Assembly: GCF_900230225.1 (NCBI RefSeq)
Contig: NZ_OCNH01000007.1
Span: 124,001-188,000, forward strand
DNA: 64,000 bases
DNA from: Spirosoma fluviale
GTDB lineage: Bacteria; Bacteroidota; Bacteroidia; Cytophagales; Spirosomataceae
Direction of reading: 5' to 3'
Below are positions 1 to 64,000 of the stretch, one piece after another. The translations under genes were made by a program, and so were the position numbers. Numbering within the stretch: the first letter of the stretch is position 1; the number at the start of each line of letters is the position of its first letter. The notes beneath the pieces are model-generated. The model ran no database searches. It was not told the origin of the DNA and saw nothing but the letters and a program-made list of their open reading frames with translations.

Positions 1-1
1 G

Positions 2-298
2 AATAAGTTCGAGGCCGCTGCAGAATCGGCTGCGTTGCGCCTTCGTCCTATCTTGATGACCACACTCGTAGCGGCCTTTGGTGCGTTGCCACTGGCTCTT
101 GCGCTGGGTTCTGCTTCAAAAAGCCGGGTACCACTGGGTATCGTTATTGTGGGCGGGCTGATGTTCTCGCTCATTCTGACGCTGTATGTGGTGCCGGTTA
201 TTTACACCTACATGTCTCGCCGGAAAGACGTTCAGCCAGAAGTTGATCCCAAGTCGGAAGACAAAGAAAAACCCAAAGAACTGGAAATACACGCTTAA
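2..298 (+). CDS. RND efflux transporter, C-terminal end (partial)
   Basis: The reading frame is open from the left window edge, so this is the 3' end of a longer gene. The visible 98 residues contain the sequence LRPILMTTLVAAFGALPLAL followed by a second hydrophobic helix (GIVIVGGLMFSLILTLYVVP). This is typical of the last two membrane helices of AcrB/CusA-type RND inner-membrane pumps, and a short charged cytoplasmic tail rich in Lys and Glu follows. RND pumps export drugs, metals or lipids using proton motive force together with a periplasmic adaptor and an outer-membrane channel, which would lie outside the window. The substrate cannot be told from this fragment. A strong hairpin with a T tract follows the stop codon. 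Confidence 0.88.
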   Translation, partial: NKFEAAAESAALRLRPILMTTLVAAFGALPLALALGSASKSRVPLGIVIVGGLMFSLILTLYVVPVIYTYMSRRKDVQPEVDPKSEDKEKPKELEIHA

Positions 299-325
299 TA
301 ACCGGTCGTCTGAATTTTACGTACC

Positions 326-361
326 GAAGGGCATCCGATTAGCCGGATGCCCTTCTTTTTT
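326..361 (+). terminator. Rho-independent terminator after RND gene
   Basis: Perfect 12-bp arms at 326-337 and 344-355 enclose a 6-base loop and are followed by a run of T. It lies 27 bases after the stop codon of the RND gene. Confidence 0.85.
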
Positions 362-441
362 TCCCTACCCTGCCTTACCAAACTTACGGTATCGAGCGTT
401 GAATTAACAGCCTGGTTAAATTTTTTATCTTATCAAAAATG

Positions 442-538
442 GTGGCTTATAAGCTGTAGTACCGACCGTCCCGGTCGGGTGAGAAGCGATTAGATACACG
501 CCCAACCGGAACGGTCGGTACTACAGCTTATAAGCCAC
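442..538. repeat. Long imperfect palindrome, possible mobile-repeat relic
   Basis: Two perfect 28-bp arms (442-469 and 511-538) continue inward for about 10 more bases with two mismatches, around a loop of about 21 bases (480-500). It is separated from the preceding terminator and has no T tract, so it is not an ordinary terminator. Its size and shape resemble a REP or MITE-like palindromic element. No second copy was noticed in this window, so family membership is unproven. Confidence 0.6.
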
Positions 539-542
539 TTTT

Positions 543-742
543 CATTCAACATATAGTAGAAAAGTTTAAACAGGTTCACAATAAAGGATGGTAGTCATTG
601 TAATTAAAAAGTGAACCGGCTTTCTAAACAAACTTTGCCGATAGCAATGGTTTACTGATTAAAAAGTTAGCCTTTTCTGCTTACTACACAATGGAGTCTG
701 TCATAATCTAAAAACTGAACTCTTCTCCTGAAACAAACACGC
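543..742. other. Intergenic leader of GH88 gene, no gene seen
   Basis: AT-rich stretch upstream of the GH88 hydrolase start at 743. No convincing reading frame, RNA or clean TAnnTTTG promoter box was found. A promoter for the downstream gene is expected here but could not be placed. Confidence 0.4.
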
Positions 743-1924
743 ATGAAACGTTCTCTTTTACTTTGTTTGCTTTTTACAGCGCAGATCACCTTCGCCCAAA
801 CAGCCATTGATGTTGACAAAGAATTTGCCTTTGCCGCAAAGCAGTATGCGCTCATGCTGAAAAGTCACCCCGATACAACCCGGTTTCCCCAGTCGACCAA
901 ACCGGATGGATCACCGGACGACCGTAAGTCGGATTGGTGGTGCAGTGGTTTCTTTGGGGGTTCACTCTGGCACATCTACGAACGGACCAAAGACCCGATG
1001 TGGAAAGACGCGGCTAACAAATGGACAATGGCCGTGGCAAAAGAGCAATACAATACGGGTACGCACGACCTGGGCTTTATGCTGTACTGCCCTTTTGGCA
1101 ACGGCTATCGGCTTACTAAAAACGAAGCCTATCCGCCTATTCTACTAACCGGTGCCAAGTCGTTGTCAACGCGTTTTGATCCAAAGCGGGGCGTAATCAA
1201 ATCCTGGAACAAATTTCAGACTTACGATTATCCGGTTATCATTGATAACATGATGAATCTGGAATTCCTTTTCTGGGCCGCTAAACGATCGGGCAACAAA
1301 GACTTTTATAACCTCTCGGTCACTCATGCGGACAATACCATAAAGAACCACTACCGGCCCGACTACAGCAGTTACCACCTTGTTTGTTACAATCCCGATG
1401 GATCGGTTGCGGCTAAGAAAACCGCACAGGGGTATGCCGATAACTCGGCCTGGGCCAGAGGTCAGGCATGGGGACTGTATGGTTTTACGGTCATGTACCG
1501 CGAAACGAAAGACAAGAAATACTTGGAACAGGCTCGGCACATTGCCGACTTCTATTTAAATCACCCCAATCTGCCAGCCGATAAGGTGCCGTATTGGGAT
1601 TTCAACGCTCCCAATATTCCAAACGAGGAGCGCGATGCTTCGGCAGCCGCTATTACCTCGGCGGCTCTGTTCGAACTCTGCACCTATGGCGGCCCATCGG
1701 CCAAAACCTATTACCAATTGGCGGTAAAAATGCTGGAGAGTCTTTCAAGCCCGGCTTATAAAGCTAATCTGGGCGAAAACAACAACTTCATCCTGAAACA
1801 CAGTGTAGGCCATAAACCTGCCAAAAGTGAAGTGGACACGCCCATTATTTACGCAGACTATTATTACCTGGAAGCGCTGCTACGTTACGATGCACTGCGC
1901 AAAAAGAATTCATTCCGGTCATAA
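743..1924 (+). CDS. Secreted glycoside hydrolase family 88 (unsaturated glucuronyl/rhamnogalacturonyl hydrolase)
   Basis: 393 residues with a cleavable signal peptide (about residues 1-19, ending FAQ), so the enzyme acts in the periplasm or outside the cell. GH88 enzymes remove the 4,5-unsaturated uronic acid that polysaccharide lyases leave on oligosaccharides, by hydration of the double bond. The two family acids are visible: D109 in THDLGF and D168 in IIDNMMN. The aromatic-rich block GYADNSAWARGQAWGLYGF (about 230-248) is a family signature of the alpha6/alpha6 barrel, and length is normal for the family. There is no lyase or SusC/SusD gene next door. The substrate (pectin, glycosaminoglycan or other) stays open, and GH105 is a less likely alternative. 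The gene ends in a 24-bp-arm hairpin. Confidence 0.85.
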   Translation: MKRSLLLCLLFTAQITFAQTAIDVDKEFAFAAKQYALMLKSHPDTTRFPQSTKPDGSPDDRKSDWWCSGFFGGSLWHIYERTKDPMWKDAANKWTMAVAKEQYNTGTHDLGFMLYCPFGNGYRLTKNEAYPPILLTGAKSLSTRFDPKRGVIKSWNKFQTYDYPVIIDNMMNLEFLFWAAKRSGNKDFYNLSVTHADNTIKNHYRPDYSSYHLVCYNPDGSVAAKKTAQGYADNSAWARGQAWGLYGFTVMYRETKDKKYLEQARHIADFYLNHPNLPADKVPYWDFNAPNIPNEERDASAAAITSAALFELCTYGGPSAKTYYQLAVKMLESLSSPAYKANLGENNNFILKHSVGHKPAKSEVDTPIIYADYYYLEALLRYDALRKKNSFRS

Positions 1925-1930
1925 AACCAG

Positions 1931-1982
1931 GGATTATAAAAAAGGGGGCTGGTTCTACAACCAGCCCCCTTTTTTATAATCC
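1931..1982. terminator. Long perfect hairpin terminator
   Basis: Perfect 24-bp arms (1931-1954 and 1959-1982) with a 4-base loop. The core GC stem is flanked by A and T tracts, so it could end transcripts from either strand. It starts six bases after the GH88 stop codon. Confidence 0.85.
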
Positions 1983-2106
1983 TTCTTTAGAAGCGGTTCA
2001 TGCCGTTAGGCCAAGGTTCTGATTTGGGCATTGAGTTAATTCGCTTTGGCCACAAAGCGCTAGCTCACACAGCTTCTTACCCTTTGGATAGTCATGTCAT
2101 CGTTGG

Positions 2107-3195
2107 TTACGTTGCCTTCAGATGACGGGCAAAAACCGTTTTGGTATGTTCCCACATAGCCTCCGATAAAACATGGCCTTTACCGGCTTCAATAAAGGAG
2201 GTAAAGTTTTGGGACGCTCCGGCCTGTTGGTAGACTTTTTCAATTCGGGTCAACCCACGGCGGACGGAGTCAATGGGCGAACCACCGTCCTCCTCACCAA
2301 AGTTCAGATGCAGGGCTCTGGGGGCAATGAGAGCAGCAATGTCAGGTGTATCACCATATTGCGACCAACCCGGAACGAAATTGGGGAAGCAGTGAAGCAA
2401 ATGTGCTTCTTCGATGGCTTCGTAGGTTGGCAGGCAGCAATTCCCGACCACGCATTTCAGTCGGGTATCGAGCGGAGCCGCCAGCCAGGCATGGGTTGAG
2501 CCCATCGAATGCCCATAGCACCCGATTCTGGAAGGGATCACCTCCGGTCGGCCAGCCAGGTAATCGATAGCCCGATGCATTTCCAGTACATTTTGCCAGG
2601 CCATACTTCGACCCCGTACGACCTGATACAAAAAAGCAAAGCGTTCGTAGTCTCCGCCTTTGAGCTTTCCGGTTGGGTCCTGCCGTTCTTCGAAGCAGAG
2701 CGCATCGGGGCACAGAACTACGTATCCCTCCCGCACCAGCGCTACAGCGGTATGGTGCATCGGATTCCCGGCCAGTCCTGCCGGTTCCGACTTGCCAAGG
2801 TGGTACTCCCCATTGTGCTGATGCCAGACGGCGATTCCCGGAGCCGGACGGGTAGCCGTTACATGATCCGGCACGAGGATTAAAGCCGGAACCCGATCGC
2901 CCGGTCCAACCTGATACGTGATTGACTCTATCCGATAGCCATCTTTTTGCGTGGTTTCCCGGAGGTTCGGCTGCAAGGGCACAGGCGACGGAAACGGCCC
3001 ACCCAAACAGGTTTGATAGTGCTTGAGGAGCGTTTGTGGCGGCACTGATGCGGCCTCGGCGGATGTATTCATGTTGGCGGTTCCGGCTGCCAGCCCAGCC
3101 GTGGCTGTTAATGCACTCAGGCTACCAACGAGGTGCGCCTTCAGGAAATCTCGTCGGTTAGACGTTTGTTCTGACGAAAAAAGACCATCTTCCAT
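2107..3195 (-). CDS. Tat-exported alpha/beta hydrolase, dienelactone-hydrolase/acetyl-esterase-like
   Basis: 362 residues. The N-terminus carries a twin-arginine motif (SNRRDFLK, R14-R15) followed by a hydrophobic stretch, which indicates export of a folded protein by the Tat route. The nucleophile elbow GHSMG puts the catalytic Ser at about 230. An acidic residue in FGEED near 300 and a His in GKGHVLSE near 344 can complete the triad. The arrangement fits the large dienelactone-hydrolase-like (Abhydrolase_7 or acetyl xylan esterase) group found in Bacteroidota polysaccharide loci. The substrate is unknown; an ester on a plant glycan is plausible given the GH88 gene next door, but the two genes are convergent rather than in one operon. 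Its start is 33 bases downstream of the stop of the membrane-protein gene 3229-4971, so they may be co-transcribed. Confidence 0.78.
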   Translation of the reverse strand: MEDGLFSSEQTSNRRDFLKAHLVGSLSALTATAGLAAGTANMNTSAEAASVPPQTLLKHYQTCLGGPFPSPVPLQPNLRETTQKDGYRIESITYQVGPGDRVPALILVPDHVTATRPAPGIAVWHQHNGEYHLGKSEPAGLAGNPMHHTAVALVREGYVVLCPDALCFEERQDPTGKLKGGDYERFAFLYQVVRGRSMAWQNVLEMHRAIDYLAGRPEVIPSRIGCYGHSMGSTHAWLAAPLDTRLKCVVGNCCLPTYEAIEEAHLLHCFPNFVPGWSQYGDTPDIAALIAPRALHLNFGEEDGGSPIDSVRRGLTRIEKVYQQAGASQNFTSFIEAGKGHVLSEAMWEHTKTVFARHLKAT

Positions 3196-3228
3196 TCCTA
3201 CGCATCGGTTACGGGATAACAGGTTTAT

Positions 3229-4971
3229 TTATTCACGAATTGACAGGGATTGACAACTGAACCGATACGGCTGATTTGGCTGCGAGGGCGTCAGTACACC
3301 CACCTGATAACGCCCCGGTGCCAGTACGATGGTAAGAATTTCCGAGTGCGCCGATGTAACCGGTTTGTTCAGCCAGAAATGCCGGAACGTAAAGGGTGTT
3401 TCGGACGCGTACAGGATGGTGTGGCGGTCCGATTTGATAACAATAGCCGCCTGACCTAAATCCGATGGGTAGGCGTCGAACGCCGTTGCAGTTTGGTAAA
3501 TCACTCCCCCCCCATATAGAGTCATTGACAGACATGAATCATTCGTCACCGTACTGTTCATCGCCTTCAGCAACGGTTCGACGGGGGTAATGTAGCTTTC
3601 TGGATATTTATATATACCCCGGCTAACGGATTCCCGCATAACTGAGCGGGCCATGTTGGCAAAAGATGTTCCCCAAGTGGCCCCCAATCCAATATCGCTG
3701 TGTTTCTGGTTCATCGCGCTGGTTAGCAACATCTGCTTTCGAAAGGCCATTTTGGGCCAATAATACCCGTAGGTAAACAACCAAACAAACACACCACCAA
3801 TCAACCCGATACGTAAGCACCAGCGCTTTGCCTCCCAGGTGGCACATTCACTCAATAGATTGAGGTAAATAAGAGCCGTCAGGACTGCCGGGTAAATCAT
3901 GTAATTACTCACTACCATCACATCGTAGCCGTACCGAAGCCGGAGCAAAGCGATTATAGCTGCGTTTCCGTAGAAGAAAGCGTAGGCTCCGCTAAAGAAT
4001 AAGCGTCGTTTTTGTAAACCTTCATCTAGCTGCTCAACCCTGCGCGTCCACAAACTGCGGTTCATACGGTAGAGCAAGCCTACGACAATTGCCGCCAGTA
4101 CTACACCACCCACCGTTGGCGGTACGTACCGCCAACTGGTTTTGACAGCCGGAATAAAGTCAAACAGGCCGCCAGTAAATGTAAAAAACGCAGCTAACGC
4201 CTGTGCCGGATGCGCCAGGCTATAGGCTAAACTTTCGCCGGTACGGCTTGCGCTTTGAAAATTATAAAAATAGAGAACAACGGCCAGCACACTACCCGCC
4301 AGCCAACCGGCCAGCTTATACCATTTTTTATTGAGCGCCAGCACTATCCCCCCGGCTACCCACCCCATCAGGCCGTTGCTCATAGACAGGGTAGCAAATA
4401 CCTGCATGACGATCGCTCCGGCAAACTGATTGCGTCCGGACCTGGTTAGCAAGTACAACGACCAAAGCGTCAGGCAAATCACAACAGGGTGCTGAAGACC
4501 TGGTATGGACCATAAACTCGTCAGGTAATACTGGGGTTGCAGCATCAACAAGGGTACCGGAACAAACAACAGCCAGGATGCCTGCATCGACCGAAATACC
4601 CGGCTCAGCAGAGCCAGTACACTCAACATAAAGAGCAATGCAATTAGAATGAGCCACCTGAAATTGACTTCTCCCGTCAGGTAATACATACCCAGGGTAA
4701 TCAGTTTCGCGACTACAATCCGGTGCTCGTTGTTCGGGACAAAAATATTGTAGATTTTATCCGAAAAGTCCGTTGCATTCGTATACGCCAGGGTAAAGCC
4801 AAGGAAAGCATCAATATCATCGAACCAGGGAACGTTTACGGCATAAGTCCATACAAAGAGGACAAAACAAACGATTGGTAACGCGATCAGGAAGGGAGCA
4901 ACCTTCTGTAGGCGGGAAACAAAGGGTCTTTCGATGGGTGCGGTAAGCGTTGCAGCCATAAGAGAGCTCAT
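3229..4971 (-). CDS. Polytopic membrane protein of unknown function
   Basis: 580 residues with roughly ten hydrophobic segments from about residue 25 to 415, then a soluble C-terminal domain of about 150 residues rich in Thr, Ser and Tyr. The layout (cytoplasmic N-terminus, many helices, extracytoplasmic tail) resembles integral-membrane glycosyltransferases of the GT-C type or O-antigen-related proteins, but I see no diagnostic catalytic motif. I do not recognise the family and give no function. It is the first gene of a possible two-gene minus-strand unit with the esterase. The start ATG at 4971 has a second in-frame ATG four codons later. Confidence 0.6.
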   Translation of the reverse strand: MSSLMAATLTAPIERPFVSRLQKVAPFLIALPIVCFVLFVWTYAVNVPWFDDIDAFLGFTLAYTNATDFSDKIYNIFVPNNEHRIVVAKLITLGMYYLTGEVNFRWLILIALLFMLSVLALLSRVFRSMQASWLLFVPVPLLMLQPQYYLTSLWSIPGLQHPVVICLTLWSLYLLTRSGRNQFAGAIVMQVFATLSMSNGLMGWVAGGIVLALNKKWYKLAGWLAGSVLAVVLYFYNFQSASRTGESLAYSLAHPAQALAAFFTFTGGLFDFIPAVKTSWRYVPPTVGGVVLAAIVVGLLYRMNRSLWTRRVEQLDEGLQKRRLFFSGAYAFFYGNAAIIALLRLRYGYDVMVVSNYMIYPAVLTALIYLNLLSECATWEAKRWCLRIGLIGGVFVWLFTYGYYWPKMAFRKQMLLTSAMNQKHSDIGLGATWGTSFANMARSVMRESVSRGIYKYPESYITPVEPLLKAMNSTVTNDSCLSMTLYGGGVIYQTATAFDAYPSDLGQAAIVIKSDRHTILYASETPFTFRHFWLNKPVTSAHSEILTIVLAPGRYQVGVLTPSQPNQPYRFSCQSLSIRE

Positions 4972-5401
4972 TTTTTTCAGATTTAAAGAAGCGAAAAACG
5001 ACAGCCAGCAAACAGCAGATACCCTAACACGAAGCAGCCATGATCTCTCAATTCTCCCCTTTAAATGAGCCGTAAAAGGCTAAAATTCTATAGTGTAGAG
5101 AAATTCGTATTCAAGACATTGAGAGTAATAACTAACTAATAGTAAGCGCGTTAGAGAATCTATCCGAAAATAAGTTCTTTTTGCTGATCAGGCTACTTAA
5201 ATTAAAGAATAGCTACCCCATTAACTTTAATGAATACTTGAATGTTTTTTTTATCCCCGAAATCATAAATAAGTAGCTATTAACTTGCTTCTATATACGC
5301 TTTTAGAAATACTATCTCCCTCAAGGCGGTAAAGCCTGCTCTGGTAATTAATTAGCGATCAACTACCTTACTTCCGGCGTTCACTCCTGACCTGCTTACT
5401 G
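4972..5401. other. AT-rich intergenic region, no gene seen
   Basis: About 430 bases between the minus-strand membrane-protein gene and the decayed regulator. It is distinctly AT-rich compared with its surroundings. I see no open reading frame of note, no structured RNA that I recognise and no repeat. It probably holds the promoter of the membrane-protein gene. Confidence 0.4.
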
Positions 5402-5762
5402 ATGACTGTCCGACGGATTACGTCTTACATTGGCGCTTTCACTATGGCTATTCTGTGTGCCGGTCTTCGCTCAGACCGTACAATAACTTACCACAGCAAC
5501 TGGCCTTCCTAACTCAACGATTACCGGCCTGGTACAGGATCAGGCCAGCTTTATCTGGGTTAGTACGGCGGATGGGCTAGCGCGTTATGACGGCCAATGA
5601 GGTGATCCAACAGCATCACTTAAAACGAGCCGCTCAACTGCTGCTTGCGGGTCATAATGTATTGGAAACCGCCTACCTCGTTGGCTAGATAGTTCAGCGC
5701 ATTTTTCCCTGATTTTCAAAGATTTTTTTCAACAAACGCCTACAGAATATATTCAACGGTAG
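5402..5762 (+). pseudogene. Remnant of hybrid two-component system regulator (reg_prop start plus AraC end)
   Basis: Two recognisable pieces of one protein type lie head to tail with the middle missing. From about 5412 the frame reads a signal peptide ending VFAQTVQ, then an in-frame TAA (5484-5486), then LTTATGLPNSTITGLVQDQ and FIWVSTADGLARYD. This is the typical start of a hybrid sensor kinase with two-component-regulator propeller repeats. From 5599, in another frame, it reads LKRAAQLLLAGHNVLETAYL, then after a one-base frameshift DSSAHFSLIFKDFFQQTPTE and a stop at 5760-5762. This is the C-terminal AraC-type helix-turn-helix of the same protein class. Intact members have about 1300 residues, so some 3.5 kb has been lost between 5597 and 5599. 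The upstream ATG at 5402 is out of frame with the signal peptide, a further lesion. Confidence 0.8.
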
Positions 5763-5882
5763 GCATGACTCAATACCGATTGTATTTGGCTCAAAACCAA
5801 ACCTTACTTGGGAGTTAGTAACGGAATATTGCAGGGCAGTTCACGAGAGCTGTATACTTTTTCTATACCTGTATATATTTCT

Positions 5883-6367
5883 ATGAAACCGCTTTACACT
5901 TGTTTACAGTTTGTGAGCCTTTTTGTAGGCTTAACAACGTCAGCGCTTTCCCAAACAACCATCACTGGTTCGGTTCGGGACGCAACGGGTAAACCTTTAC
6001 CCTTCATTAGCATCGCACTATTAAACGCCCGTGATTCGAGTTTGATCACAGGCACCATTAGTAAAGAAACGGGAAGCTATACGTTCGAAAACATTAAACC
6101 AGGACAGTACAAGCTGATGGTCTCGGCAGTAGGCTATGCCCCAAACCGAACCAGGGCGTTTGATATAACATCATCCCCTACGGAAATCCCGGCCATCTCG
6201 CTCACCGAATTAGCCAAAACCCTCAATGCAGTAGCGGTCGTTACATCCAGCATGTTCGCTGGGCACTCGATACGAGGCTATTCCTCGTCAACATGAGCTA
6301 TTCGTTTGGCAACCAGAAGCTAAAAGCCGCCCGACAACGACGTACGGCTGCCGAAGAAGAAATGTAG
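5883..6367 (+). pseudogene. Remnant of outer-membrane beta-barrel receptor, internal deletion
   Basis: The ATG at 5883 starts a signal peptide (MKPLYTCLQF...ALSQ) and a carboxypeptidase-regulatory-like domain: TITGSVRDATGKPLPFISIA and GQYKLMVSAVGYAPNRTRAF. The frame ends at a TGA at 6294-6296. In a second frame, the reading DTRLFLVNMSYSFGNQKLKA followed by ARQRRTAAEEEM and a TAG at 6365-6367 is the C-terminal last strand and tail of the same receptor class. Intact receptors of this class have about 800 residues, so the plug and nearly the whole barrel are missing. The small N-terminal product could still be made and exported but would not form a barrel. It lies directly after a regulator remnant damaged in the same way. 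Confidence 0.8.
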
Positions 6368-6488
6368 CGGACCAATTAGCAAAGCCTTATTGAATTGCGA
6401 ATACTATCAACCCACTGATAAACAGGAAAACCTGCCTGTTACACGGAGTGCTTCATTACTTATTTTTTAACCTAAATCTCGTTTACCC

Positions 6489-7031
6489 ATGAAAACCATG
6501 TTCCGTTTACCCCTCGTAGTTTTAGCTGCCCTTCTTCTGTTTGTCAGTGCATCGGCGCAAGCCCAGCAAACACCCCGCTACAAAGACGTGGTGGTCGAAA
6601 ACCCCAATGCCGAAGCCGATATGAAAGTGGTTAGTGATTTTATTAATGCACTCGTATCCGGCGATTTAGCAAAAGCCCGATCGCTGGCATCGCCAACGTA
6701 TATAGGGCGAGGACCAGCCGCCACGGATTCTGCTAATGTGGACAAGGTGATTCAGAACTGGCAGGGAAACCACAAAACCCAGTCAGATCGTAAGGTTACG
6801 TTTGTCACCCAGACGTTCAAGGTGCTATCAGGTGCGCTTAAAGGCAACTGGGTGTCGTTGTGGGGAGATTACACGTTTACGCAGGCAGGAAAAACGATCA
6901 AGTTTCCGTTTCAGTACACAGCGGGCGTAGCCGATGGGAAGATCCTGGGCGACCGGATTTATTACGATGTGCTGTCCATTTACACGCAGCTAGGTTTCAA
7001 AGTTACCCCGCCCGAAACGTCCAAGAAGTAA
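6489..7031 (+). CDS. Small secreted protein, NTF2/SnoaL-like fold likely
   Basis: 180 residues with a clear signal peptide (hydrophobic core about residues 8-22, ending SAQAQ). The mature part reads MKVVSDFINALVSGDLAKAR followed by a beta-rich half with SLWGDYTFTQAGKTIKFPFQ. The pattern of one long helix pair followed by a curved sheet is typical of NTF2/SnoaL-like proteins. This superfamily includes enzymes and ligand-binding proteins, and no catalytic residues can be assigned here. Function is unknown. The gene stands alone between a receptor remnant and a lipocalin-like remnant and ends in a 12-bp-arm hairpin. Confidence 0.65.
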   Translation: MKTMFRLPLVVLAALLLFVSASAQAQQTPRYKDVVVENPNAEADMKVVSDFINALVSGDLAKARSLASPTYIGRGPAATDSANVDKVIQNWQGNHKTQSDRKVTFVTQTFKVLSGALKGNWVSLWGDYTFTQAGKTIKFPFQYTAGVADGKILGDRIYYDVLSIYTQLGFKVTPPETSKK

Positions 7032-7040
7032 CCCATTTCG

Positions 7041-7075
7041 CTCAGGTTGGCCCCGCCATCGCTGGCCAACCTGAG
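7041..7075. terminator. Hairpin after NTF2-like gene
   Basis: Perfect 12-bp arms (7041-7052 and 7064-7075) with an 11-base loop, starting nine bases after the stop codon. There is no T tract, so it may be a processing or stability element as much as a terminator. Confidence 0.6.
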
Positions 7076-7110
7076 TAGGAACCTTATCCTCCGCTTATCA
7101 TCAGCCTGTT

Positions 7111-7480
7111 GGGTCGATAAATGAAAAGTTTAACGGAACATACAAGCTCGATAAGACTGAAGCTTTTGATTCTCTTTCCGCAAAATGGGTTTCAACCAAA
7201 TGGAATGGGACGTACATAGATGGATTTATTCAATATGACGGAAAGGGGCATATGAGTGTTCATCTCTTTCGACGATTGAGCATCATAGAGTTTCGGCCAC
7301 AGAGCCCCAAAATTTCGGCACTGTCTTAACCCGTCACTTCGAATTCAGGAAAGATACGTTGCTGTTAACAACCATCGAATATATAGAGAGTAGGAAGGGA
7401 AGACTTCGATGGATCAAACTTTAGATTCGGAATACCTGGCTGGATGTGCTGCTCAACGGTCGGCTATATCCGCTTAATTA
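7111..7480 (+). pseudogene. Probable lipocalin-like protein remnant
   Basis: One frame reads NEKFNGTYKLDKTEAFDSLS then WNGTYIDGFIQYDGKGHMSV and breaks down after HLF. A second frame further on reads KDTLLLTTIEYIESRKGRLR followed by WIKL. The GTYKL start, the YDGKGHMSV block and the final LRWIKL strand resemble small lipocalin-like proteins. No single frame joins the parts and there is no good start codon. I read it as a decayed gene. Family assignment is tentative because only short blocks remain. The rest of the interval 7032-7523 holds only the hairpin described separately. Confidence 0.45.
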
Positions 7481-7523
7481 ACCTGCATTTCCTTCACTTA
7501 CCCCCTAAACCTTTTAGCAACTC

Positions 7524-8399
7524 ATGTCTACCATTCTCATTACCGGATGCAGTACCGGCATTGGCTTTGCCACCGCCGAAGTGTTGGCCCGTAGCGGTCA
7601 CACCGTTTACGCCACCATGCGTAATCCGCAAGGGTCGCCCGAACTGGAAAAGCTGGCCGAGCAGGACAATCTGCCCATTATTGTTTTGCCAATGGATGTC
7701 AATTCCGACGAATCAGTAAAAGCAACCATTACGCAGGTGTTGGCTCAGGCGGGCCAGATTGACGTGCTTGTGAACAATGCCGGTATCTTCCGGCTAGGTG
7801 CCGTTGAAGAATTACCGCTTTCGGCATTTCAGGAAGTAATGGAAACCAATTATTTCGGTACCATTCGCTGCATTCAGGCGGCATTGCCGTCTATGCGGGA
7901 AAAGGGGGCGGGCTGTATCGTCAATGTCACCTCAATCGCCAGTAAAATCTATGGGGGTTTCCAAGGGACGTACGCAGCCTCAAAAGCAGCTGCTGAAGCC
8001 TTCAGCGAAAGCCTGGCCGCTGAAGTTCAGCCCTTTGGCATCAGGGTGGTGCTGGTTGAGCCGGGGGTTATCGACACGCCAATTCTGGACAAAATGGAAC
8101 GTCCATCGCCTACTACCAAGTACCCAATCGTAAACCGGGCAAAGGCGTTTTATGCGGCTTCGCAGGCGAACCATGTATCACCCGGCTTAGTAGGGGAAAC
8201 AATCCGGGATATTTTAGCGGGCAACGACACGCAAATGCGCTACCCGGTAGGCCCGGATGCAGCTCTGTTACTTGGCTGGCGGGCGTCATTATCCGACTAT
8301 GAGTGGATTTCGTCGGGCAATGTAGACGAAGAGACCTGGATCGCCGGGATGGACCAGTTAGGTCTGAATGTACGACCATATCTGGGGGCTGGTAAATAG
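7524..8399 (+). CDS. Short-chain dehydrogenase/reductase (SDR)
   Basis: 291 residues of classical SDR layout. The cofactor motif TGCSTGIG is at 7-14, NNAG at 84-87, and the catalytic Ser137, Tyr150 and Lys154 (YAASK) are in normal spacing. SDR enzymes reduce carbonyls or oxidise alcohols with NAD(P)H; the substrate is not determined by these motifs. It is the first gene of a long same-strand run that includes a PQQ dehydrogenase and an amino-acid oxidation set. It is separated from the next start by about 90 bases, so co-transcription is possible but not shown. Role in aldehyde or alcohol conversion is inference from context only. Confidence 0.88.
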   Translation: MSTILITGCSTGIGFATAEVLARSGHTVYATMRNPQGSPELEKLAEQDNLPIIVLPMDVNSDESVKATITQVLAQAGQIDVLVNNAGIFRLGAVEELPLSAFQEVMETNYFGTIRCIQAALPSMREKGAGCIVNVTSIASKIYGGFQGTYAASKAAAEAFSESLAAEVQPFGIRVVLVEPGVIDTPILDKMERPSPTTKYPIVNRAKAFYAASQANHVSPGLVGETIRDILAGNDTQMRYPVGPDAALLLGWRASLSDYEWISSGNVDEETWIAGMDQLGLNVRPYLGAGK

Positions 8400-8487
8400 G
8401 CGGCTTCCGGTTACGTATAGCGCCTACGTCAGGACTAACCAGATCTTCGTATTAGTAGTATGTAAAATTCCTAAACCTCTTCACTAC

Positions 8488-10347
8488 ATGACCACGACCT
8501 CCGTTTTTTTATCTGTCATTGCCAGTTTCCTCACTATCACCAGCTACGGTCAGGAAAATTCAGTTTCTATCGTTGTTGACGCATCATCCAAAGCCGTCAA
8601 AGTGACTGAGGCTACGAAGATGGCGGGAAAAGCCGTTTTTGCCACTTCCTGTCAATCGTGCCATACCAATATTGCTGAGTCCAAAGCGCCTAGTTTGGCT
8701 ATGCTGGGAGCCATGAGCCCACGCGCCATTTATACGGCGTTAAAGACCGGAAAGATGCAGACTCAATCTCAATCTCTTTCTGATGAACAACGCCGGGAGG
8801 TGGCCCAGTGGATTACGAACCGGCCATTTGCCGAAACAAAGCTTCCCAAGGCGGCTTTTGTACCCTTCTCGTTACCCAAAAATGTGCCTGTCTCGTCGGG
8901 CTGGGGCGGTAATCTGGCGGGGACCGGATTTACACAGAATACCCGTATTACGCCCGAGAATGTAACATCGCTCAAGGTAAAATGGACGTTTGCTTTCCCC
9001 GACGGCACCCAGATACGCAGCAAGCCGGCCGTTGTTGGCGACTGGCTTCTTGTGGGTAGTCAATTTGGCGATGTGTACGCTATTCAAAAGCAAACGGGGA
9101 AAATCGGCTGGCATTTTGTGGGCGATGCCCCCATCCGCGGAGCCATTTTTATCGGAAAAAGCGGGGATAAGTTACGGGCCTATTTCGCCGATTTCACCAC
9201 CAATGTGTATGCCGTTGATGTAGCGTCGGGTAAGTTAATCTGGAAGAAACGAGCCGGGCAGCACCCGCAGTCGGGCAACACCGGCTCAGTAGCCGTTTAT
9301 CAGAACACGATTATCGTGCCGCTCACCTCCAATGAAGTGACCACATCCAAAGATCCGAATTACACCTGCTGCACCTCATCGGGCGAAGTAATTGCCCTAA
9401 ATGCCACAACCGGTGATTTGATGTGGCGGCATCGGGTAATTCCGCAAGAGGCATTGGTAAGCGGGAAGAAGAAAAACGGGCAAAACTTTTATGGCCCCTC
9501 AGGAGCGCCCGTCTGGAGTAGCCCAACCATTGATACAAAACGTGGATTGGTCTATATCGGTACGGGTGAAAATTACACAGACCCGCCGTCAACAACCAGC
9601 GACGCTATTCAGGCCCTGGATATCAAAACGGGAAAGCTGGTCTGGAGTTATCAGGCAACCTCACACGATACATGGAATCTGGCTTGCCCCGGCGATCCTA
9701 ACTGCCCCGAAAAAGCTGGCCCTGATCTGGATTTTGGTATGGCCCCTTTGTTGGTAACGACCAAACAAGGCCGGGATATGCTGGTCGTTGGTCAAAAAGC
9801 GGGCGTTATTCACGCACTCGACCCCGCAACGGGCAGCATACTATGGCAAACCCGAATTGGGAAGGGCGGCATGCTGGGTGGTATTCACTGGGGAATGGCC
9901 TCTGACGGCAACTATGTGTATGCGGCTAATGCAGATAATAGTCTTGTCTTAGACCCGCGCGACCCGAACCGAAAAGCCTCGCCGGGCCTTTACGCGCTCG
10001 ATGTTAATACGGGCAAGGTAGTCTGGAACCAGCCAACGCCCAACGTTGAGACAGGCAAGCCCTATATACAGGCCAATTCGGCGGCTCCCCTGTTGATTCC
10101 CGGGCTGGTCTTTGCGGGTTCACTCGACGGGCACATTCGCAGCTATGAAGCCAGCACGGGCAAAATTGTCTGGGATTTTGATACGGTACAGGAATTCAAA
10201 ACAAGTAACGGCATAGCGGGCAAGGGCGGGTCGATCGACGGCCCATCGCCGGTCGTATCAGGAAGTATGTTATTTGTTAACTCAGGCTATGGCATGTTCG
10301 GAGAGACGCCCGGTAACGTACTGATTGCCTTTGACCTGGATAACTAA
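8488..10347 (+). CDS. Cytochrome c / PQQ-dependent alcohol dehydrogenase, polyvinyl-alcohol-dehydrogenase-like
   Basis: 619 residues from the ATG at 8488; the frame stays open to 8368 but that extension lacks a signal peptide. After a signal peptide (about 1-22) comes a small cytochrome c domain with the haem site CQSCH at 55-59. Then follows a beta-propeller with repeated PQQ-enzyme blades (for example DGTQIRSKPAVVGDWLLVGS, KTGKLVW, DPATGSILW, DVNTGKVVW). Haem first and propeller second is the order seen in polyvinyl alcohol dehydrogenase (cytochrome), and the block GYGMFGETPGNVLIAFDLD ends the propeller. Such enzymes oxidise alcohols in the periplasm and pass electrons to haem. The true substrate is unknown. 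PQQ must be made elsewhere or taken up, since no pqq gene is in view. Confidence 0.82.
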   Translation: MTTTSVFLSVIASFLTITSYGQENSVSIVVDASSKAVKVTEATKMAGKAVFATSCQSCHTNIAESKAPSLAMLGAMSPRAIYTALKTGKMQTQSQSLSDEQRREVAQWITNRPFAETKLPKAAFVPFSLPKNVPVSSGWGGNLAGTGFTQNTRITPENVTSLKVKWTFAFPDGTQIRSKPAVVGDWLLVGSQFGDVYAIQKQTGKIGWHFVGDAPIRGAIFIGKSGDKLRAYFADFTTNVYAVDVASGKLIWKKRAGQHPQSGNTGSVAVYQNTIIVPLTSNEVTTSKDPNYTCCTSSGEVIALNATTGDLMWRHRVIPQEALVSGKKKNGQNFYGPSGAPVWSSPTIDTKRGLVYIGTGENYTDPPSTTSDAIQALDIKTGKLVWSYQATSHDTWNLACPGDPNCPEKAGPDLDFGMAPLLVTTKQGRDMLVVGQKAGVIHALDPATGSILWQTRIGKGGMLGGIHWGMASDGNYVYAANADNSLVLDPRDPNRKASPGLYALDVNTGKVVWNQPTPNVETGKPYIQANSAAPLLIPGLVFAGSLDGHIRSYEASTGKIVWDFDTVQEFKTSNGIAGKGGSIDGPSPVVSGSMLFVNSGYGMFGETPGNVLIAFDLDN

Positions 10348-10668
10348 CTATCCTGTTTTCTAGCCAGCACCTCAATAAATCGCACCTTTTCCATGAATCC
10401 TCAACTCTCGTTGATCACCGCCCGCACCGTTGCGGTGAAATCCCTTACCCTGTGAAATAAGCCATCCTAAAAACCGGCGCATCCGTCGACGACGGTAGCC
10501 CGTAGCTCGGACAACTGATCACTATAATGGCTCAAAATCATTAATGAATGGCTCAAATCTGAAAGTGTCCCGGTAAAAAACCGGCAAACTTTGACTCACT
10601 CAGATGGGTAAATGAATTCCTTCATGAACAGGCATTCATAACCAGGCTACGGGCTAAATGCGAATACT
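10348..10668. other. Intergenic region with possible decayed coding sequence
   Basis: About 320 bases between the PQQ dehydrogenase and RidA genes. A short frame from the ATG at 10394 stops after 20 codons, and the base composition looks like former coding sequence. No family can be recognised. No terminator hairpin was found, so read-through into the RidA gene cannot be excluded. The promoter of the RidA operon may lie here, but no clear TAnnTTTG box was placed. Confidence 0.35.
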
Positions 10669-11145
10669 ATGTCGTACGAAAAAAAATTTCTTGATCTGGG
10701 GCATGAGATCCCTCCGGTGGTTCCATCCGTTCCTGCCGGTTACAACTTTGTACTCCATCGTCAGATTGGCGAAATGCTGTACGTGTCAGGGTACGGCCCA
10801 TTCTGGGGAGCCGATGTCCCCGTTGAATACACCGGAAAAATTGGTCAGACGTTAACACCCATTCAGGGATATAACGCGGCCCGGCTAACGGGCATCAACT
10901 TGCTGCTTATTGTGCGGCAGGCCATTCAGTCACTTGATAACGTAGTTCAGATCGTAGCGGTTGAGGGGTTGGTCAATTGTACCGACGACTTTACCGATCA
11001 ACCCGCTGTAATTAACGGCTGCTCTGATCTGCTCGTCTCCATTTTTGGTGACCACGGCCGCCACACCCGCATTGCGTCAGGGTCAAATGCCCTGGCGTTG
11101 GGGATCTGCGTCGAAATTACGCTGACAGTCCAGGTGCGTTTGTAA
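10669..11145 (+). CDS. RidA/YjgF family enamine/imine deaminase
   Basis: 158 residues, slightly longer than the usual 125-130 because of an N-terminal extension (FLDLGHEIPPVVPSVPAGYN). The family core is visible: MLYVSGYGPF, the helix GYNAARLTGINLLLIVRQAI and a C-terminal strand region with VEITLTVQV. RidA proteins speed up hydrolysis of reactive enamines and imines, the first products of amino-acid oxidation or dehydration, to 2-keto acids and ammonia. The conserved family Arg near the C-terminus is not obvious in canonical form; the GRHTRIASGSNAL block may supply it. The gene lies 30 bases upstream of a 2-keto-acid decarboxylase and close to a flavin amine oxidase, which fits that chemistry. 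Confidence 0.85.
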   Translation: MSYEKKFLDLGHEIPPVVPSVPAGYNFVLHRQIGEMLYVSGYGPFWGADVPVEYTGKIGQTLTPIQGYNAARLTGINLLLIVRQAIQSLDNVVQIVAVEGLVNCTDDFTDQPAVINGCSDLLVSIFGDHGRHTRIASGSNALALGICVEITLTVQVRL

Positions 11146-11175
11146 TTTTCTTCACGCTACTTAACCTTCTTAACT

Positions 11176-12927
11176 ATGTCCACGACAACAACTTTCTGCG
11201 TAGGCACCTATCTCACTACTCGCCTGGAGGAACTGGGAGTCGGCCATTTATTCTCCGTACCAGGCGACTATACCAGCGATCTGCTGGAGATTGTCGATAC
11301 CAAAAGTACAATTCAGCGGATTGGCAATTGCAACGAACTCAACGCCGGTTACGCGGCCGACGGCTATGCAAGAGCCAATGGTCTGGGAGCGGTGGCGGTT
11401 ACAACGGGAGTTGGCTCATTTAGCGTCCTCAACGCCATTGGTGGTGCCTACGTTGAGATGATACCCGTGGTAACCATTATTGGCACGCTGAGCAACGTGA
11501 AGCGACTAAATGCCATTAATGCAGGCGAGTTGTTTCACCATAACACGGGACCGGGCGACGAAAATCGGCTGGTTTTTCAAGGCGTAACCGTTGCTTACGA
11601 GCAAATCAGCGACCCTTTACAGGCTCCGAATCAGATCGACCACGCGCTAACAATGTGTATTAGTCAGAAGCGTCCTGTGGTTATCGAAATCCTGGAAGAC
11701 TGTTACAAACTACCCTGTCCGGCCCCACAGGGTACATTATCGCCTACGCCCCTGTTTACTCCGCTGGAGCAATTAAAAGTACTGGCCCCAACCAATACCT
11801 ACGCAAAAGGCATCGTAACCGCCGTGCATGATGCCGCTCAGGAAATCTGTACCCTGCTGACAGACAAGAAGGTAAAGCCTGTTTTCTGGATTGGCCATGA
11901 ACTAGGACGCTATGACCTTCAGGAGTTGTTTAACCAGTTACTGGCCAAAACCGGGGTGCCATTTGTGAGCAGCTTGCTGGGGAAAGCGGTTTTGGCTGAA
12001 GATACGCCAGGTTATCTTGGAATCTACAACGGTATATTTTCCCAGACTCAGTTAGCCGATTACGACTGCATCATTGCGCTGGGTGTTTGGAATACCGACC
12101 TGAATGTATTTGGCGAAAAACTAAAAGCCCCCCTTGGTACCGGCAATCCGGCAGCGGTTCTGGCCACTCGTAATGTTGTGAAAATAGGTACAACGCTATA
12201 CTCCCAGGTATCGCTCGAAAACCTGCTGACCGAAGTCCTGGCGCAACTTAAGCCACAGTCGTCAACATCAGATGTTTATTCGACAGCTGTGCTCCCTGCC
12301 TGCGAACAGGAAGCCGACCAACCCATCACCTACGATACTTTTTTTGCTGGCCTGAACGGCTATCTGACTCCTCAAAATCTGGTGGTAGCCGATATTGGGC
12401 TGTCTACCTTCGGCGGGTCTTCGTTTCTGACGATAAACCGGCAAAACGGATTCCTGGCGCAGGCGATCTGGGCTTCTATCGGATGGAGCGTGCCAGCCGG
12501 GTTGGGAGCGTCGTTCACGCCGGGCGTACGTCCGATTGTTATTGTAGGCGACGGTGCCTTTAAACTTACCTGTCAGGAAATTTCCACGATGGTGGCCTGT
12601 GGCTGTAATACGGTCGTATTTGTGCTCAACAACGGCGTATATGCTGTTGAACAGATTCTACTGAACGCCGAACCCTTTCAAAAAGACTCCACGGCCAAAT
12701 TTGAAGCGGCTAATGTGCTGCAAGCGTGGGATTATATCAGTCTGCTGAAAGGATTTTCTAACAACGATCCGCAGGCGATGAGTGCTGCGGTGAATACCAT
12801 TGGCGAGCTGAACGAGGTACTGGCGCAAATCAGTATGCATTCCGGCGCAGTATGGCTGGTGAGCATCAACCTTAATGAGCGCGATTTCCCGGCCAGTTGG
12901 CAACCTTTCGTTACGCCGAAAGACTGA
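11176..12927 (+). CDS. Thiamine-diphosphate 2-keto-acid decarboxylase (pyruvate/indolepyruvate decarboxylase family)
   Basis: 583 residues with three domains in the order of pyruvate decarboxylase. The cofactor-activating Glu is E54 in NCNELNAGYAADGYA. The catalytic His pair is H121-H122 (LFHHNTG), which is diagnostic for the decarboxylase group as opposed to acetolactate synthases. The thiamine-diphosphate motif runs from GDG at 458-460 to NN at 485-486, followed by GVYAVEQ with the second active-site acid at E492. The enzyme converts a 2-keto acid to the aldehyde and CO2. The preferred side chain (pyruvate, branched, phenyl- or indole-pyruvate) cannot be read by eye. It lies between RidA and a flavin amine oxidase, suggesting amino-acid-derived keto acids as substrates. 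Confidence 0.9.
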   Translation: MSTTTTFCVGTYLTTRLEELGVGHLFSVPGDYTSDLLEIVDTKSTIQRIGNCNELNAGYAADGYARANGLGAVAVTTGVGSFSVLNAIGGAYVEMIPVVTIIGTLSNVKRLNAINAGELFHHNTGPGDENRLVFQGVTVAYEQISDPLQAPNQIDHALTMCISQKRPVVIEILEDCYKLPCPAPQGTLSPTPLFTPLEQLKVLAPTNTYAKGIVTAVHDAAQEICTLLTDKKVKPVFWIGHELGRYDLQELFNQLLAKTGVPFVSSLLGKAVLAEDTPGYLGIYNGIFSQTQLADYDCIIALGVWNTDLNVFGEKLKAPLGTGNPAAVLATRNVVKIGTTLYSQVSLENLLTEVLAQLKPQSSTSDVYSTAVLPACEQEADQPITYDTFFAGLNGYLTPQNLVVADIGLSTFGGSSFLTINRQNGFLAQAIWASIGWSVPAGLGASFTPGVRPIVIVGDGAFKLTCQEISTMVACGCNTVVFVLNNGVYAVEQILLNAEPFQKDSTAKFEAANVLQAWDYISLLKGFSNNDPQAMSAAVNTIGELNEVLAQISMHSGAVWLVSINLNERDFPASWQPFVTPKD

Positions 12928-13004
12928 CCATACAGCCAAATCCAGCCTCCTCTTTTTTAGCAAATACTACCTCGTTTTATTTTCTTTTAAACTTCCTGTA
13001 AGCA

Positions 13005-14651
13005 ATGTCAACTCAATCTGTCCACCACTCCTGCGACGTACTGATCGTCGGGGCGGGTATGTCGGGGCTATTCGCTGCCTGGCGCCTACTCAACCATAAG
13101 CCCGACCTAAATGTCGTAATTGTTGATAAGCTCAACCGCACGGGTGGTCGTTTGCAAACCACAACAGTCTCTATTCGGGGTACTGACGGCAACGATTATG
13201 ATGTAGATAACGAGGAAGGCGGTATGCGCTTCGTGCCCGAAGGCACAGGCATGCCCAATCTCTGGAGATTGTTTCATGAGCTGAACCTGCAACCGATCCC
13301 CTTCCCGATGGGCGATGAAAATAACCGCTATTTTATTCGCGGGCGCTCATTCACCAAAAGTAAAACCCCCATCATCTGGCAGTTCATGTACAACCTGGCA
13401 CCTCAGGAGCAGAACAAACAGCCGGGCGACATTTTCGGGGAGGTGCTGGCGGCTATACTGGCGGAGAATAAAGATCTATACACCGTTGCTGCTGGTCAAA
13501 CCTTTCCGTCTACACCCGACCAGTGGATTCAGTTTCGTAATACGTTTACCTACAAAGGCGTCGCTTTGCATAGTTGGGGGTTGTGGACATTGCTACAGGA
13601 ATATGGCTTGACGCAGGAGTGTATCAATTGGCTCGATCAGGCTATCGGGTTTATGGGGCCGGTCGATGCCTTTATCAACGCCGGTGAAGGCTTACAGATC
13701 ATCCTTGATTTTCCGAGTGCCGCTTCGTTTTTTACACTGCCCGGCGGCTATCAAACCCTGCCCGACTGCTTGGAGCATCAGATAATACAATTGGGTGGAG
13801 ACATTATCCTGAACAAGACCATCGACTCTATTACTGACAAGGGCGACTATAAATTGGCTACCGGAGAGGGAATTAACTACCGGGCAAAACAGGTTATTCT
13901 GGCTCTTCCGCGCAAGGCCATCGAAAAGCTGGCCGATGCGTCGCCCGCATTACATCACGACCACAAGTTCATGGAGGCTGTGGGCAGTGTGCATAATATG
14001 GAGCTGACCAAGATTGGTCTGTATTTCGATCAACGCTGGTGGCATGATCCGGCATACGGAATCAACATCAGCAGCGGTCCGTCATTTTCTGATCTACCCG
14101 CCGGTTCCGTCTATGCTTTCGCGCACGACCCGGCCAATCCGGAAGCCGACCAAAAGTATAACGGCCCGGCGGCCCTGACCATCTATACCGATTTTATCCG
14201 GGGCAATTTCTGGAAAGAGCTGCAAAATATGGGCGAGCCCTACCATACAGTCGCTTTCCCCGACAACCCCGATAATACACAAGCGGCTACGACTCCACTC
14301 GTCAAAGAAGCGATGCGGCTCATAAAAACCATTTTTGGTCTCAATCCTGACACCGCCGTGCCCGAGCCGGTACTGAGTACGTACCGGATTTGGGGGCAGG
14401 GTGAGTTTGGGTATGGCTACCACCAGTATAAGCTAAATGTAGACGACCGGCAGGTGTACAAGTCAATCTGGAATCCTGCCAGCGGCATCTACGTGTGCAA
14501 CGAAGCCTGGTCGCCAGAGCAGGGCTGGGTCGAAGGGTCTTTGCTGGCAACGGAGCATGTCTTGCAGCAAGGCTTTAAACTGGATCCGTTTTCGGCTCCA
14601 CATCAGGATTCACCAGTCGTTTCTACTTCCAGAACCATTAACCAGTACTAG
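13005..14651 (+). CDS. FAD-dependent amine oxidase family, L-amino-acid-oxidase-like
   Basis: 548 residues. The Rossmann FAD motif VIVGAGMSGL (about 14-22) is followed by the second family block NRTGGRLQTT, then an EEGGMRF block, and near the C-terminus NEAWSPEQGWVEGSLLATEH, which closes the flavin site. No signal peptide is seen, so the enzyme is likely cytoplasmic. Members oxidise amines or amino acids to imines with release of peroxide or by passing electrons to a quinone. The L-amino-acid oxidase reading is inference from neighbours RidA and a keto-acid decarboxylase. A polyamine or aromatic monoamine oxidase is the alternative. Its stop codon lies two bases before the FIST gene start, which implies a shared transcript. 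Confidence 0.83.
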   Translation: MSTQSVHHSCDVLIVGAGMSGLFAAWRLLNHKPDLNVVIVDKLNRTGGRLQTTTVSIRGTDGNDYDVDNEEGGMRFVPEGTGMPNLWRLFHELNLQPIPFPMGDENNRYFIRGRSFTKSKTPIIWQFMYNLAPQEQNKQPGDIFGEVLAAILAENKDLYTVAAGQTFPSTPDQWIQFRNTFTYKGVALHSWGLWTLLQEYGLTQECINWLDQAIGFMGPVDAFINAGEGLQIILDFPSAASFFTLPGGYQTLPDCLEHQIIQLGGDIILNKTIDSITDKGDYKLATGEGINYRAKQVILALPRKAIEKLADASPALHHDHKFMEAVGSVHNMELTKIGLYFDQRWWHDPAYGINISSGPSFSDLPAGSVYAFAHDPANPEADQKYNGPAALTIYTDFIRGNFWKELQNMGEPYHTVAFPDNPDNTQAATTPLVKEAMRLIKTIFGLNPDTAVPEPVLSTYRIWGQGEFGYGYHQYKLNVDDRQVYKSIWNPASGIYVCNEAWSPEQGWVEGSLLATEHVLQQGFKLDPFSAPHQDSPVVSTSRTINQY

Positions 14652-14653
14652 CG

Positions 14654-15790
14654 ATGAAATCCAAATCAATCAAAGGGAATTCGGTAACTGAAATAGCTAA
14701 CCAGTTAAGCGCTTCATTGGCCGATGGGTTTAGTCCCACTATTGCGATCGTGTTCATGTCAATCAAACAGGACATTGCGGCCATTTGCCAGCTCCTTGAT
14801 GATCAGTCTATTACTATTTTCGGCGCAACGACAGCGGGTGAGTTTACAGATGGTGAAATCGGGGAAGAGTCTGTCGCGATATTACTGATGGACTTGAAAC
14901 GGGACTACTTCCGGATCGAATTTATCGAAACCGGAACCAATACTACCCGGCAGGTTGCAGGGCAGATTGGTGAAAACGGGGTTCTCACCTTTAATAAGCC
15001 AGCTTTTATTGTGGCTTCAGGAGGTATCAGCACCGATGGGGAAATGATTGTGCAGGGTATTGAAGACGCCGTTGGTGCTGAGAGTCCAATATTTGGCGGT
15101 ATGGCCGGGGATGATTTCACCATGACAGGCACCTTTGTGTTCACGAACAACAAAATCAGTAACGATGGCCTGATCGCCCTGATTATCGACAATGAACGGG
15201 TAAACGTGCAGGGACTGGCCACCAGTGGCTGGAAACCCGTAGGCACGGTTCGAACCATAACCCGCAGCGAAGGCAATGTTGTTTATACCATCGACGATGA
15301 ACCCGCGCTGGATGTTGTTATTCGGTACATGGGCGTCGACAAAAACCTGGACGCCTGGAAAGATGTCATTGTAAATGTAGGTTCGGAATTCCCAATGCAA
15401 TTACAACGAGACAGGTCTGCCCCCGTGCTGAGAGCCCCCCTTTATGCCAATCAGAACGATCGCTCCTTAGTATGTGCGGGAAGTGTGCCACAGGGAACAA
15501 AAATTCGATTTTCGCTCCCACCCGATTTTGACATCATCGACAAAGTAGTGGCCGAGTGCAACCAGATAAAAGAACTTGAGCCAGAAGCCGATGCATTAAT
15601 TATGTTCTCCTGCAAGGCGCGCCACCTGTCGCTGGGGCCGATGGTCAGCGACGAAATTGATCAGGTAATGAATGTCTGGAATAGCCCCATGGTTGGTTTT
15701 TTCAGTTATGGCGAAATTGGAAAAACGGTGCAGGGGAAGCACGAATTTCATAATAATACCTGCTCACTGGTCGTCCTGAAAGAGAACTAA
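14654..15790 (+). CDS. FIST N/C domain sensor protein
   Basis: 378 residues with a FIST_N domain in the first half (FGATTAGEFTDGEIGEESVA, then PIFGGMAGDDFTMTGTFVFT) and a FIST_C domain in the second (ADALIMFSCKARHLSLGPMV, ending NNTCSLVVLKEN). No membrane segment or signal peptide is seen, so it is cytoplasmic. FIST domains are described sensory modules, proposed from gene neighbourhoods to bind small ligands such as amino acids. Here the gene follows the amine oxidase by two bases and precedes a soluble histidine kinase by two bases. It is a separate polypeptide and would have to signal to the kinase by contact. The ligand is not known. Confidence 0.88.
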   Translation: MKSKSIKGNSVTEIANQLSASLADGFSPTIAIVFMSIKQDIAAICQLLDDQSITIFGATTAGEFTDGEIGEESVAILLMDLKRDYFRIEFIETGTNTTRQVAGQIGENGVLTFNKPAFIVASGGISTDGEMIVQGIEDAVGAESPIFGGMAGDDFTMTGTFVFTNNKISNDGLIALIIDNERVNVQGLATSGWKPVGTVRTITRSEGNVVYTIDDEPALDVVIRYMGVDKNLDAWKDVIVNVGSEFPMQLQRDRSAPVLRAPLYANQNDRSLVCAGSVPQGTKIRFSLPPDFDIIDKVVAECNQIKELEPEADALIMFSCKARHLSLGPMVSDEIDQVMNVWNSPMVGFFSYGEIGKTVQGKHEFHNNTCSLVVLKEN

Positions 15791-15792
15791 AC

Positions 15793-16851
15793 GTGAATCC
15801 ATCTTTACAAACACTACTAAACCTGATTCAGCAAAACAGTGCTTTGTCTAAAGCAGATCAGGAGGCTATGAACAAAGTTGTGAAGGAGGTAAGTAAATCA
15901 CTGAGCATAGCCGAATTTAAACTAAGTCGGACAGAAAAAGAGAAACGTACCGTCTCGGTTTTGCTTGAGGAAACCATTGATGAGCTTCAACGAAAATCCT
16001 TAGTGTTGGAACAAGCCAATATCAATCTGATTCAGGCCATCAATACGGTTAAGGCTACTCAGGAGCAACTAATTCATAAGGAGAAACTTGCATCGCTTGG
16101 TGAACTCATGGCGGGCATTGCCCATGAGATTCAAAACCCGCTCAATTTCGTCAATAACTTCTCGGAAGTAAGCGCCGAGCTGGTCACCGAGATCGAAGAA
16201 GAACTGCAAAAGCCAGATCGAGATGTCGAACTAGAAACCGAGTTGCTGACCGACTTAAGAAAAAACCTGTACAAAATCAACCACCACGGTGGCCGGGCTT
16301 CGGCCATTGTACGGGGCATGCTTGACCACTCCCGCACCTCTACCAGCGAGCGACGTCTCATCAATCTTAACGCCCTGACCGATGAGTACCTGCGGCTGGC
16401 TTACCACGGCTTAAGAGCGAAGGACAAAAACGTCAACTGTGAGCTAGTTACATCCTTTGACACGCATCTGGGGGAAATCGAGCTGATGCCTCAGGAGATA
16501 GGCCGGGTGCTGCTAAACCTGTTTAACAACGCCTTTTACGCCGTTCAGGAAAAGCAAAAAACTGCCCCGGTTGATTACCAGCCTACCGTTACGGTCAGTA
16601 CCCAGCTGTTGAGCCAAGCCGTCGAAATTCGGGTGAAAGACAACGGTATGGGTATTCCCGCCACGATCAAAGACAAGATCTTTCAGCCTTTCTTCACTAC
16701 CAAACCCACCGGTGAGGGCACGGGTTTGGGCCTGAGTCTGAGCTACGATATTATAACAAAAGGGCATGGAGGAACTATGGAGGTCCGAACAGAATCGGGT
16801 CTCTTTACCGAATTTATTATAACGTTACCAACCTCTCCACTCCCGGCATAA
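15793..16851 (+). CDS. Soluble sensor histidine kinase, partner of FIST protein
   Basis: 352 residues starting from GTG. Residues 30-100 form a likely coiled coil without membrane helices, then a HisKA box KLASLGELMAGIAHEIQNPL with the phospho-acceptor H111. The ATPase domain shows an N box (EIGRVLLNLFNNAFYAVQEK), a G1 box (DNGMGIP) and a G2 box (GEGTGLGLSLSYDI). The protein has no receiver or sensory domain of its own, so the input most likely comes from the FIST protein encoded two bases upstream. No response regulator gene is adjacent; the phosphate acceptor must be elsewhere. A hairpin with 10-bp arms follows at 16871-16903. Confidence 0.88.
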   Translation: MNPSLQTLLNLIQQNSALSKADQEAMNKVVKEVSKSLSIAEFKLSRTEKEKRTVSVLLEETIDELQRKSLVLEQANINLIQAINTVKATQEQLIHKEKLASLGELMAGIAHEIQNPLNFVNNFSEVSAELVTEIEEELQKPDRDVELETELLTDLRKNLYKINHHGGRASAIVRGMLDHSRTSTSERRLINLNALTDEYLRLAYHGLRAKDKNVNCELVTSFDTHLGEIELMPQEIGRVLLNLFNNAFYAVQEKQKTAPVDYQPTVTVSTQLLSQAVEIRVKDNGMGIPATIKDKIFQPFFTTKPTGEGTGLGLSLSYDIITKGHGGTMEVRTESGLFTEFIITLPTSPLPA

Positions 16852-16870
16852 GCTGGAAATGGGCTTTGGA

Positions 16871-16903
16871 CGACGCAGATGTGGCAAGGCACAATCTGCG
16901 TCG
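16871..16903. terminator. Hairpin after histidine kinase gene
   Basis: Perfect 10-bp arms (16871-16880 and 16894-16903) with a 13-base loop, 19 bases after the kinase stop codon and followed by a short AT-rich stretch. It probably ends the RidA-kinase operon. Confidence 0.55.
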
Positions 16904-17081
16904 AATTTACCATGACTTCGACGCTGGCTTTCGTGTTGGGAACCCCTTTATCCCTACGCGAACATCCACGTTTGGGGCGGCCCTCCCCGACCCGTTACCG
17001 CCCCGACCCGTTACCGCCATCTGTGTTTCCAGCGACAGCCGAACGCGTTTAAACCAGACGGCTGGCAAGAGTAAAATCCGA

Positions 17082-17315
17082 TCATATCGAATCCAGTTGA
17101 TGACTTTCTGTTTGAGGTACGTATTCAAGTAAATCGCCCGGTTGGCAGTCCAGCGCCCGGCACAGGGCTTCGAGCGTATTGAATCGAATGGCTTTGGCTT
17201 TACCTGTTTTTAAAATAGACAGGTTAGCCAATGTCAGGTCGACTTTTTCGGCCAGCTCGGTCAATGACATTTTTCGACGGGCCATCATCACGTCTACATT
17301 TACAATTATTGGCAT
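17082..17315 (-). CDS. Small XRE/YozG-like HTH transcriptional regulator
   Basis: 77 residues. The helix-turn-helix MSLTELAEKVDLTLANLSIL (about 16-35) is followed by KTGKAKAIRFNTLEALCRAL and the typical ending CQPGDLLEYVP. This is the small YozG-type repressor that is commonly found directly behind a DUF2975 membrane protein. It starts five bases after the DUF2975 stop codon, so the two are one operon. The tandem palindrome at 17988-18030 is its best candidate operator. The signal that it answers to is not known. Confidence 0.88.
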   Translation of the reverse strand: MPIIVNVDVMMARRKMSLTELAEKVDLTLANLSILKTGKAKAIRFNTLEALCRALDCQPGDLLEYVPQTESHQLDSI

Positions 17316-17320
17316 GGCTT

Positions 17321-17959
17321 TCAGATCGTTAGTTCCTGCTCCTCTTTAAGATATAACCCGGAACGAAACACTTCGGCCAGTCCGAATAATAACAATCCAA
17401 TAAAAAAGCTGGCCGACAGTAAACCCCATAAACCATATCCTCCCTGCTCGAAAGCAACGTAGTGTTTTTTTAGCAACGCGATAACATCATCTTTAATCCA
17501 TAGCCAGCGTAATGGGTCAATTACCGTATCAAAAAGAAAAAGTCCTCCTAAAAGTCGGATACGAAATACATTGGCTGAACTGAACACATTCACGGTACCC
17601 ACACTGTCCATAATCTGCTTTACCTGATGCAACATCAGGGTAATCAACATGGCACCCAAAAAATACCAGCCGGTGATTTTCCAGTACAAACCGGCATTTT
17701 CTTCAATAAACGGCCGGTTAAAATAAATAAAACTCAGCGATGTCTGGAAGGAACTCTTAGCCGTAACCACAAAGCCCTTGTCCCCATAAACAACTTCTTC
17801 GCCCAAGCGTACAGGTACTGTAGTAAATAACTTGTACTGCTCAATCGGCCAAAAATAGAGGTATACCATGACGAACAACCCGGATACAATCAGACACAGG
17901 CATGCATAATAGATAAATGCCACAACAACCTTCAACGGTTTGATATAAGGTGAATACAT
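17321..17959 (-). CDS. DUF2975 family membrane protein
   Basis: 212 residues from the ATG at 17959. The frame is open to 18016, but that extension would be coded by the AT-rich palindromic operator, so I prefer the inner start. There are four hydrophobic segments, and the protein ends in the family signature LLLFGLAEVFRSGLYLKEEQ. DUF2975 proteins are of unknown function and are nearly always encoded with a small XRE regulator, as here. A role in sensing the membrane state or regulating the partner repressor is only a guess. Confidence 0.85.
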   Translation of the reverse strand: MYSPYIKPLKVVVAFIYYACLCLIVSGLFVMVYLYFWPIEQYKLFTTVPVRLGEEVVYGDKGFVVTAKSSFQTSLSFIYFNRPFIEENAGLYWKITGWYFLGAMLITLMLHQVKQIMDSVGTVNVFSSANVFRIRLLGGLFLFDTVIDPLRWLWIKDDVIALLKKHYVAFEQGGYGLWGLLSASFFIGLLLFGLAEVFRSGLYLKEEQELTI

Positions 17960-17987
17960 AGAGGTAAAGGATCTAAATACACTCAAA

Positions 17988-18030
17988 TTTATCAATAAAT
18001 ATTTATTGATAAACAATAAATATTTATTGA
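17988..18030. promoter_or_regulatory. Tandem palindromic operator of the DUF2975-HTH operon
   Basis: A perfect 26-bp palindrome (17988-18013, centre 18000/18001) is followed by a second copy of its 16-bp core (18014-18029, centre 18021/18022). The centres are exactly 21 bp apart, about two helical turns, so two repressor dimers would sit on the same face of the helix. It lies just upstream of the DUF2975 start at 17959. I infer that the XRE protein of the operon binds it. The remaining bases up to 18299 hold no gene that I can support. Confidence 0.65.
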
Positions 18031-18299
18031 TAAATTAAAATATAGAACGTGATTTTTGGGAATCTATGCTGTGTATTTGTAGGGTACGGGTATAATTGTA
18101 ATTTTGACCGATAAACATGGTAAACGTGTAAACCTGTTGATGATGTGATTTTGTCAGGTATTGAGTACCCTAAATAGCTACACAATTTAGCTAATGATTT
18201 AATCATCAAGGCTTTTACTGTATTCACAAAATAATTTTCTTTTTTGCACCGTAACGTTCTTCGTTACTTCATAACTAATACCCGTTTAGTAAACATACG

Positions 18300-20057
18300 A
18301 TGACAACTTCTCTCGACTCCTCGACTCAGCAACGCGTTGACCAGTGGCTTGGTGGTAATTATGATGCCGCTAGTAAAGAATCCATACAACACCTTATCGA
18401 CTCGGGCAATATTACCGAACTGACAGACTCCTTCTACCGCGACCTCGAATTTGGCACCGGTGGCCTACGGGGCGTTTTGGGTGTTGGCTCAAACCGCATG
18501 AACCGCTACACGGTTGGTGCCGCTACGCAGGGTCTTTCCAATTACATCAATGCGGCTTTTCCGGGCCAGGACATTAGCGTGGCCATTGCCCACGACAGTC
18601 GCCGGATGAGCCCTGAATTTGCGCGTTTAGTAGCCGATATTTTTTCGGCCAACGGCATTAAGGTATACCTGTTCAGCAGCCTGCGCCCAACCCCCGAGTT
18701 GTCGTTTGCCATTCGGCAGTTGGGCTGCCAGAGCGGTATTGTGGTAACGGCCTCTCACAACCCACCTGAGTATAACGGCTATAAAGTGTACTGGAACGAT
18801 GGTGGTCAGGTGGTTTCTCCCCACGACAAAGCCATTATTGCCGAGGTGAGCAAGATTACCTCCGTTGATGATATCAAATTTGACGGAATTCCCGAGCGGA
18901 TTCAGCTGATCGACGAAGAAATTGACGCCCCGTACGTTGAGCGCGTTAAATCCAATGCCGTAAATCCGGATGTGATCAAGCGGCAGGCGAATCTGAATAT
19001 TGTCTATACGCCTATTCACGGAACGGGTATCACGCTCGTGCCCCGCGTTCTGGATGCGCTGGGCTTTACTAATGTCCACATCGTGGAGGAACAAGCGACA
19101 CCCGATGGCAACTTCCCAACGGTGAAATCGCCCAACCCCGAAGAACGGGCCGCCATGCAACTGGCCCTCGACTTGGCCAATAAACTCAACGCCGACCTCG
19201 TAATGGCTACTGACCCCGACGCCGACCGTGTAGGCGCCGGAGCCCGCAACCACCACGGCGAATTTGAGTTGCTGAACGGCAACCAGATGGCCAGCCTGAT
19301 TATTTATTACCTCCTCAACGCCTGGAAAGATGCGGGTAAACTGACGGGTAAAGAGTTTGTTGCCAAAACCATCGTGACTACCGACCTCATCGACAAGATG
19401 TGCGAACGCTACGGGGTCAACTGCTACAATACGCTCACGGGCTTCAAATACATTGCCGAGGTTATTCGTGAACTGGAAGGCAAAGAGCAATTCATTGGTG
19501 GTGGCGAGGAAAGCTACGGCTACCTCATTGGTGATTTCGTGCGCGACAAAGATGCCATTGCTTCCTGCGCCATTATTGCCGAACTGACAGCCTACGCCAA
19601 AGATCAGGGCAAAAGCCTGTTCGATATGCTGATGGCCATGTATCAGGAGAATGGTTTCTACTACGAAGCGTTGGTTTCGCTGACCAAAAAAGGAAAATCG
19701 GGTGCCGAAGAAATTCAGCAGATGATGGCCGACTTCCGGGCCAATCCCCCAAAATCCATTGCCGGTTCAGCCGTTGTTCGGGTAGATGACTACAAAGCCC
19801 TGACCCGTCTTGATCCATCAACGGGTCAGACATCCGTCATTGAATCGGGGAAAATGGGTATCGAACCCTCGAACGTACTCCAATTCTTCACGGAAGATGG
19901 CACGAAAATCTCCGCACGTCCGTCGGGAACCGAGCCAAAAATCAAGTTCTACGTAAGCGTAGTAGAGCCGCTCGAAAGCAAAGAAGCCTTCGATGATACC
20001 TATGCCCAACTGAAAGCAAAAGTGCAGCGCGTCATTGACGACCTGAATTTAAATTAA
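18300..20057 (+). CDS. Phosphohexomutase (phosphoglucomutase/phosphomannomutase)
   Basis: 585 residues of the alpha-D-phosphohexomutase family. The phospho-serine loop TASHNPPEYNGYK, the metal loop DPDADRVGAG, the sugar loop GGEESYGYLIGD and the phosphate-binding loop RPSGTEPKIKFY appear in order. The enzyme moves phosphate between carbons 1 and 6 of glucose or mannose, feeding glycogen, cell-envelope sugars and glycolysis. The length and the GGEESYGY loop fit the long bacterial PGM/PMM type. It is monocistronic: a 34-base perfect palindrome with a T tract follows 28 bases after the stop codon. Confidence 0.92.
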   Translation: MTTSLDSSTQQRVDQWLGGNYDAASKESIQHLIDSGNITELTDSFYRDLEFGTGGLRGVLGVGSNRMNRYTVGAATQGLSNYINAAFPGQDISVAIAHDSRRMSPEFARLVADIFSANGIKVYLFSSLRPTPELSFAIRQLGCQSGIVVTASHNPPEYNGYKVYWNDGGQVVSPHDKAIIAEVSKITSVDDIKFDGIPERIQLIDEEIDAPYVERVKSNAVNPDVIKRQANLNIVYTPIHGTGITLVPRVLDALGFTNVHIVEEQATPDGNFPTVKSPNPEERAAMQLALDLANKLNADLVMATDPDADRVGAGARNHHGEFELLNGNQMASLIIYYLLNAWKDAGKLTGKEFVAKTIVTTDLIDKMCERYGVNCYNTLTGFKYIAEVIRELEGKEQFIGGGEESYGYLIGDFVRDKDAIASCAIIAELTAYAKDQGKSLFDMLMAMYQENGFYYEALVSLTKKGKSGAEEIQQMMADFRANPPKSIAGSAVVRVDDYKALTRLDPSTGQTSVIESGKMGIEPSNVLQFFTEDGTKISARPSGTEPKIKFYVSVVEPLESKEAFDDTYAQLKAKVQRVIDDLNLN

Positions 20058-20085
20058 GTAATTAATACCAATACCTATAGCGGTT

Positions 20086-20122
20086 AAAAAGCCCTGAAAG
20101 ACGTCTTTCAGGGCTTTTTTGG
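20086..20122 (+). terminator. Rho-independent terminator, perfect palindrome
   Basis: Perfect 17-bp arms meeting without a loop (20086-20102 and 20103-20119), ending in a run of six T. Confidence 0.9.
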
Positions 20123-20195
20123 CATTATTCCCATTCCAAACAAAATATTTCTCATTCTATATATTAAAATACAATTAAAACTATCTTTTTTGTAT

Positions 20196-20211
20196 TGAGT
20201 ATAAATACTCA
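20196..20211. promoter_or_regulatory. Palindrome upstream of SusC-like gene
   Basis: A perfect 16-bp inverted repeat (7-bp arms around AA) lies 30 bases before the SusC-like start, in an AT-rich promoter region. It could be an operator, but no cognate regulator gene is adjacent. Confidence 0.35.
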
Positions 20212-20240
20212 GCAAACTAATCTAATCTAATTATAAAACT

Positions 20241-23200
20241 ATGAAAATTGCGTACCCAAAAGTGTACCGCATACCCCTGCTTCTCTTGATAAGCTGGTTC
20301 GTTTGCGTAGGGACTGTTATGGCTCAGGATCGCCGAATTACCGGCCGAATCACGGACGGTTCTGAAAATAGTCCGCTCCCTGGTGCCAACGTTGTCATTA
20401 AGGGAACCCAAACCGGCATGGTAACCGATGCCAATGGGCAATACACGATCCTGGTTCCCTCCGGACGCAATGTGCTGACCATATCAGCCATCGGATTTGC
20501 TGCCTAGGAGGTTACCATTGGTAACAAAAGCGAAGTGAACGTCGCGCTGGTCGCCGACATTAAAACCCTGAATGAAGTGGTTGTAACAGGGTACGGTGCT
20601 CAGTCTAAACGGGACATTACCGGAGCCATCGCCACCGTAAGCACAAGGGAGTTATTATCAGTACCGGCTACCAACGTGGCGCAGGCCCTTCAGGGTCACG
20701 TGGCGGGCGTATCGGTCGGCAACGAAAACTCGCCCGGTGGTGGAGTTATCGTTCGTATCAGGGGCTTTGGAACGCTGAACGACAACTCACCTCTGTATAT
20801 CATTGACGGAGTACCTACCAAGGGAAACCTGAACACCATCAACCAAAACGACATTGAGTCGTTGCAGGTGCTGAAAGATGCGGCTGCGGCTTCACAATAC
20901 GGTGCCCGAGCCGGTAATGGTGTGGTTATTATCACGACAAAAAAAGGGAAAGCCGGTAAACCCAAACTAACCTACGACGCGTACTACGGTGTGCAACAAC
21001 GTGGTAAACTCCTCGATCTGCTCAACACCCAGCAGTACGCTGACCTCTGGTGGGAATCGCGCATCAACTCGGGTGTCCTGGTCAATGGAAACCCGCGTAA
21101 TGCTCAGTTTGGTAATGGCCCCCGCCCGGTCATACCCGACTATATTTTCCCGGATGGTGCCATGAACGGCGATCCACGGGTTGACCCCGCTAACTATTCG
21201 ACCGACATTGACGCGGCCGATTTTCGCCGGAGTAAGTGGCTAATTACCAAAGCCAACAAAGAAGGCACGAACTGGATGGAGGAAATTTTCAACCCTGCTC
21301 CTATTCAAAATCACCAGTTGGGGGTTTCGGGGGGTACGGAAGGTGGTCGTTACGCCATTTCCCTCAACTACTTCAACCAGGAAGGTATCATGAAGTACAC
21401 GGGTTACAAACGGTATTCGGCCCGCGCCAACACCGAGTTTAACATCAATAAACGTGTCCGTATTGGCGAGAACATTCAGGTGGCTTATGCCGAACGTATT
21501 GGTGGTCCTTTTTCTACCCGTGGTATTGCCAGCAATCAGAGTGAGAGCAACGCCGTTTCGTTCGCTTACCGGATGCAGCCGATCGTTCCGGTTTATGACA
21601 TTGCCGGAAACTTTGCCGGTACCAAAGGCGGTGACCTCGACAATGCCCGTAACCCGGTATCCGATCTGTACCGCAACCGAACGAACATCAACAAAGAAAT
21701 CCGGTTGTTTGGTAATGCCTACGCCGAAGTCGACCTGGCCAAAAACCTGACGGCCCGTACCAGTTTCGGTATTGACTACAACCTGTTCAACGTTCGCGTG
21801 TACACGCCACGCGATTTCGAATCGTCAGAGTCGGCCGGTACCAACCAGTTGCAAACCCGTAATGATTACGAAGGTACCTGGACCTGGACCAATACTCTGA
21901 ACTACAAAACGACCTTATTCGATAAACTTCGGTTGAGCGCCATTCTGGGGACTGAGTCGATCAGAAACTACTACGAATTTGTAAACGCTGTTCGTAGCCG
22001 ATTTGCATCTGACGACATTAACAATCAGTATCTGGCTGCCGGTAATGCGGGTACACAGACCAACGATGGTAGCGCAACATACTGGCGCTTAGCCTCTGAG
22101 TTTGCCGTCGCGAACCTGTCGTTCGATGAAAAATACCTGCTGAGCGGAACATTGCGTCGGGACCGGTCTTCGCGTTTTGCGCCCGATTTCCGCATCGCTT
22201 ATTTCCCGGCGGTTTCGGCAGGCTGGCGCATTTCGGAAGAAAATTTCCTGAAAAATACCGCATCGGGCTGGCTCAGCGACCTGAAACTTCGCGCCAGCTG
22301 GGGCCAAACGGGTAACCAGGAAATTGGCAATTTCAACCCCTATACATTCTACGGTACCAGCCCCGCCAACAGCTTTTACGACCTGAACGGCTCTCGTACG
22401 TCGGCGCTACAGGGCTATGACCTTTTCCAGTTTGGTAATGCACAGGCCAAGTGGGAAACCACAACCCAAACCGACTTTGGCTTCGATGCTTCGCTGTTGA
22501 AAGGTAAGGTCGATGTCAACTTCGACTGGTTCAACCGCGTCACGACTGATGCGCTCTTCCCGGTCGAGTTGCCCTTTACGGCCGGTAACGCCACTAATCC
22601 CTTCCGAAATATTGCTTCGTTCCGCAACCGGGGGGTTGAACTCAACCTGTCGTATAACGGCAAAGCGTTGAACAATGAACTGACCTACACGCTGTCCGGT
22701 AACATCTCCACCTACCGGAATACGGTACTGACCACCAATGGCGACCCCAATACCCAATATTTTGGTTTCGCTACCCGTCTGCCTGCCATGACCGTCACCC
22801 AAGAGGGCTACCCAATTTCGGCGTTTTACGGCTACACCATTGATGGCATCAATAACACACCGGAGCAGGCGGCATCCGGCCCCATCTGGAGAGGTTATAA
22901 TAATGTAGTTACCTATCGTCAGGCCAACGGTACCGGCGTTGTGGGTGCGGGTACGTTCCGATATCGCGATCTTAACGGCGACGGGCTCATTACCCCGGCC
23001 GACCGGGGTATTATTGGCTCGCCCCACCCTGATTTTAGCTATGGCTTGAATATAAACGTCAACTACAAAAACTTTGGCCTTCAACTGTTTGGGCAGGGTG
23101 TTCAGGGTAACCAGTTGTTCAACTACGTTCGCTACTGGACCGACTTCCCAACGTTTGGCGGCAACCGCAGCCTTCGCATGTACGAGCAGTCGTGGCGACC

Positions 23201-23579
23201 CGGTGCAGATAACTCCAATGCTATGCTCCCCATCGTGCGGGCTGCCGACAACGTAAGTTCGGTTCCTTCGACCTATTACCTGGAATCCGGTTCGTATCTG
23301 CGTATGCGCAACATTCAGTTATCATACAACCTGCCGCGTACGCTGATGAACAAGATGGGAATGAGTGCCGCTCAAGTGTACATTCAGGGACAGAACCTGT
23401 TTACCATCACCAAATACACGGGTATGGACCCTGAAATTAACGTGCGTAACTCGCAGGGGGCTGTTTCGGGTAATACCGGTACGACAGCGGGCCAGAACCA
23501 GGATCGCCAGATTGGTGTGGACGAAGGCTTGTATCCAGTGGCCAGAACGGTGCTGGTTGGTCTGAGCTTAAGTTTTTAA
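20241..23579 (+). pseudogene. SusC-like TonB-dependent receptor interrupted by an in-frame amber codon
   Basis: The gene reads 1112 positions in a single frame, broken only by TAG at 20505-20507. Before it come a signal peptide (to VMAQD) and a carboxypeptidase-like beta-sandwich (ITGRITDGSENSPLPGANVV). After it come the TonB-box-like NEVVVTGYGAQSKRDITGAI, a plug domain (PLYIIDGVP, DAAAASQYGARAGNGVVIIT) and a full beta-barrel ending LVGLSLSF. SusC proteins import glycans or peptides through the outer membrane together with a SusD lipoprotein, which is encoded next. The context SAIGFAA-stop-EVTIGN points to a CAG-to-TAG change (Gln). A GTG at 20535 could restart translation, but the product would lack a signal peptide. 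Otherwise the frame is intact, so the lesion is recent, suppressed, or a sequencing error. Confidence 0.85.
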
Positions 23580-23672
23580 TTTCAGAAAATTCACAATGTA
23601 AGCCAGGATGATTGATTGCACCTTACGGGGACTGTTTATTCCATTACATTATTTGTCATACATTATTTTCTA

Positions 23673-25385
23673 ATGAAAAAGACACTCATAACTTCTGCAT
23701 TACTGACAGCCTTATTGGTTACAGGCTGCAAAGATTCATTTCTGGACGTAAAGCCACCCGCTGTCTTCGACGAAAGCGGTTTACAAAACCGGGCGGGCGT
23801 CAATTTCCTCCTCGTTGGTGCTTATTCACTGATGGATGGTTCGGGATCGGGCGCAACTTCCTGGCATGGCTCGGCCGACAACTGGATTTACGGCACTGTA
23901 GCGGCCGACGATGCCTACAAAGGCTCTACATCAGGCGACCAACCGGAAATCACGTTTATCGAGATCAAGAACATCCTGTCCGATAACTCACACTTCCGGG
24001 GCAAGTGGCGCACCGTTTACGATGGCGTTGCCCGTTCGAATGACGTTTTACGCGTTGTCGACAAAGCCGCTGACCTCACCGATGCCGAGAAAGTACAGAT
24101 TCGGGCGCAGGCTCGCTTCCTGCGTGGCTGGTATCATTTCGAAGCAAAACGGATGTTTAATATGGTGCCGTATCTGGACGAAAAAACGTACAATCCCGAA
24201 GATCCGAACAGCACCAAAATCCCGAATGACAAAGACATCTGGCCCAGTATTGAAGCGGATTTCAAGTTTGCCTACGATAACCTGCCCAGCAGCCAGTCTC
24301 AGCCTGGCCGGGCTACCAAATGGGCCGCTGCTGCTTCGCTCGCTAAAGCTGAAATGTATCAGAAGAACTGGGCCGATGCCAAGGTCTTGCTAACGGCCAT
24401 TGTCAATAGTGGCCGTTACAGGCTGATGGAGCGCTATCACGATAATTTCCGCGCTTCCATGAACAACAACGCTGAGTCAATTCTGGAAGCGCAAAACTCG
24501 GTGAACGATGGTGCTGGTGGGGGCGAAAATGGCAACAATGGCGCTACGCTGAACTATCCTTATGCCGGGCCAACCACCTGCTGCGGTTTCTTTCAGCCTT
24601 CACAGAATTTGGTCAATGCGTATAAAACCAATGCCAATGGTTTACCCCTGCTGACCAACTTCAACGACTCGGACGTAACGAGCGACCAAGGAGTAGAAGG
24701 AAATCAGCCCTTTACGGCATTTACCGGTAATCTGGACCCTCGTTTAGACTGGACGGTTGGCCGCCGGGATATTCCTTTTCTGGACTGGGGCCCAATGCCG
24801 GGTAAACCCTGGGTTCGCGATCAGGGCAACGGGGGGCCGTACATAGCTAAAAAACACCTGTTCTATCGCTCGGATGTGGGCACGAACACCTTTGCCAACA
24901 ACACCCGTCAGAACGCCAACAACACCCGCCTGATTCGATACGCACATGTGTTGCTTATGCTGGCCGAATGCGAAATTGAACTGAGTAATCTGGAACCCGC
25001 CCGCGCCCTCGTCAATCAGGTTCGGAGACGGGCAGCGAACCCCGACGGATTTGCAAAAAAAGCGGATGGTACGAATGCGGCCAATTACGTCATCAATGAG
25101 TATACGACTACCTGGACCGATGCCACCGTAGCACGTAACGCCCTCCGGTTCGAGACTCGCCTGGAGCTGGCGCTCGAAGGCCATCGCTTCTTTGATCTCG
25201 TTCGATGGGGCATTGCCGATCAGGTGCTAAATGCTTACATGCAGCGAGAAGCCCGGTTACGCCCTTATTTCACCGGAGCTACTTTCGTAAAAGGTAAGCA
25301 TGAGTACTACCCTATCCCGCTTCTTGAAATTACAAACAGCGCAATTAACGGTAAACCCGTACTCAAGCAGAACCCAAATTATTAA
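23673..25385 (+). CDS. SusD/RagB family nutrient-binding outer-membrane lipoprotein
   Basis: 570 residues from the ATG at 23673. The lipoprotein signal has its lipobox LVTGC with Cys19. Features of the family include the N-terminal KDSFLDVKPP, the TPR-like helices with RAQARFLRGWYHFEAKRMF, and the C-terminal region LRFETRLELALEGHRFFDLV followed by RWG and a KHEYYPIPLLEI block. SusD proteins cap the SusC channel and bind the ligand at the cell surface. The substrate cannot be predicted, since no glycosidase or peptidase gene is in the same unit. The gene follows the amber-containing SusC gene after 93 bases and ends in a 17-bp-arm hairpin. Confidence 0.92.
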   Translation: MKKTLITSALLTALLVTGCKDSFLDVKPPAVFDESGLQNRAGVNFLLVGAYSLMDGSGSGATSWHGSADNWIYGTVAADDAYKGSTSGDQPEITFIEIKNILSDNSHFRGKWRTVYDGVARSNDVLRVVDKAADLTDAEKVQIRAQARFLRGWYHFEAKRMFNMVPYLDEKTYNPEDPNSTKIPNDKDIWPSIEADFKFAYDNLPSSQSQPGRATKWAAAASLAKAEMYQKNWADAKVLLTAIVNSGRYRLMERYHDNFRASMNNNAESILEAQNSVNDGAGGGENGNNGATLNYPYAGPTTCCGFFQPSQNLVNAYKTNANGLPLLTNFNDSDVTSDQGVEGNQPFTAFTGNLDPRLDWTVGRRDIPFLDWGPMPGKPWVRDQGNGGPYIAKKHLFYRSDVGTNTFANNTRQNANNTRLIRYAHVLLMLAECEIELSNLEPARALVNQVRRRAANPDGFAKKADGTNAANYVINEYTTTWTDATVARNALRFETRLELALEGHRFFDLVRWGIADQVLNAYMQREARLRPYFTGATFVKGKHEYYPIPLLEITNSAINGKPVLKQNPNY

Positions 25386-25446
25386 GCGCTGAAGAATGGA
25401 CACTGCCCCTTTCTTTATTGGCTAAAACCAGAAATATTAGAGTTTG

Positions 25447-25490
25447 GGTGGTCGAACCGTAAGTATAGCTTACGGTTCGACCACCTTTTT
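25447..25490. terminator. Rho-independent terminator after SusD gene
   Basis: Perfect 17-bp arms (25447-25463 and 25469-25485), a 5-base loop and a T tract. Confidence 0.9.
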
Positions 25491-25555
25491 AGTCTAAACC
25501 CGTCGACTTGTCATTCGTCAACCCGCGTGAGTCAAATAGACCGCCCAAAAATTTC

Positions 25556-25563
25556 TATCTTTG
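25556..25563 (+). promoter_or_regulatory. Bacteroidota -7 promoter box of tsaE
   Basis: TATCTTTG matches the TAnnTTTG box used by the primary sigma factor of Bacteroidota and lies 24 bases before the tsaE start codon. No clear -33 TTG element was seen at normal spacing. Confidence 0.5.
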
Positions 25564-25587
25564 TAGGCTATTGGCAAAAAAACGCCC

Positions 25588-26010
25588 ATGATTCTGCACG
25601 CTGACCACCTTGACGAAATTGACACAACGGCTCGCCAGCTCCTGGCAGAGGGTAGACACCAATCCGTTTGGTTATTTGAAGGAGACATGGGTGCCGGTAA
25701 AACAACGCTCATTAAAGCGATCTGTCGGGTGCTGGGGGTACTAAGTATCGTTCAGAGTCCAACATTTTCCATTGTAAACGAGTATACTACACACGAAGGG
25801 CATTCGATTTATCATTTCGATTGCTACCGGCTCCGCAATGAGATGGAAGCGCTTGACATTGGCATCGAGGAGTACATGGATTCAGGAAATTATTGCTTTA
25901 TTGAGTGGCCGGAGCGAATTGCATCCCTCTGGCCTGCTACCTATTATCAGATCCACATTTCGGCAGATCCAGCCGGTCGCCGAACTGTGAAAACTGTGTT
26001 GGTTGAGTAG
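25588..26010 (+). CDS. tsaE: tRNA threonylcarbamoyladenosine biosynthesis ATPase TsaE
   Basis: 140 residues. The Walker A loop GDMGAGKTT lies at about 32-40 with the typical lead VWLFE. The family block SPTFSIVNEY follows, then HFDCYRLRNEMEALDIGIEE and the ending FIEWPERI. TsaE is the small ATPase that works with TsaB and TsaD to make the t6A base next to the anticodon of tRNAs reading ANN codons. It acts in the cytoplasm. tsaB and tsaD are not in the window. The TAG stop at 26008-26010 directly abuts a 70-base perfect palindrome. Confidence 0.93.
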   Translation: MILHADHLDEIDTTARQLLAEGRHQSVWLFEGDMGAGKTTLIKAICRVLGVLSIVQSPTFSIVNEYTTHEGHSIYHFDCYRLRNEMEALDIGIEEYMDSGNYCFIEWPERIASLWPATYYQIHISADPAGRRTVKTVLVE

Positions 26011-26080
26011 GTTATGGTATTCAGTTCATGGCCGTTGAGCCAGCGCGCTGGCTCAACGGCCATGAACTGAATACCATAAC
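26011..26080. repeat. 70-base perfect palindrome without a loop
   Basis: Bases 26011-26045 are exactly the reverse complement of 26046-26080; the centre is GCGC-like (CAGCG/CGCTG). It starts at the base after the tsaE stop and ends 31 bases before the ald start. There is no T tract. A short direct copy of its last 12 bases (TGAATACCATAA) follows at about 26082-26093. It may work as a terminator or RNA-stability hairpin, but this length without mismatch suggests recent origin or active upkeep. Confidence 0.85.
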
Positions 26081-26111
26081 CTGAATACCATAAACCGTAA
26101 ACTTTTTACAA

Positions 26112-27323
26112 GTGACTGGATTTGAGGAATTGGCCAAACAAACGGCCCTATACCCGAAAGAAGCGCCATTGGCCGTAAAGACGAATCGAAACAGTCTTCT
26201 TATTGGTCTACCTAAAGAGGTATCGCTTCAGGAAAATCGCATTGCACTCACACCCGAAGCGGTGTCTATACTGGTTCGTAATGGCCATAATGTGATCGTG
26301 GAGCAGGGCGCGGGCGAGAAAGCCAAGTTCTCGGATACGGAATATAGCGAAGCCGGTGCCCAAATTGCCCGCTCTCCTAAAGAGGTATACGAAGCCAACC
26401 TGATCCTTAAAGTCGAACCGCTCGTCGATGATGAATTTGAGCATGTTCAATCGGGAAGTACGGTTATTTCGGCGTTGAACCTGCCGGTTCATGACCGATC
26501 TTATTTCGAAAAAATAAACAGTAAAAACCTCACTTCGTTCGGGTACGAATTCATTGAAGATCAAGGCGGTAACTTACCCGTAATTCGCTCCATGAGCGAA
26601 ATAGCAGGCAGTACGGTCATGCTCATTGCCGGCGAATACCTCAGCAATGCCGACAATGGCCGGGGCATTATTCTGGGTGGAATAACCGGCGTCCCCCCCA
26701 CGAAAGTGGTCATGCTCGGTGCTGGAACGGTTACCGAATACGCCGTTCGAACTGCGCTGGGTATGGGTGCCGACATAAAGGTATTTGATAAACATTTGTA
26801 TAAACTCCAACGGCTCAAATACGCCGTTGGCCAGCATGTGTACACCTCAATCATAGATTCCGATACGCTGGCCGAAGCCATTCAGCGGGCCGATGTCGTG
26901 ATTGGTGCCATGCGCGCCGATGATGCAATGAGTCCCGTGGTTGTTACGGAAGAGATGGTTGGCCGTATGAAACCGGATTCGGTTATCATCGACGTATCCA
27001 TTGATCAGGGAGGCAATTTCGAGACATCCCGTATGACAACCCATAAGCAGCCTACATTTAAGCACATGGGCATCATTCATTATTGCGTTCCAAACATTGC
27101 AGCCCGCGTAGCGTATACAGCTAGTATGGCGCTGAGTAACATATTTCTTCCGTTTCTGCTCGAAACGGGTACTACGGGTGGCATTGAGCAGATGATGTAC
27201 GCGAACCGTTGGTTTATGAAAGGTGTTTATACCCATAAAGGAACGCTCACCAATGCCTACATCGCCCGCAAATTCAATATGCGGTTTAAAGATCTTGACC
27301 TCTTGCTGGCCGCCCGATTTTAA
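26112..27323 (+). CDS. ald: Alanine dehydrogenase
   Basis: 403 residues from a GTG start. The AlaDH/PNT N-terminal domain (GLPKEVSLQENRIALTPEAV, then NGHNVIVEQGAGEKAKFSD) is followed by the NAD-binding domain (KVVMLGAGTVTEYAVRTALG). The end shows the family block ARVAYTASMALSNIFLPFLL. The enzyme interconverts L-alanine with pyruvate and ammonia using NAD. The N-terminal extension of about 30 residues before the usual start is typical for the longer Bacteroidota form. It is flanked by unrelated core genes, and the promoter may overlap the palindrome upstream. A purine-rich inverted repeat follows the stop. Confidence 0.9.
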   Translation: MTGFEELAKQTALYPKEAPLAVKTNRNSLLIGLPKEVSLQENRIALTPEAVSILVRNGHNVIVEQGAGEKAKFSDTEYSEAGAQIARSPKEVYEANLILKVEPLVDDEFEHVQSGSTVISALNLPVHDRSYFEKINSKNLTSFGYEFIEDQGGNLPVIRSMSEIAGSTVMLIAGEYLSNADNGRGIILGGITGVPPTKVVMLGAGTVTEYAVRTALGMGADIKVFDKHLYKLQRLKYAVGQHVYTSIIDSDTLAEAIQRADVVIGAMRADDAMSPVVVTEEMVGRMKPDSVIIDVSIDQGGNFETSRMTTHKQPTFKHMGIIHYCVPNIAARVAYTASMALSNIFLPFLLETGTTGGIEQMMYANRWFMKGVYTHKGTLTNAYIARKFNMRFKDLDLLLAARF

Positions 27324-27332
27324 AAACAGTAA

Positions 27333-27470
27333 TGAGGAGTCTTTTTTGAAGGAGTTAGTATGTAGGAGTGAGGAGCCATCCAGCAGACAGAACGCTATCG
27401 CGTTTTTTCGCAACCGGATGGCTCCTCGCTCCTCGCTCCTAACTCCTTCAAAAAAACTCCTAACTCCTCT
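27333..27470. repeat. Imperfect long inverted repeat, purine-rich arm type
   Basis: The left side (27333-27380) is rich in AGGAG motifs and pairs imperfectly with 27415-27470. The middle contains a small second hairpin (near 27391-27405). It resembles in arm sequence the repeats at 40119-40196 and 42871-42992, but its loop differs. It fills the whole gap between ald and the next gene. Confidence 0.6.
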
Positions 27471-27476
27471 AAAAAA

Positions 27477-27881
27477 ATGATTAACCATAGCAACGAAAAT
27501 ACGCTACTCGACGACGCCAACTCGTACGACGTAAACAAAGAGTTGATGGGCAAAATCTCATCGGATTTTGTAAAAGTGGCTGATCAACTGAAAGAAGCAT
27601 CCTATCAAATCAGAAAACGTGGTTTTTCCGATTACCCCGTCTTCGTTGCCTCTCGTCGGGATGTTCCTATGGGGCAGTTGCTCATTGCAGCCGATGAATT
27701 GGGTAATCATTGGAACTACAAGGCCTCGTTTGTCGACGAATTTACACAGCGTGAACTAATTGGTCCGGAATCGCTCGATCTTTGGAAAGAGAATTACAAA
27801 ACGCCCGATGAGTATTGCTGTCTTTTTATTGTACACGGCGACTTTGCAGGCTTTGTTTATATTCCATTTCCGGAAGATTGA
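27477..27881 (+). CDS. Conserved hypothetical protein
   Basis: 134 residues, acidic, with no signal peptide or membrane segment. Its core reads VKVADQLKEASYQIRKRGFS, then DYPVFVASRRDVPMGQLLIA and a C-terminal half with DEYCCLFIVHGDFAGFVYIP. It looks like a compact alpha/beta cytoplasmic protein of a kind common in Cytophagales genomes. I do not recognise a named family and give no function. The gene stands alone between the repeat after ald and its own terminator at 27907, upstream of gyrB. Confidence 0.7.
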   Translation: MINHSNENTLLDDANSYDVNKELMGKISSDFVKVADQLKEASYQIRKRGFSDYPVFVASRRDVPMGQLLIAADELGNHWNYKASFVDEFTQRELIGPESLDLWKENYKTPDEYCCLFIVHGDFAGFVYIPFPED

Positions 27882-27906
27882 GTAAACCCATGCCAGACTT
27901 TTCCCG

Positions 27907-27938
27907 AAGCCGGTTCAACCTGAACCGGCTTTATTTTT
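27907..27938 (+). terminator. Rho-independent terminator
   Basis: Perfect 11-bp arms (27907-27917 and 27921-27931), a 3-base loop and a T-rich tail, 25 bases after the stop codon of the small conserved gene. Confidence 0.88.
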
Positions 27939-30354
<2,416 letters not shown>

Positions 30355-30367
30355 CCGAATGATAACA

Positions 30368-30397
30368 TAAAGCGGGCTATTTAGTCCGCTTTTTTGT
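30368..30397 (+). terminator. Terminator after gyrB
   Basis: Hairpin of about 11-bp arms with one mismatch around a short AT loop, followed by six T. Confidence 0.8.
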
Positions 30398-30422
30398 TTT
30401 ACTTCACAGTTCTGTAAACAGT

Positions 30423-32789
30423 ATGCGTTACTCCCTTAACTCAAACCGAAATATATTGGGTAATTTGGTTTCCCGTTTCACTAATAAACAGGCCAATACG
30501 CCTGCTCAGGGGACAGACAAAATGGCAAAAGTTAGCGAAAAGGTTACCAGCGTCATCGACCAGAGTAATTACCTGAGTCGTGATTTAAGTTGGCTCAAGT
30601 TTAACGAGCGCGTTCTGGACCAGGCCCGCGACACGAAGCCACCGCTGAGCAATCGTACTCTCATGGAGCGGTTGAAGTTTCTGGCTATTTCGGCGTCGAA
30701 TCTGGATGAGTTTTTTATGATTCGGGTGGGTAGCTTGTACAACTATCTCGACTATCATAAACAACGGGTCGATTATTCAGGATTGCGCGAAGTACCGTTT
30801 CGAAAAGCGTTGTACACAACTGCGCATAAGTTTTTTCGCGATCAACAGACTGTTTTTTCAGAACAATTGTTGCCGCTTTTTGCCGAAAATGGCCTTCAGC
30901 TGTTGACTCATTCCAGCCTGACTCCGGAAGAGCAGGTCGAAGCAACCAACTATTTCGATCGGGCGATCTACCCTACGCTGACACCGATGCTGTATGATTA
31001 CACGCATACGTTTCCGGTATTGCTGGCGAAAGTCCTCATTTTTGGCGTTGTCACCCAGAACCCGGATGACGTTGAGATCAAGAGTTTACGGGCAGAAGAC
31101 GAAGATGAGCGGCAACGGCTTTCGTTTGTCCAAATTCCGGCTAACCTCCCCCGGTTTGTGTCATTTGAGCGAGAAGATTCGATCGTCTTTATCCCGATCG
31201 AAGAAATTGTTCGGCATAATATCAAGAAACTTTACCGTAACGTCGAAATACTATCGATGAATCTGTTTCGCATTACGCGAAACGGCGATTTTACGCTCGA
31301 TGAGAACGACGACGACGAGGTCGATTTCATTGATGAAGTCAGGCAGAAAATAAAAAACCGGCGTCTGGGCCGGGTTACGCGGGTTGAGATCGAAACCGAA
31401 GGCAGTGCTGCTGGCAGTCAGTCGACCATTAGTTCTCCCTGGATGCTGAACCTGCTGAAAAAACGGTGGGAAATTGATGACTTGAACATTTTTGAATCGC
31501 ATACGCTGCTCGACTTTTCGTCATTGTGGCAGATCATCGGCAATCCCGAATTCAAAGATGACATGCCCCTCCCCCACGCACCGGTGCAACCACTGGGATT
31601 AGGGCGTGATAAAACCGACGATATTTTTGAGTTGATCAAACAGCGTGATTTGCTGTTGCATCACCCTTACAATAATTTTGAGCCCGTACTTCAGCTGCTG
31701 GAACAGGCGGCCGAAGACCCGAACGTACTGGCCATCAAGATTACCGTTTACCGCCTGGCAAAACGCTCCCGTATTACAGAAGCGTTGCTGAAAGCGGCCG
31801 AAAACGGCAAACACGTTTCGGTACTGTTCGAAGTAAAAGCGCGTTTTGACGAAGAAAATAACATTCGTGAAGCCCAGCGGTTGCAAAAAGCAGGATGCTT
31901 CGTCATTTATGGTATCAGTCGCTTTAAAACGCACACCAAACTACTGCTAGTTGTTCGTAATGAAGGGAGCCGGGTGGTGCGCTATGCCCATATGGCTACG
32001 GGTAACTATAATGAAGATACCTCGAAACTCTACACGGACATCGGGCTGCTGACAACGAACGAAACCTACACGCACGACATCTCGGAGTTTTTCAACGTAA
32101 TAACGGGCCACTCCGTACCAAACGAATACCAGTACCTGATTACCGCCCCACGCGACATGCGTGAGCAGCTATTACGGCTGATTCGTCTGGAAGCCGAAAA
32201 CGCCAAACACGGTTTACCGAGCGGCATATGCATTAAAGTCAACTCGCTGGAGGATAAACTGGTTATTGACGAGCTATACAAAGCATCGCAGGCGGGAGTA
32301 CCCATCCGTCTCATTGTTCGAAGCATATGCTGTCTGCGCCCCCATCGGGCCGGACTTAGTGATAACATCACGGTGCGTTCCATTGTGGGTGACTTTCTGG
32401 AGCACACCCGTATCTATTATTTCCATAACAACGGCGACCCGAAAGTATACGGAGGCAGTGCCGATGTTATGGTTCGCAGTTTTGATCGGCGCATTGAATC
32501 GTTGTTTTATCTGGCTGATCCACGCGTAAAACAGCAATCCATTTTAATTCTGAAATATAACCTTCAAGATAACGTTAACGCTTATGAACTAAAGGAAGAT
32601 GGTGACTTCAAAAAATGTGAAGTACCAACCGGAAGTCAGCCTTTCAGCATCCATCAACGTTTCTTCGAAACTACCGAGAAGGAAGCGATGGATGCCCGCC
32701 TTTTCGATGGTGAGCTTAAGTCGGCAGAGATTGCTCAGATTGAGGAAGAATACCAGGAAGGAGCGGAACGGGCTATCGCCAACATTTAA
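30423..32789 (+). CDS. ppk1: Polyphosphate kinase 1
   Basis: 788 residues from ATG 30423, or 755 from the in-frame ATG at 30522, where homology appears to begin. The N-terminal domain reads LSRDLSWLKFNERVLDQARD, as in all PPK1 proteins. The phospho-acceptor His is about H523 in RYAHMATGNYNEDTSKLYTD, and the second active-site region contains RSICCLRP and HTRIYYFHNNGDPKVYGGSA. The enzyme polymerises the gamma-phosphate of ATP into polyphosphate at the membrane periphery. A roughly 40-residue insert (about 300-340) with a strongly acidic run (DENDDDEVDF) is slightly unusual. The gene ends in a 25-bp-arm hairpin. Confidence 0.95.
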   Translation: MRYSLNSNRNILGNLVSRFTNKQANTPAQGTDKMAKVSEKVTSVIDQSNYLSRDLSWLKFNERVLDQARDTKPPLSNRTLMERLKFLAISASNLDEFFMIRVGSLYNYLDYHKQRVDYSGLREVPFRKALYTTAHKFFRDQQTVFSEQLLPLFAENGLQLLTHSSLTPEEQVEATNYFDRAIYPTLTPMLYDYTHTFPVLLAKVLIFGVVTQNPDDVEIKSLRAEDEDERQRLSFVQIPANLPRFVSFEREDSIVFIPIEEIVRHNIKKLYRNVEILSMNLFRITRNGDFTLDENDDDEVDFIDEVRQKIKNRRLGRVTRVEIETEGSAAGSQSTISSPWMLNLLKKRWEIDDLNIFESHTLLDFSSLWQIIGNPEFKDDMPLPHAPVQPLGLGRDKTDDIFELIKQRDLLLHHPYNNFEPVLQLLEQAAEDPNVLAIKITVYRLAKRSRITEALLKAAENGKHVSVLFEVKARFDEENNIREAQRLQKAGCFVIYGISRFKTHTKLLLVVRNEGSRVVRYAHMATGNYNEDTSKLYTDIGLLTTNETYTHDISEFFNVITGHSVPNEYQYLITAPRDMREQLLRLIRLEAENAKHGLPSGICIKVNSLEDKLVIDELYKASQAGVPIRLIVRSICCLRPHRAGLSDNITVRSIVGDFLEHTRIYYFHNNGDPKVYGGSADVMVRSFDRRIESLFYLADPRVKQQSILILKYNLQDNVNAYELKEDGDFKKCEVPTGSQPFSIHQRFFETTEKEAMDARLFDGELKSAEIAQIEEEYQEGAERAIANI

Positions 32790-32799
32790 ATTAAGCCCT

Positions 32800-32856
32800 A
32801 ACAAAAGGGGCAGATTTGACGAATATAATTCGTCAAATCTGCCCCTTTTGTTTTCC
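32800..32856. terminator. Long hairpin terminator after ppk1
   Basis: Perfect 25-bp arms (32800-32824 and 32828-32852) with a 3-base loop, followed by TTTTCC. It starts 11 bases after the stop codon. Confidence 0.88.
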
Positions 32857-32931
32857 CTATTCTTTTATGAGTTCGTCCCATCCCTTCTTTTTGTATCTTC
32901 GCCAACCTAACTGTAATTGTGTCGTCACTGA

Positions 32932-34173
32932 ATGGAGCGTTTTACCGGCCTAATTGGCATTGTTTTAATTCTGGGCATCGCTTATGCCCTGTCTGATAAT
33001 CGTAAAGCTATTAATTACCGTACTGTTGGGGTGGGTCTTGCTCTTCAGTTTGGCCTGGCGGTTTTCGTTTTAAAAACGGATATAGGCCAGCGTCTCTTTC
33101 AGGGTCTGGGCTATTATGTTGACCGTTTGCTGCAAAAGGCCAATATTGGTGCCGAGTTTGTCTTCTCATCTCTAGTAAGGCCGGATATTCTTAGCAAAGC
33201 CTTTGGTCCCGGAAACAACTTCATTTTTTTCTTTAAAGTCGTTCCAACAATCATTTTCGTAGCCGTTCTGGTCAATATTTTTTATCACCTAGGCATCATG
33301 CAGCGCATTGTAGCCGTGATGGCCAAAGCAATGAAATGGTTGATGGGCGTTAGCGGGGCCGAAGCGTTATCCAACGTAGCCAGTACGTTTGTTGGGCAGG
33401 TAGAAGCGCAGATTATGATCAAGCCGTATCTCAATGGCATGACCAACTCTGAACTTCTGGCCAGTATGACCGGCTCGTTTGCCTGTATTGCCGGAGGAGT
33501 ACTTGCTGTTTATATCTCACTGGGTGTACCCGCTCCTTATTTGCTGGCGGCCAGCATCATGGCCGCCCCGGGGGCGTTGGTCATCAGTAAAATCGTGATG
33601 CCGGAAACCCAGGTCTCGGAAACCCAGGGGACAGTAAAAGTTGAAATCAAGAAAATTTACGCGAATCTGCTCGATGCCATTGCCGCCGGCGCCAGCGAAG
33701 GACTAAAAGTGGGATTTAATGTAGTGGCCATGCTGATTGGTTTTATAGCCCTGATTGCGCTGATCGATAGTTTTATGTTCCGGATAGGCTTCTACATTTT
33801 CGACGTCGATTTTCTCAGCCTTAACTACCTGCTCGGCAAGTTTTTCTCCCTGTTTGCCTGGGCTATGGGCGTACCGGCTAAAGACATCGAAGCAGCCGGT
33901 GCCTTGATGGGCACTAAAATGGTGGTCAACGAATTTGTTGCGTATCTGGACCTCGTTAAGATCAAACAAACACTCGACCCTAAAACGATTGCGATCGTTA
34001 GTTTTGCCCTCTGCGGTTTTGCCAATTTTAGCTCCATCGCCATTCAGGTAGGTGGTATTGGCGAACTGGCTCCAAAACGCCGAAGCGACCTGGCCCGTAT
34101 TGGATTTAAAGCACTCATTTGTGGCACACTGGCCAGCTATATGTCGGCTACTATAGCTGGATTGCTCTTATAA
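32932..34173 (+). CDS. Concentrative nucleoside transporter (NupC/CNT family)
   Basis: 413 residues, polytopic. The N-terminal helix (GLIGIVLILGIAYALSDNRK) and the family block FVFSSLVRPDILSKAFGPGN are followed by the conserved core GVSGAEALSNVASTFVGQVE and GSFACIAGGVLAVYISLGVP. The end AALMGTKMVVNEFVAYLDL and CGFANFSSIAIQVGGIGELA completes the CNT signature. These inner-membrane carriers import nucleosides with protons or sodium for salvage. The gene is monocistronic, with a possible promoter box TATCTTCG at 32894-32901 and a perfect 13-bp-arm terminator after it. Confidence 0.93.
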   Translation: MERFTGLIGIVLILGIAYALSDNRKAINYRTVGVGLALQFGLAVFVLKTDIGQRLFQGLGYYVDRLLQKANIGAEFVFSSLVRPDILSKAFGPGNNFIFFFKVVPTIIFVAVLVNIFYHLGIMQRIVAVMAKAMKWLMGVSGAEALSNVASTFVGQVEAQIMIKPYLNGMTNSELLASMTGSFACIAGGVLAVYISLGVPAPYLLAASIMAAPGALVISKIVMPETQVSETQGTVKVEIKKIYANLLDAIAAGASEGLKVGFNVVAMLIGFIALIALIDSFMFRIGFYIFDVDFLSLNYLLGKFFSLFAWAMGVPAKDIEAAGALMGTKMVVNEFVAYLDLVKIKQTLDPKTIAIVSFALCGFANFSSIAIQVGGIGELAPKRRSDLARIGFKALICGTLASYMSATIAGLLL

Positions 34174-34210
34174 CAAGCCGTGTTTTACACGTACTAAAAT
34201 CAATGCCTTT

Positions 34211-34246
34211 AGCCAGCTGATCTTGCAGATCAGCTGGCTTTTTTTA
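34211..34246 (+). terminator. Rho-independent terminator after nucleoside transporter
   Basis: Perfect 13-bp arms (34211-34223 and 34227-34239), a 3-base loop and a T tract. Confidence 0.9.
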
Positions 34247-34364
34247 TGGCCCAAAAGAATTGCGCCCGTCAGGTATTGCCTTTTTATACGATACCATTTT
34301 TTCTTTCCATTATTCAATTCTACCTTCGGATTATCCGTTTATTTACACATACAGTCAGGCTATT

Positions 34365-36065
34365 ATGATTCAGACAAAGCTTATCCCCCGCACTACCGAA
34401 GCCCATGAGCCCCCATTACTCATAAAAAATCTGCTTGCGCAGTCGCTCAAATATGAACCCCAGCGCGAAATAGTTTATCGGGACCTATTTCGGATGAATT
34501 ATTATCAGTTTAATCAGCGTGTCCGGCAGCTCGCAAACGTACTGACCGATCTGGACGTAAAACCGGGCGATACAGTCGCCGTATTGGATTGGGATAGTCA
34601 CCGTTATCTCGAATGTTTTCTAGGCGTAACCAGTGCCGGTGCTATCCTGCACACGATAAATATCCGGTTATCTCCATCGCAGATTCTTTATACCATGAAT
34701 CACGCCCAGGATAAGGTCGTCTTCATTCACGAGGATTTTCTCCCGATTCTGGCTGCTATAAAGCCTCACTTGACCACGGTTGAAACCTATGTTGTTCTAA
34801 GTGACAAGGTTTATACAGGAACGTCGGACACAAGTAATCTTTCGGAAATCCCCGAGGGGTTCGCCGGTGAGTATGAGTCGCTTCTGAAAGGAGCTTCAGA
34901 CCAGTACGATTTCCCGGACTTCGACGAGAATACCTGGGCAACCACCTTTTACACAACTGGCACAACAGGAAATCCGAAAGGTGTTTATTTTTCCCATCGG
35001 CAATTATTCATGCATACGATGGGGCTCCTGACGTACATCATCGGTTATGAAGCCATGCCGTTTAAGGGCTCCACTGATGTGTATATGCCTATTACACCCA
35101 TGTTCCACGTCCATGCCTGGGGTTTTCCGTTCCTGGCAACGATGATGTCGGCAAAGCAGGTTTATCCGGGCCGGTATGAGCCCGAACTACTGCTTAAACT
35201 GCTCATTACGGAAGGCGTTACCCTATCGCACTGTGTGCCCACTATCCTGAATATTCTGGTCAGCAGCCCGGCTGCGCCAAAATTCAAGCAGAATCTTAAT
35301 CGGTGGAAAGTGTTGATTGGTGGCTCGGCACTAACAAAAGGGCTGGCCAAAGCGGCAACAGAACTGGGCATTACCGTAATGTCGGGCTATGGTATGTCGG
35401 AAACGGCTCCCGTAATGGCCGTAGGGTATTTGAATGAGCAGGAGCAAAAGCTATCGCCAGAGGATCAGATCGAACTTCGCACCCGTGCCGGTCGTATATC
35501 TCCGTTTATCGAGATGCGATTGATGGACGATGACGGCAACTTTGTTCCACACGATGGCCATTCGCTGGGTGAGATTGTTGCACGTGGTCCGTGGCTTACT
35601 CAGGGCTATTACGATGACCCCGAACGAGGAGCTGAACTTTGGAAAGGCGGCTGGCTTCATACGGGCGATGTAGCCAGTATCACGCCCGACTATTGGGTGA
35701 TGATCGCTGATCGCACCAAAGATGTTATCAAGACCGGGGGCGAATGGGTATCCTCGCTGGATATGGAAGATGTATTATCACAAATTGAGGGGGTAGCCGA
35801 ATCGGCTGTAATTGGTTTACCGGACGACCGCTGGGGTGAGCGTCCTCATGCGCTGATCGTTCTGAAACCAGGCTATACTTTACAAGCAGAAAGCATCAAA
35901 GCCGGTTTACAGGCAAAAGTCGAACGGGGCGAATTGCACAAATGGTATGTCCCGGACCGCATACTTTTTGTTGCCGAGATTCCCAAAACCAGTGTTGGTA
36001 AAATCGACAAAAAGAAGATCCGCAGCGAAATGAAAGAGCTAATTTTGGGTAAAGTAAGTGAGTAA
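34365..36065 (+). CDS. AMP-binding fatty acid-CoA ligase family protein
   Basis: 566 residues from the ATG at 34365; the open frame up to 34260 overlaps the promoter area and lacks homology. The adenylation loop is TTFYTTGTTGNPKGVYFSHR (about 191-210). Further core motifs are MSGYGMSETAPVMAVGYL, the ATP-ribose Asp block WLHTGDVASITPDYWVMIAD with RTKDVIKTGGEWVSS, and the C-terminal Lys in KTSVGKIDKKKI. Such enzymes activate a carboxylic acid to acyl-AMP and then acyl-CoA. The sequence resembles medium/long-chain fatty acid ligases, but the chain length is not certain. No beta-oxidation genes are adjacent. Confidence 0.9.
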   Translation: MIQTKLIPRTTEAHEPPLLIKNLLAQSLKYEPQREIVYRDLFRMNYYQFNQRVRQLANVLTDLDVKPGDTVAVLDWDSHRYLECFLGVTSAGAILHTINIRLSPSQILYTMNHAQDKVVFIHEDFLPILAAIKPHLTTVETYVVLSDKVYTGTSDTSNLSEIPEGFAGEYESLLKGASDQYDFPDFDENTWATTFYTTGTTGNPKGVYFSHRQLFMHTMGLLTYIIGYEAMPFKGSTDVYMPITPMFHVHAWGFPFLATMMSAKQVYPGRYEPELLLKLLITEGVTLSHCVPTILNILVSSPAAPKFKQNLNRWKVLIGGSALTKGLAKAATELGITVMSGYGMSETAPVMAVGYLNEQEQKLSPEDQIELRTRAGRISPFIEMRLMDDDGNFVPHDGHSLGEIVARGPWLTQGYYDDPERGAELWKGGWLHTGDVASITPDYWVMIADRTKDVIKTGGEWVSSLDMEDVLSQIEGVAESAVIGLPDDRWGERPHALIVLKPGYTLQAESIKAGLQAKVERGELHKWYVPDRILFVAEIPKTSVGKIDKKKIRSEMKELILGKVSE

Positions 36066-36118
36066 GTCGGCAAGTCAGTGCCGGCGCGCAAGCCACTTAC
36101 TGACTTACCAACTTATTA
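36062..36118. repeat. Imperfect hairpin between acyl-CoA ligase and phosphodiesterase genes
   Basis: Repeats of TAAGT-type motifs on the left (36056-36090) pair imperfectly with 36095-36118 around a GC-rich loop. It overlaps the ligase stop codon and reaches to 12 bases before the next start. Confidence 0.45.
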
Positions 36119-36130
36119 ATCACATACAGT

Positions 36131-36622
36131 ATGATTCGAATCGGACTTTTATCCGACACACATAGCTACCTGGACCCGCAGATTTTCACGCATTTCGAAG
36201 ATTGTGATGAAATCTGGCATGCCGGAGATGTAGGAAATGTTGCGGTGGCCGATGCTTTAAGGCAGTTTCGACCGCTACGAATCGTTAGCGGCAATATTGA
36301 CATGGAATCAACCGAATTGCCATTAAATCAGCGGTTTGCACTAGAAGGGTTCGACATCTGGATGACGCACATCGGTGGAACGCCCCCTAGTTACAATCCG
36401 ACAATCCGACCACTTTTACGGGACAATCCGCCCAATATTTTCATCTGCGGTCATTCGCATATTCTTAAAGTTGTTCGCGACACCACCATGAATAACCTGC
36501 TTTTCATTAACCCCGGTGCAGCAGGTAAAACAGGTTTTCATAAAATGCGTACCGCTATCCGGTTTTCTCTCGATGCAGGTCGCATTCTGGATATGCAGGC
36601 CATTGAACTGGGTAAAAAGTAA
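36131..36622 (+). CDS. YfcE/MJ0936-type metallophosphoesterase
   Basis: 163 residues. The di-metal motifs appear in order: GLLSDTHSYLD (D8, H10), WHAGDVG, VSGNID, WMTHIG and CGHSHILKV, and the protein ends with NPGAAGKTGFHK. This matches the small YfcE-like phosphodiesterase family, which cleaves phosphodiester substrates in vitro with divalent metals. The biological substrate is unknown. It is convergent with ftsH, and a 21-bp-arm hairpin overlaps its stop codon and can serve both genes. Confidence 0.9.
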   Translation: MIRIGLLSDTHSYLDPQIFTHFEDCDEIWHAGDVGNVAVADALRQFRPLRIVSGNIDMESTELPLNQRFALEGFDIWMTHIGGTPPSYNPTIRPLLRDNPPNIFICGHSHILKVVRDTTMNNLLFINPGAAGKTGFHKMRTAIRFSLDAGRILDMQAIELGKK

Positions 36623-36659
36623 AAAGGGTCTCCTGTGAACAGGAGACCCTTTTTACTTT
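36616..36659. terminator. Bidirectional terminator between phosphodiesterase and ftsH
   Basis: Perfect 21-bp arms (36616-36636 and 36639-36659) with a 2-base centre. A tracts on the left and T tracts on the right allow use in both directions. It overlaps the phosphodiesterase stop codon. Confidence 0.9.
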
Positions 36660-36670
36660 ACTCTATCCCA

Positions 36671-38701
36671 TTAAATGGGAAGCGATTCCGGTTCAGTTTC
36701 GGCAGGCTTTGATTCCTTACCGATTTCCTCTTTTACCTCTTCAGCTACCCCTTTATTTTTGTAGGCCTGATAAACCGTTTCACGCTCGAATGGTCGCTTT
36801 CCAATCAGGCGAACCAGATCATTCTGGTAAAGAATTTCCTTTTCGAGTAGTTCCTTGGCCAGAATTTCCAGAGCGTCACGGTGTTCGGTTAACAGATTTT
36901 TCGTCCGGTCGTAAGCCAAACTAACAATCTTACGAACCTCTTCATCGATGTGCTTAGCCGTCTCTTCCGAGTAAGGCTTGTTGAAGTTGTAGTCCGATTG
37001 CTTGGAATCGTAGAATGATACGTTACCAATTTTGTCGTTCATTCCGTACATTGTCACCATGCTATAAGCAAGCTTAGTAATCCGCTCTAGGTCGCTCAGC
37101 GCACCGGTCGACACTTTACCAAAGATCAGGTCTTCGGAAGCACGACCGCCCAACGCCATGCACATCTCGTCCATAAGTTGTTCAGTACGGTATAGGTACT
37201 GCTCACGGGGTAAGTATTGTGCATAACCAAGAGCAGCTACACCGCGTGGTACGATCGTCACCTTCACAAGGGGATCCGCATGTTCGAGGTACCAGCCTGC
37301 CACGGCGTGACCCGCTTCGTGATACGCCACAATCTCTTTTTCTTCCGGAGAAATGATCTTGTTTTTCTTTTCCAGACCACCGATCACCCGATCCATTGCA
37401 TCCTGGAAATCTTTCATATCAACGGCCTCTTTATCACTGCGGGCAGCAATCAGAGCGGCTTCATTACACACGTTGGCAATCTCTGCACCGGCAAAACCAG
37501 GCGTTTGTGCAGCCAGTTCTTTCGGATCAACATCCGTAGACAGCTTAATTGGTTTCAAGTGAACCCGGAAGATAGCCTCCCGACCAATAATGTCTGGTTT
37601 GTCAATGCTTATCTGGCGGTCAAAACGACCTGGACGCTGCAAAGCGGGGTCCAGTACATCCGGACGGTTCGTGGCGGCCAGAATAATGATACCTGAATCG
37701 GTAGCGAAGCCATCCATCTCTACCAGCAATGAGTTGAGGGTGTTTTCCCGTTCATCGTTAGCGCCGGGCATCGAGCCACGACCACGTGAACGGCCTACCG
37801 CGTCAATCTCATCGATGAAGATGATACAAGGTGCTTTTTCTTTTGCCTGTTTGAACAGGTCGCGCACCCGGGCTGCACCAACCCCAACGAACATCTCAAC
37901 AAAGTCCGAACCCGACAGCGAGAAGAAAGGAACACCAGCCTCACCAGCAACGGCTTTGGCCAAAAGGGTCTTACCTGTGCCCGGAGGGCCTATCAGCAAA
38001 GCACCTTTAGGAATTTTTGCCCCAAGTTTCGTGAACTTGGTTGGATTTTTCAGATAATCAACAATCTCTTTGATCTCTTCCTTCGCTTCATCGAGGCCCG
38101 CAACGTCATTGAACGTGATCTTTACCTTGTTATCTGCATCGAATAAAGCGGCTTTAGATTTCCCAATGTTAAAGATCTGACCACCCGGACCACCGGCTCC
38201 AGACATACGTCCGAGCAGGAAATACATGGCCAGAATCATTACGATCAGGAAACCCCAGGTACTAATGATACTACCAAAGTCACTCCGGGTTTCAAACTTA
38301 AGGTCGATCTTTTCATTTTCAGGCTGCCCTTGCTGAAGTTGGTCCAAATCCTTTTTGAACGTTTCGCCAGAAGCAATCTGGAATTGAAAATGAGGACCCT
38401 GGTTGTTTCCGAAATAAGGCTTATCGGCAAATCGATTTTTGTATCTGGGACTCTGAGCGGCTTGCTGCGTAAGCGTCACTTCGGCGATTTTGTCGTTCAC
38501 GACGATTGCTTCAGCAACCTCATGATCTCTGACCATACGCTCAAACTGCTTCTGCGATATATCCTGGGTAGCTGAACTTCTGTTAAAGAATGTAATGCCA
38601 AGAATCGCGGCAATCAGCAACGCAACAATCCAGCCCTGGAAATTAGGTTTACGTGGCCCACCACGGGGTACTAACGGATTTCTATTATTATTTTCTGCCA
38701 T
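36671..38701 (-). CDS. ftsH: ATP-dependent membrane zinc protease FtsH
   Basis: 676 residues. Two membrane helices (about 23-40 and 147-164) flank a periplasmic domain. The AAA module has Walker A GPPGTGKT at 238-245, Walker [10 protein letters not shown] near 292-300 and the SRH region [20 protein letters not shown]. The zinc site is HEAGH at 461-465. FtsH degrades misfolded membrane proteins and short-lived regulators. A Glu-rich tail ends the protein. It lies downstream of rsfS on the same strand (147 bases apart), so the two may share a transcript, a common arrangement in Bacteroidota. Confidence 0.97.
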
Positions 38702-38847
38702 TTCCTCAGGTTGTACTAACGGATTACATGGGTAACACCGTTTTGCGGTTGATTGTTTCTATCGCGAAACGGTTAGGACAAACGGTTTGTCAGCCCCATA
38801 AACGGCCCGTTTAAATGCTATGTTTAAACAGCCAGACTAAATTTTCC

Positions 38848-39243
38848 TCAGGAGGCTACCGCCAGGTCATTGTCGGCAATCAGACTGATTTCAGCGTCAC
38901 CCCAAAGCTGTTCAAGATCATAAAACGAGCGTCTATCTTTCTTGAACACGTGAGCAACTACATCCACATAATCCAGCAAAATCCACTCCCGGTTTAGCTT
39001 TCCTTCTCTATGCCAGGGGTCTTGCTTACTTGCTTTATAAACTTCTTCTTCGATGGAAGTCGAAATAGCATCAATCTGTGTGTCCGAATTACCCGAACAA
39101 AGGACGAAATAATCACAGATTGCGTTTTTTACTTTCCGCAGGTCCATGACAACAATATCCTGCCCTTTTTTCTCCTGCATTCCCCGAACGACGAAGTCAC
39201 GTATCTGCTCGGCTGTAAACTCACTATTTTTGTTAATTCTCAT
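38848..39243 (-). CDS. rsfS: Ribosome silencing factor RsfS
   Basis: 131 residues. The family core reads GMQEKKGQDIVVMDLRKVKN then AICDYFVLCSGNSDTQIDAI, with the later block WILLDYVDVVAHVFKKDRRS FYDLEQLW split here by a space for length. RsfS binds uL14 on the large ribosomal subunit and blocks joining of subunits in starvation. The N-terminal start RINKNSEFTAEQIRDFV is slightly longer than in E. coli. It is divergent from birA, whose start lies 110 bases away, so the two promoters share that gap. Confidence 0.94.
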   Translation of the reverse strand: MRINKNSEFTAEQIRDFVVRGMQEKKGQDIVVMDLRKVKNAICDYFVLCSGNSDTQIDAISTSIEEEVYKASKQDPWHREGKLNREWILLDYVDVVAHVFKKDRRSFYDLEQLWGDAEISLIADNDLAVAS

Positions 39244-39352
39244 GCTTTCGGTTTAACATTGCACGATAAGCCAGTCAGCGGGTACATAATCATTAAGAGG
39301 AGTTCCTCAGCACCATTCACTAGCTCTCTATACTACTAAATTATATATTATT

Positions 39353-40117
39353 TTGTACAAAATCCATCCCAAAACGCTTTTTATTGGACAAATTCTCCAA
39401 TACCTGCCAAGCTGTCAGTCAACTAACGACGAAGCTTCCGTTTTGATTGCACAAATCGACCCAAATGAAGGACTAGTTGTCATTACTGACAATCAAACCG
39501 CTGGGCGGGGGCAACGCGGGAATCAGTGGGAAGCGAAAGCGGGTGAAAATCTTACCTTCTCTCTACTTCTTAAGCCTGGATTTTTGATGGCCAAGGACCA
39601 ATTCTGGTTGAATATGGCCATTTCATTGGGCATATACGATGCGCTTCAACCACTTGTTGGGTCGGCGCTTCGCATCAAATGGCCGAACGACATTTATGTC
39701 AGCGATCAAAAGTTAGGAGGAATCTTAATTGAGAATACGCTGCACGGCTATAGCATTGCCTGGTCGGTGGTAGGCATAGGGCTTAACGTGAATCAGACAG
39801 AGTTCGGTTATTCAACCGCCACCTCCTTACAAGCCCTGGCTCCTTTACCAAATACCTACGACCTGCCCGGCCTGCTCAGCCGACTTTGTGAGACTTTGGA
39901 ACAGCGCTATTTGCAGTTACGATCTGGCCAGCGCGACACGCTAAAGATTAATTATCTACAAATACTCTACCGCTTCCAGGAAGAACACAGTTTTGAAAGC
40001 GAAGGGCAGGCCTTTAGAGGTACTATTATTGGGATAGATCCTAATGGTCGCCTGGCCATCAATGCCAACGGCCAAGTTCGTTATTTTGGCTTTAAAGAAG
40101 TAAGTTTTTCTATATGA
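39353..40117 (+). CDS. birA: Biotin-[acetyl-CoA-carboxylase] ligase
   Basis: 254 residues from a TTG start at 39353; no upstream ATG is in frame, and homology begins at once (YKIHPKTLFIG). The catalytic core shows CQSTNDEA, the biotin-AMP loop GRGQRGNQWEA and KWPNDIYVSDQKLGGILIE at about 109-127, followed by VGIGLNVNQTEF. The C-terminal SH3-like part ends GQVRYFGFKEVSF. There is no N-terminal DNA-binding domain, so it is the monofunctional type that only attaches biotin to carboxyl carrier proteins. The stop codon is two bases before a repeat element of the AGGAG family. Confidence 0.92.
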   Translation: MYKIHPKTLFIGQILQYLPSCQSTNDEASVLIAQIDPNEGLVVITDNQTAGRGQRGNQWEAKAGENLTFSLLLKPGFLMAKDQFWLNMAISLGIYDALQPLVGSALRIKWPNDIYVSDQKLGGILIENTLHGYSIAWSVVGIGLNVNQTEFGYSTATSLQALAPLPNTYDLPGLLSRLCETLEQRYLQLRSGQRDTLKINYLQILYRFQEEHSFESEGQAFRGTIIGIDPNGRLAINANGQVRYFGFKEVSFSI

Positions 40118-40118
40118 A

Positions 40119-40196
40119 GTATTAGGAGCGAGGAGTGAGGAGTTGCTGACGCCAGCAGTATTTGCGCGTAAGCAACTCCTCACTCCTCGCTCCTAA
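40119..40196 (+). repeat. Palindromic repeat element, copy A
   Basis: Perfect 26-bp arms (40122-40147 and 40171-40196) around a 23-base loop (40148-40170). The loop is matched at 20 of 23 positions by the reverse complement of the loop of copy B (42934-42956). It is therefore a repeated element and not a one-off terminator. It lies between the convergent birA and phosphatase genes. Confidence 0.75.
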
Positions 40197-40206
40197 CACT
40201 CACTCC

Positions 40207-41895
40207 TCACTTAATCGCTTCCTCAACCGGGTTGCCAATGCAGCCGCTGGGTTCCAGCAGACCGAGTAATGCAGTGATGGTTGGCGCAATGTCATGAATA
40301 TGAGTCCGGCGCAGGGTTTGCCCCGGCCGAATGCCCCAGCCATAGAGCAAAAAGGGTACATGTGTATCGTAAGCATAGGTGGTGCCGTGAGTAGTGCCTT
40401 TGCTGCGCCCCTCCAGCCAGCCAGGTTGCTGCATAACATAGAAATCACCACTACGGTTAGGATGATACACATTCCGGAACAGGTTTTCCTGCAATTCAGG
40501 CAAAGCTTCTGCGCCAAGATTATGCAGATTAACGACATTTACTACCGCCTTTTGCTTAAGCAACATCGAACGAAGCAGTTCATATACATCCTGCATAGCT
40601 ATTTTCTTCTCGGTCAACAAAGCATGATTGAGGTAGATTTGCTGATTCATGTACGAGAGCATCCACTGTCCCGGCCCATATGCCTTTTCAAGCGTAGACT
40701 TTACGGCGTCACCAATCTCGCCATAACCTCGTACTCCGGCCGGAATCCGGTTCTGCTGTAGAAAGCCGGGTGAGTCGACCACACCATGATCGGCCGACAA
40801 AAACGCCACCCATTGACCTTTGCCAACGCTTGCATCCAGCTGGTTGAATAGATCAGCCAACTGGTGGTCGAGCCGGAGGTACTGATCTTCCGTTTCAATA
40901 GCGTGGGTACCAAAAGCGTGTCCAACATAATCGGGAGACGAAAAGCTAACGCATAGCATATCGGTTACATCTCCCTGACCCAGTTTCTCTTCTTTCAGGG
41001 CTGCCAATGCAAACTCTTTGGTAATTTCATCCCCATAGGGGCTTGTTCGCAATGGCTCATATTTGCTTCCCCCAGCCTGAATAGCAAACCCGTGAGGAAA
41101 AACAGACTTTGTCTCACCCGCCAGTACGGTCTCGTAAGGTTCGTCATCCTGCGTACTTTCGGTATACTGGTTCAGAGACAACGATGGTTCCCACGTCTGG
41201 CTTAGGTACTTGTCAGATAATTTTCGGGCATTGAAGGCCTGCACCCATTGCGGCAATTCGTTCTGGTAAAATGTACTGCTGATAAAATTACCATCTTTGG
41301 AGTCGTACCAGTAAGCCGCGTTGGCCGCGTGACCGGCGGGCAAAATGGCTCCCCGGTCTTTTAAAGCAATCCCAATGACCTTCGCCCGACCGTCGGTGGC
41401 GAGTTTTAACTGGTCGCCGATGGTGGTTACCAGCAGGTTACGGGGCGACATTTTGCCTGCCGTACCCGTATTTCCGACCGTTTTAACGGTTGTATCTTCA
41501 GCACAATAGAGCAGACGACCAATGTTTCGTTCGTAAAAATCATTCCCGACGATTCCGTTTAGCGCGGGGGCCGAACCGGTATAAATGGCAGCATGACCGG
41601 GGCCGGTATACGTAGCAGCATAATGGTAATGATTGTTTCGGGCATTGAACCCGCCGTCCATCATACGGCGAAAACCACCCGAACCAAACTTATCATAATA
41701 CCGATATAAGTAATCATAACGCATTTGGTCTACCACAATCCCAACAACAAGTTTAGGTTTGGCAAGCCGTTTGCCCGGCATCGGTTGTTGAGCAGAAGTA
41801 ACGATTTTTGCTGTACCCGGAACCGTTTTCTTAGGTTGTGCCAGGGTTGCTGTGGTGACCATTGCCACCAGCAAGACAGGGATAATCAGGCGCAT
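40207..41895 (-). CDS. PafA-type alkaline phosphatase/phosphodiesterase superfamily protein
   Basis: 562 residues with a signal peptide (about 1-19), so periplasmic. The metal and nucleophile region reads KLVVGIVVDQMRYDYLYRYY then NHYHYAATYTGPGHAAIYTG, with the Thr of TYTGPGHA as nucleophile, as in Elizabethkingia PafA. Later metal ligands appear in SFSSPDYVGHAFGTHAIETE and FLSADHGVVDSPGF. PafA is a calcium-stimulated or constitutive phosphatase that frees phosphate from organic monoesters independent of phosphate supply. The lengths agree well (PafA has about 546). A phosphodiesterase of the same superfamily is the alternative. Confidence 0.87.
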   Translation of the reverse strand: MRLIIPVLLVAMVTTATLAQPKKTVPGTAKIVTSAQQPMPGKRLAKPKLVVGIVVDQMRYDYLYRYYDKFGSGGFRRMMDGGFNARNNHYHYAATYTGPGHAAIYTGSAPALNGIVGNDFYERNIGRLLYCAEDTTVKTVGNTGTAGKMSPRNLLVTTIGDQLKLATDGRAKVIGIALKDRGAILPAGHAANAAYWYDSKDGNFISSTFYQNELPQWVQAFNARKLSDKYLSQTWEPSLSLNQYTESTQDDEPYETVLAGETKSVFPHGFAIQAGGSKYEPLRTSPYGDEITKEFALAALKEEKLGQGDVTDMLCVSFSSPDYVGHAFGTHAIETEDQYLRLDHQLADLFNQLDASVGKGQWVAFLSADHGVVDSPGFLQQNRIPAGVRGYGEIGDAVKSTLEKAYGPGQWMLSYMNQQIYLNHALLTEKKIAMQDVYELLRSMLLKQKAVVNVVNLHNLGAEALPELQENLFRNVYHPNRSGDFYVMQQPGWLEGRSKGTTHGTTYAYDTHVPFLLYGWGIRPGQTLRRTHIHDIAPTITALLGLLEPSGCIGNPVEEAIK

Positions 41896-42096
41896 AAGCC
41901 GTTTTTATGGAATAATTGAGAGACTTCAGCAAATGTACAAACAAATTACCCGGTCAGCGAACGGACTAAATTAAGGGACAGTTAACTCATTTTAATGAAA
42001 CCTTATAGCCCCATTAGCCGTATTGATTATCAGTTAGCTATTCGTTAACACGGTTGTGCTGGCAGGTTAACCTGACAGATAAGTTTTTTGCGTTCT

Positions 42097-42924
42097 ATGA
42101 TTCACCTAACGAGTCCGGCCACTGTAGGGCTGACGGCTTTACTTTTCTTTATAGCTATTTTCGGACGCTACGTTCTCTTTTCATTAGCGTTCTGGTGGTT
42201 ATTCAAAGTTTCCCTGAAAGAGCAGTTCGCTCATCGGGCCGTCCAGACACGCCCCCGGAAAGCTGGACAGGATTGGCGCGAGATTGGCTGGTCTGTTATT
42301 ACATCGCTGATCTTCACGGCTATTGCTATTGGGATTATTTACGCTTATCAGCTAGGTTATACCAGAATCTACACCGATATACATGCCTACCCGTTACTGT
42401 GGTACCCCGCCAGTATTATGTTAGTCCTTTTCATTCATGAAACGTATTATTACTGGCTACACCGATGGATGCATTGGCCGGGTGTTTATAAACTGGTCCA
42501 CAAAACCCACCACGACAGCATTACAACTTCCCCGTGGACAGCCTTTTCGTTTCATCCTACCGAAAGTACGTTACAGGCTATTGTTATTCCGGCGCTGACA
42601 TTTATTTTACCGCTGCACATATCAGCGGTGGGACTTATTTTGATGATCATGACCATGTCGAGCGCTATAAATCACCTGAATACGGAAATTTACCCGCAGG
42701 ATTTTAACCGGCACTGGCTGGGGCGATGGCTCATTGGTGCCACCCACCACAGTCTGCATCATACGCAGTTCAGGTTCAACTACGGCCTTTATTTCACCTT
42801 CTGGGATAAATGGATGAACACCGAAAGCCCGGACTTCCATCGGTTGTTTGGGGAGAAGAGTAAGAAGGCGGTATTAGGAGCGAGGAGTGAGAAAGCAGTA
42901 TTAGGAGCGAGAAGTGAGGAGTGA
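42097..42924 (+). CDS. Sterol desaturase/fatty acid hydroxylase family membrane protein with repeat-derived C-terminus
   Basis: 275 residues from the ATG at 42097. The di-iron His motifs are H114-ETYYYWL-H122-RWM-H126, HKTHH at 135-139 and HHSLHH at 217-222. Four hydrophobic stretches fit an integral membrane di-iron oxygenase. The family hydroxylates or desaturates lipids or carotenoids; the substrate is not evident here. The normal protein would end near residue 254 (FHRLFGEK). The last 20 residues, which contain KAVLGARSE twice, are coded by the palindromic repeat copy B, so the element has replaced the original C-terminus and supplied the stop codon. It is convergent with the polyprenyl synthetase gene. 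Confidence 0.85.
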   Translation: MIHLTSPATVGLTALLFFIAIFGRYVLFSLAFWWLFKVSLKEQFAHRAVQTRPRKAGQDWREIGWSVITSLIFTAIAIGIIYAYQLGYTRIYTDIHAYPLLWYPASIMLVLFIHETYYYWLHRWMHWPGVYKLVHKTHHDSITTSPWTAFSFHPTESTLQAIVIPALTFILPLHISAVGLILMIMTMSSAINHLNTEIYPQDFNRHWLGRWLIGATHHSLHHTQFRFNYGLYFTFWDKWMNTESPDFHRLFGEKSKKAVLGARSEKAVLGARSEE

Positions 42925-42992
42925 GGAGTTGCTAACGCGCAAATACTACCGGCGTCAGCAACTCCTCACTCCTCGCTTCTCGCTCCTAATAC
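42871..42992 (-). repeat. Palindromic repeat element, copy B, with a partial tandem copy
   Basis: Arms of 36 bp (42898-42933 and 42957-42992) pair with one mismatch around a 23-base loop (42934-42956) that matches the inverse of copy A's loop at 20 of 23 bases. A partial left-arm duplicate precedes it (42871-42897). It overlaps the 3' end of the hydroxylase gene and ends ten bases before the polyprenyl synthetase stop. Confidence 0.75.
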
Positions 42993-43001
42993 TATACCAA
43001 C

Positions 43002-43976
43002 CTACTTACTCCGATCAATTGTGTATTGCACCAGCTTGTGTAGGGAGGACCGATAAGGAGAATCGGGGAAGTCGTTTAGTAGTGCCTGCGCTTGGGCAAC
43101 ATAATGGTTCATGGCTTTGGTAGCGTATTCGATGCCACCGGAATTTTTCACGAACTCTATCACTTCATTGACTTTTTTGGGCTTCCCGCTTTCGTTTTTG
43201 ATGATGTTGATGATCCGGCGTTTTTCGAGATAGCCCGCTTTGTTCAAGGCGTAGATGAGCGGTAGGGTCATCTTTTTCTCTTTAATATCAATACCCAGCG
43301 GCTTTCCTACTTCGGCCGTACCATAGTCGAACAAGTCGTCTTTAATTTGAAAGGCAATGCCAACTTTCTCTCCAAAAGCATGCGCCTTGTCAACAATTTC
43401 CGGGGCAATACCAGCCGACCTTGCGCCTACGGCGCAACAGGCAGCAATGAGCGAAGCCGTTTTCTGGCGAATAATCTCGTAATAAATATCCTCTGTAATA
43501 TCCAGCCGACGCGCTTTGTAAAGCTGTAATAATTCACCTTCGCTCAGTTCGCGCACGGCGGTAGAAACGATCCGGAGCAGGTCGAAGTCGTTGTTATCGA
43601 CCGATAGCAACAGCCCGCGCGACAGCAAATAATCGCCCACTAATACGGCTACTTTATTCTTCCAAAGCGCATTGATAGAGAAAAATCCCCGACGATAGTT
43701 CGACTCGTCGACCACATCGTCGTGAACGAGCGTGGCCGTGTGGAGTAATTCAATTAACGACGCTCCACGGTAAGTAGCTTCGGTGATGGAGCCGCAAACA
43801 CCGGCCATCAGGAACACAAACATTGGACGCAATTGCTTGCCTTTCCGCTTCACGATGTAATTCATGATTTGGTCCAGCAGCATGACGTCGCTTTTCATTT
43901 GCCCTTTGAACTTCTGCTCAAACAGTTCCATTTCAGCAGCAATCGGGGCTTGTATCTCGGCGACGGTAATAGCCAT
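43002..43976 (-). CDS. Polyprenyl diphosphate synthase
   Basis: 324 residues. The two Asp-rich metal motifs of trans-prenyltransferases are visible: LVHDDVVDES (D86, D87, D90) and FQIKDDLFDY (D212, D213, D216), along with the N-terminal GKQLRPMFVFLMAG. The enzyme condenses isopentenyl diphosphate onto an allylic primer to make the long side chain of menaquinone, probably C30-C40; chain length cannot be read by eye. The neighbours do not add information: it stands alone on the minus strand. The short region upstream (43977-44216) holds a possible promoter only. Confidence 0.93.
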   Translation of the reverse strand: MAITVAEIQAPIAAEMELFEQKFKGQMKSDVMLLDQIMNYIVKRKGKQLRPMFVFLMAGVCGSITEATYRGASLIELLHTATLVHDDVVDESNYRRGFFSINALWKNKVAVLVGDYLLSRGLLLSVDNNDFDLLRIVSTAVRELSEGELLQLYKARRLDITEDIYYEIIRQKTASLIAACCAVGARSAGIAPEIVDKAHAFGEKVGIAFQIKDDLFDYGTAEVGKPLGIDIKEKKMTLPLIYALNKAGYLEKRRIINIIKNESGKPKKVNEVIEFVKNSGGIEYATKAMNHYVAQAQALLNDFPDSPYRSSLHKLVQYTIDRSK

Positions 43977-44222
43977 GAAGAAGTATATCAGTCAATAGCG
44001 GTAGTCAATCAGCAGGAAGCGCAGGCTATTGCCTTATAATAAATGACTATCGGCTAAATTTCCAGCAAGTATAGTAAGGAAAGAGCAGACGCCGAAAAAG
44101 CGCTTTAGAAAACATGGCGTCAGTTTCATAACTATCCGTGTGTCAATTCGTTTTGATTATTAATTGAAAAACATCAACTTTCCACACTTATGATCTTATA
44201 ACGCTACCTGCTATAGGTGTCT

Positions 44223-45218
44223 ATGATTGACAACCCCACCCCGCCCCTTCCACATCCCGCAGCCATTTCAACGACTCCTCATCTAGCCATGCGCGCCCTC
44301 GTCCTGGGTGGTGGCTCACTTAAAGGTGCATTTCAGGTAGGAGCCGTCATGGCTCTTTTTGAGTCGGGTTATGTGCCAGACCAGCTCTATGGCATTTCGG
44401 TGGGTAGCCTGAACGCTACATTCATTGCCCATGAAGCCGCCCGTCAGCAGGCGTCAACCGGCCACGTAGACTGGGTAAAAGTTGGTAAGTTTTTGATTGA
44501 ATTCTGGATTCGGAACATCACAAAACCCGATGATGTAGCCGTTATCCGTTCTCGCTTTCGAATGGGCTACGACACGGTTATGAGTCGTTTTGATGGGTTA
44601 CTGGACAACTCCCCTATCCAGAACCTGATTCGAAATACGATAGACTTTGAGGCACTAAAAACTGGTCCGGTGAAACTTAAAGTTGGGGCCGTCGATATTA
44701 TTGAAGGTGACATGTGTTATGCCGATGCCCATGACCCTCATTTCCTGGATTATGTGTTTGCCAGCAGTTCCCTTCCGTTCCTGATGCCGGCCGTGCAAAT
44801 CGGGGGCGACCATCGGCGGGCGTTTCTGGATGGAGGCTTACGGGAGGTAGCGCCCCTGCGGGTAGCTATCGAAGACGGCGCTACGGAAATTGCCTGTGTC
44901 GCGTGTCACGCCAAGAAAATCTATAACGAAAAGTTTAACTACCGAAACCTGTTGAACCTCATGGACAGGGTCAAAGATATTACGGTCAACCAATTGGTTA
45001 ACAATGACATTGCCTGGGCCGAACGCTTTGCCAACCGGGAACACCTCCACGGACGGGAATTGGAATTAACGATTATCCGCCCCACCGAGCCACTTTCCCT
45101 GAATCTCATGAAGTTTACCTCCGACGATATTGGCCGAATGATTGTTCAGGGCTATCAGGCCGGAACAGACATGCTCAAGCAAAATCGAAAAACCGGGAAT
45201 CCGGCCAGTTTGACCTGA
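44223..45218 (+). CDS. Patatin-like phospholipase
   Basis: 331 residues from the ATG at 44223 (an in-frame GTG lies six bases upstream). The catalytic dyad is Ser59 in GISVGS and Asp203 in FLDGGLRE, with the oxyanion loop LGGGSLKGAFQVGA before it. Patatin-like enzymes are acyl hydrolases acting on phospholipids or neutral lipids. There is no signal peptide or membrane helix, so this form is cytoplasmic or injected. The N-terminal 20 residues are Pro-rich and disordered. Its stop codon lies three bases from the stop codon of the convergent metallo-hydrolase gene, with no room for a separate terminator. Confidence 0.88.
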   Translation: MIDNPTPPLPHPAAISTTPHLAMRALVLGGGSLKGAFQVGAVMALFESGYVPDQLYGISVGSLNATFIAHEAARQQASTGHVDWVKVGKFLIEFWIRNITKPDDVAVIRSRFRMGYDTVMSRFDGLLDNSPIQNLIRNTIDFEALKTGPVKLKVGAVDIIEGDMCYADAHDPHFLDYVFASSSLPFLMPAVQIGGDHRRAFLDGGLREVAPLRVAIEDGATEIACVACHAKKIYNEKFNYRNLLNLMDRVKDITVNQLVNNDIAWAERFANREHLHGRELELTIIRPTEPLSLNLMKFTSDDIGRMIVQGYQAGTDMLKQNRKTGNPASLT

Positions 45219-45221
45219 TCC

Positions 45222-46481
45222 TTACTTAGACTTGTAAGGCCCGTAGATTGCCTTCACCGTATAGGTTTCACTCGTGTCATCAAGTACAATTACACGGTAC
45301 GATTTTCCGCCGGGTTCAACCCGTACGACCACATGTCCTGACTGACTTTTCAGTCTGGGCAAAAAGTCACTAATAGCCGCTTTTGCCTCTGGAAGCAGGT
45401 TTGTGGCAAATACATCACGCTCAACTGAATAAATTTCTTTGGAGAAGAGCCGATTGAGTACTTCGGGTGCCGGATGAGACGATGCCCAGGCTGGTATTAT
45501 AAAAACACGTGGTTGCAGATTTGCTAAAAGCGTTCCGTTTTCTGAATCAGCATAGCCGTGGTGATCGAGCAACTGAACATCGACCGGGCCAAGGATGCTG
45601 GCCAGGGGCGTTTCGACATCATGCCAGGCTGGTGCTCCAAACTGAAGAACGCCCTGAATGTCTCCGCCAGAGAAGTACGTGAATTTTCCGTACCGCAGCT
45701 GAAAGACAATGCTGCACATGTTCTCGTTCGGATACTCAGCCGCTTTCAGTGTTTTCAGGTCAGGAAAAAGTTGTCGTGTTTTGTCTCCCTCACCCATCCA
45801 CATGGCTCCGTTAACCATCAGGTTCCTGATCTCTACTGGATATTTACTGCGTAATTCCGGCTGTTTTACAAACGTAATCTGATTCATTTGCCCAGCGGTG
45901 AATCGTTCCGTAACCAGCCCATTATGTTGGGTCTGCCAAGCTAGAAACCGCCGGTAATTGACAACCATCGAATCCCCCCCAAACGAACGAGGGTAATCAT
46001 AATCCGGCCATCCCCGATCCAGTATCTTGCGAATGGGTATATGTTCGCCTACCTCGGTAATACCCGTTAATACATACCCACCCCGACCCCGTTTTGTCAC
46101 ATTTGAGGGTGTCCCCATGTGGTCATCGTGAAAATGCGTGATAACAGCACAATCAAGTACGGGACTAGCCTGAAAACGCAGTGCATTGCGTACGTAACGT
46201 GCAATCCATTCGCCAGCTTGTCGGCTGTTATTGGGCTTCACAGGGATATTTCTGGGAGCATTCGTTCGCCAATCGAGGGAATTTATGGCACCGGCATCGA
46301 CTAACAGTGTTGTCCCATCTGGCAACACCATAAAAGTAGCGTTACCCTGACCGGTGTTGATGTGGTGAATATCGAGCTGACCAGTATGCCAGACAGGAAG
46401 AGATTCTCCTAGCCGTTGCGCCTGTGCGGGAAACCACGTCACAAACAGAATCAGGCAAATTGATAGTCGGATAAGAGACAT
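45222..46481 (-). CDS. Secreted ComEC/Rec2-like metallo-beta-lactamase-fold hydrolase
   Basis: 419 residues with a signal peptide (about 1-21). The MBL fold motif is HFHDDH (H116, H118, D120, H121), and a further Asp/His set follows with LLDHHGYADSENG. The opening HHINTGQGNATFMVLPDGTT matches the MBL domain that is found alone or at the end of ComEC. In ComEC that domain is thought to degrade DNA; the activity of free-standing secreted forms is not established. It is transcribed after GDPD, 15 bases apart, suggesting an operon, possibly for phospholipid or phosphodiester turnover. Confidence 0.82.
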   Translation of the reverse strand: MSLIRLSICLILFVTWFPAQAQRLGESLPVWHTGQLDIHHINTGQGNATFMVLPDGTTLLVDAGAINSLDWRTNAPRNIPVKPNNSRQAGEWIARYVRNALRFQASPVLDCAVITHFHDDHMGTPSNVTKRGRGGYVLTGITEVGEHIPIRKILDRGWPDYDYPRSFGGDSMVVNYRRFLAWQTQHNGLVTERFTAGQMNQITFVKQPELRSKYPVEIRNLMVNGAMWMGEGDKTRQLFPDLKTLKAAEYPNENMCSIVFQLRYGKFTYFSGGDIQGVLQFGAPAWHDVETPLASILGPVDVQLLDHHGYADSENGTLLANLQPRVFIIPAWASSHPAPEVLNRLFSKEIYSVERDVFATNLLPEAKAAISDFLPRLKSQSGHVVVRVEPGGKSYRVIVLDDTSETYTVKAIYGPYKSK

Positions 46482-46496
46482 ACGGAAGCTGATAGA

Positions 46497-47366
46497 TTAA
46501 AATAAAGCGGATACGTCAACCGGCCGGTCCGTAGTGATAATATCGCCCCCCTGCCGGACTATTTCCCGGTAGCCGCCAGTTGCTTCAGCCATCGGCTTTT
46601 CATCCAGTTGTCCGGCTCCGTACGTTCCTACAGAGGCTGGAACCCCAAGTTTACGTAGCCGTTCGTAAAAGGAAGCTGGCTGGAGTTTCTGGGGAGTCAG
46701 CGCAATTAATCGCTGTCCGGAAACCAGCTGACTTGTTTCAAATCGATCCAGGTCGGCCATGTTATTAACCCCAACGGCCAGCCACAGAGTTGGATACTGG
46801 TCACGAACGCGTTGTGCCTCGGCCATCGAGTAGCAGATTACAAACACAGAATGCACAGCCCCATGTTTTTCCACTTCCTTCATTACCCGTATCGGATCGG
46901 TACCTGGTTTGACGTCTAAGGCCAGCATGTACCGATTACGGTTCCAAGTCAGTACGTCCGTAAATGTGGGCATAGCTTGTCCGGTAAGTGCCCCAGACAG
47001 GGTTTTAAGCTTCACTTTCGTCAATTCTCGCAACGTCCGTTCAGCAACGGCCCCTTTTGCATCAGATTCGCGATCCAGTGTCGGGTCATGTAATAAGACA
47101 AAAGTACTGTCTGCCGTCATCCGCACATCCATTTCGATAATGGCGTTGGGAAGGCGTTGAGCCGTCTTATTGAATGTTACAATTGAATTTTCCGTATCCA
47201 ACGGACCGGGGCCACCCCGATGAGCCAGAATAAGCGGATGTTTACCGGTATCCTTGAGCGAAAAGAAAGAATCAACTGCCTTTGTATTCTGAAATCGGTT
47301 CAGACGTTGTGCCATCGCTCCGCTTAATACGAAGAGAGACACGAGTATAATAAGGTTAGTTTTCAT
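46497..47366 (-). CDS. Glycerophosphodiester phosphodiesterase family protein
   Basis: 289 residues from the ATG at 47366 (a TTG four codons upstream is less likely). A signal peptide (about 1-20) directs it to the periplasm. GDPD signature residues appear: H49-R50 (ILAHRGGPG), E59-N60 (DTENSI), the metal acids E78 and D80 (IEMDVRM) and H93 (LLHDPTLDR). The enzyme splits glycerophosphodiesters into glycerol 3-phosphate and an alcohol. It lies between a TonB receptor (upstream, behind a terminator) and the metallo-hydrolase (downstream, 15 bases). Confidence 0.92.
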   Translation of the reverse strand: MKTNLIILVSLFVLSGAMAQRLNRFQNTKAVDSFFSLKDTGKHPLILAHRGGPGPLDTENSIVTFNKTAQRLPNAIIEMDVRMTADSTFVLLHDPTLDRESDAKGAVAERTLRELTKVKLKTLSGALTGQAMPTFTDVLTWNRNRYMLALDVKPGTDPIRVMKEVEKHGAVHSVFVICYSMAEAQRVRDQYPTLWLAVGVNNMADLDRFETSQLVSGQRLIALTPQKLQPASFYERLRKLGVPASVGTYGAGQLDEKPMAEATGGYREIVRQGGDIITTDRPVDVSALF

Positions 47367-47385
47367 GACGTGTGCCAATTAAATA

Positions 47386-47424
47386 AAAAAATCCCCCGTC
47401 ACAGTGTCTGTGCGGGGGATTTTT
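47386..47424 (-). terminator. Terminator of the Oar-like receptor gene
   Basis: A GC-rich stem (AAAAATCCCCCG...CGGGGGATTTTT, one bulged base) with A and T tracts, 20 bases after the receptor stop. It insulates the GDPD gene from the receptor gene. Confidence 0.88.
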
Positions 47425-47443
47425 AGATTGCTCGATGACTCGC

Positions 47444-50400
47444 TTAGAATGAGTAACGAACGCCAAGCTGTGCCTGCCAAACGTTATCAATCGTGATGCT
47501 CTTCACAAAAGAATCTTGTAACAGAACTGTCTGACCGTTTACGTTCTGTGTACCAAGGCGATACGATGGCACACCAGTAGCAGTGTTAGGGGTGCCAGCA
47601 ACCAGAGATAAAGGCTGTGTAGACGTATTCGCATAACCTACACCCCATTTGTTATTGATCATGTTACCAACGTTCAGGATGTCGGCACGGAACTGGATCG
47701 TATGGCGGGTGCCTTTAGCTCCGGTTGCCACATAAAACTCCTGAATCGCGGTAAAGTCGAAACGGGTAAGCCATGGTGAATAACCACCGTTCCGCTCAGC
47801 GTACTGGCCACGACGGCTCTTCAGGTAATCGTTATTGTTGATATACGCATCAAAAGCTGCTTGCTGCTGCTCTGGCGAGAACGTCTGAGCTGTAGCACCC
47901 GAACCCACTGTTAAAGCGGAGAATGTCAATTCAGAAGCGGTCTTTGGTACGTAAATCAGATCGTTCGTTGTCTGACCGTCGCCGTTCAGGTCACCACCCA
48001 CTACATACGATACTTTGTAACCGCTGGTCGACTGTGTACCCAAGGTGAAGGTTGTCGATCCACCGAATTTACCACCGTAGTTCAGACGATAGTTTATGTA
48101 ACCAATGATGCGGTGACGCAGGTCATTGTCAGCGAAGGAAACGCCCAGATAGTTTTGACCCTGTACACTTGGAATGTTTGCCTGTACTGTGCTACCAACC
48201 GATTGCAAGTCTCTGGCCAGACCATAGGTGTAGGCAAGCATACCGCCAAAGCCATTCGACGTTGGTTTCTCAAGTTTGGCCGTAAACGTGTACGCATCGC
48301 CTTGGTTTGCGTTTTTCAGAACAAAAGCGTTGGTAACTGCCGTGTTATAGAAACGGGCGATGTTAACCGTGTTGTTAGCACCTGAGCCTGAACTAGCCAC
48401 CCCTGATGCAGGGAAACGACCGCGGGTATCTGCTCCATTCAAGGTACGATCAGGTGCTTTCAGGTTAGCATCAATGTAACGCAGGCCCTGAAGCGTTTTG
48501 TTATAGATAACCTCAAGCGTTCCAACTAAGCCCCATGGTAACCGCTGGTCAATAGCCAGGTTGGTTTTCCAGACAAGCGGGTACTTCAGGTTCGGGTCCG
48601 TAGCATTGATTACATACGGAGGCAGCCGGGTGATGTCCGTAGTAGCAGGAATGAACCGGCTTGGATCGGTCGTAAACGGATATGCTGTTGTGTTTGTAAC
48701 GTTGATAACAGCGGTGTTCACACCGTTGTTACCCAACTGGTTAGACACCAATACTTCCGGGATACGGGATACGAAGAAACCGCTACCACCCCGAATCTGC
48801 GTCATTTTGTCATTTTTCACATCCCAGTTGAAGCCAACGCGGGGAGAAATCAGCAAACGTGCTTTTGGGAAAGCGCCTGTGTTAATGCCGTAGTTAGCCC
48901 CATTTTCGTCGCGGAAGTTCAATGCCCCTACTACAGGGTTGAAGAAATCCTTGGCCGTTGAGTTATCGTAGGCAAAGATGTCAGCGCGAATACCAGCGGT
49001 CAGTTTGAAATTTGGCCGAACCTGGAATTCATCCTGAACGTACGCACTGTAGGTATTCCGGTTCAGTGTCTGCAAAGGTTCTGCACCACCCGGCAGCAAT
49101 GAATAACGCAGGTTGTATCGAGCAGCGGTAACTGGCGAAGTTGTTGCGTTTGGATTACTCAGGAAAGCCTCAGCTGCTGTCTTGAAGTCAGCGATTGAGT
49201 TATATACATACACACCGTTCGAAGCCGGGAAGAATACGTTGTTCGAGGTAAACTTCTCATACGACAACCCAAGTGTCAGCGTGTGGTTACCCGCAAAGTA
49301 GCTGAAGTTGTTCGTTATATTCAGAGTTGAATAGTTCAGCTTGTTATTAGGCGTAAACGGGTCAAAACCAACCGTTGTGTAGGTTGTGTTATCCTTCAGG
49401 ATATCAATTGTCGGAAATACAGCCGTCTTATAGGTCCGGTCCTCGATCTGCTTGTTGTAAGTAGCAACAAGTTTGTTGGCGAATTTACCACCAAACGTAG
49501 AGTTCAACTCAGCGGCAACAGATCGGGTGTTGTCAGCAATGATATAACCGGTATTTTCGCCGGAGATAGCCAACTGCGAGTTGGTACGGTTACCGTTACC
49601 TGCGGTGTTACTGCTGTTACTGTTGCTGATGATCTGACCCGATTCAGAATCGTGGTGTGAATAACGAACAGACAGTTTATGATTGTCGTTGATGTTATAA
49701 TCAAAACGAATCAGCCCCTTCGTACTTTTCACTTCATTGTTGAAGTTATCGAAAGCACCCAGCGAGTAATTGAATTTCGACTGCATGAACTGATTCAAGT
49801 CCGTCAAATCAGCTTCCGTTACCCGAGATACGTTACCGGTCGTGCCTGCTCCGCGGTTCACTACCCAATCCAGCGCTGGCTGGCTGCTTGAGAATTGCTC
49901 AACGTTAGCGAAGAAGAACAGTTTGTTTTTAATGAGCGGTCCACCAATCCGGAAACCGGTCGTTTTCTGATCGATCGTGACCGGCGGCAGGTCTTTACCA
50001 TCCGCTTTTTTACCCGCCAGGCTATTGTTGCGGAACAAATAGTAAACTGAGCCTGAAAAATCATTCGTACCGGAACGCGTAACAGCGTTAATACTTGCGC
50101 CCGAAAAGCCGGTCTGACGAACGTCGAACGGCGCTACGTTCAGCTGAACTTCATCAAGTGCGTCAAGCGATACAGCGGTTGTACCTGTCCGGCCACCGGC
50201 AGAAGCACTGTTACCTAAGCCGAAACCGTTATTAAACACAGCGCCGTCAATCGTAATGTTGTTAAAACGGGCATCCTGTCCACCAAACGACTGTCCGTTA
50301 CCATACGCATTGTATTTGGTAATGTCGGAAATGGTACGACCCAGAGTTGGAATCGTATTGATCGTTCCCCGACCGTACGATGCAGCAGCACCGGTCCGGT

Positions 50401-50818
50401 TAGAACTGATAATACCATTTTGATTACCCGAAACAACGATTTCTGATAACTGAGTACTGTTATCGGCCATTTTGAAGTTGACATCCGAAGACGTACCCAG
50501 GTTTGTAAAAACACCTTCGATTACCTGGTCCTGGAATCCAACAAATGTAGCCGTTACTTTAAATGGGCCGCCTACGCGTACACCCGGCAGCGTGTAACGA
50601 CCCGAAGCGTTTGTCGTGGTACCATAACGGCTACCCGACGGCTCGTGTACGGCAATAACCGTAGCACCTGGCAAGGCCGCCCCTTTGTCGTCCGTTACCA
50701 GTCCATTAATAACAGACGTCGTTACCTGTGCTTTAGCTCCGTTTCCACTGAGCACAGCCAATAGAATACTGCCGATTAGCACGAACGCCAGTCGAAATTG
50801 CAGTAAATTTTTAGACAT
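47444..50818 (-). CDS. Oar-like TonB-dependent outer-membrane receptor
   Basis: 1124 residues from the ATG at 50818; an open frame to 50875 adds 19 residues in front of the signal peptide and is unlikely. The order is signal peptide (to GAKAQ), carboxypeptidase-like domain ([35 protein letters not shown]), plug-like domain ([10 protein letters not shown], then [20 protein letters not shown]) and a long barrel rich in aromatic-ended strands to [11 protein letters not shown]. Oar proteins in Myxococcus and Bacteroidota are large TonB receptors for macromolecular ligands. No SusD gene accompanies it. Its promoter lies in the 325-base gap shared with selD. Confidence 0.88.
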
Positions 50819-51143
50819 AGAAGTGTTTGATTTGGTTAATTGTTTTAAGACACATCGCGTTCGATAAGGCCTCAATTCAACAACAAAGATGCTTTATTTT
50901 TTTGAGCCGTTAGGTAACGGTTCTTAAAAAAGTACTAGTATAGAGGACCTTGCCAATGAAATTCTACGAATAACCCAACTCCAGACTGGATACGTTCAAT
51001 AATGCATGATTACCAAATTGTTAAGTCTGTATAACCACTTAATCTACCTGATAGTTAGTGAAGAACCATTCCACTAGTCGGTATGTACATAAAGAATGGT
51101 TATGTACAATACTCAACTATTTACCTCTTAGCTTTGTCACGTT
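50819..51143. other. Divergent control region between Oar-like receptor and selD
   Basis: About 325 AT-rich bases without a gene. Direct repeats TATGTACA at 51083-51090 and 51102-51109 (19-base period), each containing the palindrome TGTACA, could be an operator. An inverted repeat AACCATTC/GAATGGTT spans 51065-51102. A short hairpin with CCGTTA/TAACGG arms lies in the receptor leader near 50908-50921. Confidence 0.4.
51129..51136 (+). promoter_or_regulatory. -7 promoter box of selD
   Basis: TAGCTTTG matches TAnnTTTG. The selD start codon begins eight bases downstream, so the transcript would be leaderless or nearly so. Confidence 0.5.
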
Positions 51144-52223
51144 ATGATACCAACCGAAACAACTGTCTTTAAACTCACCCAATACAGCCACGGTGCGGGC
51201 TGTGGATGTAAAATATCGCCTAAGATCTTAGACCGAATTCTGCACGGTCAGACGAGTGGACCCAATGGAGGAATTTCGGGTCTTTCTGACACTCCAGTCT
51301 ATACAAATCTACTCGTGGGTAACGACTCCCGCGACGATGCTGCGGTGATGGACATGGGTAATGGGGAGGCCATTATAAGCACCACCGATTTCTTTATGCC
51401 CATTGTCGACGATGCGTTTGACTTCGGACGCATCGCATCGGCCAATGCCATCAGCGATGTGTATGCCATGGGCGGTGAGCCCATCATGGCCATCGCCATT
51501 TTAGGCTGGCCATTGGATAAAATCCCCCCTGAAGTAGCCGGTCAAGTGCTGGAGGGCTCACGGGCGATTTGTCGGGAAGCGGGTATTCCGTTGGCGGGTG
51601 GTCATAGCATCGACTCCCCCGAACCTATTTTTGGATTGGCCGTTACAGGACGTGTCCGGCTCGACCACCTTAAGCAAAATAATACCGCAACCCTGGGGTG
51701 CAAGCTATACCTGACCAAACCTCTTGGCGTTGGCGTTCTGACAACGGCCCAGAAAAAAGGCATTCTCAAGCCTGAACACGCCGATGTGGCCCCCGCTCAA
51801 ATGGCTAAACTCAATAGCTTTGGCGCTACTCTGGGAAAGTTGCCCTATGTGAAAGCCTTAACCGACGTAACAGGTTTTGGCTTGCTGGGACACCTGACCG
51901 AAATGGCGGAAGGCTCCGGCTTAAGCGCAATTGTGACGTTCAGCGATGTACCTAAACTCGCGATGCTGGACGAATACCTCGCCCAAAAAAGCTTTCCGGG
52001 TGGCACAGTGCGTAACTGGGATAGTTATGGACACAAAATTAGCGATGTTAGCGAAGTACAGAAATACACATTAGCCGACCCTCAAACCTCCGGTGGCCTG
52101 CTGATTGCCGTTGAACCAGAAAGCACTATCGAGTTTGAACGGGTAGCCCGCGAAAATGGCTTTGACCTCCAGAGCTTCGGTGAACTGGTCGAACAACGCG
52201 AAAAGATTGTGTACGTTAACTAA
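51144..52223 (+). CDS. selD: Selenide, water dikinase
   Basis: 359 residues. The active-site loop [11 protein letters not shown] has Cys20 and Lys23, aligned with the catalytic Cys17 and Lys20 of E. coli SelD; the position is Cys, not selenocysteine. The AIRS-like core follows: [20 protein letters not shown], the Mg loop and [20 protein letters not shown], then [20 protein letters not shown]. The enzyme makes selenophosphate from selenide and ATP for selenocysteine or 2-selenouridine. No selA, selB or mnmH is in view, so which use applies is open. A purine/pyrimidine-rich hairpin begins at the stop codon. Confidence 0.95.
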
Positions 52224-52310
52224 AGAGCAAAAGAAGAAACGAGTGAAGGAAGGTCTGTTTTTTGACAGTACTCGTTCACTCGTTCACGCTTTTGCTCCTT
52301 ACTCTTTAAG
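52221..52310. repeat. Imperfect hairpin between selD and esterase genes
   Basis: TAAAGAGCAAAAG on the left pairs with CTTTTGCTC and CTCTTTA on the right, with an inner ACGAGTGAA/TTCACTCGT stem and a T-rich loop. It overlaps the selD stop codon and ends three bases before the next start. Confidence 0.6.
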
Positions 52311-52312
52311 TC

Positions 52313-53086
52313 ATGAAATTATTCTTTCGCCAAACGGGTGAAACAGGTCCGGCCATTGTCATTTTACACGGCCTTTTCGGCTCTTCAGACAACTGGCTCA
52401 CCAATAGCAAAACCATTGCTGCCCAGGGATACCGAGTCTTTCTCGTCGACCAGCGTAACCACGGCCAGTCGCCCCGTGCGGATGACCAGGATTATCAACA
52501 CATGGCCGCTGATCTGCACGAATTTCTGACTGACCAGCAGTTGGATCAACCCATTCTGGTTGGGCATTCGATGGGGGGCAAAACCGTTATGCAGTATGCC
52601 ATGTTGTACCCCGGTACGTTTGCCAAACTTGTGGTTGTCGATATTGCACCAAAATTCTACCCGATACACCATGCCGAACTCATCCGGGGCTTAAAAGCCA
52701 TCAATCTGCTGGGCATTAAAAGCCGCACTGAGGCCGATGATGTTTTGCAGGCTTACGAACCCATAGTACCCGTTCGGCAGTTTCTGCTTAAAAACCTCTA
52801 CCGCAATGAAGAAGGTGTTTTCGACTGGCGAATCAACATTCCGGTCATTGAGCGAGAATTGCACGGCATTGGCGAAGAGTTGACCAACCCGAGCATTGTT
52901 ACTGCACCGACCTTGTTTATCCGGGGGAGCGAGTCGCCGTACATTATTGATGAAGACATCCCGGCTATTAAACGAATTTTCCCGAATGCGCAGATCGAAA
53001 CCATCGCGGGGGCCGGTCACTGGGTGCAGGCCGAGAAGCCCGTCGAATTCGTTGATGCATTAATAAAATTTATACATAAGAATTAA
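52313..53086 (+). CDS. Alpha/beta hydrolase, YbfF-like esterase
   Basis: 257 residues. The opening GETGPAIVILHGLFGSSDNW with the oxyanion HG, the DQRNHGQSPRAD block and the nucleophile elbow GHSMGGKT are those of the YbfF/ABHD11 esterase group. A late His in GAGHWVQAEKP completes the triad. No signal peptide, so cytoplasmic. These enzymes hydrolyse short to medium acyl esters or thioesters; the natural substrate is unknown. It follows selD with a hairpin between, so it is likely separately controlled. A 13-bp-arm hairpin follows the stop. Confidence 0.9.
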   Translation: MKLFFRQTGETGPAIVILHGLFGSSDNWLTNSKTIAAQGYRVFLVDQRNHGQSPRADDQDYQHMAADLHEFLTDQQLDQPILVGHSMGGKTVMQYAMLYPGTFAKLVVVDIAPKFYPIHHAELIRGLKAINLLGIKSRTEADDVLQAYEPIVPVRQFLLKNLYRNEEGVFDWRINIPVIERELHGIGEELTNPSIVTAPTLFIRGSESPYIIDEDIPAIKRIFPNAQIETIAGAGHWVQAEKPVEFVDALIKFIHKN

Positions 53087-53090
53087 CCGC

Positions 53091-53150
53091 CGAGCCACAA
53101 AGCACACAGCGATGATCAGCCTGCTGTATATCCGTGCGCTTTGTGGCTCG
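53091..53150. repeat. Hairpin after esterase gene
   Basis: Perfect 13-bp arms (53091-53103 and 53138-53150) around a 34-base loop, five bases after the esterase stop and 17 bases before the next start codon. Confidence 0.65.
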
Positions 53151-53166
53151 TGGTCAAAATCACTTT

Positions 53167-53868
53167 ATGCCAACACTATATCTTATCCCTACTCTTCTCG
53201 CCGACGACACAGCCGAGCAGACGCTCCCGCCTTATATTCGGAGCGTTATCGAAAAAACCGATGCTTACTTTGTCGAAAACGTCCGCTCGGCACGACGGTT
53301 TATTACTGGATTGAAAACCAGTCGGGTCATTGACGAAACAACCTTTTTTGAACTTACCAAAGACACGCCACCCGCCGACACCCGCCGACAGATTCAGGAA
53401 ATGATGGAGCGTAAACGAAACGTGGGTGTACTCTCGGAAGCGGGTTGCCCCGGCGTGGCCGATCCCGGTTCGGTCGTGGTGAGCATGGCCCATACGCTAG
53501 GCTGGCGGGTTGAGCCTCTGGTTGGCCCATCGTCTATTCTGCTGGCGTTAATGGCATCGGGGATGAACGGCCAGTCGTTTGTCTTTCATGGGTATCTGCC
53601 TATCGAGCGGCAGGATCGGGCTCGTGCGTTACGGTATCTCGAAAAAGAAGCGCAGGATCGACAGCAAACGCAGATTTTCATGGAAACGCCCTACCGCAAC
53701 GATGCACTCTTTGCCGATGTGCTAGCCAATTGCCAGGGTAATACGCGCATCTGCGTAGCCTGTAATTTGACCGGCCCCGATGCGTTTGTCCGTACCCTGA
53801 CGGTTAAGGAATGGAAAACACAGGTGCCCGACTTACGTAAAAAACCAACGGTGTTTCTACTTTTGTAA
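53167..53868 (+). CDS. SAM-dependent methyltransferase, RsmI-like (tetrapyrrole methylase fold)
   Basis: 233 residues from the ATG at 53167; the frame upstream runs through the hairpin and is not likely coded. The fold is marked by LYLIPTLL at the start, AYFVENVRSARRF, then SEAGCPGVADPGSVVVSMAH and the SAM loop VGPSSILLALMASGMNGQSF. RsmI methylates the 2'-OH of C1402 in 16S rRNA. This protein belongs to the shorter Bacteroidota side group of that family: it lacks the C-terminal extension and its opening differs (TLLADDTAEQTLPPYI). The exact target is therefore uncertain. Confidence 0.83.
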   Translation: MPTLYLIPTLLADDTAEQTLPPYIRSVIEKTDAYFVENVRSARRFITGLKTSRVIDETTFFELTKDTPPADTRRQIQEMMERKRNVGVLSEAGCPGVADPGSVVVSMAHTLGWRVEPLVGPSSILLALMASGMNGQSFVFHGYLPIERQDRARALRYLEKEAQDRQQTQIFMETPYRNDALFADVLANCQGNTRICVACNLTGPDAFVRTLTVKEWKTQVPDLRKKPTVFLLL

Positions 53869-53940
53869 CGTAGCGCGGGAGCAAACCCGCGCCATATGGA
53901 TATACACCATTAGCCAGAACGGGGTTCCACCCGCGTTACC
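53869..53940. repeat. GC-rich hairpin between RsmI-like and MBL genes
   Basis: GTAGCGCGGG near 53870 can pair either with the close CCCGCGCC (53886-53893) or with CCCGCGTTACC ending at 53940. It fills the whole 72-base gap from stop to start and offers two alternative folds. Confidence 0.5.
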
Positions 53941-54582
53941 ATGATTCAAACCTTCGAGTTTTCTCCCTTCCACGAAAACACGTACGTCATTGCCGACGAC
54001 GCCACTGGTGAAGCGGTTATTGTTGATCCCGGTTGTTATGAACAGGCCGAAAAGGAAGCCCTTGGGCACTTTATTACGACCAATAAGTTAACTGTAAAGT
54101 ACCTTCTCCTCACTCACTCGCACCTCGACCATGTTTTTGGTGTAGCGTACGTGAAACGGAAATTTGGGGTTAAGGCATACCTGCATGAGTCGGATATGGT
54201 GATCTACAACGATGTTCCAACCCGCTGTGCGCTGTACGGATTACGCGGTTACGAGCCATCGACTATTGATGCTTTTCTGAAAGAGGGCGACCAGTTCACA
54301 TTTGGCAACACCGTTCTGGATGTCATTTTCGTTCCCGGACACGCGCCCGGTCATGTGGCTTTTGTGAACCACACCGACCGATACATCATTGGCGGTGATG
54401 TTTTGTTTAACGGAAGCGTAGGCCGGACAGACTTTCCTTATTGCAATCATGCCGATCTTATAAACAGCATTCGAAACAAGTTTTTCACCCTGCCTGACGA
54501 TTACGCAGTATACGCCGGACATATGGAACCAACCACCATTGGTCAGGAAAAACGCAGTAATCCTTTTGTCCAAATGCCCTAA
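53941..54582 (+). CDS. MBL-fold metallo-hydrolase, glyoxalase II-like
   Basis: 213 residues. The motif LLLTHSHLDHVFG (HxHxDH) is near the expected place after the opening FSPFHENTYVIADDATGEAV and IVDPGCYEQ. Further ligands are in VPGHAPGHVAFV, GGDVLFNGSVGRTDFPY and VYAGHMEPTTIG. These fit the glyoxalase-II-like or hydroxyacylglutathione-hydrolase-like small MBL enzymes. Since many Bacteroidota lack glutathione, the substrate may be another thioester. It lies 82 bases upstream of pssA and may be co-transcribed with it. Confidence 0.88.
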   Translation: MIQTFEFSPFHENTYVIADDATGEAVIVDPGCYEQAEKEALGHFITTNKLTVKYLLLTHSHLDHVFGVAYVKRKFGVKAYLHESDMVIYNDVPTRCALYGLRGYEPSTIDAFLKEGDQFTFGNTVLDVIFVPGHAPGHVAFVNHTDRYIIGGDVLFNGSVGRTDFPYCNHADLINSIRNKFFTLPDDYAVYAGHMEPTTIGQEKRSNPFVQMP

Positions 54583-54663
54583 AAGGGCATGTCAAGACCC
54601 TCTTTTTTAGTAATACCGACTGGTCCTGGTGGCCTAACGGGCCGAAAGCTCGTTATTACATAC

Positions 54664-55350
54664 ATGAAATTAATCAAACACCTCCCTAATGCCATGACCT
54701 GCGGCAATTTGCTCTGCGGTTGTATCGGTATGGTTATGGCACTCCGTGGCCATCTGGATACAGCGGCCTGGTTAATTGGTCTGGCCGCAATTCTTGATTT
54801 CGGAGACGGCTTTGTGGCCCGCATGGTCAATGTATCGGGACCATTTGGCAAAGAACTCGACTCACTGGCCGATGTGGTAACGTTTGGTGCCTTACCCGCC
54901 ATGATTGTCTTTCAGCTCTGCTGGTTTCAGAACCTGGGGGCCATTTCGTACGGTGCCTTTTTAATCGCTGTTTTATCGGCTCTAAGGCTGGCCAATTTCA
55001 ATATCGACACCCGTCAGTCAGAGTCATTTATTGGCTTACCCGTTCCGGCCAACGCCATGCTTATTGGCGCATTTCCGCTTATGGAACGCTACCAACCCCA
55101 GTTCGACGCTATCTGGAAGAACGATATTGCCTTGGGTATGATGATTGCCTTTTCGTTCATGCTGGTATCAGAACTGCCCCTGTTTGCCCTTAAATTCAAA
55201 ACCTTTGGGTGGGCCGACAACCGGATTAAATTCAGTTTTCTGATTGCATCCGTATTGCTCTTGCTATTTTTGCAATTCGCAGCCATTCCATTAATTATTC
55301 TGCTTTACATTCTTGTTTCACTTTTTTCAAATGAGCGAAAGAACAAATAA
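54664..55350 (+). CDS. pssA: CDP-diacylglycerol-serine O-phosphatidyltransferase
   Basis: 228 residues from the ATG at 54664. The CDP-alcohol phosphotransferase motif DGx2ARx8Gx3Dx3D is exact: DGFVARMVNVSGPFGKELDS followed by LAD. The start KHLPNAMTCGNLLCGCIGMV is typical of bacterial phosphatidylserine synthases of the membrane type. About seven hydrophobic stretches are present. The enzyme joins serine to CDP-diacylglycerol, the first step to phosphatidylethanolamine. The following purS gene begins 68 bases later, after a pyrimidine-rich spacer. Confidence 0.92.
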   Translation: MKLIKHLPNAMTCGNLLCGCIGMVMALRGHLDTAAWLIGLAAILDFGDGFVARMVNVSGPFGKELDSLADVVTFGALPAMIVFQLCWFQNLGAISYGAFLIAVLSALRLANFNIDTRQSESFIGLPVPANAMLIGAFPLMERYQPQFDAIWKNDIALGMMIAFSFMLVSELPLFALKFKTFGWADNRIKFSFLIASVLLLLFLQFAAIPLIILLYILVSLFSNERKNK

Positions 55351-55418
55351 GTGATTTGTGACTAGTTTTCCTTACTCCATACACTCATTCTATCATTCTC
55401 TCAATCACTCATTAAGTA

Positions 55419-55670
55419 ATGAAATACATCGCTGAAATTAACATCATGACCCGTTCGGAAATTTTAGATCCGCAAGGTAAAGCCGTTAAACTGGGGCTTC
55501 ATAATCTTCAGATGGACACCATCGATAATGTTCGCATTGGCAAACACATCCGCCTTGAGGTTGACGCCGACACCGAAGAACAGGCCCGCACAACGGTCGA
55601 TGCAGCCTGTCGTCAGTTACTGGCTAATATGATTATGGAAGAGTATTCGTTTGAATTGCATGCGGTTTAA
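55419..55670 (+). CDS. purS: Phosphoribosylformylglycinamidine synthase subunit PurS
   Basis: 83 residues, the normal PurS size. The family pattern is complete: AEINIMTRSEILDPQGKAVK, then GLHNLQMDTIDNVRIGKHIR and a C-terminal MANMIMEEYSFELHAV-like helix and strand (LLANMIMEEYSFEL). PurS joins PurQ and PurL in the fourth step of purine synthesis; it is the small structural subunit. purQ and purL are not nearby, as often in Bacteroidota. Confidence 0.93.
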   Translation: MKYIAEINIMTRSEILDPQGKAVKLGLHNLQMDTIDNVRIGKHIRLEVDADTEEQARTTVDAACRQLLANMIMEEYSFELHAV

Positions 55671-55743
55671 CGTACTGTTGACTTTTTTCGACCACAAATA
55701 GCACCCGCATAAGTCATAAGACAAGCACTACCGGAATAAGTGC

Positions 55744-55751
55744 TATTTTTG
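55744..55751 (+). promoter_or_regulatory. -7 promoter box of fabH
   Basis: TATTTTTG matches TAnnTTTG and lies 21 bases before the fabH start codon at 55773. The -33 element is not clear. Confidence 0.5.
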
Positions 55752-55772
55752 CGGACTATTTTAGCATCACAA

Positions 55773-56780
55773 ATGAATACAGTTCACTCGACAGTAAAGG
55801 GATTAGGGTTTTATGTGCCAGACAACATTGTTACAAACGATGATCTGACTCAATATATGGATACGTCCGATGCCTGGATTCAGGAACGGACCGGTATCAA
55901 ACAACGGCGGTATTTTACCTACGGAAAAGACACCAACGCCAGCATGGCTACGGCCGCTTCGCGCATGGCGCTGGATCGGGCCGGTCTGGAGGCATCGGCT
56001 GTTGATCTGATCGTTTACGCAACCATTACCCCGGATTATTATTTTCCCGGCTCTGCTTTTCTGATGCAGCGCGAACTGGGTCTGGAAGGTATTGGTGTTA
56101 TTGATATCCGAAACCAATGTTCCGGTTTTGTTTACGCTCTTTCCATTGCCGATCAGTTCATCAAAACGGGCATGTATAAAACGATTCTGGTCGTTGGCTC
56201 CGAAATACAATCGTCGCTACTCAACAAAAGCAATGAAGGTCGCGGGGTCGCCGTAATTTTTGGCGATGGTGCAGGAGCGGCTGTGCTGCAGGCCACTACC
56301 GATCCTGAGCACCGGGTCCTCTCCACGCATCTGCACGCCGACGGTCGCTATGCCGAAGAATTGTATATCCGTGATCCGGGTAGCAGTCGGGATGGACAGT
56401 GGCTCACCGATGCGACAATTGCCGAAGGAAACTACAATGTTACCATGAACGGAAATACCGTCTTCAAACACGCAGTTGTCCGGTTCATGGAAGTCATCAA
56501 TGAGAGTTTATCGGCCAATGGTTTCAAGCCCGAAGACCTCAGTTTGCTGGTGCCTCATCAGGCCAACATCCGTATTTCGGGCTACGTACAGCAGCAAATG
56601 AACCTGCCCGACGAAAAAGTATTCAACAATATCCAACAGTACGGAAATACCACTGCCGCTTCCATTCCGATTGCGCTTACAGAAGCCTTTGAACAGGGAC
56701 GAATCAAATCCGGCGATCTGGTTTGCCTGGCTGCCTTCGGGAGCGGGTTTACCTGGGCATCGGCTTTGATTAAGTGGTAA
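55773..56780 (+). CDS. fabH: 3-oxoacyl-ACP synthase III (FabH)
   Basis: 335 residues from the ATG at 55773. The catalytic triad is Cys116 (DIRNQCSGFVYA), His262 (VPHQANIRI) and Asn292 (YGNTTAAS). The fold opening GLGFYVPDNIVTNDDLTQYM and TSDAWIQERTGIKQR is typical. FabH starts fatty acid chains by condensing acyl-CoA with malonyl-ACP; in Bacteroidota branched primers are common. A stand-alone gene outside a fab cluster could also serve a side pathway. The stop is three bases before a symmetric hairpin shared with the convergent CoA-binding gene. Confidence 0.93.
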   Translation: MNTVHSTVKGLGFYVPDNIVTNDDLTQYMDTSDAWIQERTGIKQRRYFTYGKDTNASMATAASRMALDRAGLEASAVDLIVYATITPDYYFPGSAFLMQRELGLEGIGVIDIRNQCSGFVYALSIADQFIKTGMYKTILVVGSEIQSSLLNKSNEGRGVAVIFGDGAGAAVLQATTDPEHRVLSTHLHADGRYAEELYIRDPGSSRDGQWLTDATIAEGNYNVTMNGNTVFKHAVVRFMEVINESLSANGFKPEDLSLLVPHQANIRISGYVQQQMNLPDEKVFNNIQQYGNTTAASIPIALTEAFEQGRIKSGDLVCLAAFGSGFTWASALIKW

Positions 56781-56783
56781 ACT

Positions 56784-56824
56784 GGTGGAGTAGTGAAATA
56801 AGTAACTTATTCCACTACTCCACC
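56784..56824. terminator. Bidirectional hairpin between fabH and CoA-binding gene
   Basis: Perfect 12-bp outer arms (56784-56795 and 56813-56824) with an inner AATAAGT/ACTTATT stem. It starts three bases after the fabH stop and ends three bases before the convergent stop codon at 56828. Confidence 0.75.
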
Positions 56825-56827
56825 ACC

Positions 56828-57205
56828 TCAATACGTCCCTACCGATAGCATTACCAGTGTACAGGCTTCGATTGGCTCAATACCTTCGGCTTTTAACTGG
56901 CGTTCAAATTCCGGATTTTCTGCACCAGGATTAAAAATAACCCGTCGGGGCTTTAAGCTTTTAATATAATCGTATAAAGGTGGCTGATTTCGCGGTCCCA
57001 CATACATGGTAACGGTATCGATGTTTTCCAGAGCCGGTTGGCCTACCTGAATTGGGCGTCCTTCAATTTGTCCTTCTTTCAAACCAACCAACGCTATTTC
57101 ATGCCCGTGTCGGAGCAGACGGTAAGCAGCCAAATTAGCGTAACGGCCTTCTTTTTCGGTAGCGCCTACAATCAGCGTCTTTTTCAAACTTGTATCCATA
57201 TCCAT
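56828..57205 (-). CDS. CoA-binding domain protein (YccU-like)
   Basis: 125 residues forming a single Rossmann CoA-binding domain. The opening KKTLIVGATEKEGRYANLAA, the block EIALVGLKEGQIEGRPI and the ending RRVIFNPGAENPEFERQLKA followed by GIEPIEACTLVML fit the YccU family. YccU proteins bind CoA or acyl-CoA in vitro, with unknown role. It is convergent with fabH, a CoA enzyme, but no functional link is shown. Confidence 0.9.
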   Translation of the reverse strand: MDMDTSLKKTLIVGATEKEGRYANLAAYRLLRHGHEIALVGLKEGQIEGRPIQVGQPALENIDTVTMYVGPRNQPPLYDYIKSLKPRRVIFNPGAENPEFERQLKAEGIEPIEACTLVMLSVGTY

Positions 57206-57575
57206 AAGTCAGCACGATAAACGTATGTTATGCCTGACTATTTCCTTAACAAAGAACTGCCTTTACCTGTTTCAGCATTTGGTAGTCTATGCTCAAACCC
57301 TATATAAATTCGCTGCTGGATTGCCAGTGACTTATTGGAACGTTACCTTGTTTTTTCGGCAAAAAACCTGAGGAATTAAAAAACAGGTAACCATTTCGGC
57401 TTATTCTAGTTTAAATGTCAATAACATCACATTAACTGGTAAAATTCAGTCGCCAGTACAAACTATCGACTGGTATTCAACTGGTTAACTTTTATCATCT
57501 TAACCAAATTTGCTGTATTTGTATAAATTAGCAACGGGCTTAAGACATTAATTACGCTTAAAATTTGCTTCGTTC
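57206..57575. other. AT-rich intergenic region before HNH gene
   Basis: About 370 bases of low GC content compared with neighbours. No reading frame, hairpin or recognised RNA was found. Promoters for both flanking genes, which diverge, are expected here. Confidence 0.4.
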
Positions 57576-58169
57576 ATGAATGCCAGGGAGAGCCAGAGTT
57601 TTTGGAATGAGAAGTGGGTACCAATTGTGTTTGAGGGCGTTGAGAATCCACCTCATTACGAAGTCTCCAACTATGGGCGGTTGCGCAGCTTTCAATCAGC
57701 TTCAGCAACAAGAGCAGGCATACAAGCCAGTGAGCCTATCGGGAAGTTTATTAAAGGTTCTGTAATTCAGGGGTATCGGTCTCTAAATATTCGCTCGGCC
57801 GGGAAAACGCTCAACCGATACGTTCATAAATTGGTTGCCGAACACTTCGTTAAGCAGGAGAAGCCCGATCAGGTATTCGTCATCCACCTGGACCACGATA
57901 AGCTGAACAACTACCATTTAAACCTGCGCTGGGTGACTAAGGATGAAATGATTGAGCACAATCGAAACAATCCCAGCCTCAAAAATCGCCAGCTACCGCG
58001 TCAAACGCGCAATTACAAGCTTACCGAAAGCAAAGTCAGGATTATCAAGAAGTTGCTGTTGAATGATAAAAACCGCTTAAAAATGATTGCGAAGCAGTTT
58101 GGCATTACACACACACAACTTAACCGCATTCGGTCGGGCGAGAACTGGAAACATGTTACGCTCGATTAG
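57576..58169 (+). CDS. NUMOD4-HNH endonuclease-like protein with C-terminal helix-turn-helix
   Basis: 197 residues. Residues about 10-45 match the NUMOD4 DNA-binding motif (WVPIVFEGVENPPHYEVSNY). An HNH_3-type nuclease motif follows: VHKLVAEHF at 83-91, then VIHLDHDKLNNYHLNLRWVT with H104, D106 and N111-N112. The last 50 residues (YKLTESKVRIIKKLLLNDKN, LKMIAKQFGITHTQLNRIRS) form a helix-turn-helix. The order is that of free-standing homing or phage HNH endonucleases. The gene sits alone in an AT-rich setting without phage genes, and catalytic residues look intact. It may be a selfish element or a domesticated regulator; I cannot tell which. Confidence 0.82.
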   Translation: MNARESQSFWNEKWVPIVFEGVENPPHYEVSNYGRLRSFQSASATRAGIQASEPIGKFIKGSVIQGYRSLNIRSAGKTLNRYVHKLVAEHFVKQEKPDQVFVIHLDHDKLNNYHLNLRWVTKDEMIEHNRNNPSLKNRQLPRQTRNYKLTESKVRIIKKLLLNDKNRLKMIAKQFGITHTQLNRIRSGENWKHVTLD

Positions 58170-58216
58170 AAAAGTCTCTATTCCGGTCGACAACCTCTGG
58201 TAGGTAATCTGCTACC

Positions 58217-61200
58217 TCAAACGTTTATCGACTCCCCTACCAGAGGTCCCGGAACACCTGCCAACGGCAGTGATACAAAAAATGAAGTCCCTACATCCTC
58301 GGTTGTCTCAAACCATATAGTTCCTCCTGCGTGTTCAACACCACGCTTGGCAATGGCCAGTCCAAGGCCAGACCCGCCCCGTTTCGTGCTGAAGTTTGGC
58401 AGAAATACCTTGCTTCTGATCGACTCGGGTATACCCGCCCCGTTATCATGAATTTCGATCTGCACATTATCGACGTTAACAAACAACTTGAGTCCAATAA
58501 TTGGTCTTCGGTCAACCGGAACTGACTGAATAGCATTGATGAGCAAATTGGTCAAAATGCGGCCAATCATTTGTCGGTCACCAATGGTCATCACGGGCCC
58601 ATTCATGATTTCACGTTGAAGCGAGATTCGCTTATCATCGGCGTATAGATCGGCCGTTTTATTAAATACGCTGGTTACTTCGAAGACCTCTTTTTTGGGC
58701 AGGGGCATCTTCGCAAATTCGGAGAACGATGTAGCAATATCACTCAGATTATCAATCTGGTCCAAAAGTGAATCAAACGCCCGGAGCATAATCCGACGGG
58801 CAGGATCGTTGGCACTTCCCGAATCATTCCCTCCCGGCAATGTTCGCTGCAGGTGTTGCAGCGTTAACTTCATCGGTGTAAGCGGGTTCTTGATTTCGTG
58901 GGCTACCTGTTTGGCCATTTCCCGCCATGCCGATTGCTTTTCGTTCTGTGCCAGCGCCTGCTTACTTTCTTCCAGTTTCACCAGCATGCGGTTGTATTCC
59001 CGAATCAATAAACCAATCTCATCATCCGATTGCCAGGGTAGCGGGTCGTTGGGTAGCTCAAGGTTTGTCTTTCTGATTTTTTGCGTCAACAACCGAAGTG
59101 GTTTCGTCAATATGTGCGAAGCGAAATAAGACAGGATCAGAAAAAAGAGAAAGAGGCCTGTGAAAATGCTCAATGCAGATGCTACAACTTCAATTATTTG
59201 ATGGTCGAGTTCGGGGCGGGCATAAAAATAAGGCACACTCAACACGCCAAGTAATCGCCCGTCGTAGGATTTGATACCGGCGTAGGCCGTCCGATATTCT
59301 TTATTACCTAACGACTCGTTTAGTAGACGTTCATTCTCTTTATCTTCAATAATGTGCGTGAAGGCTTCCGGATTGATGTATTTGGAGAGATAACCCCTTT
59401 CATAAATGATTGGGCGTGTAGATGTGTACAGGCGTCCCTGCGTGTCGAAAAGATTAATGTAAATGTCGGCGTCGCGGGCAATTTTCGCTAACTCCTCCTC
59501 CATCGACGCTTTACTTCTTTTTTTTGCATTGACATGCTCATCCAGGTACGTCAGAAAATTGGCGGCTATATTCCGCGTATTACTGATGTAGGCACTCTCC
59601 TGATTGGCTACGTAATTTGAGTTTATCACCTTTACAATTATGACGATTACGAACAGTAGCGGCAGGAAAAAGGCAACATTCAGCAGAATCTGGATTCGGG
59701 TTGAATAGTTGATGCTAAACTGCGAAAAGCCATAATTAATCGCATAGCCCAGAATAACAATAATGACCGTGAGTACCAGTAGCAGGTACAAGAAGGAAAA
59801 ATTGGAAAATATATTTCTGAATGGATACTCGGCCGATGATACCACGACAATCCGGCCATCCTGGCTTCGCTGGGCAACATGCAGGTAGCCATTGCTCGGC
59901 ACGCCATTGACGAAAAGCGCTGAATTGTCCAGCAGAGAAAGGTCGAGTTTTCGGTCGTAATTATAGCTTCCTGTACTGAACAATCGCTTATGCCTTTGTG
60001 CCTGCCCCTGCGAATAACTTCCGGACAAAGGGCCGCTAAAAAAAGCGTAACTATAATCCTGCGTATCAACACTCTGATTAAACTTGGTATCAATAAGCAA
60101 GTCGGGGTAAACACTTTTAGGGCGTTCATTGCGAAGGCGAAGGTCCAACATAACATACCCAAGGGTGTCTTCGGCAAAACCTGGTGTGTTTTCATTAGAC
60201 GCCAACTGTAACTCCGGCAACCGAATGGCAACAAAGCACACATATTGCTTGACAAATTGATTGCTAACTTCGTTGATAAAGTAAATGCCGGCATGTTCTG
60301 TCTGATAAGCTTCTCGCTGATACCGTTTGGTAAACGTCGTTAACGAAGCCGCATCGGGACTGATGTCGAGCGGATGACCATTAGCCCGGAATGAAAACAC
60401 TTCAATGTCATATTTGTCGAAGTAGTTGTCCAGGTGAAGGCTTTTAACGCGTTGTTGAATACGCTCACGTACGAGCAGGGTGTCGATCTGTAACGCACGA
60501 CTGATTTCAACATCGCGCTGAATAGACTCCTGAGCTTTCGTCATCAGAAATTCGCCAAACTCATCGTTCTCGGCTAACAGTTGGGTGGCAAATTCCTGCT
60601 CGTGAATGAGTTGTTTTTTTATCTCCTGGTTATAGACGACATATGCGGTCATTACGGCGCAGACAAAAGCCGCCAGAAACAGATAAATGGATGTTTTATA
60701 CCGAAACGTATAGAGTGTCTTGGTAAACTGGCTCACGTAAACGAGCAGGAAATAGATGCCATTCAGCAGAATAACACTCTCCAGCGGCAAGCCCAAAACA
60801 ACCCAGAGTCCGCAACTAATGAGTGTACCCACTAAAATCAGCAGTACGCCTACCCCTATTCGTTTCATCCGGTTATAGCGCAAAAACAGACTTGCCAGCA
60901 GGTGGGTAGTCAGAAAGTAGATGAACGATACCGTGATAAAAACAATCAGGCAAACAATTTTCAGGAAAGAGAAGTGAATGTTAAGGGTAATGTCGAGGGT
61001 AAACTGCGATTTCTCGTAAATATTATTTAGCTCAACATAGCACATCGTAAAAGCTCCGTAGCTGGCTATTACACATGCCACCGACATGATCATCCTTGAG
61101 CCGTTTGCCAGATGTATCAGGTAATCATAAAGGTGCGAACGGTAATAATACCGAACCCAGTAAAATACCAGTGTTGCAATGACAAGTGCATTCAATAGCA

Positions 61201-62065
61201 AGTCGCCCAGTGAGGGGACCATTACCGAGGACGCGTAAAATTTAGGATTAAAGAGATCTGTTTCGAAGAACAGGAAGGGTACGCCAAAATAAAGCATGAC
61301 CGCTCTTAGCAGCAGTAAATAAGCCGCAAGGCAAATGAAGCCTAACTCATACCTGCGTTTCCGCTTGAGCCGGATCATCAGCCGAAAAACGTACAGGCCG
61401 AAAAAAATTACGGCCAGCGTTGCCAGTATAACTGTATTGACAGGCGTGCAGTGATTACGATACGCGTTTACTTTAGGCGGAACGACCGAGAACAGAAAAT
61501 TTGAAGCGTTGTCGTGAATAGACTGATACGTCCTCAGCGGCTTATCTGAAATAGACTCTGGATCAAGTGAGAACAGGTCAGGATTGTAACTTGACTGTAA
61601 ATAGGAATTGTTGCTGTGATAGTATCGGTAAATGGTAATAAGCGAGAAGACATCGAGTTCATCGGCCCCATCGACAACCCGCTGGTGGCTAACGATATAG
61701 CGCTCTTTTTCGAAGTTGACCAATGCCGGTTTCGTGACGTTGGCCAGCCGGGCAAAATCCGGCACAAAGCGATGGTCAGCCCAATAGATTAACTGCTTAT
61801 TTCGAAAAACAAAATACGGATAGTTGGTTGGGCGGCTGAGGTCGGCAAATGAAGGATTGTGCTTTCGCTTAAGCAACGTCGTCACGCTATCGAGTTCACT
61901 GGCACTTACCTGTAGTTCTTCCTTTACACGCTGCTGGATAGAGCTTAAATACTGTTCATCCGTAGCTCCAGGCGCGTTTTGCTCCAGCAGGAAGAAGCAC
62001 ACAATAGATAACGTGGCAGCCAGTAAGGCTAACAGCAAAAAAATATGTTCTTCTAGGCGCTTCAC
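58217..62065 (-). CDS. Large membrane-bound NtrY-like sensor histidine kinase
   Basis: 1282 residues from a GTG start. An N-terminal helix and a short periplasmic loop are followed by a cluster of about eight membrane helices (roughly 230-480), a large extracytoplasmic domain and two further helices. Then come a HAMP linker (LRLLTQKIRKTNLELPNDPL), a HisKA box (KQVAHEIKNPLTPMKLTLQH, His near 1055) and a GHKL ATPase (NLLINAIQSVPV, DNGAGIP, GGSGLGLAIAKRG). The kinase end resembles NtrY. Most NtrY proteins have about 750 residues, so this one is much longer. No response regulator lies nearby. The signal is unknown. Confidence 0.88.
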   Translation of the reverse strand: MKRLEEHIFLLLALLAATLSIVCFFLLEQNAPGATDEQYLSSIQQRVKEELQVSASELDSVTTLLKRKHNPSFADLSRPTNYPYFVFRNKQLIYWADHRFVPDFARLANVTKPALVNFEKERYIVSHQRVVDGADELDVFSLITIYRYYHSNNSYLQSSYNPDLFSLDPESISDKPLRTYQSIHDNASNFLFSVVPPKVNAYRNHCTPVNTVILATLAVIFFGLYVFRLMIRLKRKRRYELGFICLAAYLLLLRAVMLYFGVPFLFFETDLFNPKFYASSVMVPSLGDLLLNALVIATLVFYWVRYYYRSHLYDYLIHLANGSRMIMSVACVIASYGAFTMCYVELNNIYEKSQFTLDITLNIHFSFLKIVCLIVFITVSFIYFLTTHLLASLFLRYNRMKRIGVGVLLILVGTLISCGLWVVLGLPLESVILLNGIYFLLVYVSQFTKTLYTFRYKTSIYLFLAAFVCAVMTAYVVYNQEIKKQLIHEQEFATQLLAENDEFGEFLMTKAQESIQRDVEISRALQIDTLLVRERIQQRVKSLHLDNYFDKYDIEVFSFRANGHPLDISPDAASLTTFTKRYQREAYQTEHAGIYFINEVSNQFVKQYVCFVAIRLPELQLASNENTPGFAEDTLGYVMLDLRLRNERPKSVYPDLLIDTKFNQSVDTQDYSYAFFSGPLSGSYSQGQAQRHKRLFSTGSYNYDRKLDLSLLDNSALFVNGVPSNGYLHVAQRSQDGRIVVVSSAEYPFRNIFSNFSFLYLLLVLTVIIVILGYAINYGFSQFSINYSTRIQILLNVAFFLPLLFVIVIIVKVINSNYVANQESAYISNTRNIAANFLTYLDEHVNAKKRSKASMEEELAKIARDADIYINLFDTQGRLYTSTRPIIYERGYLSKYINPEAFTHIIEDKENERLLNESLGNKEYRTAYAGIKSYDGRLLGVLSVPYFYARPELDHQIIEVVASALSIFTGLFLFFLILSYFASHILTKPLRLLTQKIRKTNLELPNDPLPWQSDDEIGLLIREYNRMLVKLEESKQALAQNEKQSAWREMAKQVAHEIKNPLTPMKLTLQHLQRTLPGGNDSGSANDPARRIMLRAFDSLLDQIDNLSDIATSFSEFAKMPLPKKEVFEVTSVFNKTADLYADDKRISLQREIMNGPVMTIGDRQMIGRILTNLLINAIQSVPVDRRPIIGLKLFVNVDNVQIEIHDNGAGIPESIRSKVFLPNFSTKRGGSGLGLAIAKRGVEHAGGTIWFETTEDVGTSFFVSLPLAGVPGPLVGESINV

Positions 62066-62177
62066 AAACTGGTAGAATTGTCTTCGGAAGAACCGTTCCT
62101 AAAATCATGCCAGAATTCCGACAACAGTCGTTTGTGTGGTATTATCTGATTAATAGATCCGAATGCCAGTCAACAAC

Positions 62178-62456
62178 TTACCCCTTTTCAACCGTGAAGC
62201 CGCCGGGTTCATAGCCAATTTGTGCCCCCAATACATACAGTAAATGTTTGCGGTCAATAATGACCTGCACACCTTCTACGTTATAGACTTCGTCGGAAGG
62301 GCCGGGAAGGTCAAAGCCCAGCAGCCAGGATGAACCGCAGCCTCCTCCCCGAACACCAACGCGCAAACCGTATTCGCCAGGAATTTTATTGGCACGTAGT
62401 GTGTCATGAATTTGCTGACGCGCTGCTGGATTAACAGTAACCGGATTATCGAGCAT
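62178..62456 (-). CDS. HesB/IscA-like protein lacking the C-terminal CxC
   Basis: 92 residues. The A-type carrier fold is visible with LRVGVRGGGCGSSWLLGFD and Cys40 in GGGC. The normal ending CGCGxSF that provides the other two cluster ligands is replaced by EPGGFTVEKG. The protein therefore has one of the three usual Cys. It may not carry an Fe-S cluster on its own. Such shortened forms exist in Bacteroidota. The neighbours (sensor kinase and a small conserved gene) give no hint of function. Confidence 0.8.
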   Translation of the reverse strand: MLDNPVTVNPAARQQIHDTLRANKIPGEYGLRVGVRGGGCGSSWLLGFDLPGPSDEVYNVEGVQVIIDRKHLLYVLGAQIGYEPGGFTVEKG

Positions 62457-62559
62457 TTGAGTAAACGACTAAAAAAGTCTATCTAACCAGTTAGCTGGTT
62501 GACAATGACTGATTGACTACCGTAAAATTACCTTTTTCTGCTAAACACGTTTGCCTTTT

Positions 62560-63084
62560 ATGGACCTATTGAGTGATTTCTTAAAGTTAATAGTACCCGC
62601 CGGACTGGTTTTATACGGCATGTATTTAACCGTCAAATTATTACTGGAACGTGAGGCCAGTCGCTACCAGTTCGAAGTTAAGAACCGATATACAGAAACC
62701 GTAGTACCCATACGCCTGCAAGCCTACGAACGAATGGTGTTATTTCTGGAACGGATTAGCCCCAATAATTTATTGTTACGTCTGGGAGGAAGTTCAACGA
62801 CCGTTCTGGAACTCCAGCAGCGGCTTTTGCAGGAGATCAGAGATGAATACAACCACAATCTGTCTCAACAGGTGTACATGAGCCAAACCACCTGGGATCA
62901 GGTTCAGGCGGCCATGAACGATGTGATGGTATTGATTAATCAGGCATCCGGCGACACCCGTCCCGATGCCCCTGCTCTTGAGCTCTCCAAGCGGATCTTC
63001 GAGCGAATCATTCAACAAGACAGGCAACCCACATACGAAGCGCTGAAAGCCGTAAAAGAAGAGATTCAGGTTATGTTCATGTGA
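62560..63084 (+). CDS. Conserved Bacteroidota membrane-anchored protein of unknown function
   Basis: 174 residues from the ATG at 62560 (a TTG nine bases upstream is the alternative). One membrane helix (LIVPAGLVLYGMYLTVKLLL) is followed by a charged alpha-helical cytoplasmic part with QFEVKNRYTETVVPIRLQAY and LQQRLLQEIRDEYNHNLSQQ. It looks like a DUF7935-type protein common in the phylum; I am not certain of that family number. The function is not known. The stop codon is followed within five bases by an inverted repeat. Confidence 0.7.
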   Translation: MDLLSDFLKLIVPAGLVLYGMYLTVKLLLEREASRYQFEVKNRYTETVVPIRLQAYERMVLFLERISPNNLLLRLGGSSTTVLELQQRLLQEIRDEYNHNLSQQVYMSQTTWDQVQAAMNDVMVLINQASGDTRPDAPALELSKRIFERIIQQDRQPTYEALKAVKEEIQVMFM

Positions 63085-63088
63085 AAAG

Positions 63089-63166
63089 CAGAGGGCATGG
63101 GGTTAGGAGCAGAGGGTTAGACTTTCCATCCCTTTGCCCATAACCCTCTGCCCCATTCCCTAAAAC
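63089..63166. repeat. Imperfect purine-rich hairpin between convergent genes
   Basis: GCAGAGGGTTA-type motifs on the left (63089-63120) pair imperfectly with TAACCCTCTGCCCC on the right (63140-63160). It lies between the small conserved gene and HMG-CoA lyase and overlaps the lyase stop codon. Confidence 0.55.
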
Positions 63167-64000
63167 ACCCCCGCCGATAAGGTCAAAGCTTTCTGAAAGG
63201 ACTCCTGATTGATCGTTAGGTTGACGCCTTCCTGAGCCAGCGTCTGGATAATTTCTTCGGTGGGCAGGTTGCCCGTAAGCTGATCGGCGGCCATCGGACA
63301 CCCGCCAAAGCCCCGCAGTGCCCCGTCAACTCGCCGGACGCCTGCCCGCACGGCGGCCCGGACTTTGGCGGGTGCCTCTCCCGGTCGTGCGTGCAGATGC
63401 GCTCCAAACTCAACCTGTGGAAACCGACTGATCAGGGGCTGAAACAAAGCTTCAATTGCCTCGGGCGTCGATGAGCCGACGGTATCGGAAGGGGCAATGA
63501 TGCGAACACCCAACTCGACTAATTGCTCCGTGAACTCACCAACGAGGTCCGGGCTGTAGGCATCTCCATAGGGATTCCCGAAGCCCATCGACAGATAAAC
63601 CACCAGTTCTTTTCCTGTCCTCTCACACAACGATTGCATCTCGGCTACTTCAGTAAAGGCCTGCGCGATCGACTTATTAGTATTGCGTTGCTGGAACGTT
63701 TCGGATACAGAAAGTGGAAAACCAACATACTGAATAAGGCCGGAAGCAACGGCCTGTTCGGCCCCGCGAACGTTGGCAACAATAGCCAGCAACCGGGTTT
63801 TGGTGGTAGACATGTTCAACCCCGCCAGTACCTCAGGCGTGTCGCGCATCTGCGGAATGGCTTTAGGCGACACGAAACTCCCAAAATCAAGTGTGTCGAA
63901 GCCAACGGCCAGCAATGCATTCAGATACCTGATTTTGAGGTCTGTCGGCACAAAGTGCCCCAGACCCTGCATGGCATCGCGGGGACATTCGATGAGTTTC
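63160..64000 (-). CDS. Hydroxymethylglutaryl-CoA lyase (partial, start outside window)
   Basis: The frame is open to the right edge. The visible part begins KLIECPRDAMQGLGHFVPTD, with the RDxxQ signature of the HMG-CoA lyase/DRE-TIM family, so only a few residues are missing. Later blocks are FVSPKAIPQM, SFGNPYGDAYSP-like metal loop (MGFGNPYGDAYSP) and HLHARPGEAPAK. The enzyme splits HMG-CoA to acetoacetate and acetyl-CoA in leucine degradation. The catalytic Cys loop near the end appears as GCPMAADQLTGN. It fits the family well. Confidence 0.9.
   Translation of the reverse strand, partial: KLIECPRDAMQGLGHFVPTDLKIRYLNALLAVGFDTLDFGSFVSPKAIPQMRDTPEVLAGLNMSTTKTRLLAIVANVRGAEQAVASGLIQYVGFPLSVSETFQQRNTNKSIAQAFTEVAEMQSLCERTGKELVVYLSMGFGNPYGDAYSPDLVGEFTEQLVELGVRIIAPSDTVGSSTPEAIEALFQPLISRFPQVEFGAHLHARPGEAPAKVRAAVRAGVRRVDGALRGFGGCPMAADQLTGNLPTEEIIQTLAQEGVNLTINQESFQKALTLSAGVF

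Follow-up and report, generated by a model that had tools for sequence, protein, structure and literature searches.

Among the nearest described relatives of the gene unit analysed here is the Pl-LAAO cluster of P. luteoviolacea, in which an oxidase is found with an indolepyruvate decarboxylase, a response regulator and a kinase (PMC6316408). The unit resembles it in oxidase, decarboxylase and kinase, but the extract of that paper describes no FIST and no Rid protein, and reports Spondin_N-like proteins instead. The extract also lists the oxidases of Algoriphagus and Spirosoma fluviale as similar; no description of the neighbours of the Cytophagales oxidases was found in it. The lao-cccA-ridA cluster of Gluconacetobacter diazotrophicus, concerned with indole-3-acetic acid, shares an oxidase and a Rid-family gene with the unit, but has a cytochrome c and no decarboxylase, and neither FIST nor kinase is mentioned in the extract (PMC5053998). 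In the NosP-NosK/NahK systems a FIST protein likewise adjoins a sensor-less kinase, which NosP binds and whose activity it alters; there, however, the reported signal is NO/heme, with a c-di-GMP regulator often adjacent (PMC12570481, PMC8846402). The Pseudomonas ped cluster contains a NosP-type protein and kinase (PP_2663/PedS1) inside an aldehyde-making and aldehyde-oxidising cluster, although this one is built on PQQ alcohol dehydrogenases (PMC12997753). Finally, human FBXO22 has the same FIST fold; its C326 makes hemithioacetals with aldehydes produced by amine oxidases and its E362A mutant abolished ubiquitination, but it is a ubiquitin ligase receptor and its aldehyde ligands are synthetic (PMC13316043, PMC11208438, PMC13370883).

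The window, a 64,000-nucleotide stretch of the Spirosoma fluviale genome, carries five + strand genes separated by 30, 77, 2 and 2 bases. This layout, proposed in a sequence-only reading of the same DNA, is confirmed by the open reading frame list and agrees with the Pfam families:

10348..10668, + strand: upstream intergenic region, presumed promoter site (from position only)
10669..11145, + strand: Rid-family protein of the PF14588 branch, probable imine deaminase (PF14588, Arg134/Glu149)
11176..12927, + strand: predicted ThDP 2-keto-acid decarboxylase of PDC/IPDC/KDC type (Pfam, active-site set)
13005..14651, + strand: predicted FAD L-amino acid oxidase with GGMR motif, Arg75 (Pfam, solved relatives)
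14654..15790, + strand: putative FIST sensor, FIST_N and FIST_C, with Cys320, Arg323, Glu334 and Glu354 (Pfam, alignments)
15793..16851, + strand: soluble histidine kinase with GTG start, N-terminal adaptor, HisKA and HATPase_c (Pfam)

The five genes are probably co-transcribed. Scanned for sigma-70-type promoters, 10300-17400 had 7 sites, compared with 7.7 in shuffles, and none in the upstream gap; neither this nor a scan for terminators was informative. Membership of the upstream PQQ-type gene is not supported, different genes standing at that place in the flanks compared (Persicitalea, L058, L059 and L146).

The grouping is more than chance, since the exact five-gene order is also present on a contig of a Persicitalea MAG, where the surrounding genes differ. 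The core of decarboxylase, oxidase, FIST and kinase is present in 9/9 genomes in which this oxidase subfamily was found (by a profile score of 780 bits or more, or for G013 by 64% identity), these being the window Spirosoma, Persicitalea, six Algoriphagus and one further genus. In all nine the decarboxylase gene lies upstream of the oxidase gene, with FIST and then the adaptor-bearing kinase downstream. One Algoriphagus (G520, locus L057) has a broken oxidase gene, in two frames. The gap between oxidase and FIST genes is 2-36 bases in the eight clusters measured, which span four genera with 50-77% protein identity, and the flanks differ among the five clusters for which they were compared. The distribution is patchy, with 6/390 genomes of the order and 6/72 within the genus Algoriphagus; the matching decarboxylase subfamily (E 1e-120) occurs in 5/380 genomes of the order, all five being linked ones. 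Viewed from the FIST family, both enzymes were detected by tblastn at 7 of the 76 loci among the matches listed, the closest relatives, and at none of the remaining 69. Among neighbour clusters of these loci, assigned to families by eye, oxidase and decarboxylase rank behind FIST, kinase-like, small-protein (12 loci) and CheY-like (8 loci) clusters. In S. endophyticum FIST and kinase persist together with a CheY-like regulator, and neither enzyme is found in the neighbourhood.

The oxidase matches PF01593 at 101.6 bits (cut-off 19.8) and its best solved relatives, 7og2 (E 7.4e-114) and 7c4k (E 1.5e-111), are both L-amino acid oxidases. It has the FAD motif, the QGWVEG C-terminus and GGMR, whose arginine (Arg75) we take to be the carboxylate-binding residue of such enzymes. 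Putrescine and monoamine oxidases align with it in the FAD region only. On the solved relatives, this limited alignment and the GGMR arginine, a polyamine oxidase was rejected and the amino acid reading of the FAD amine oxidase upheld; the protein belongs, by sequence, with the L-amino acid oxidases and is predicted to oxidise L-amino acids. No signal peptide was seen in it by eye.

The decarboxylase exceeds the cut-offs of PF02776, PF02775 and PF00205 (79.5, 72.4 and 45.1 bits against 26.8, 21.9 and 30.4). The E54/HH/GDG-NN set attributed to it was found, as E54, H121-H122, G458-D459-G460, N485-N486 and E492, both in the window protein and in all six aligned relatives; Glu54, His-His and GDG...NN with the following Glu are presumably the marks of ThDP 2-keto-acid decarboxylases (PDC/IPDC/KDC), and the protein is thus predicted to be a complete enzyme of PDC/IPDC type. 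The indolepyruvate decarboxylase equivalog TIGR03393 reached 271.9 bits, under its cut-off of 946; the equivalog labels IPDC, VioA and NosP were all ruled out by cut-offs. Thr411 occupies the position of a Trp in the aligned pyruvate decarboxylase, as Ser does in the Algoriphagus proteins. Given the role of this Trp in pyruvate decarboxylases, a pyruvate-only enzyme is unlikely.

The "RidA" of the earlier reading stands as a member of the Rid family and not as canonical RidA. PF14588 is matched at 63.6 bits (curated cut-off 35), while PF01042 gave 21.2, below 27.3, and nothing in NCBIfam matched at E 0.01. Alignment with 3d01, 2otm and PA0814 puts Arg134 and Glu149 where the catalytic Arg and Glu lie, residues that are kept in RidA and Rid1-3 (PMC4433059). 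The Persicitalea cluster encodes a Rid protein 68% identical to that of the window, and these two are the only ones among the nine clusters; tblastn of the other loci, six from Algoriphagus and L146, gave only a 17-residue chance match in their flanks. Rid is therefore not supported as a core member.

The FIST protein has both expected domains, PF08495 (126 bits, cut-off 23.2) and PF10442 (75.8, cut-off 28.5). Among the FIST reading frames in the matches listed (n=204, 76 loci), Cys320 is present in 203/204 and Arg323, Glu334 and Glu354 in 204/204; all four are found in 27/27 common Spirosomaceae FISTs, including the second copy in the window genome. Seven further FISTs include Microvirga, with Gln at Glu354 and Thr at Arg323, and Sulfurovum, with Lys at Glu334. 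A fold search gave only two matches below E 0.001, both FBXO22 (8ua3, 2.5e-9; 8ua6, 7.4e-9). HMMER and hhalign agree in aligning C320 and E354 with C326 and E362 of the human protein, so that by sequence alignment FIST_C has the reactive Cys and neighbouring Glu; hhalign gave a probability of 89.5 and E 2e-6 over 63 residues only, and the sequence-only match is weak (E 0.14). The equivalence of Cys320 with the reactive Cys suggests aldehydes as what the FIST family may detect; being family-wide, the Cys/Glu pair does not by itself tie the window protein to this pathway. The NosP model NF041558 scored 69.5 bits over residues 11-356, against a cut-off of 450, and only 36-62 bits on the second copy and on five other FISTs, some related and some distant.

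Plasmid relatives of that second copy comprise 17 records. In four of the six examined a kinase or ATP-binding protein adjoins FIST; Sulfurovum has a longer FIST protein between regulators, and in Aliiroseovarius the neighbours include a PLP decarboxylase as well as an adenylate/guanylate cyclase. These six neighbourhoods are neutral, speaking neither for nor against aldehydes.

The kinase matches PF02518 (73.8 bits, cut-off 26.4) and PF00512 (28.2, cut-off 26.9), and no Pfam sensor model exceeded its cut-off. With HisKA, HATPase_c and an adjacent sensor gene it has the make-up of a two-component kinase with an external sensor, and the claim that it lacks its own sensor holds; the same kinase is not shared across clusters, only the N-terminal adaptor and catalytic core being common. 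The adaptor, residues 1 to about 75, is common to kinases beside this FIST family and was matched (E 1e-5) at 64/76 FIST loci among the matches listed, some of which lie on short contigs. A FIST adjoining a sensor-less kinase is a widespread pair. The unit has no response regulator gene; elsewhere the window genome gave 10 matches (E 1e-12) to the S. endophyticum CheY-like regulator, the best 61% at C8:306661.

The pairing of oxidase and decarboxylase is found, in swapped order, at a second locus of the window genome (L054) and in Pseudoalteromonas NC201. As it is in print for P. luteoviolacea (PMC6316408), this part of the unit was already known. It is not universal, oxidases and decarboxylases of other lineages also being unpaired: no decarboxylase is annotated within 7 kb of the oxidase in Flammeovirga and Scytonema, which belong to a set of 12 plasmid oxidase records, and of 108 plasmid decarboxylase records the two examined (one Rhizobium, one Sinorhizobium) lay in inositol-type clusters with no similar oxidase. 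In Streptomyces an FAD enzyme adjoins a ThDP enzyme; as just 68 of its residues align with the oxidase, this case was not counted as a recurrence. The statement that no described system has this exact set therefore needs qualifying: parts of it are printed (PMC6316408, PMC5053998), while the link to FIST is, as far as our searches show, new.

Sequence and synteny give good support to the enzyme families and their gene order, and they also back the FIST-kinase pairing and the residue match. The conserved unit, the L-amino acid oxidase, the complete decarboxylase and the Rid catalytic Arg together make an oxidative Ehrlich-type sequence the natural reading. We propose, with somewhat less than even confidence, a cytoplasmic unit in which FIST captures the aldehyde and thereby steers the sensor-less kinase. 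The oxidase would convert an L-amino acid, probably a larger, leucine-like or aromatic one, to the imino acid and H2O2; Rid, where present, would make the imino acid hydrolyse faster, giving the 2-keto acid that the ThDP enzyme would decarboxylate to the aldehyde. FIST would read the pathway, most likely through a reversible hemithioacetal of the aldehyde on Cys320 assisted by Glu354, as modelled on Cys326/Glu362 of FBXO22 with aldehydes. It may then alter kinase activity through the N-terminal adaptor, the putative docking site, and the kinase would phosphorylate a response regulator whose gene lies outside the unit.

Several observations count against the aldehyde as ligand. S. endophyticum keeps the FIST-kinase pair without the enzymes, 69 of the 76 listed loci lack them, Cys and Glu are family-wide, and for the characterised FIST proteins (NosP) heme-based sensing of NO is reported (PMC12570481, PMC8846402, in extract). 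The unit contains neither an aldehyde-consuming enzyme nor a response regulator. The weak sequence match to FBXO22, the lack of an obvious ligand pocket in that protein (PMC11185555), its synthetic aldehydes, the residue changes in Microvirga and Sulfurovum and the unpaired enzymes of other lineages also weigh against it. Alternatively, sensing could precede the aldehyde step, with the keto, imino or amino acid held non-covalently by FIST between its three repeats, in a pocket derived from the RidA/YjgF active site. The FIST domain of FBXO22 has three repeats, and enzymes of similar fold could derive from the trimeric YjgF superfamily, but no obvious ligand pocket was found in the FBXO22-BACH1 study (PMC11185555). 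Arg323, in all 204 listed reading frames, could hold a carboxylate, yet it too is family-wide; the Rid protein encoded in the window unit and weak, non-significant fold matches to chorismate mutase 1xho (E 0.31) are the other points for this reading, which we consider fairly improbable. Somewhat further from our expectation is that FIST is a NosP-like NO/heme sensor and the enzymes merely share its promoter or place: the gene pair resembles NosP-NosK (PMC12570481, in extract) and the NosP model covers residues 11-356, but the score is far under the cut-off, the unit has no c-di-GMP regulator, and the 9/9 linkage with one oxidase-decarboxylase pair would be left unexplained.

The unit could also be an H2O2 generator in which Rid and decarboxylase clear by-products and Cys320 reports oxidation, as a reactive Cys could be oxidised. 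Pl-LAAO acts against other bacteria via H2O2 (PMC6316408, in extract), an FMP-type peroxidase gene lies beside the oxidase-decarboxylase pair in L054, and a Dyp-type one lies beside the FAD and ThDP enzymes in Streptomyces L174. However, the unit's own genes include no peroxidase or catalase (relatives' neighbours being annotated in part), and no secretion signal was seen by eye on the oxidase, although Pl-LAAO too has no classical one according to the extract; a low probability is given to this. That a FIST-kinase pair landed by accident beside a catabolic pair and spread as one block is very improbable: it would fit the patchy distribution and S. endophyticum, but not the short oxidase-FIST gaps kept across four genera, nor the differing flanks.

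FIST domains range from bacteria to humans and the signal that they sense is unsettled. With aldehyde capture as the preferred reading, the unit supplies a natural candidate ligand whose presumed synthesis genes adjoin its sensor, and the residue-level prediction, Cys320 with Glu354, is in keeping with the FBXO22 chemistry exploited in drug design. A wider and rather unlikely proposal regards FIST_C as an ancient domain for covalent carbonyl sensing, whose nearly invariant Cys/Glu would capture aldehydes reversibly, in bacteria so as to steer kinases and in animals within FBXO22; the Cytophagales unit would then encode maker and reader together, as a self-sensing amino-acid-to-aldehyde circuit. 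If aldehyde capture is true, FIST proteins would gain an aldehyde-sensing role; otherwise NO/heme would stay the general reading.

The sequence-only reading had described five same-strand genes packed closely between 10669 and 16851, 30, 77, 2 and 2 bases apart. ORF calls recovered this arrangement, and Pfam returned the family that had been assigned to each gene (Rid, ThDP enzyme, FAD amino oxidase, FIST and histidine kinase):

10669-11145, + strand, Rid-family protein (Pfam PF14588)
11176-12927, + strand, three-domain ThDP enzyme (Pfam)
13005-14651, + strand, FAD amino oxidase (Pfam)
14654-15790, + strand, FIST_N/FIST_C protein (Pfam)
15793-16851, + strand, histidine kinase with HisKA and HATPase_c as its only clear domains (Pfam)

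As had been supposed, no clear sensor domain is visible in the kinase. Positions 8368-10347, upstream on the same strand, encode a beta-propeller dehydrogenase of PQQ type that also has a cytochrome c domain. Its predicted ATG falls inside the preceding SDR gene, so translation probably starts further on. In those relatives for which the flanking genes were read, it was not found next to the unit. A DUF2975 membrane-protein gene (17321-18016) lies downstream, encoded on the opposite strand.

The same five genes occur in identical order, with gaps of 42, 52, 3 and 2, on a contig of a Persicitalea MAG where the flanks differ from those of the window. A FIST profile run against 84,980 species genomes hit 223 stretches, of which 163 were relatives; the 76 loci used here come from the 80 best of these 223 matches. 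The oxidase and decarboxylase adjoin FIST in seven of them (Persicitalea and six Algoriphagus clusters), and neither enzyme was detected by tblastn (E 1e-5) in the remaining 69, some of which are short contigs. With the oxidase as query, 15 of 200 family genomes matched at E 1e-20, those of its subfamily being S. fluviale itself and the Persicitalea MAG. Matches were also found in 8 of 390 order genomes at E 1e-60 (six of the eight at 886 bits or more), in 7 of 72 Algoriphagus-genus genomes (six scoring at least 780 bits, that of G520 in two pieces) and in 2 of 395 genomes of the phylum, S. fluviale among the two. All nine genomes bearing the oxidase subfamily (S. fluviale, Persicitalea, six Algoriphagus and G509, from one further genus) have the decarboxylase upstream and FIST and the kinase downstream. 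Of 380 genomes of the order, five hold the decarboxylase subfamily at E 1e-120, and each of the five is a linked one; G509 is absent from these matches and was probably outside the sample drawn. Conserved co-occurrence holds for decarboxylase, oxidase, FIST and kinase, but not for Rid, which was seen only in the window and Persicitalea clusters. The unit is real, conserved and rare. One of the six Algoriphagus oxidase genes, that of the A. marincola HL-49 MAG (G520; L057, 7321-8987), is split in two frames, through either sequencing error or decay; the other five are open.

The oxidase profile matches 7og2 and 7c4k ('Ancestral L-amino acid oxidase') with E values of 7.4e-114 and 1.5e-111, and the alignment shows that the GGMR motif, which we take to bind carboxylate, is retained. 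Two Pl-laao-like oxidases were found in the S. fluviale genome, the only one with two such genes in a published search; that paper groups Pl-LAAO with Spirosoma and Algoriphagus proteins and describes activity on many L-amino acids, with Gln and Leu the best substrates (PMC6316408). The active-site set noted in the decarboxylase is indeed retained, both in the window protein and in the six relatives aligned with it. Models of indolepyruvate decarboxylases fit this enzyme best, with scores well under their cut-offs, and a Thr occupies the position of a Trp in the aligned pyruvate decarboxylase, which suggests a larger keto acid as substrate. Arg134 and Glu149 are retained in the Rid protein; imines from L-amino acid oxidase are hydrolysed by RidA and Rid2 (PMC4433059) and likewise by Rid1-3 proteins (PMC5619798), according to the accessible parts of these papers.

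Pairing of the two enzymes is recurrent, yet not universal. Elsewhere in the 7.8 Mb S. fluviale genome (L054, G000:C8:909000-928900) another oxidase (35% identical) lies 22 bases ahead of another decarboxylase (33% identical), and an FMP-type peroxidase and a ferritin-like protein (PF12902) are encoded nearby. These genes lie within 3891-12591 of that locus, and the peroxidase scores 605 bits against a cut-off of 300; a 649 aa protein without Pfam or NCBIfam match is also encoded, and there may be a resemblance to VioB/RebD-type dimer synthases. An Algoriphagus genus-group MAG (L151, G539:C227) carries a different oxidase type (443 bits) and, in tandem with it, an amino-oxidase relative of 711 aa, plus a protein of 420 aa resembling the FMP-type peroxidase of L054 when judged by eye; no FIST gene is present on this 7.6 kb contig. 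In Pseudoalteromonas NC201 an oxidase (26% identical) is directly followed by a decarboxylase (31% identical), and the available text of PMC6316408 records such pairing for P. luteoviolacea. The sequence-only reading knew of no described system with this exact set. Part of the enzyme logic has been described before; the coupling of FIST to the pair is new as far as searched.

A midpoint-rooted tree built from 55 of the 119 FIST rows unites the linked FISTs with that of S. endophyticum in a single group (SH-aLRT 99), within which the S. endophyticum protein joins those of the window and Persicitalea (support 94). This placement implies that the enzymes were lost or never present there, while FIST, kinase and a CheY-like regulator were kept. 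Decarboxylase, oxidase and FIST give the same grouping when compared by pairwise identity: the window sequences go with those of Persicitalea, and the Algoriphagus sequences with those of G509. The kinases vary, those read from Algoriphagus and G509 having about 185 extra residues ahead of HisKA, but the linked clusters share an N-terminal adaptor some 75 residues long. It matches in 64 of the 76 FIST loci (best 80 of 223 matches), and we infer that it is the part that docks FIST. Bacteroidota FIST genes often stand in several copies side by side, amid many kinases (L064-L131).

Searched by sequence against solved structures, a three-row FIST profile had a phage protein (E 0.92) as its sole match up to E 1. 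With an AlphaFold2 model built from 117 rows (mean pLDDT 91.2), the only Foldseek matches below E 0.001 were to FBXO22, 8ua3 (2.5e-9) and 8ua6 (7.4e-9), with a TM of 0.52 by query. The 117-row profile matches FBXO22 weakly (E 0.14), in a register placing the query FSC on FAC326 and GE on GE362; hhalign against 63 printed FBXO22 residues left that register unchanged (probability 89.5, E 2e-6). The 76 loci (best 80 of 223 matches) hold at least 209 FIST-cluster ORFs; Cys320 is present in 203 of 204 FIST ORFs from them, and Arg323, Glu334 and Glu354 each in all 204. All four residues occur in 27 of 27 common Spirosomaceae FISTs, including the second S. fluviale copy. Among seven further FISTs (that second copy and six from plasmids) the Cys is found in all and the other three in six each. 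Residues specific to the linked clade occupy 22 positions. The FBXO22 FIST domain comprises three repeats, and its fold is akin to that of chorismatases and cyanuric acid hydrolases, enzymes that may have arisen from the YjgF (RidA) superfamily of trimeric proteins (PMC11185555); Rid and FIST in the window unit may therefore be two relatives of one fold. On an Aliiroseovarius plasmid (L156, 3554-7837) a FIST gene is flanked by genes for a PLP-dependent decarboxylase and an adenylate/guanylate cyclase; here too FIST neighbours amino-acid chemistry, and its output is likely to be a different one.

What FIST would sense can be weighed from these data. A 2007 proposal reportedly had FIST bind amino acids. 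In the reading preferred here, Cys320 and Glu354 would trap the pathway aldehyde as a hemithioacetal and so steer the kinase. In the sections available of work on FBXO22, Cys326 is reported to form a reversible hemithioacetal with aldehydes made from alkylamines by amine oxidases; engagement is lost in C326A, ubiquitination was ablated by E362A, and the negative control was a ketone analogue (PMC13316043, PMC11208438, PMC13370883). Against aldehyde capture stand the 69 of 76 FIST loci (best 80 of 223 matches) without such enzymes, the S. endophyticum FIST with none beside it, and the window unit itself, among whose genes there is no aldehyde-consuming enzyme. Further, NosP proteins are reported to rely on heme and NO (PMC12570481, PMC8846402), and ligand-free FBXO22 has no obvious pocket (PMC11185555). 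The literature searched, some of it in part and mostly outside subscription journals, yielded no bacterial FIST linked to aldehydes, nothing relevant on FIST with aldehyde, histidine kinase and cysteine sensing, and no natural aldehyde ligand for any FIST. The linkage in the genome between a FIST gene and a pair of enzymes that forms aldehyde meets an independent chemical fact about the FIST fold, and we put the chance that this FIST captures an aldehyde somewhat short of even. The presence of the Cys and Glu residues throughout the family argues for a general property of FIST rather than for the pathway of this unit.
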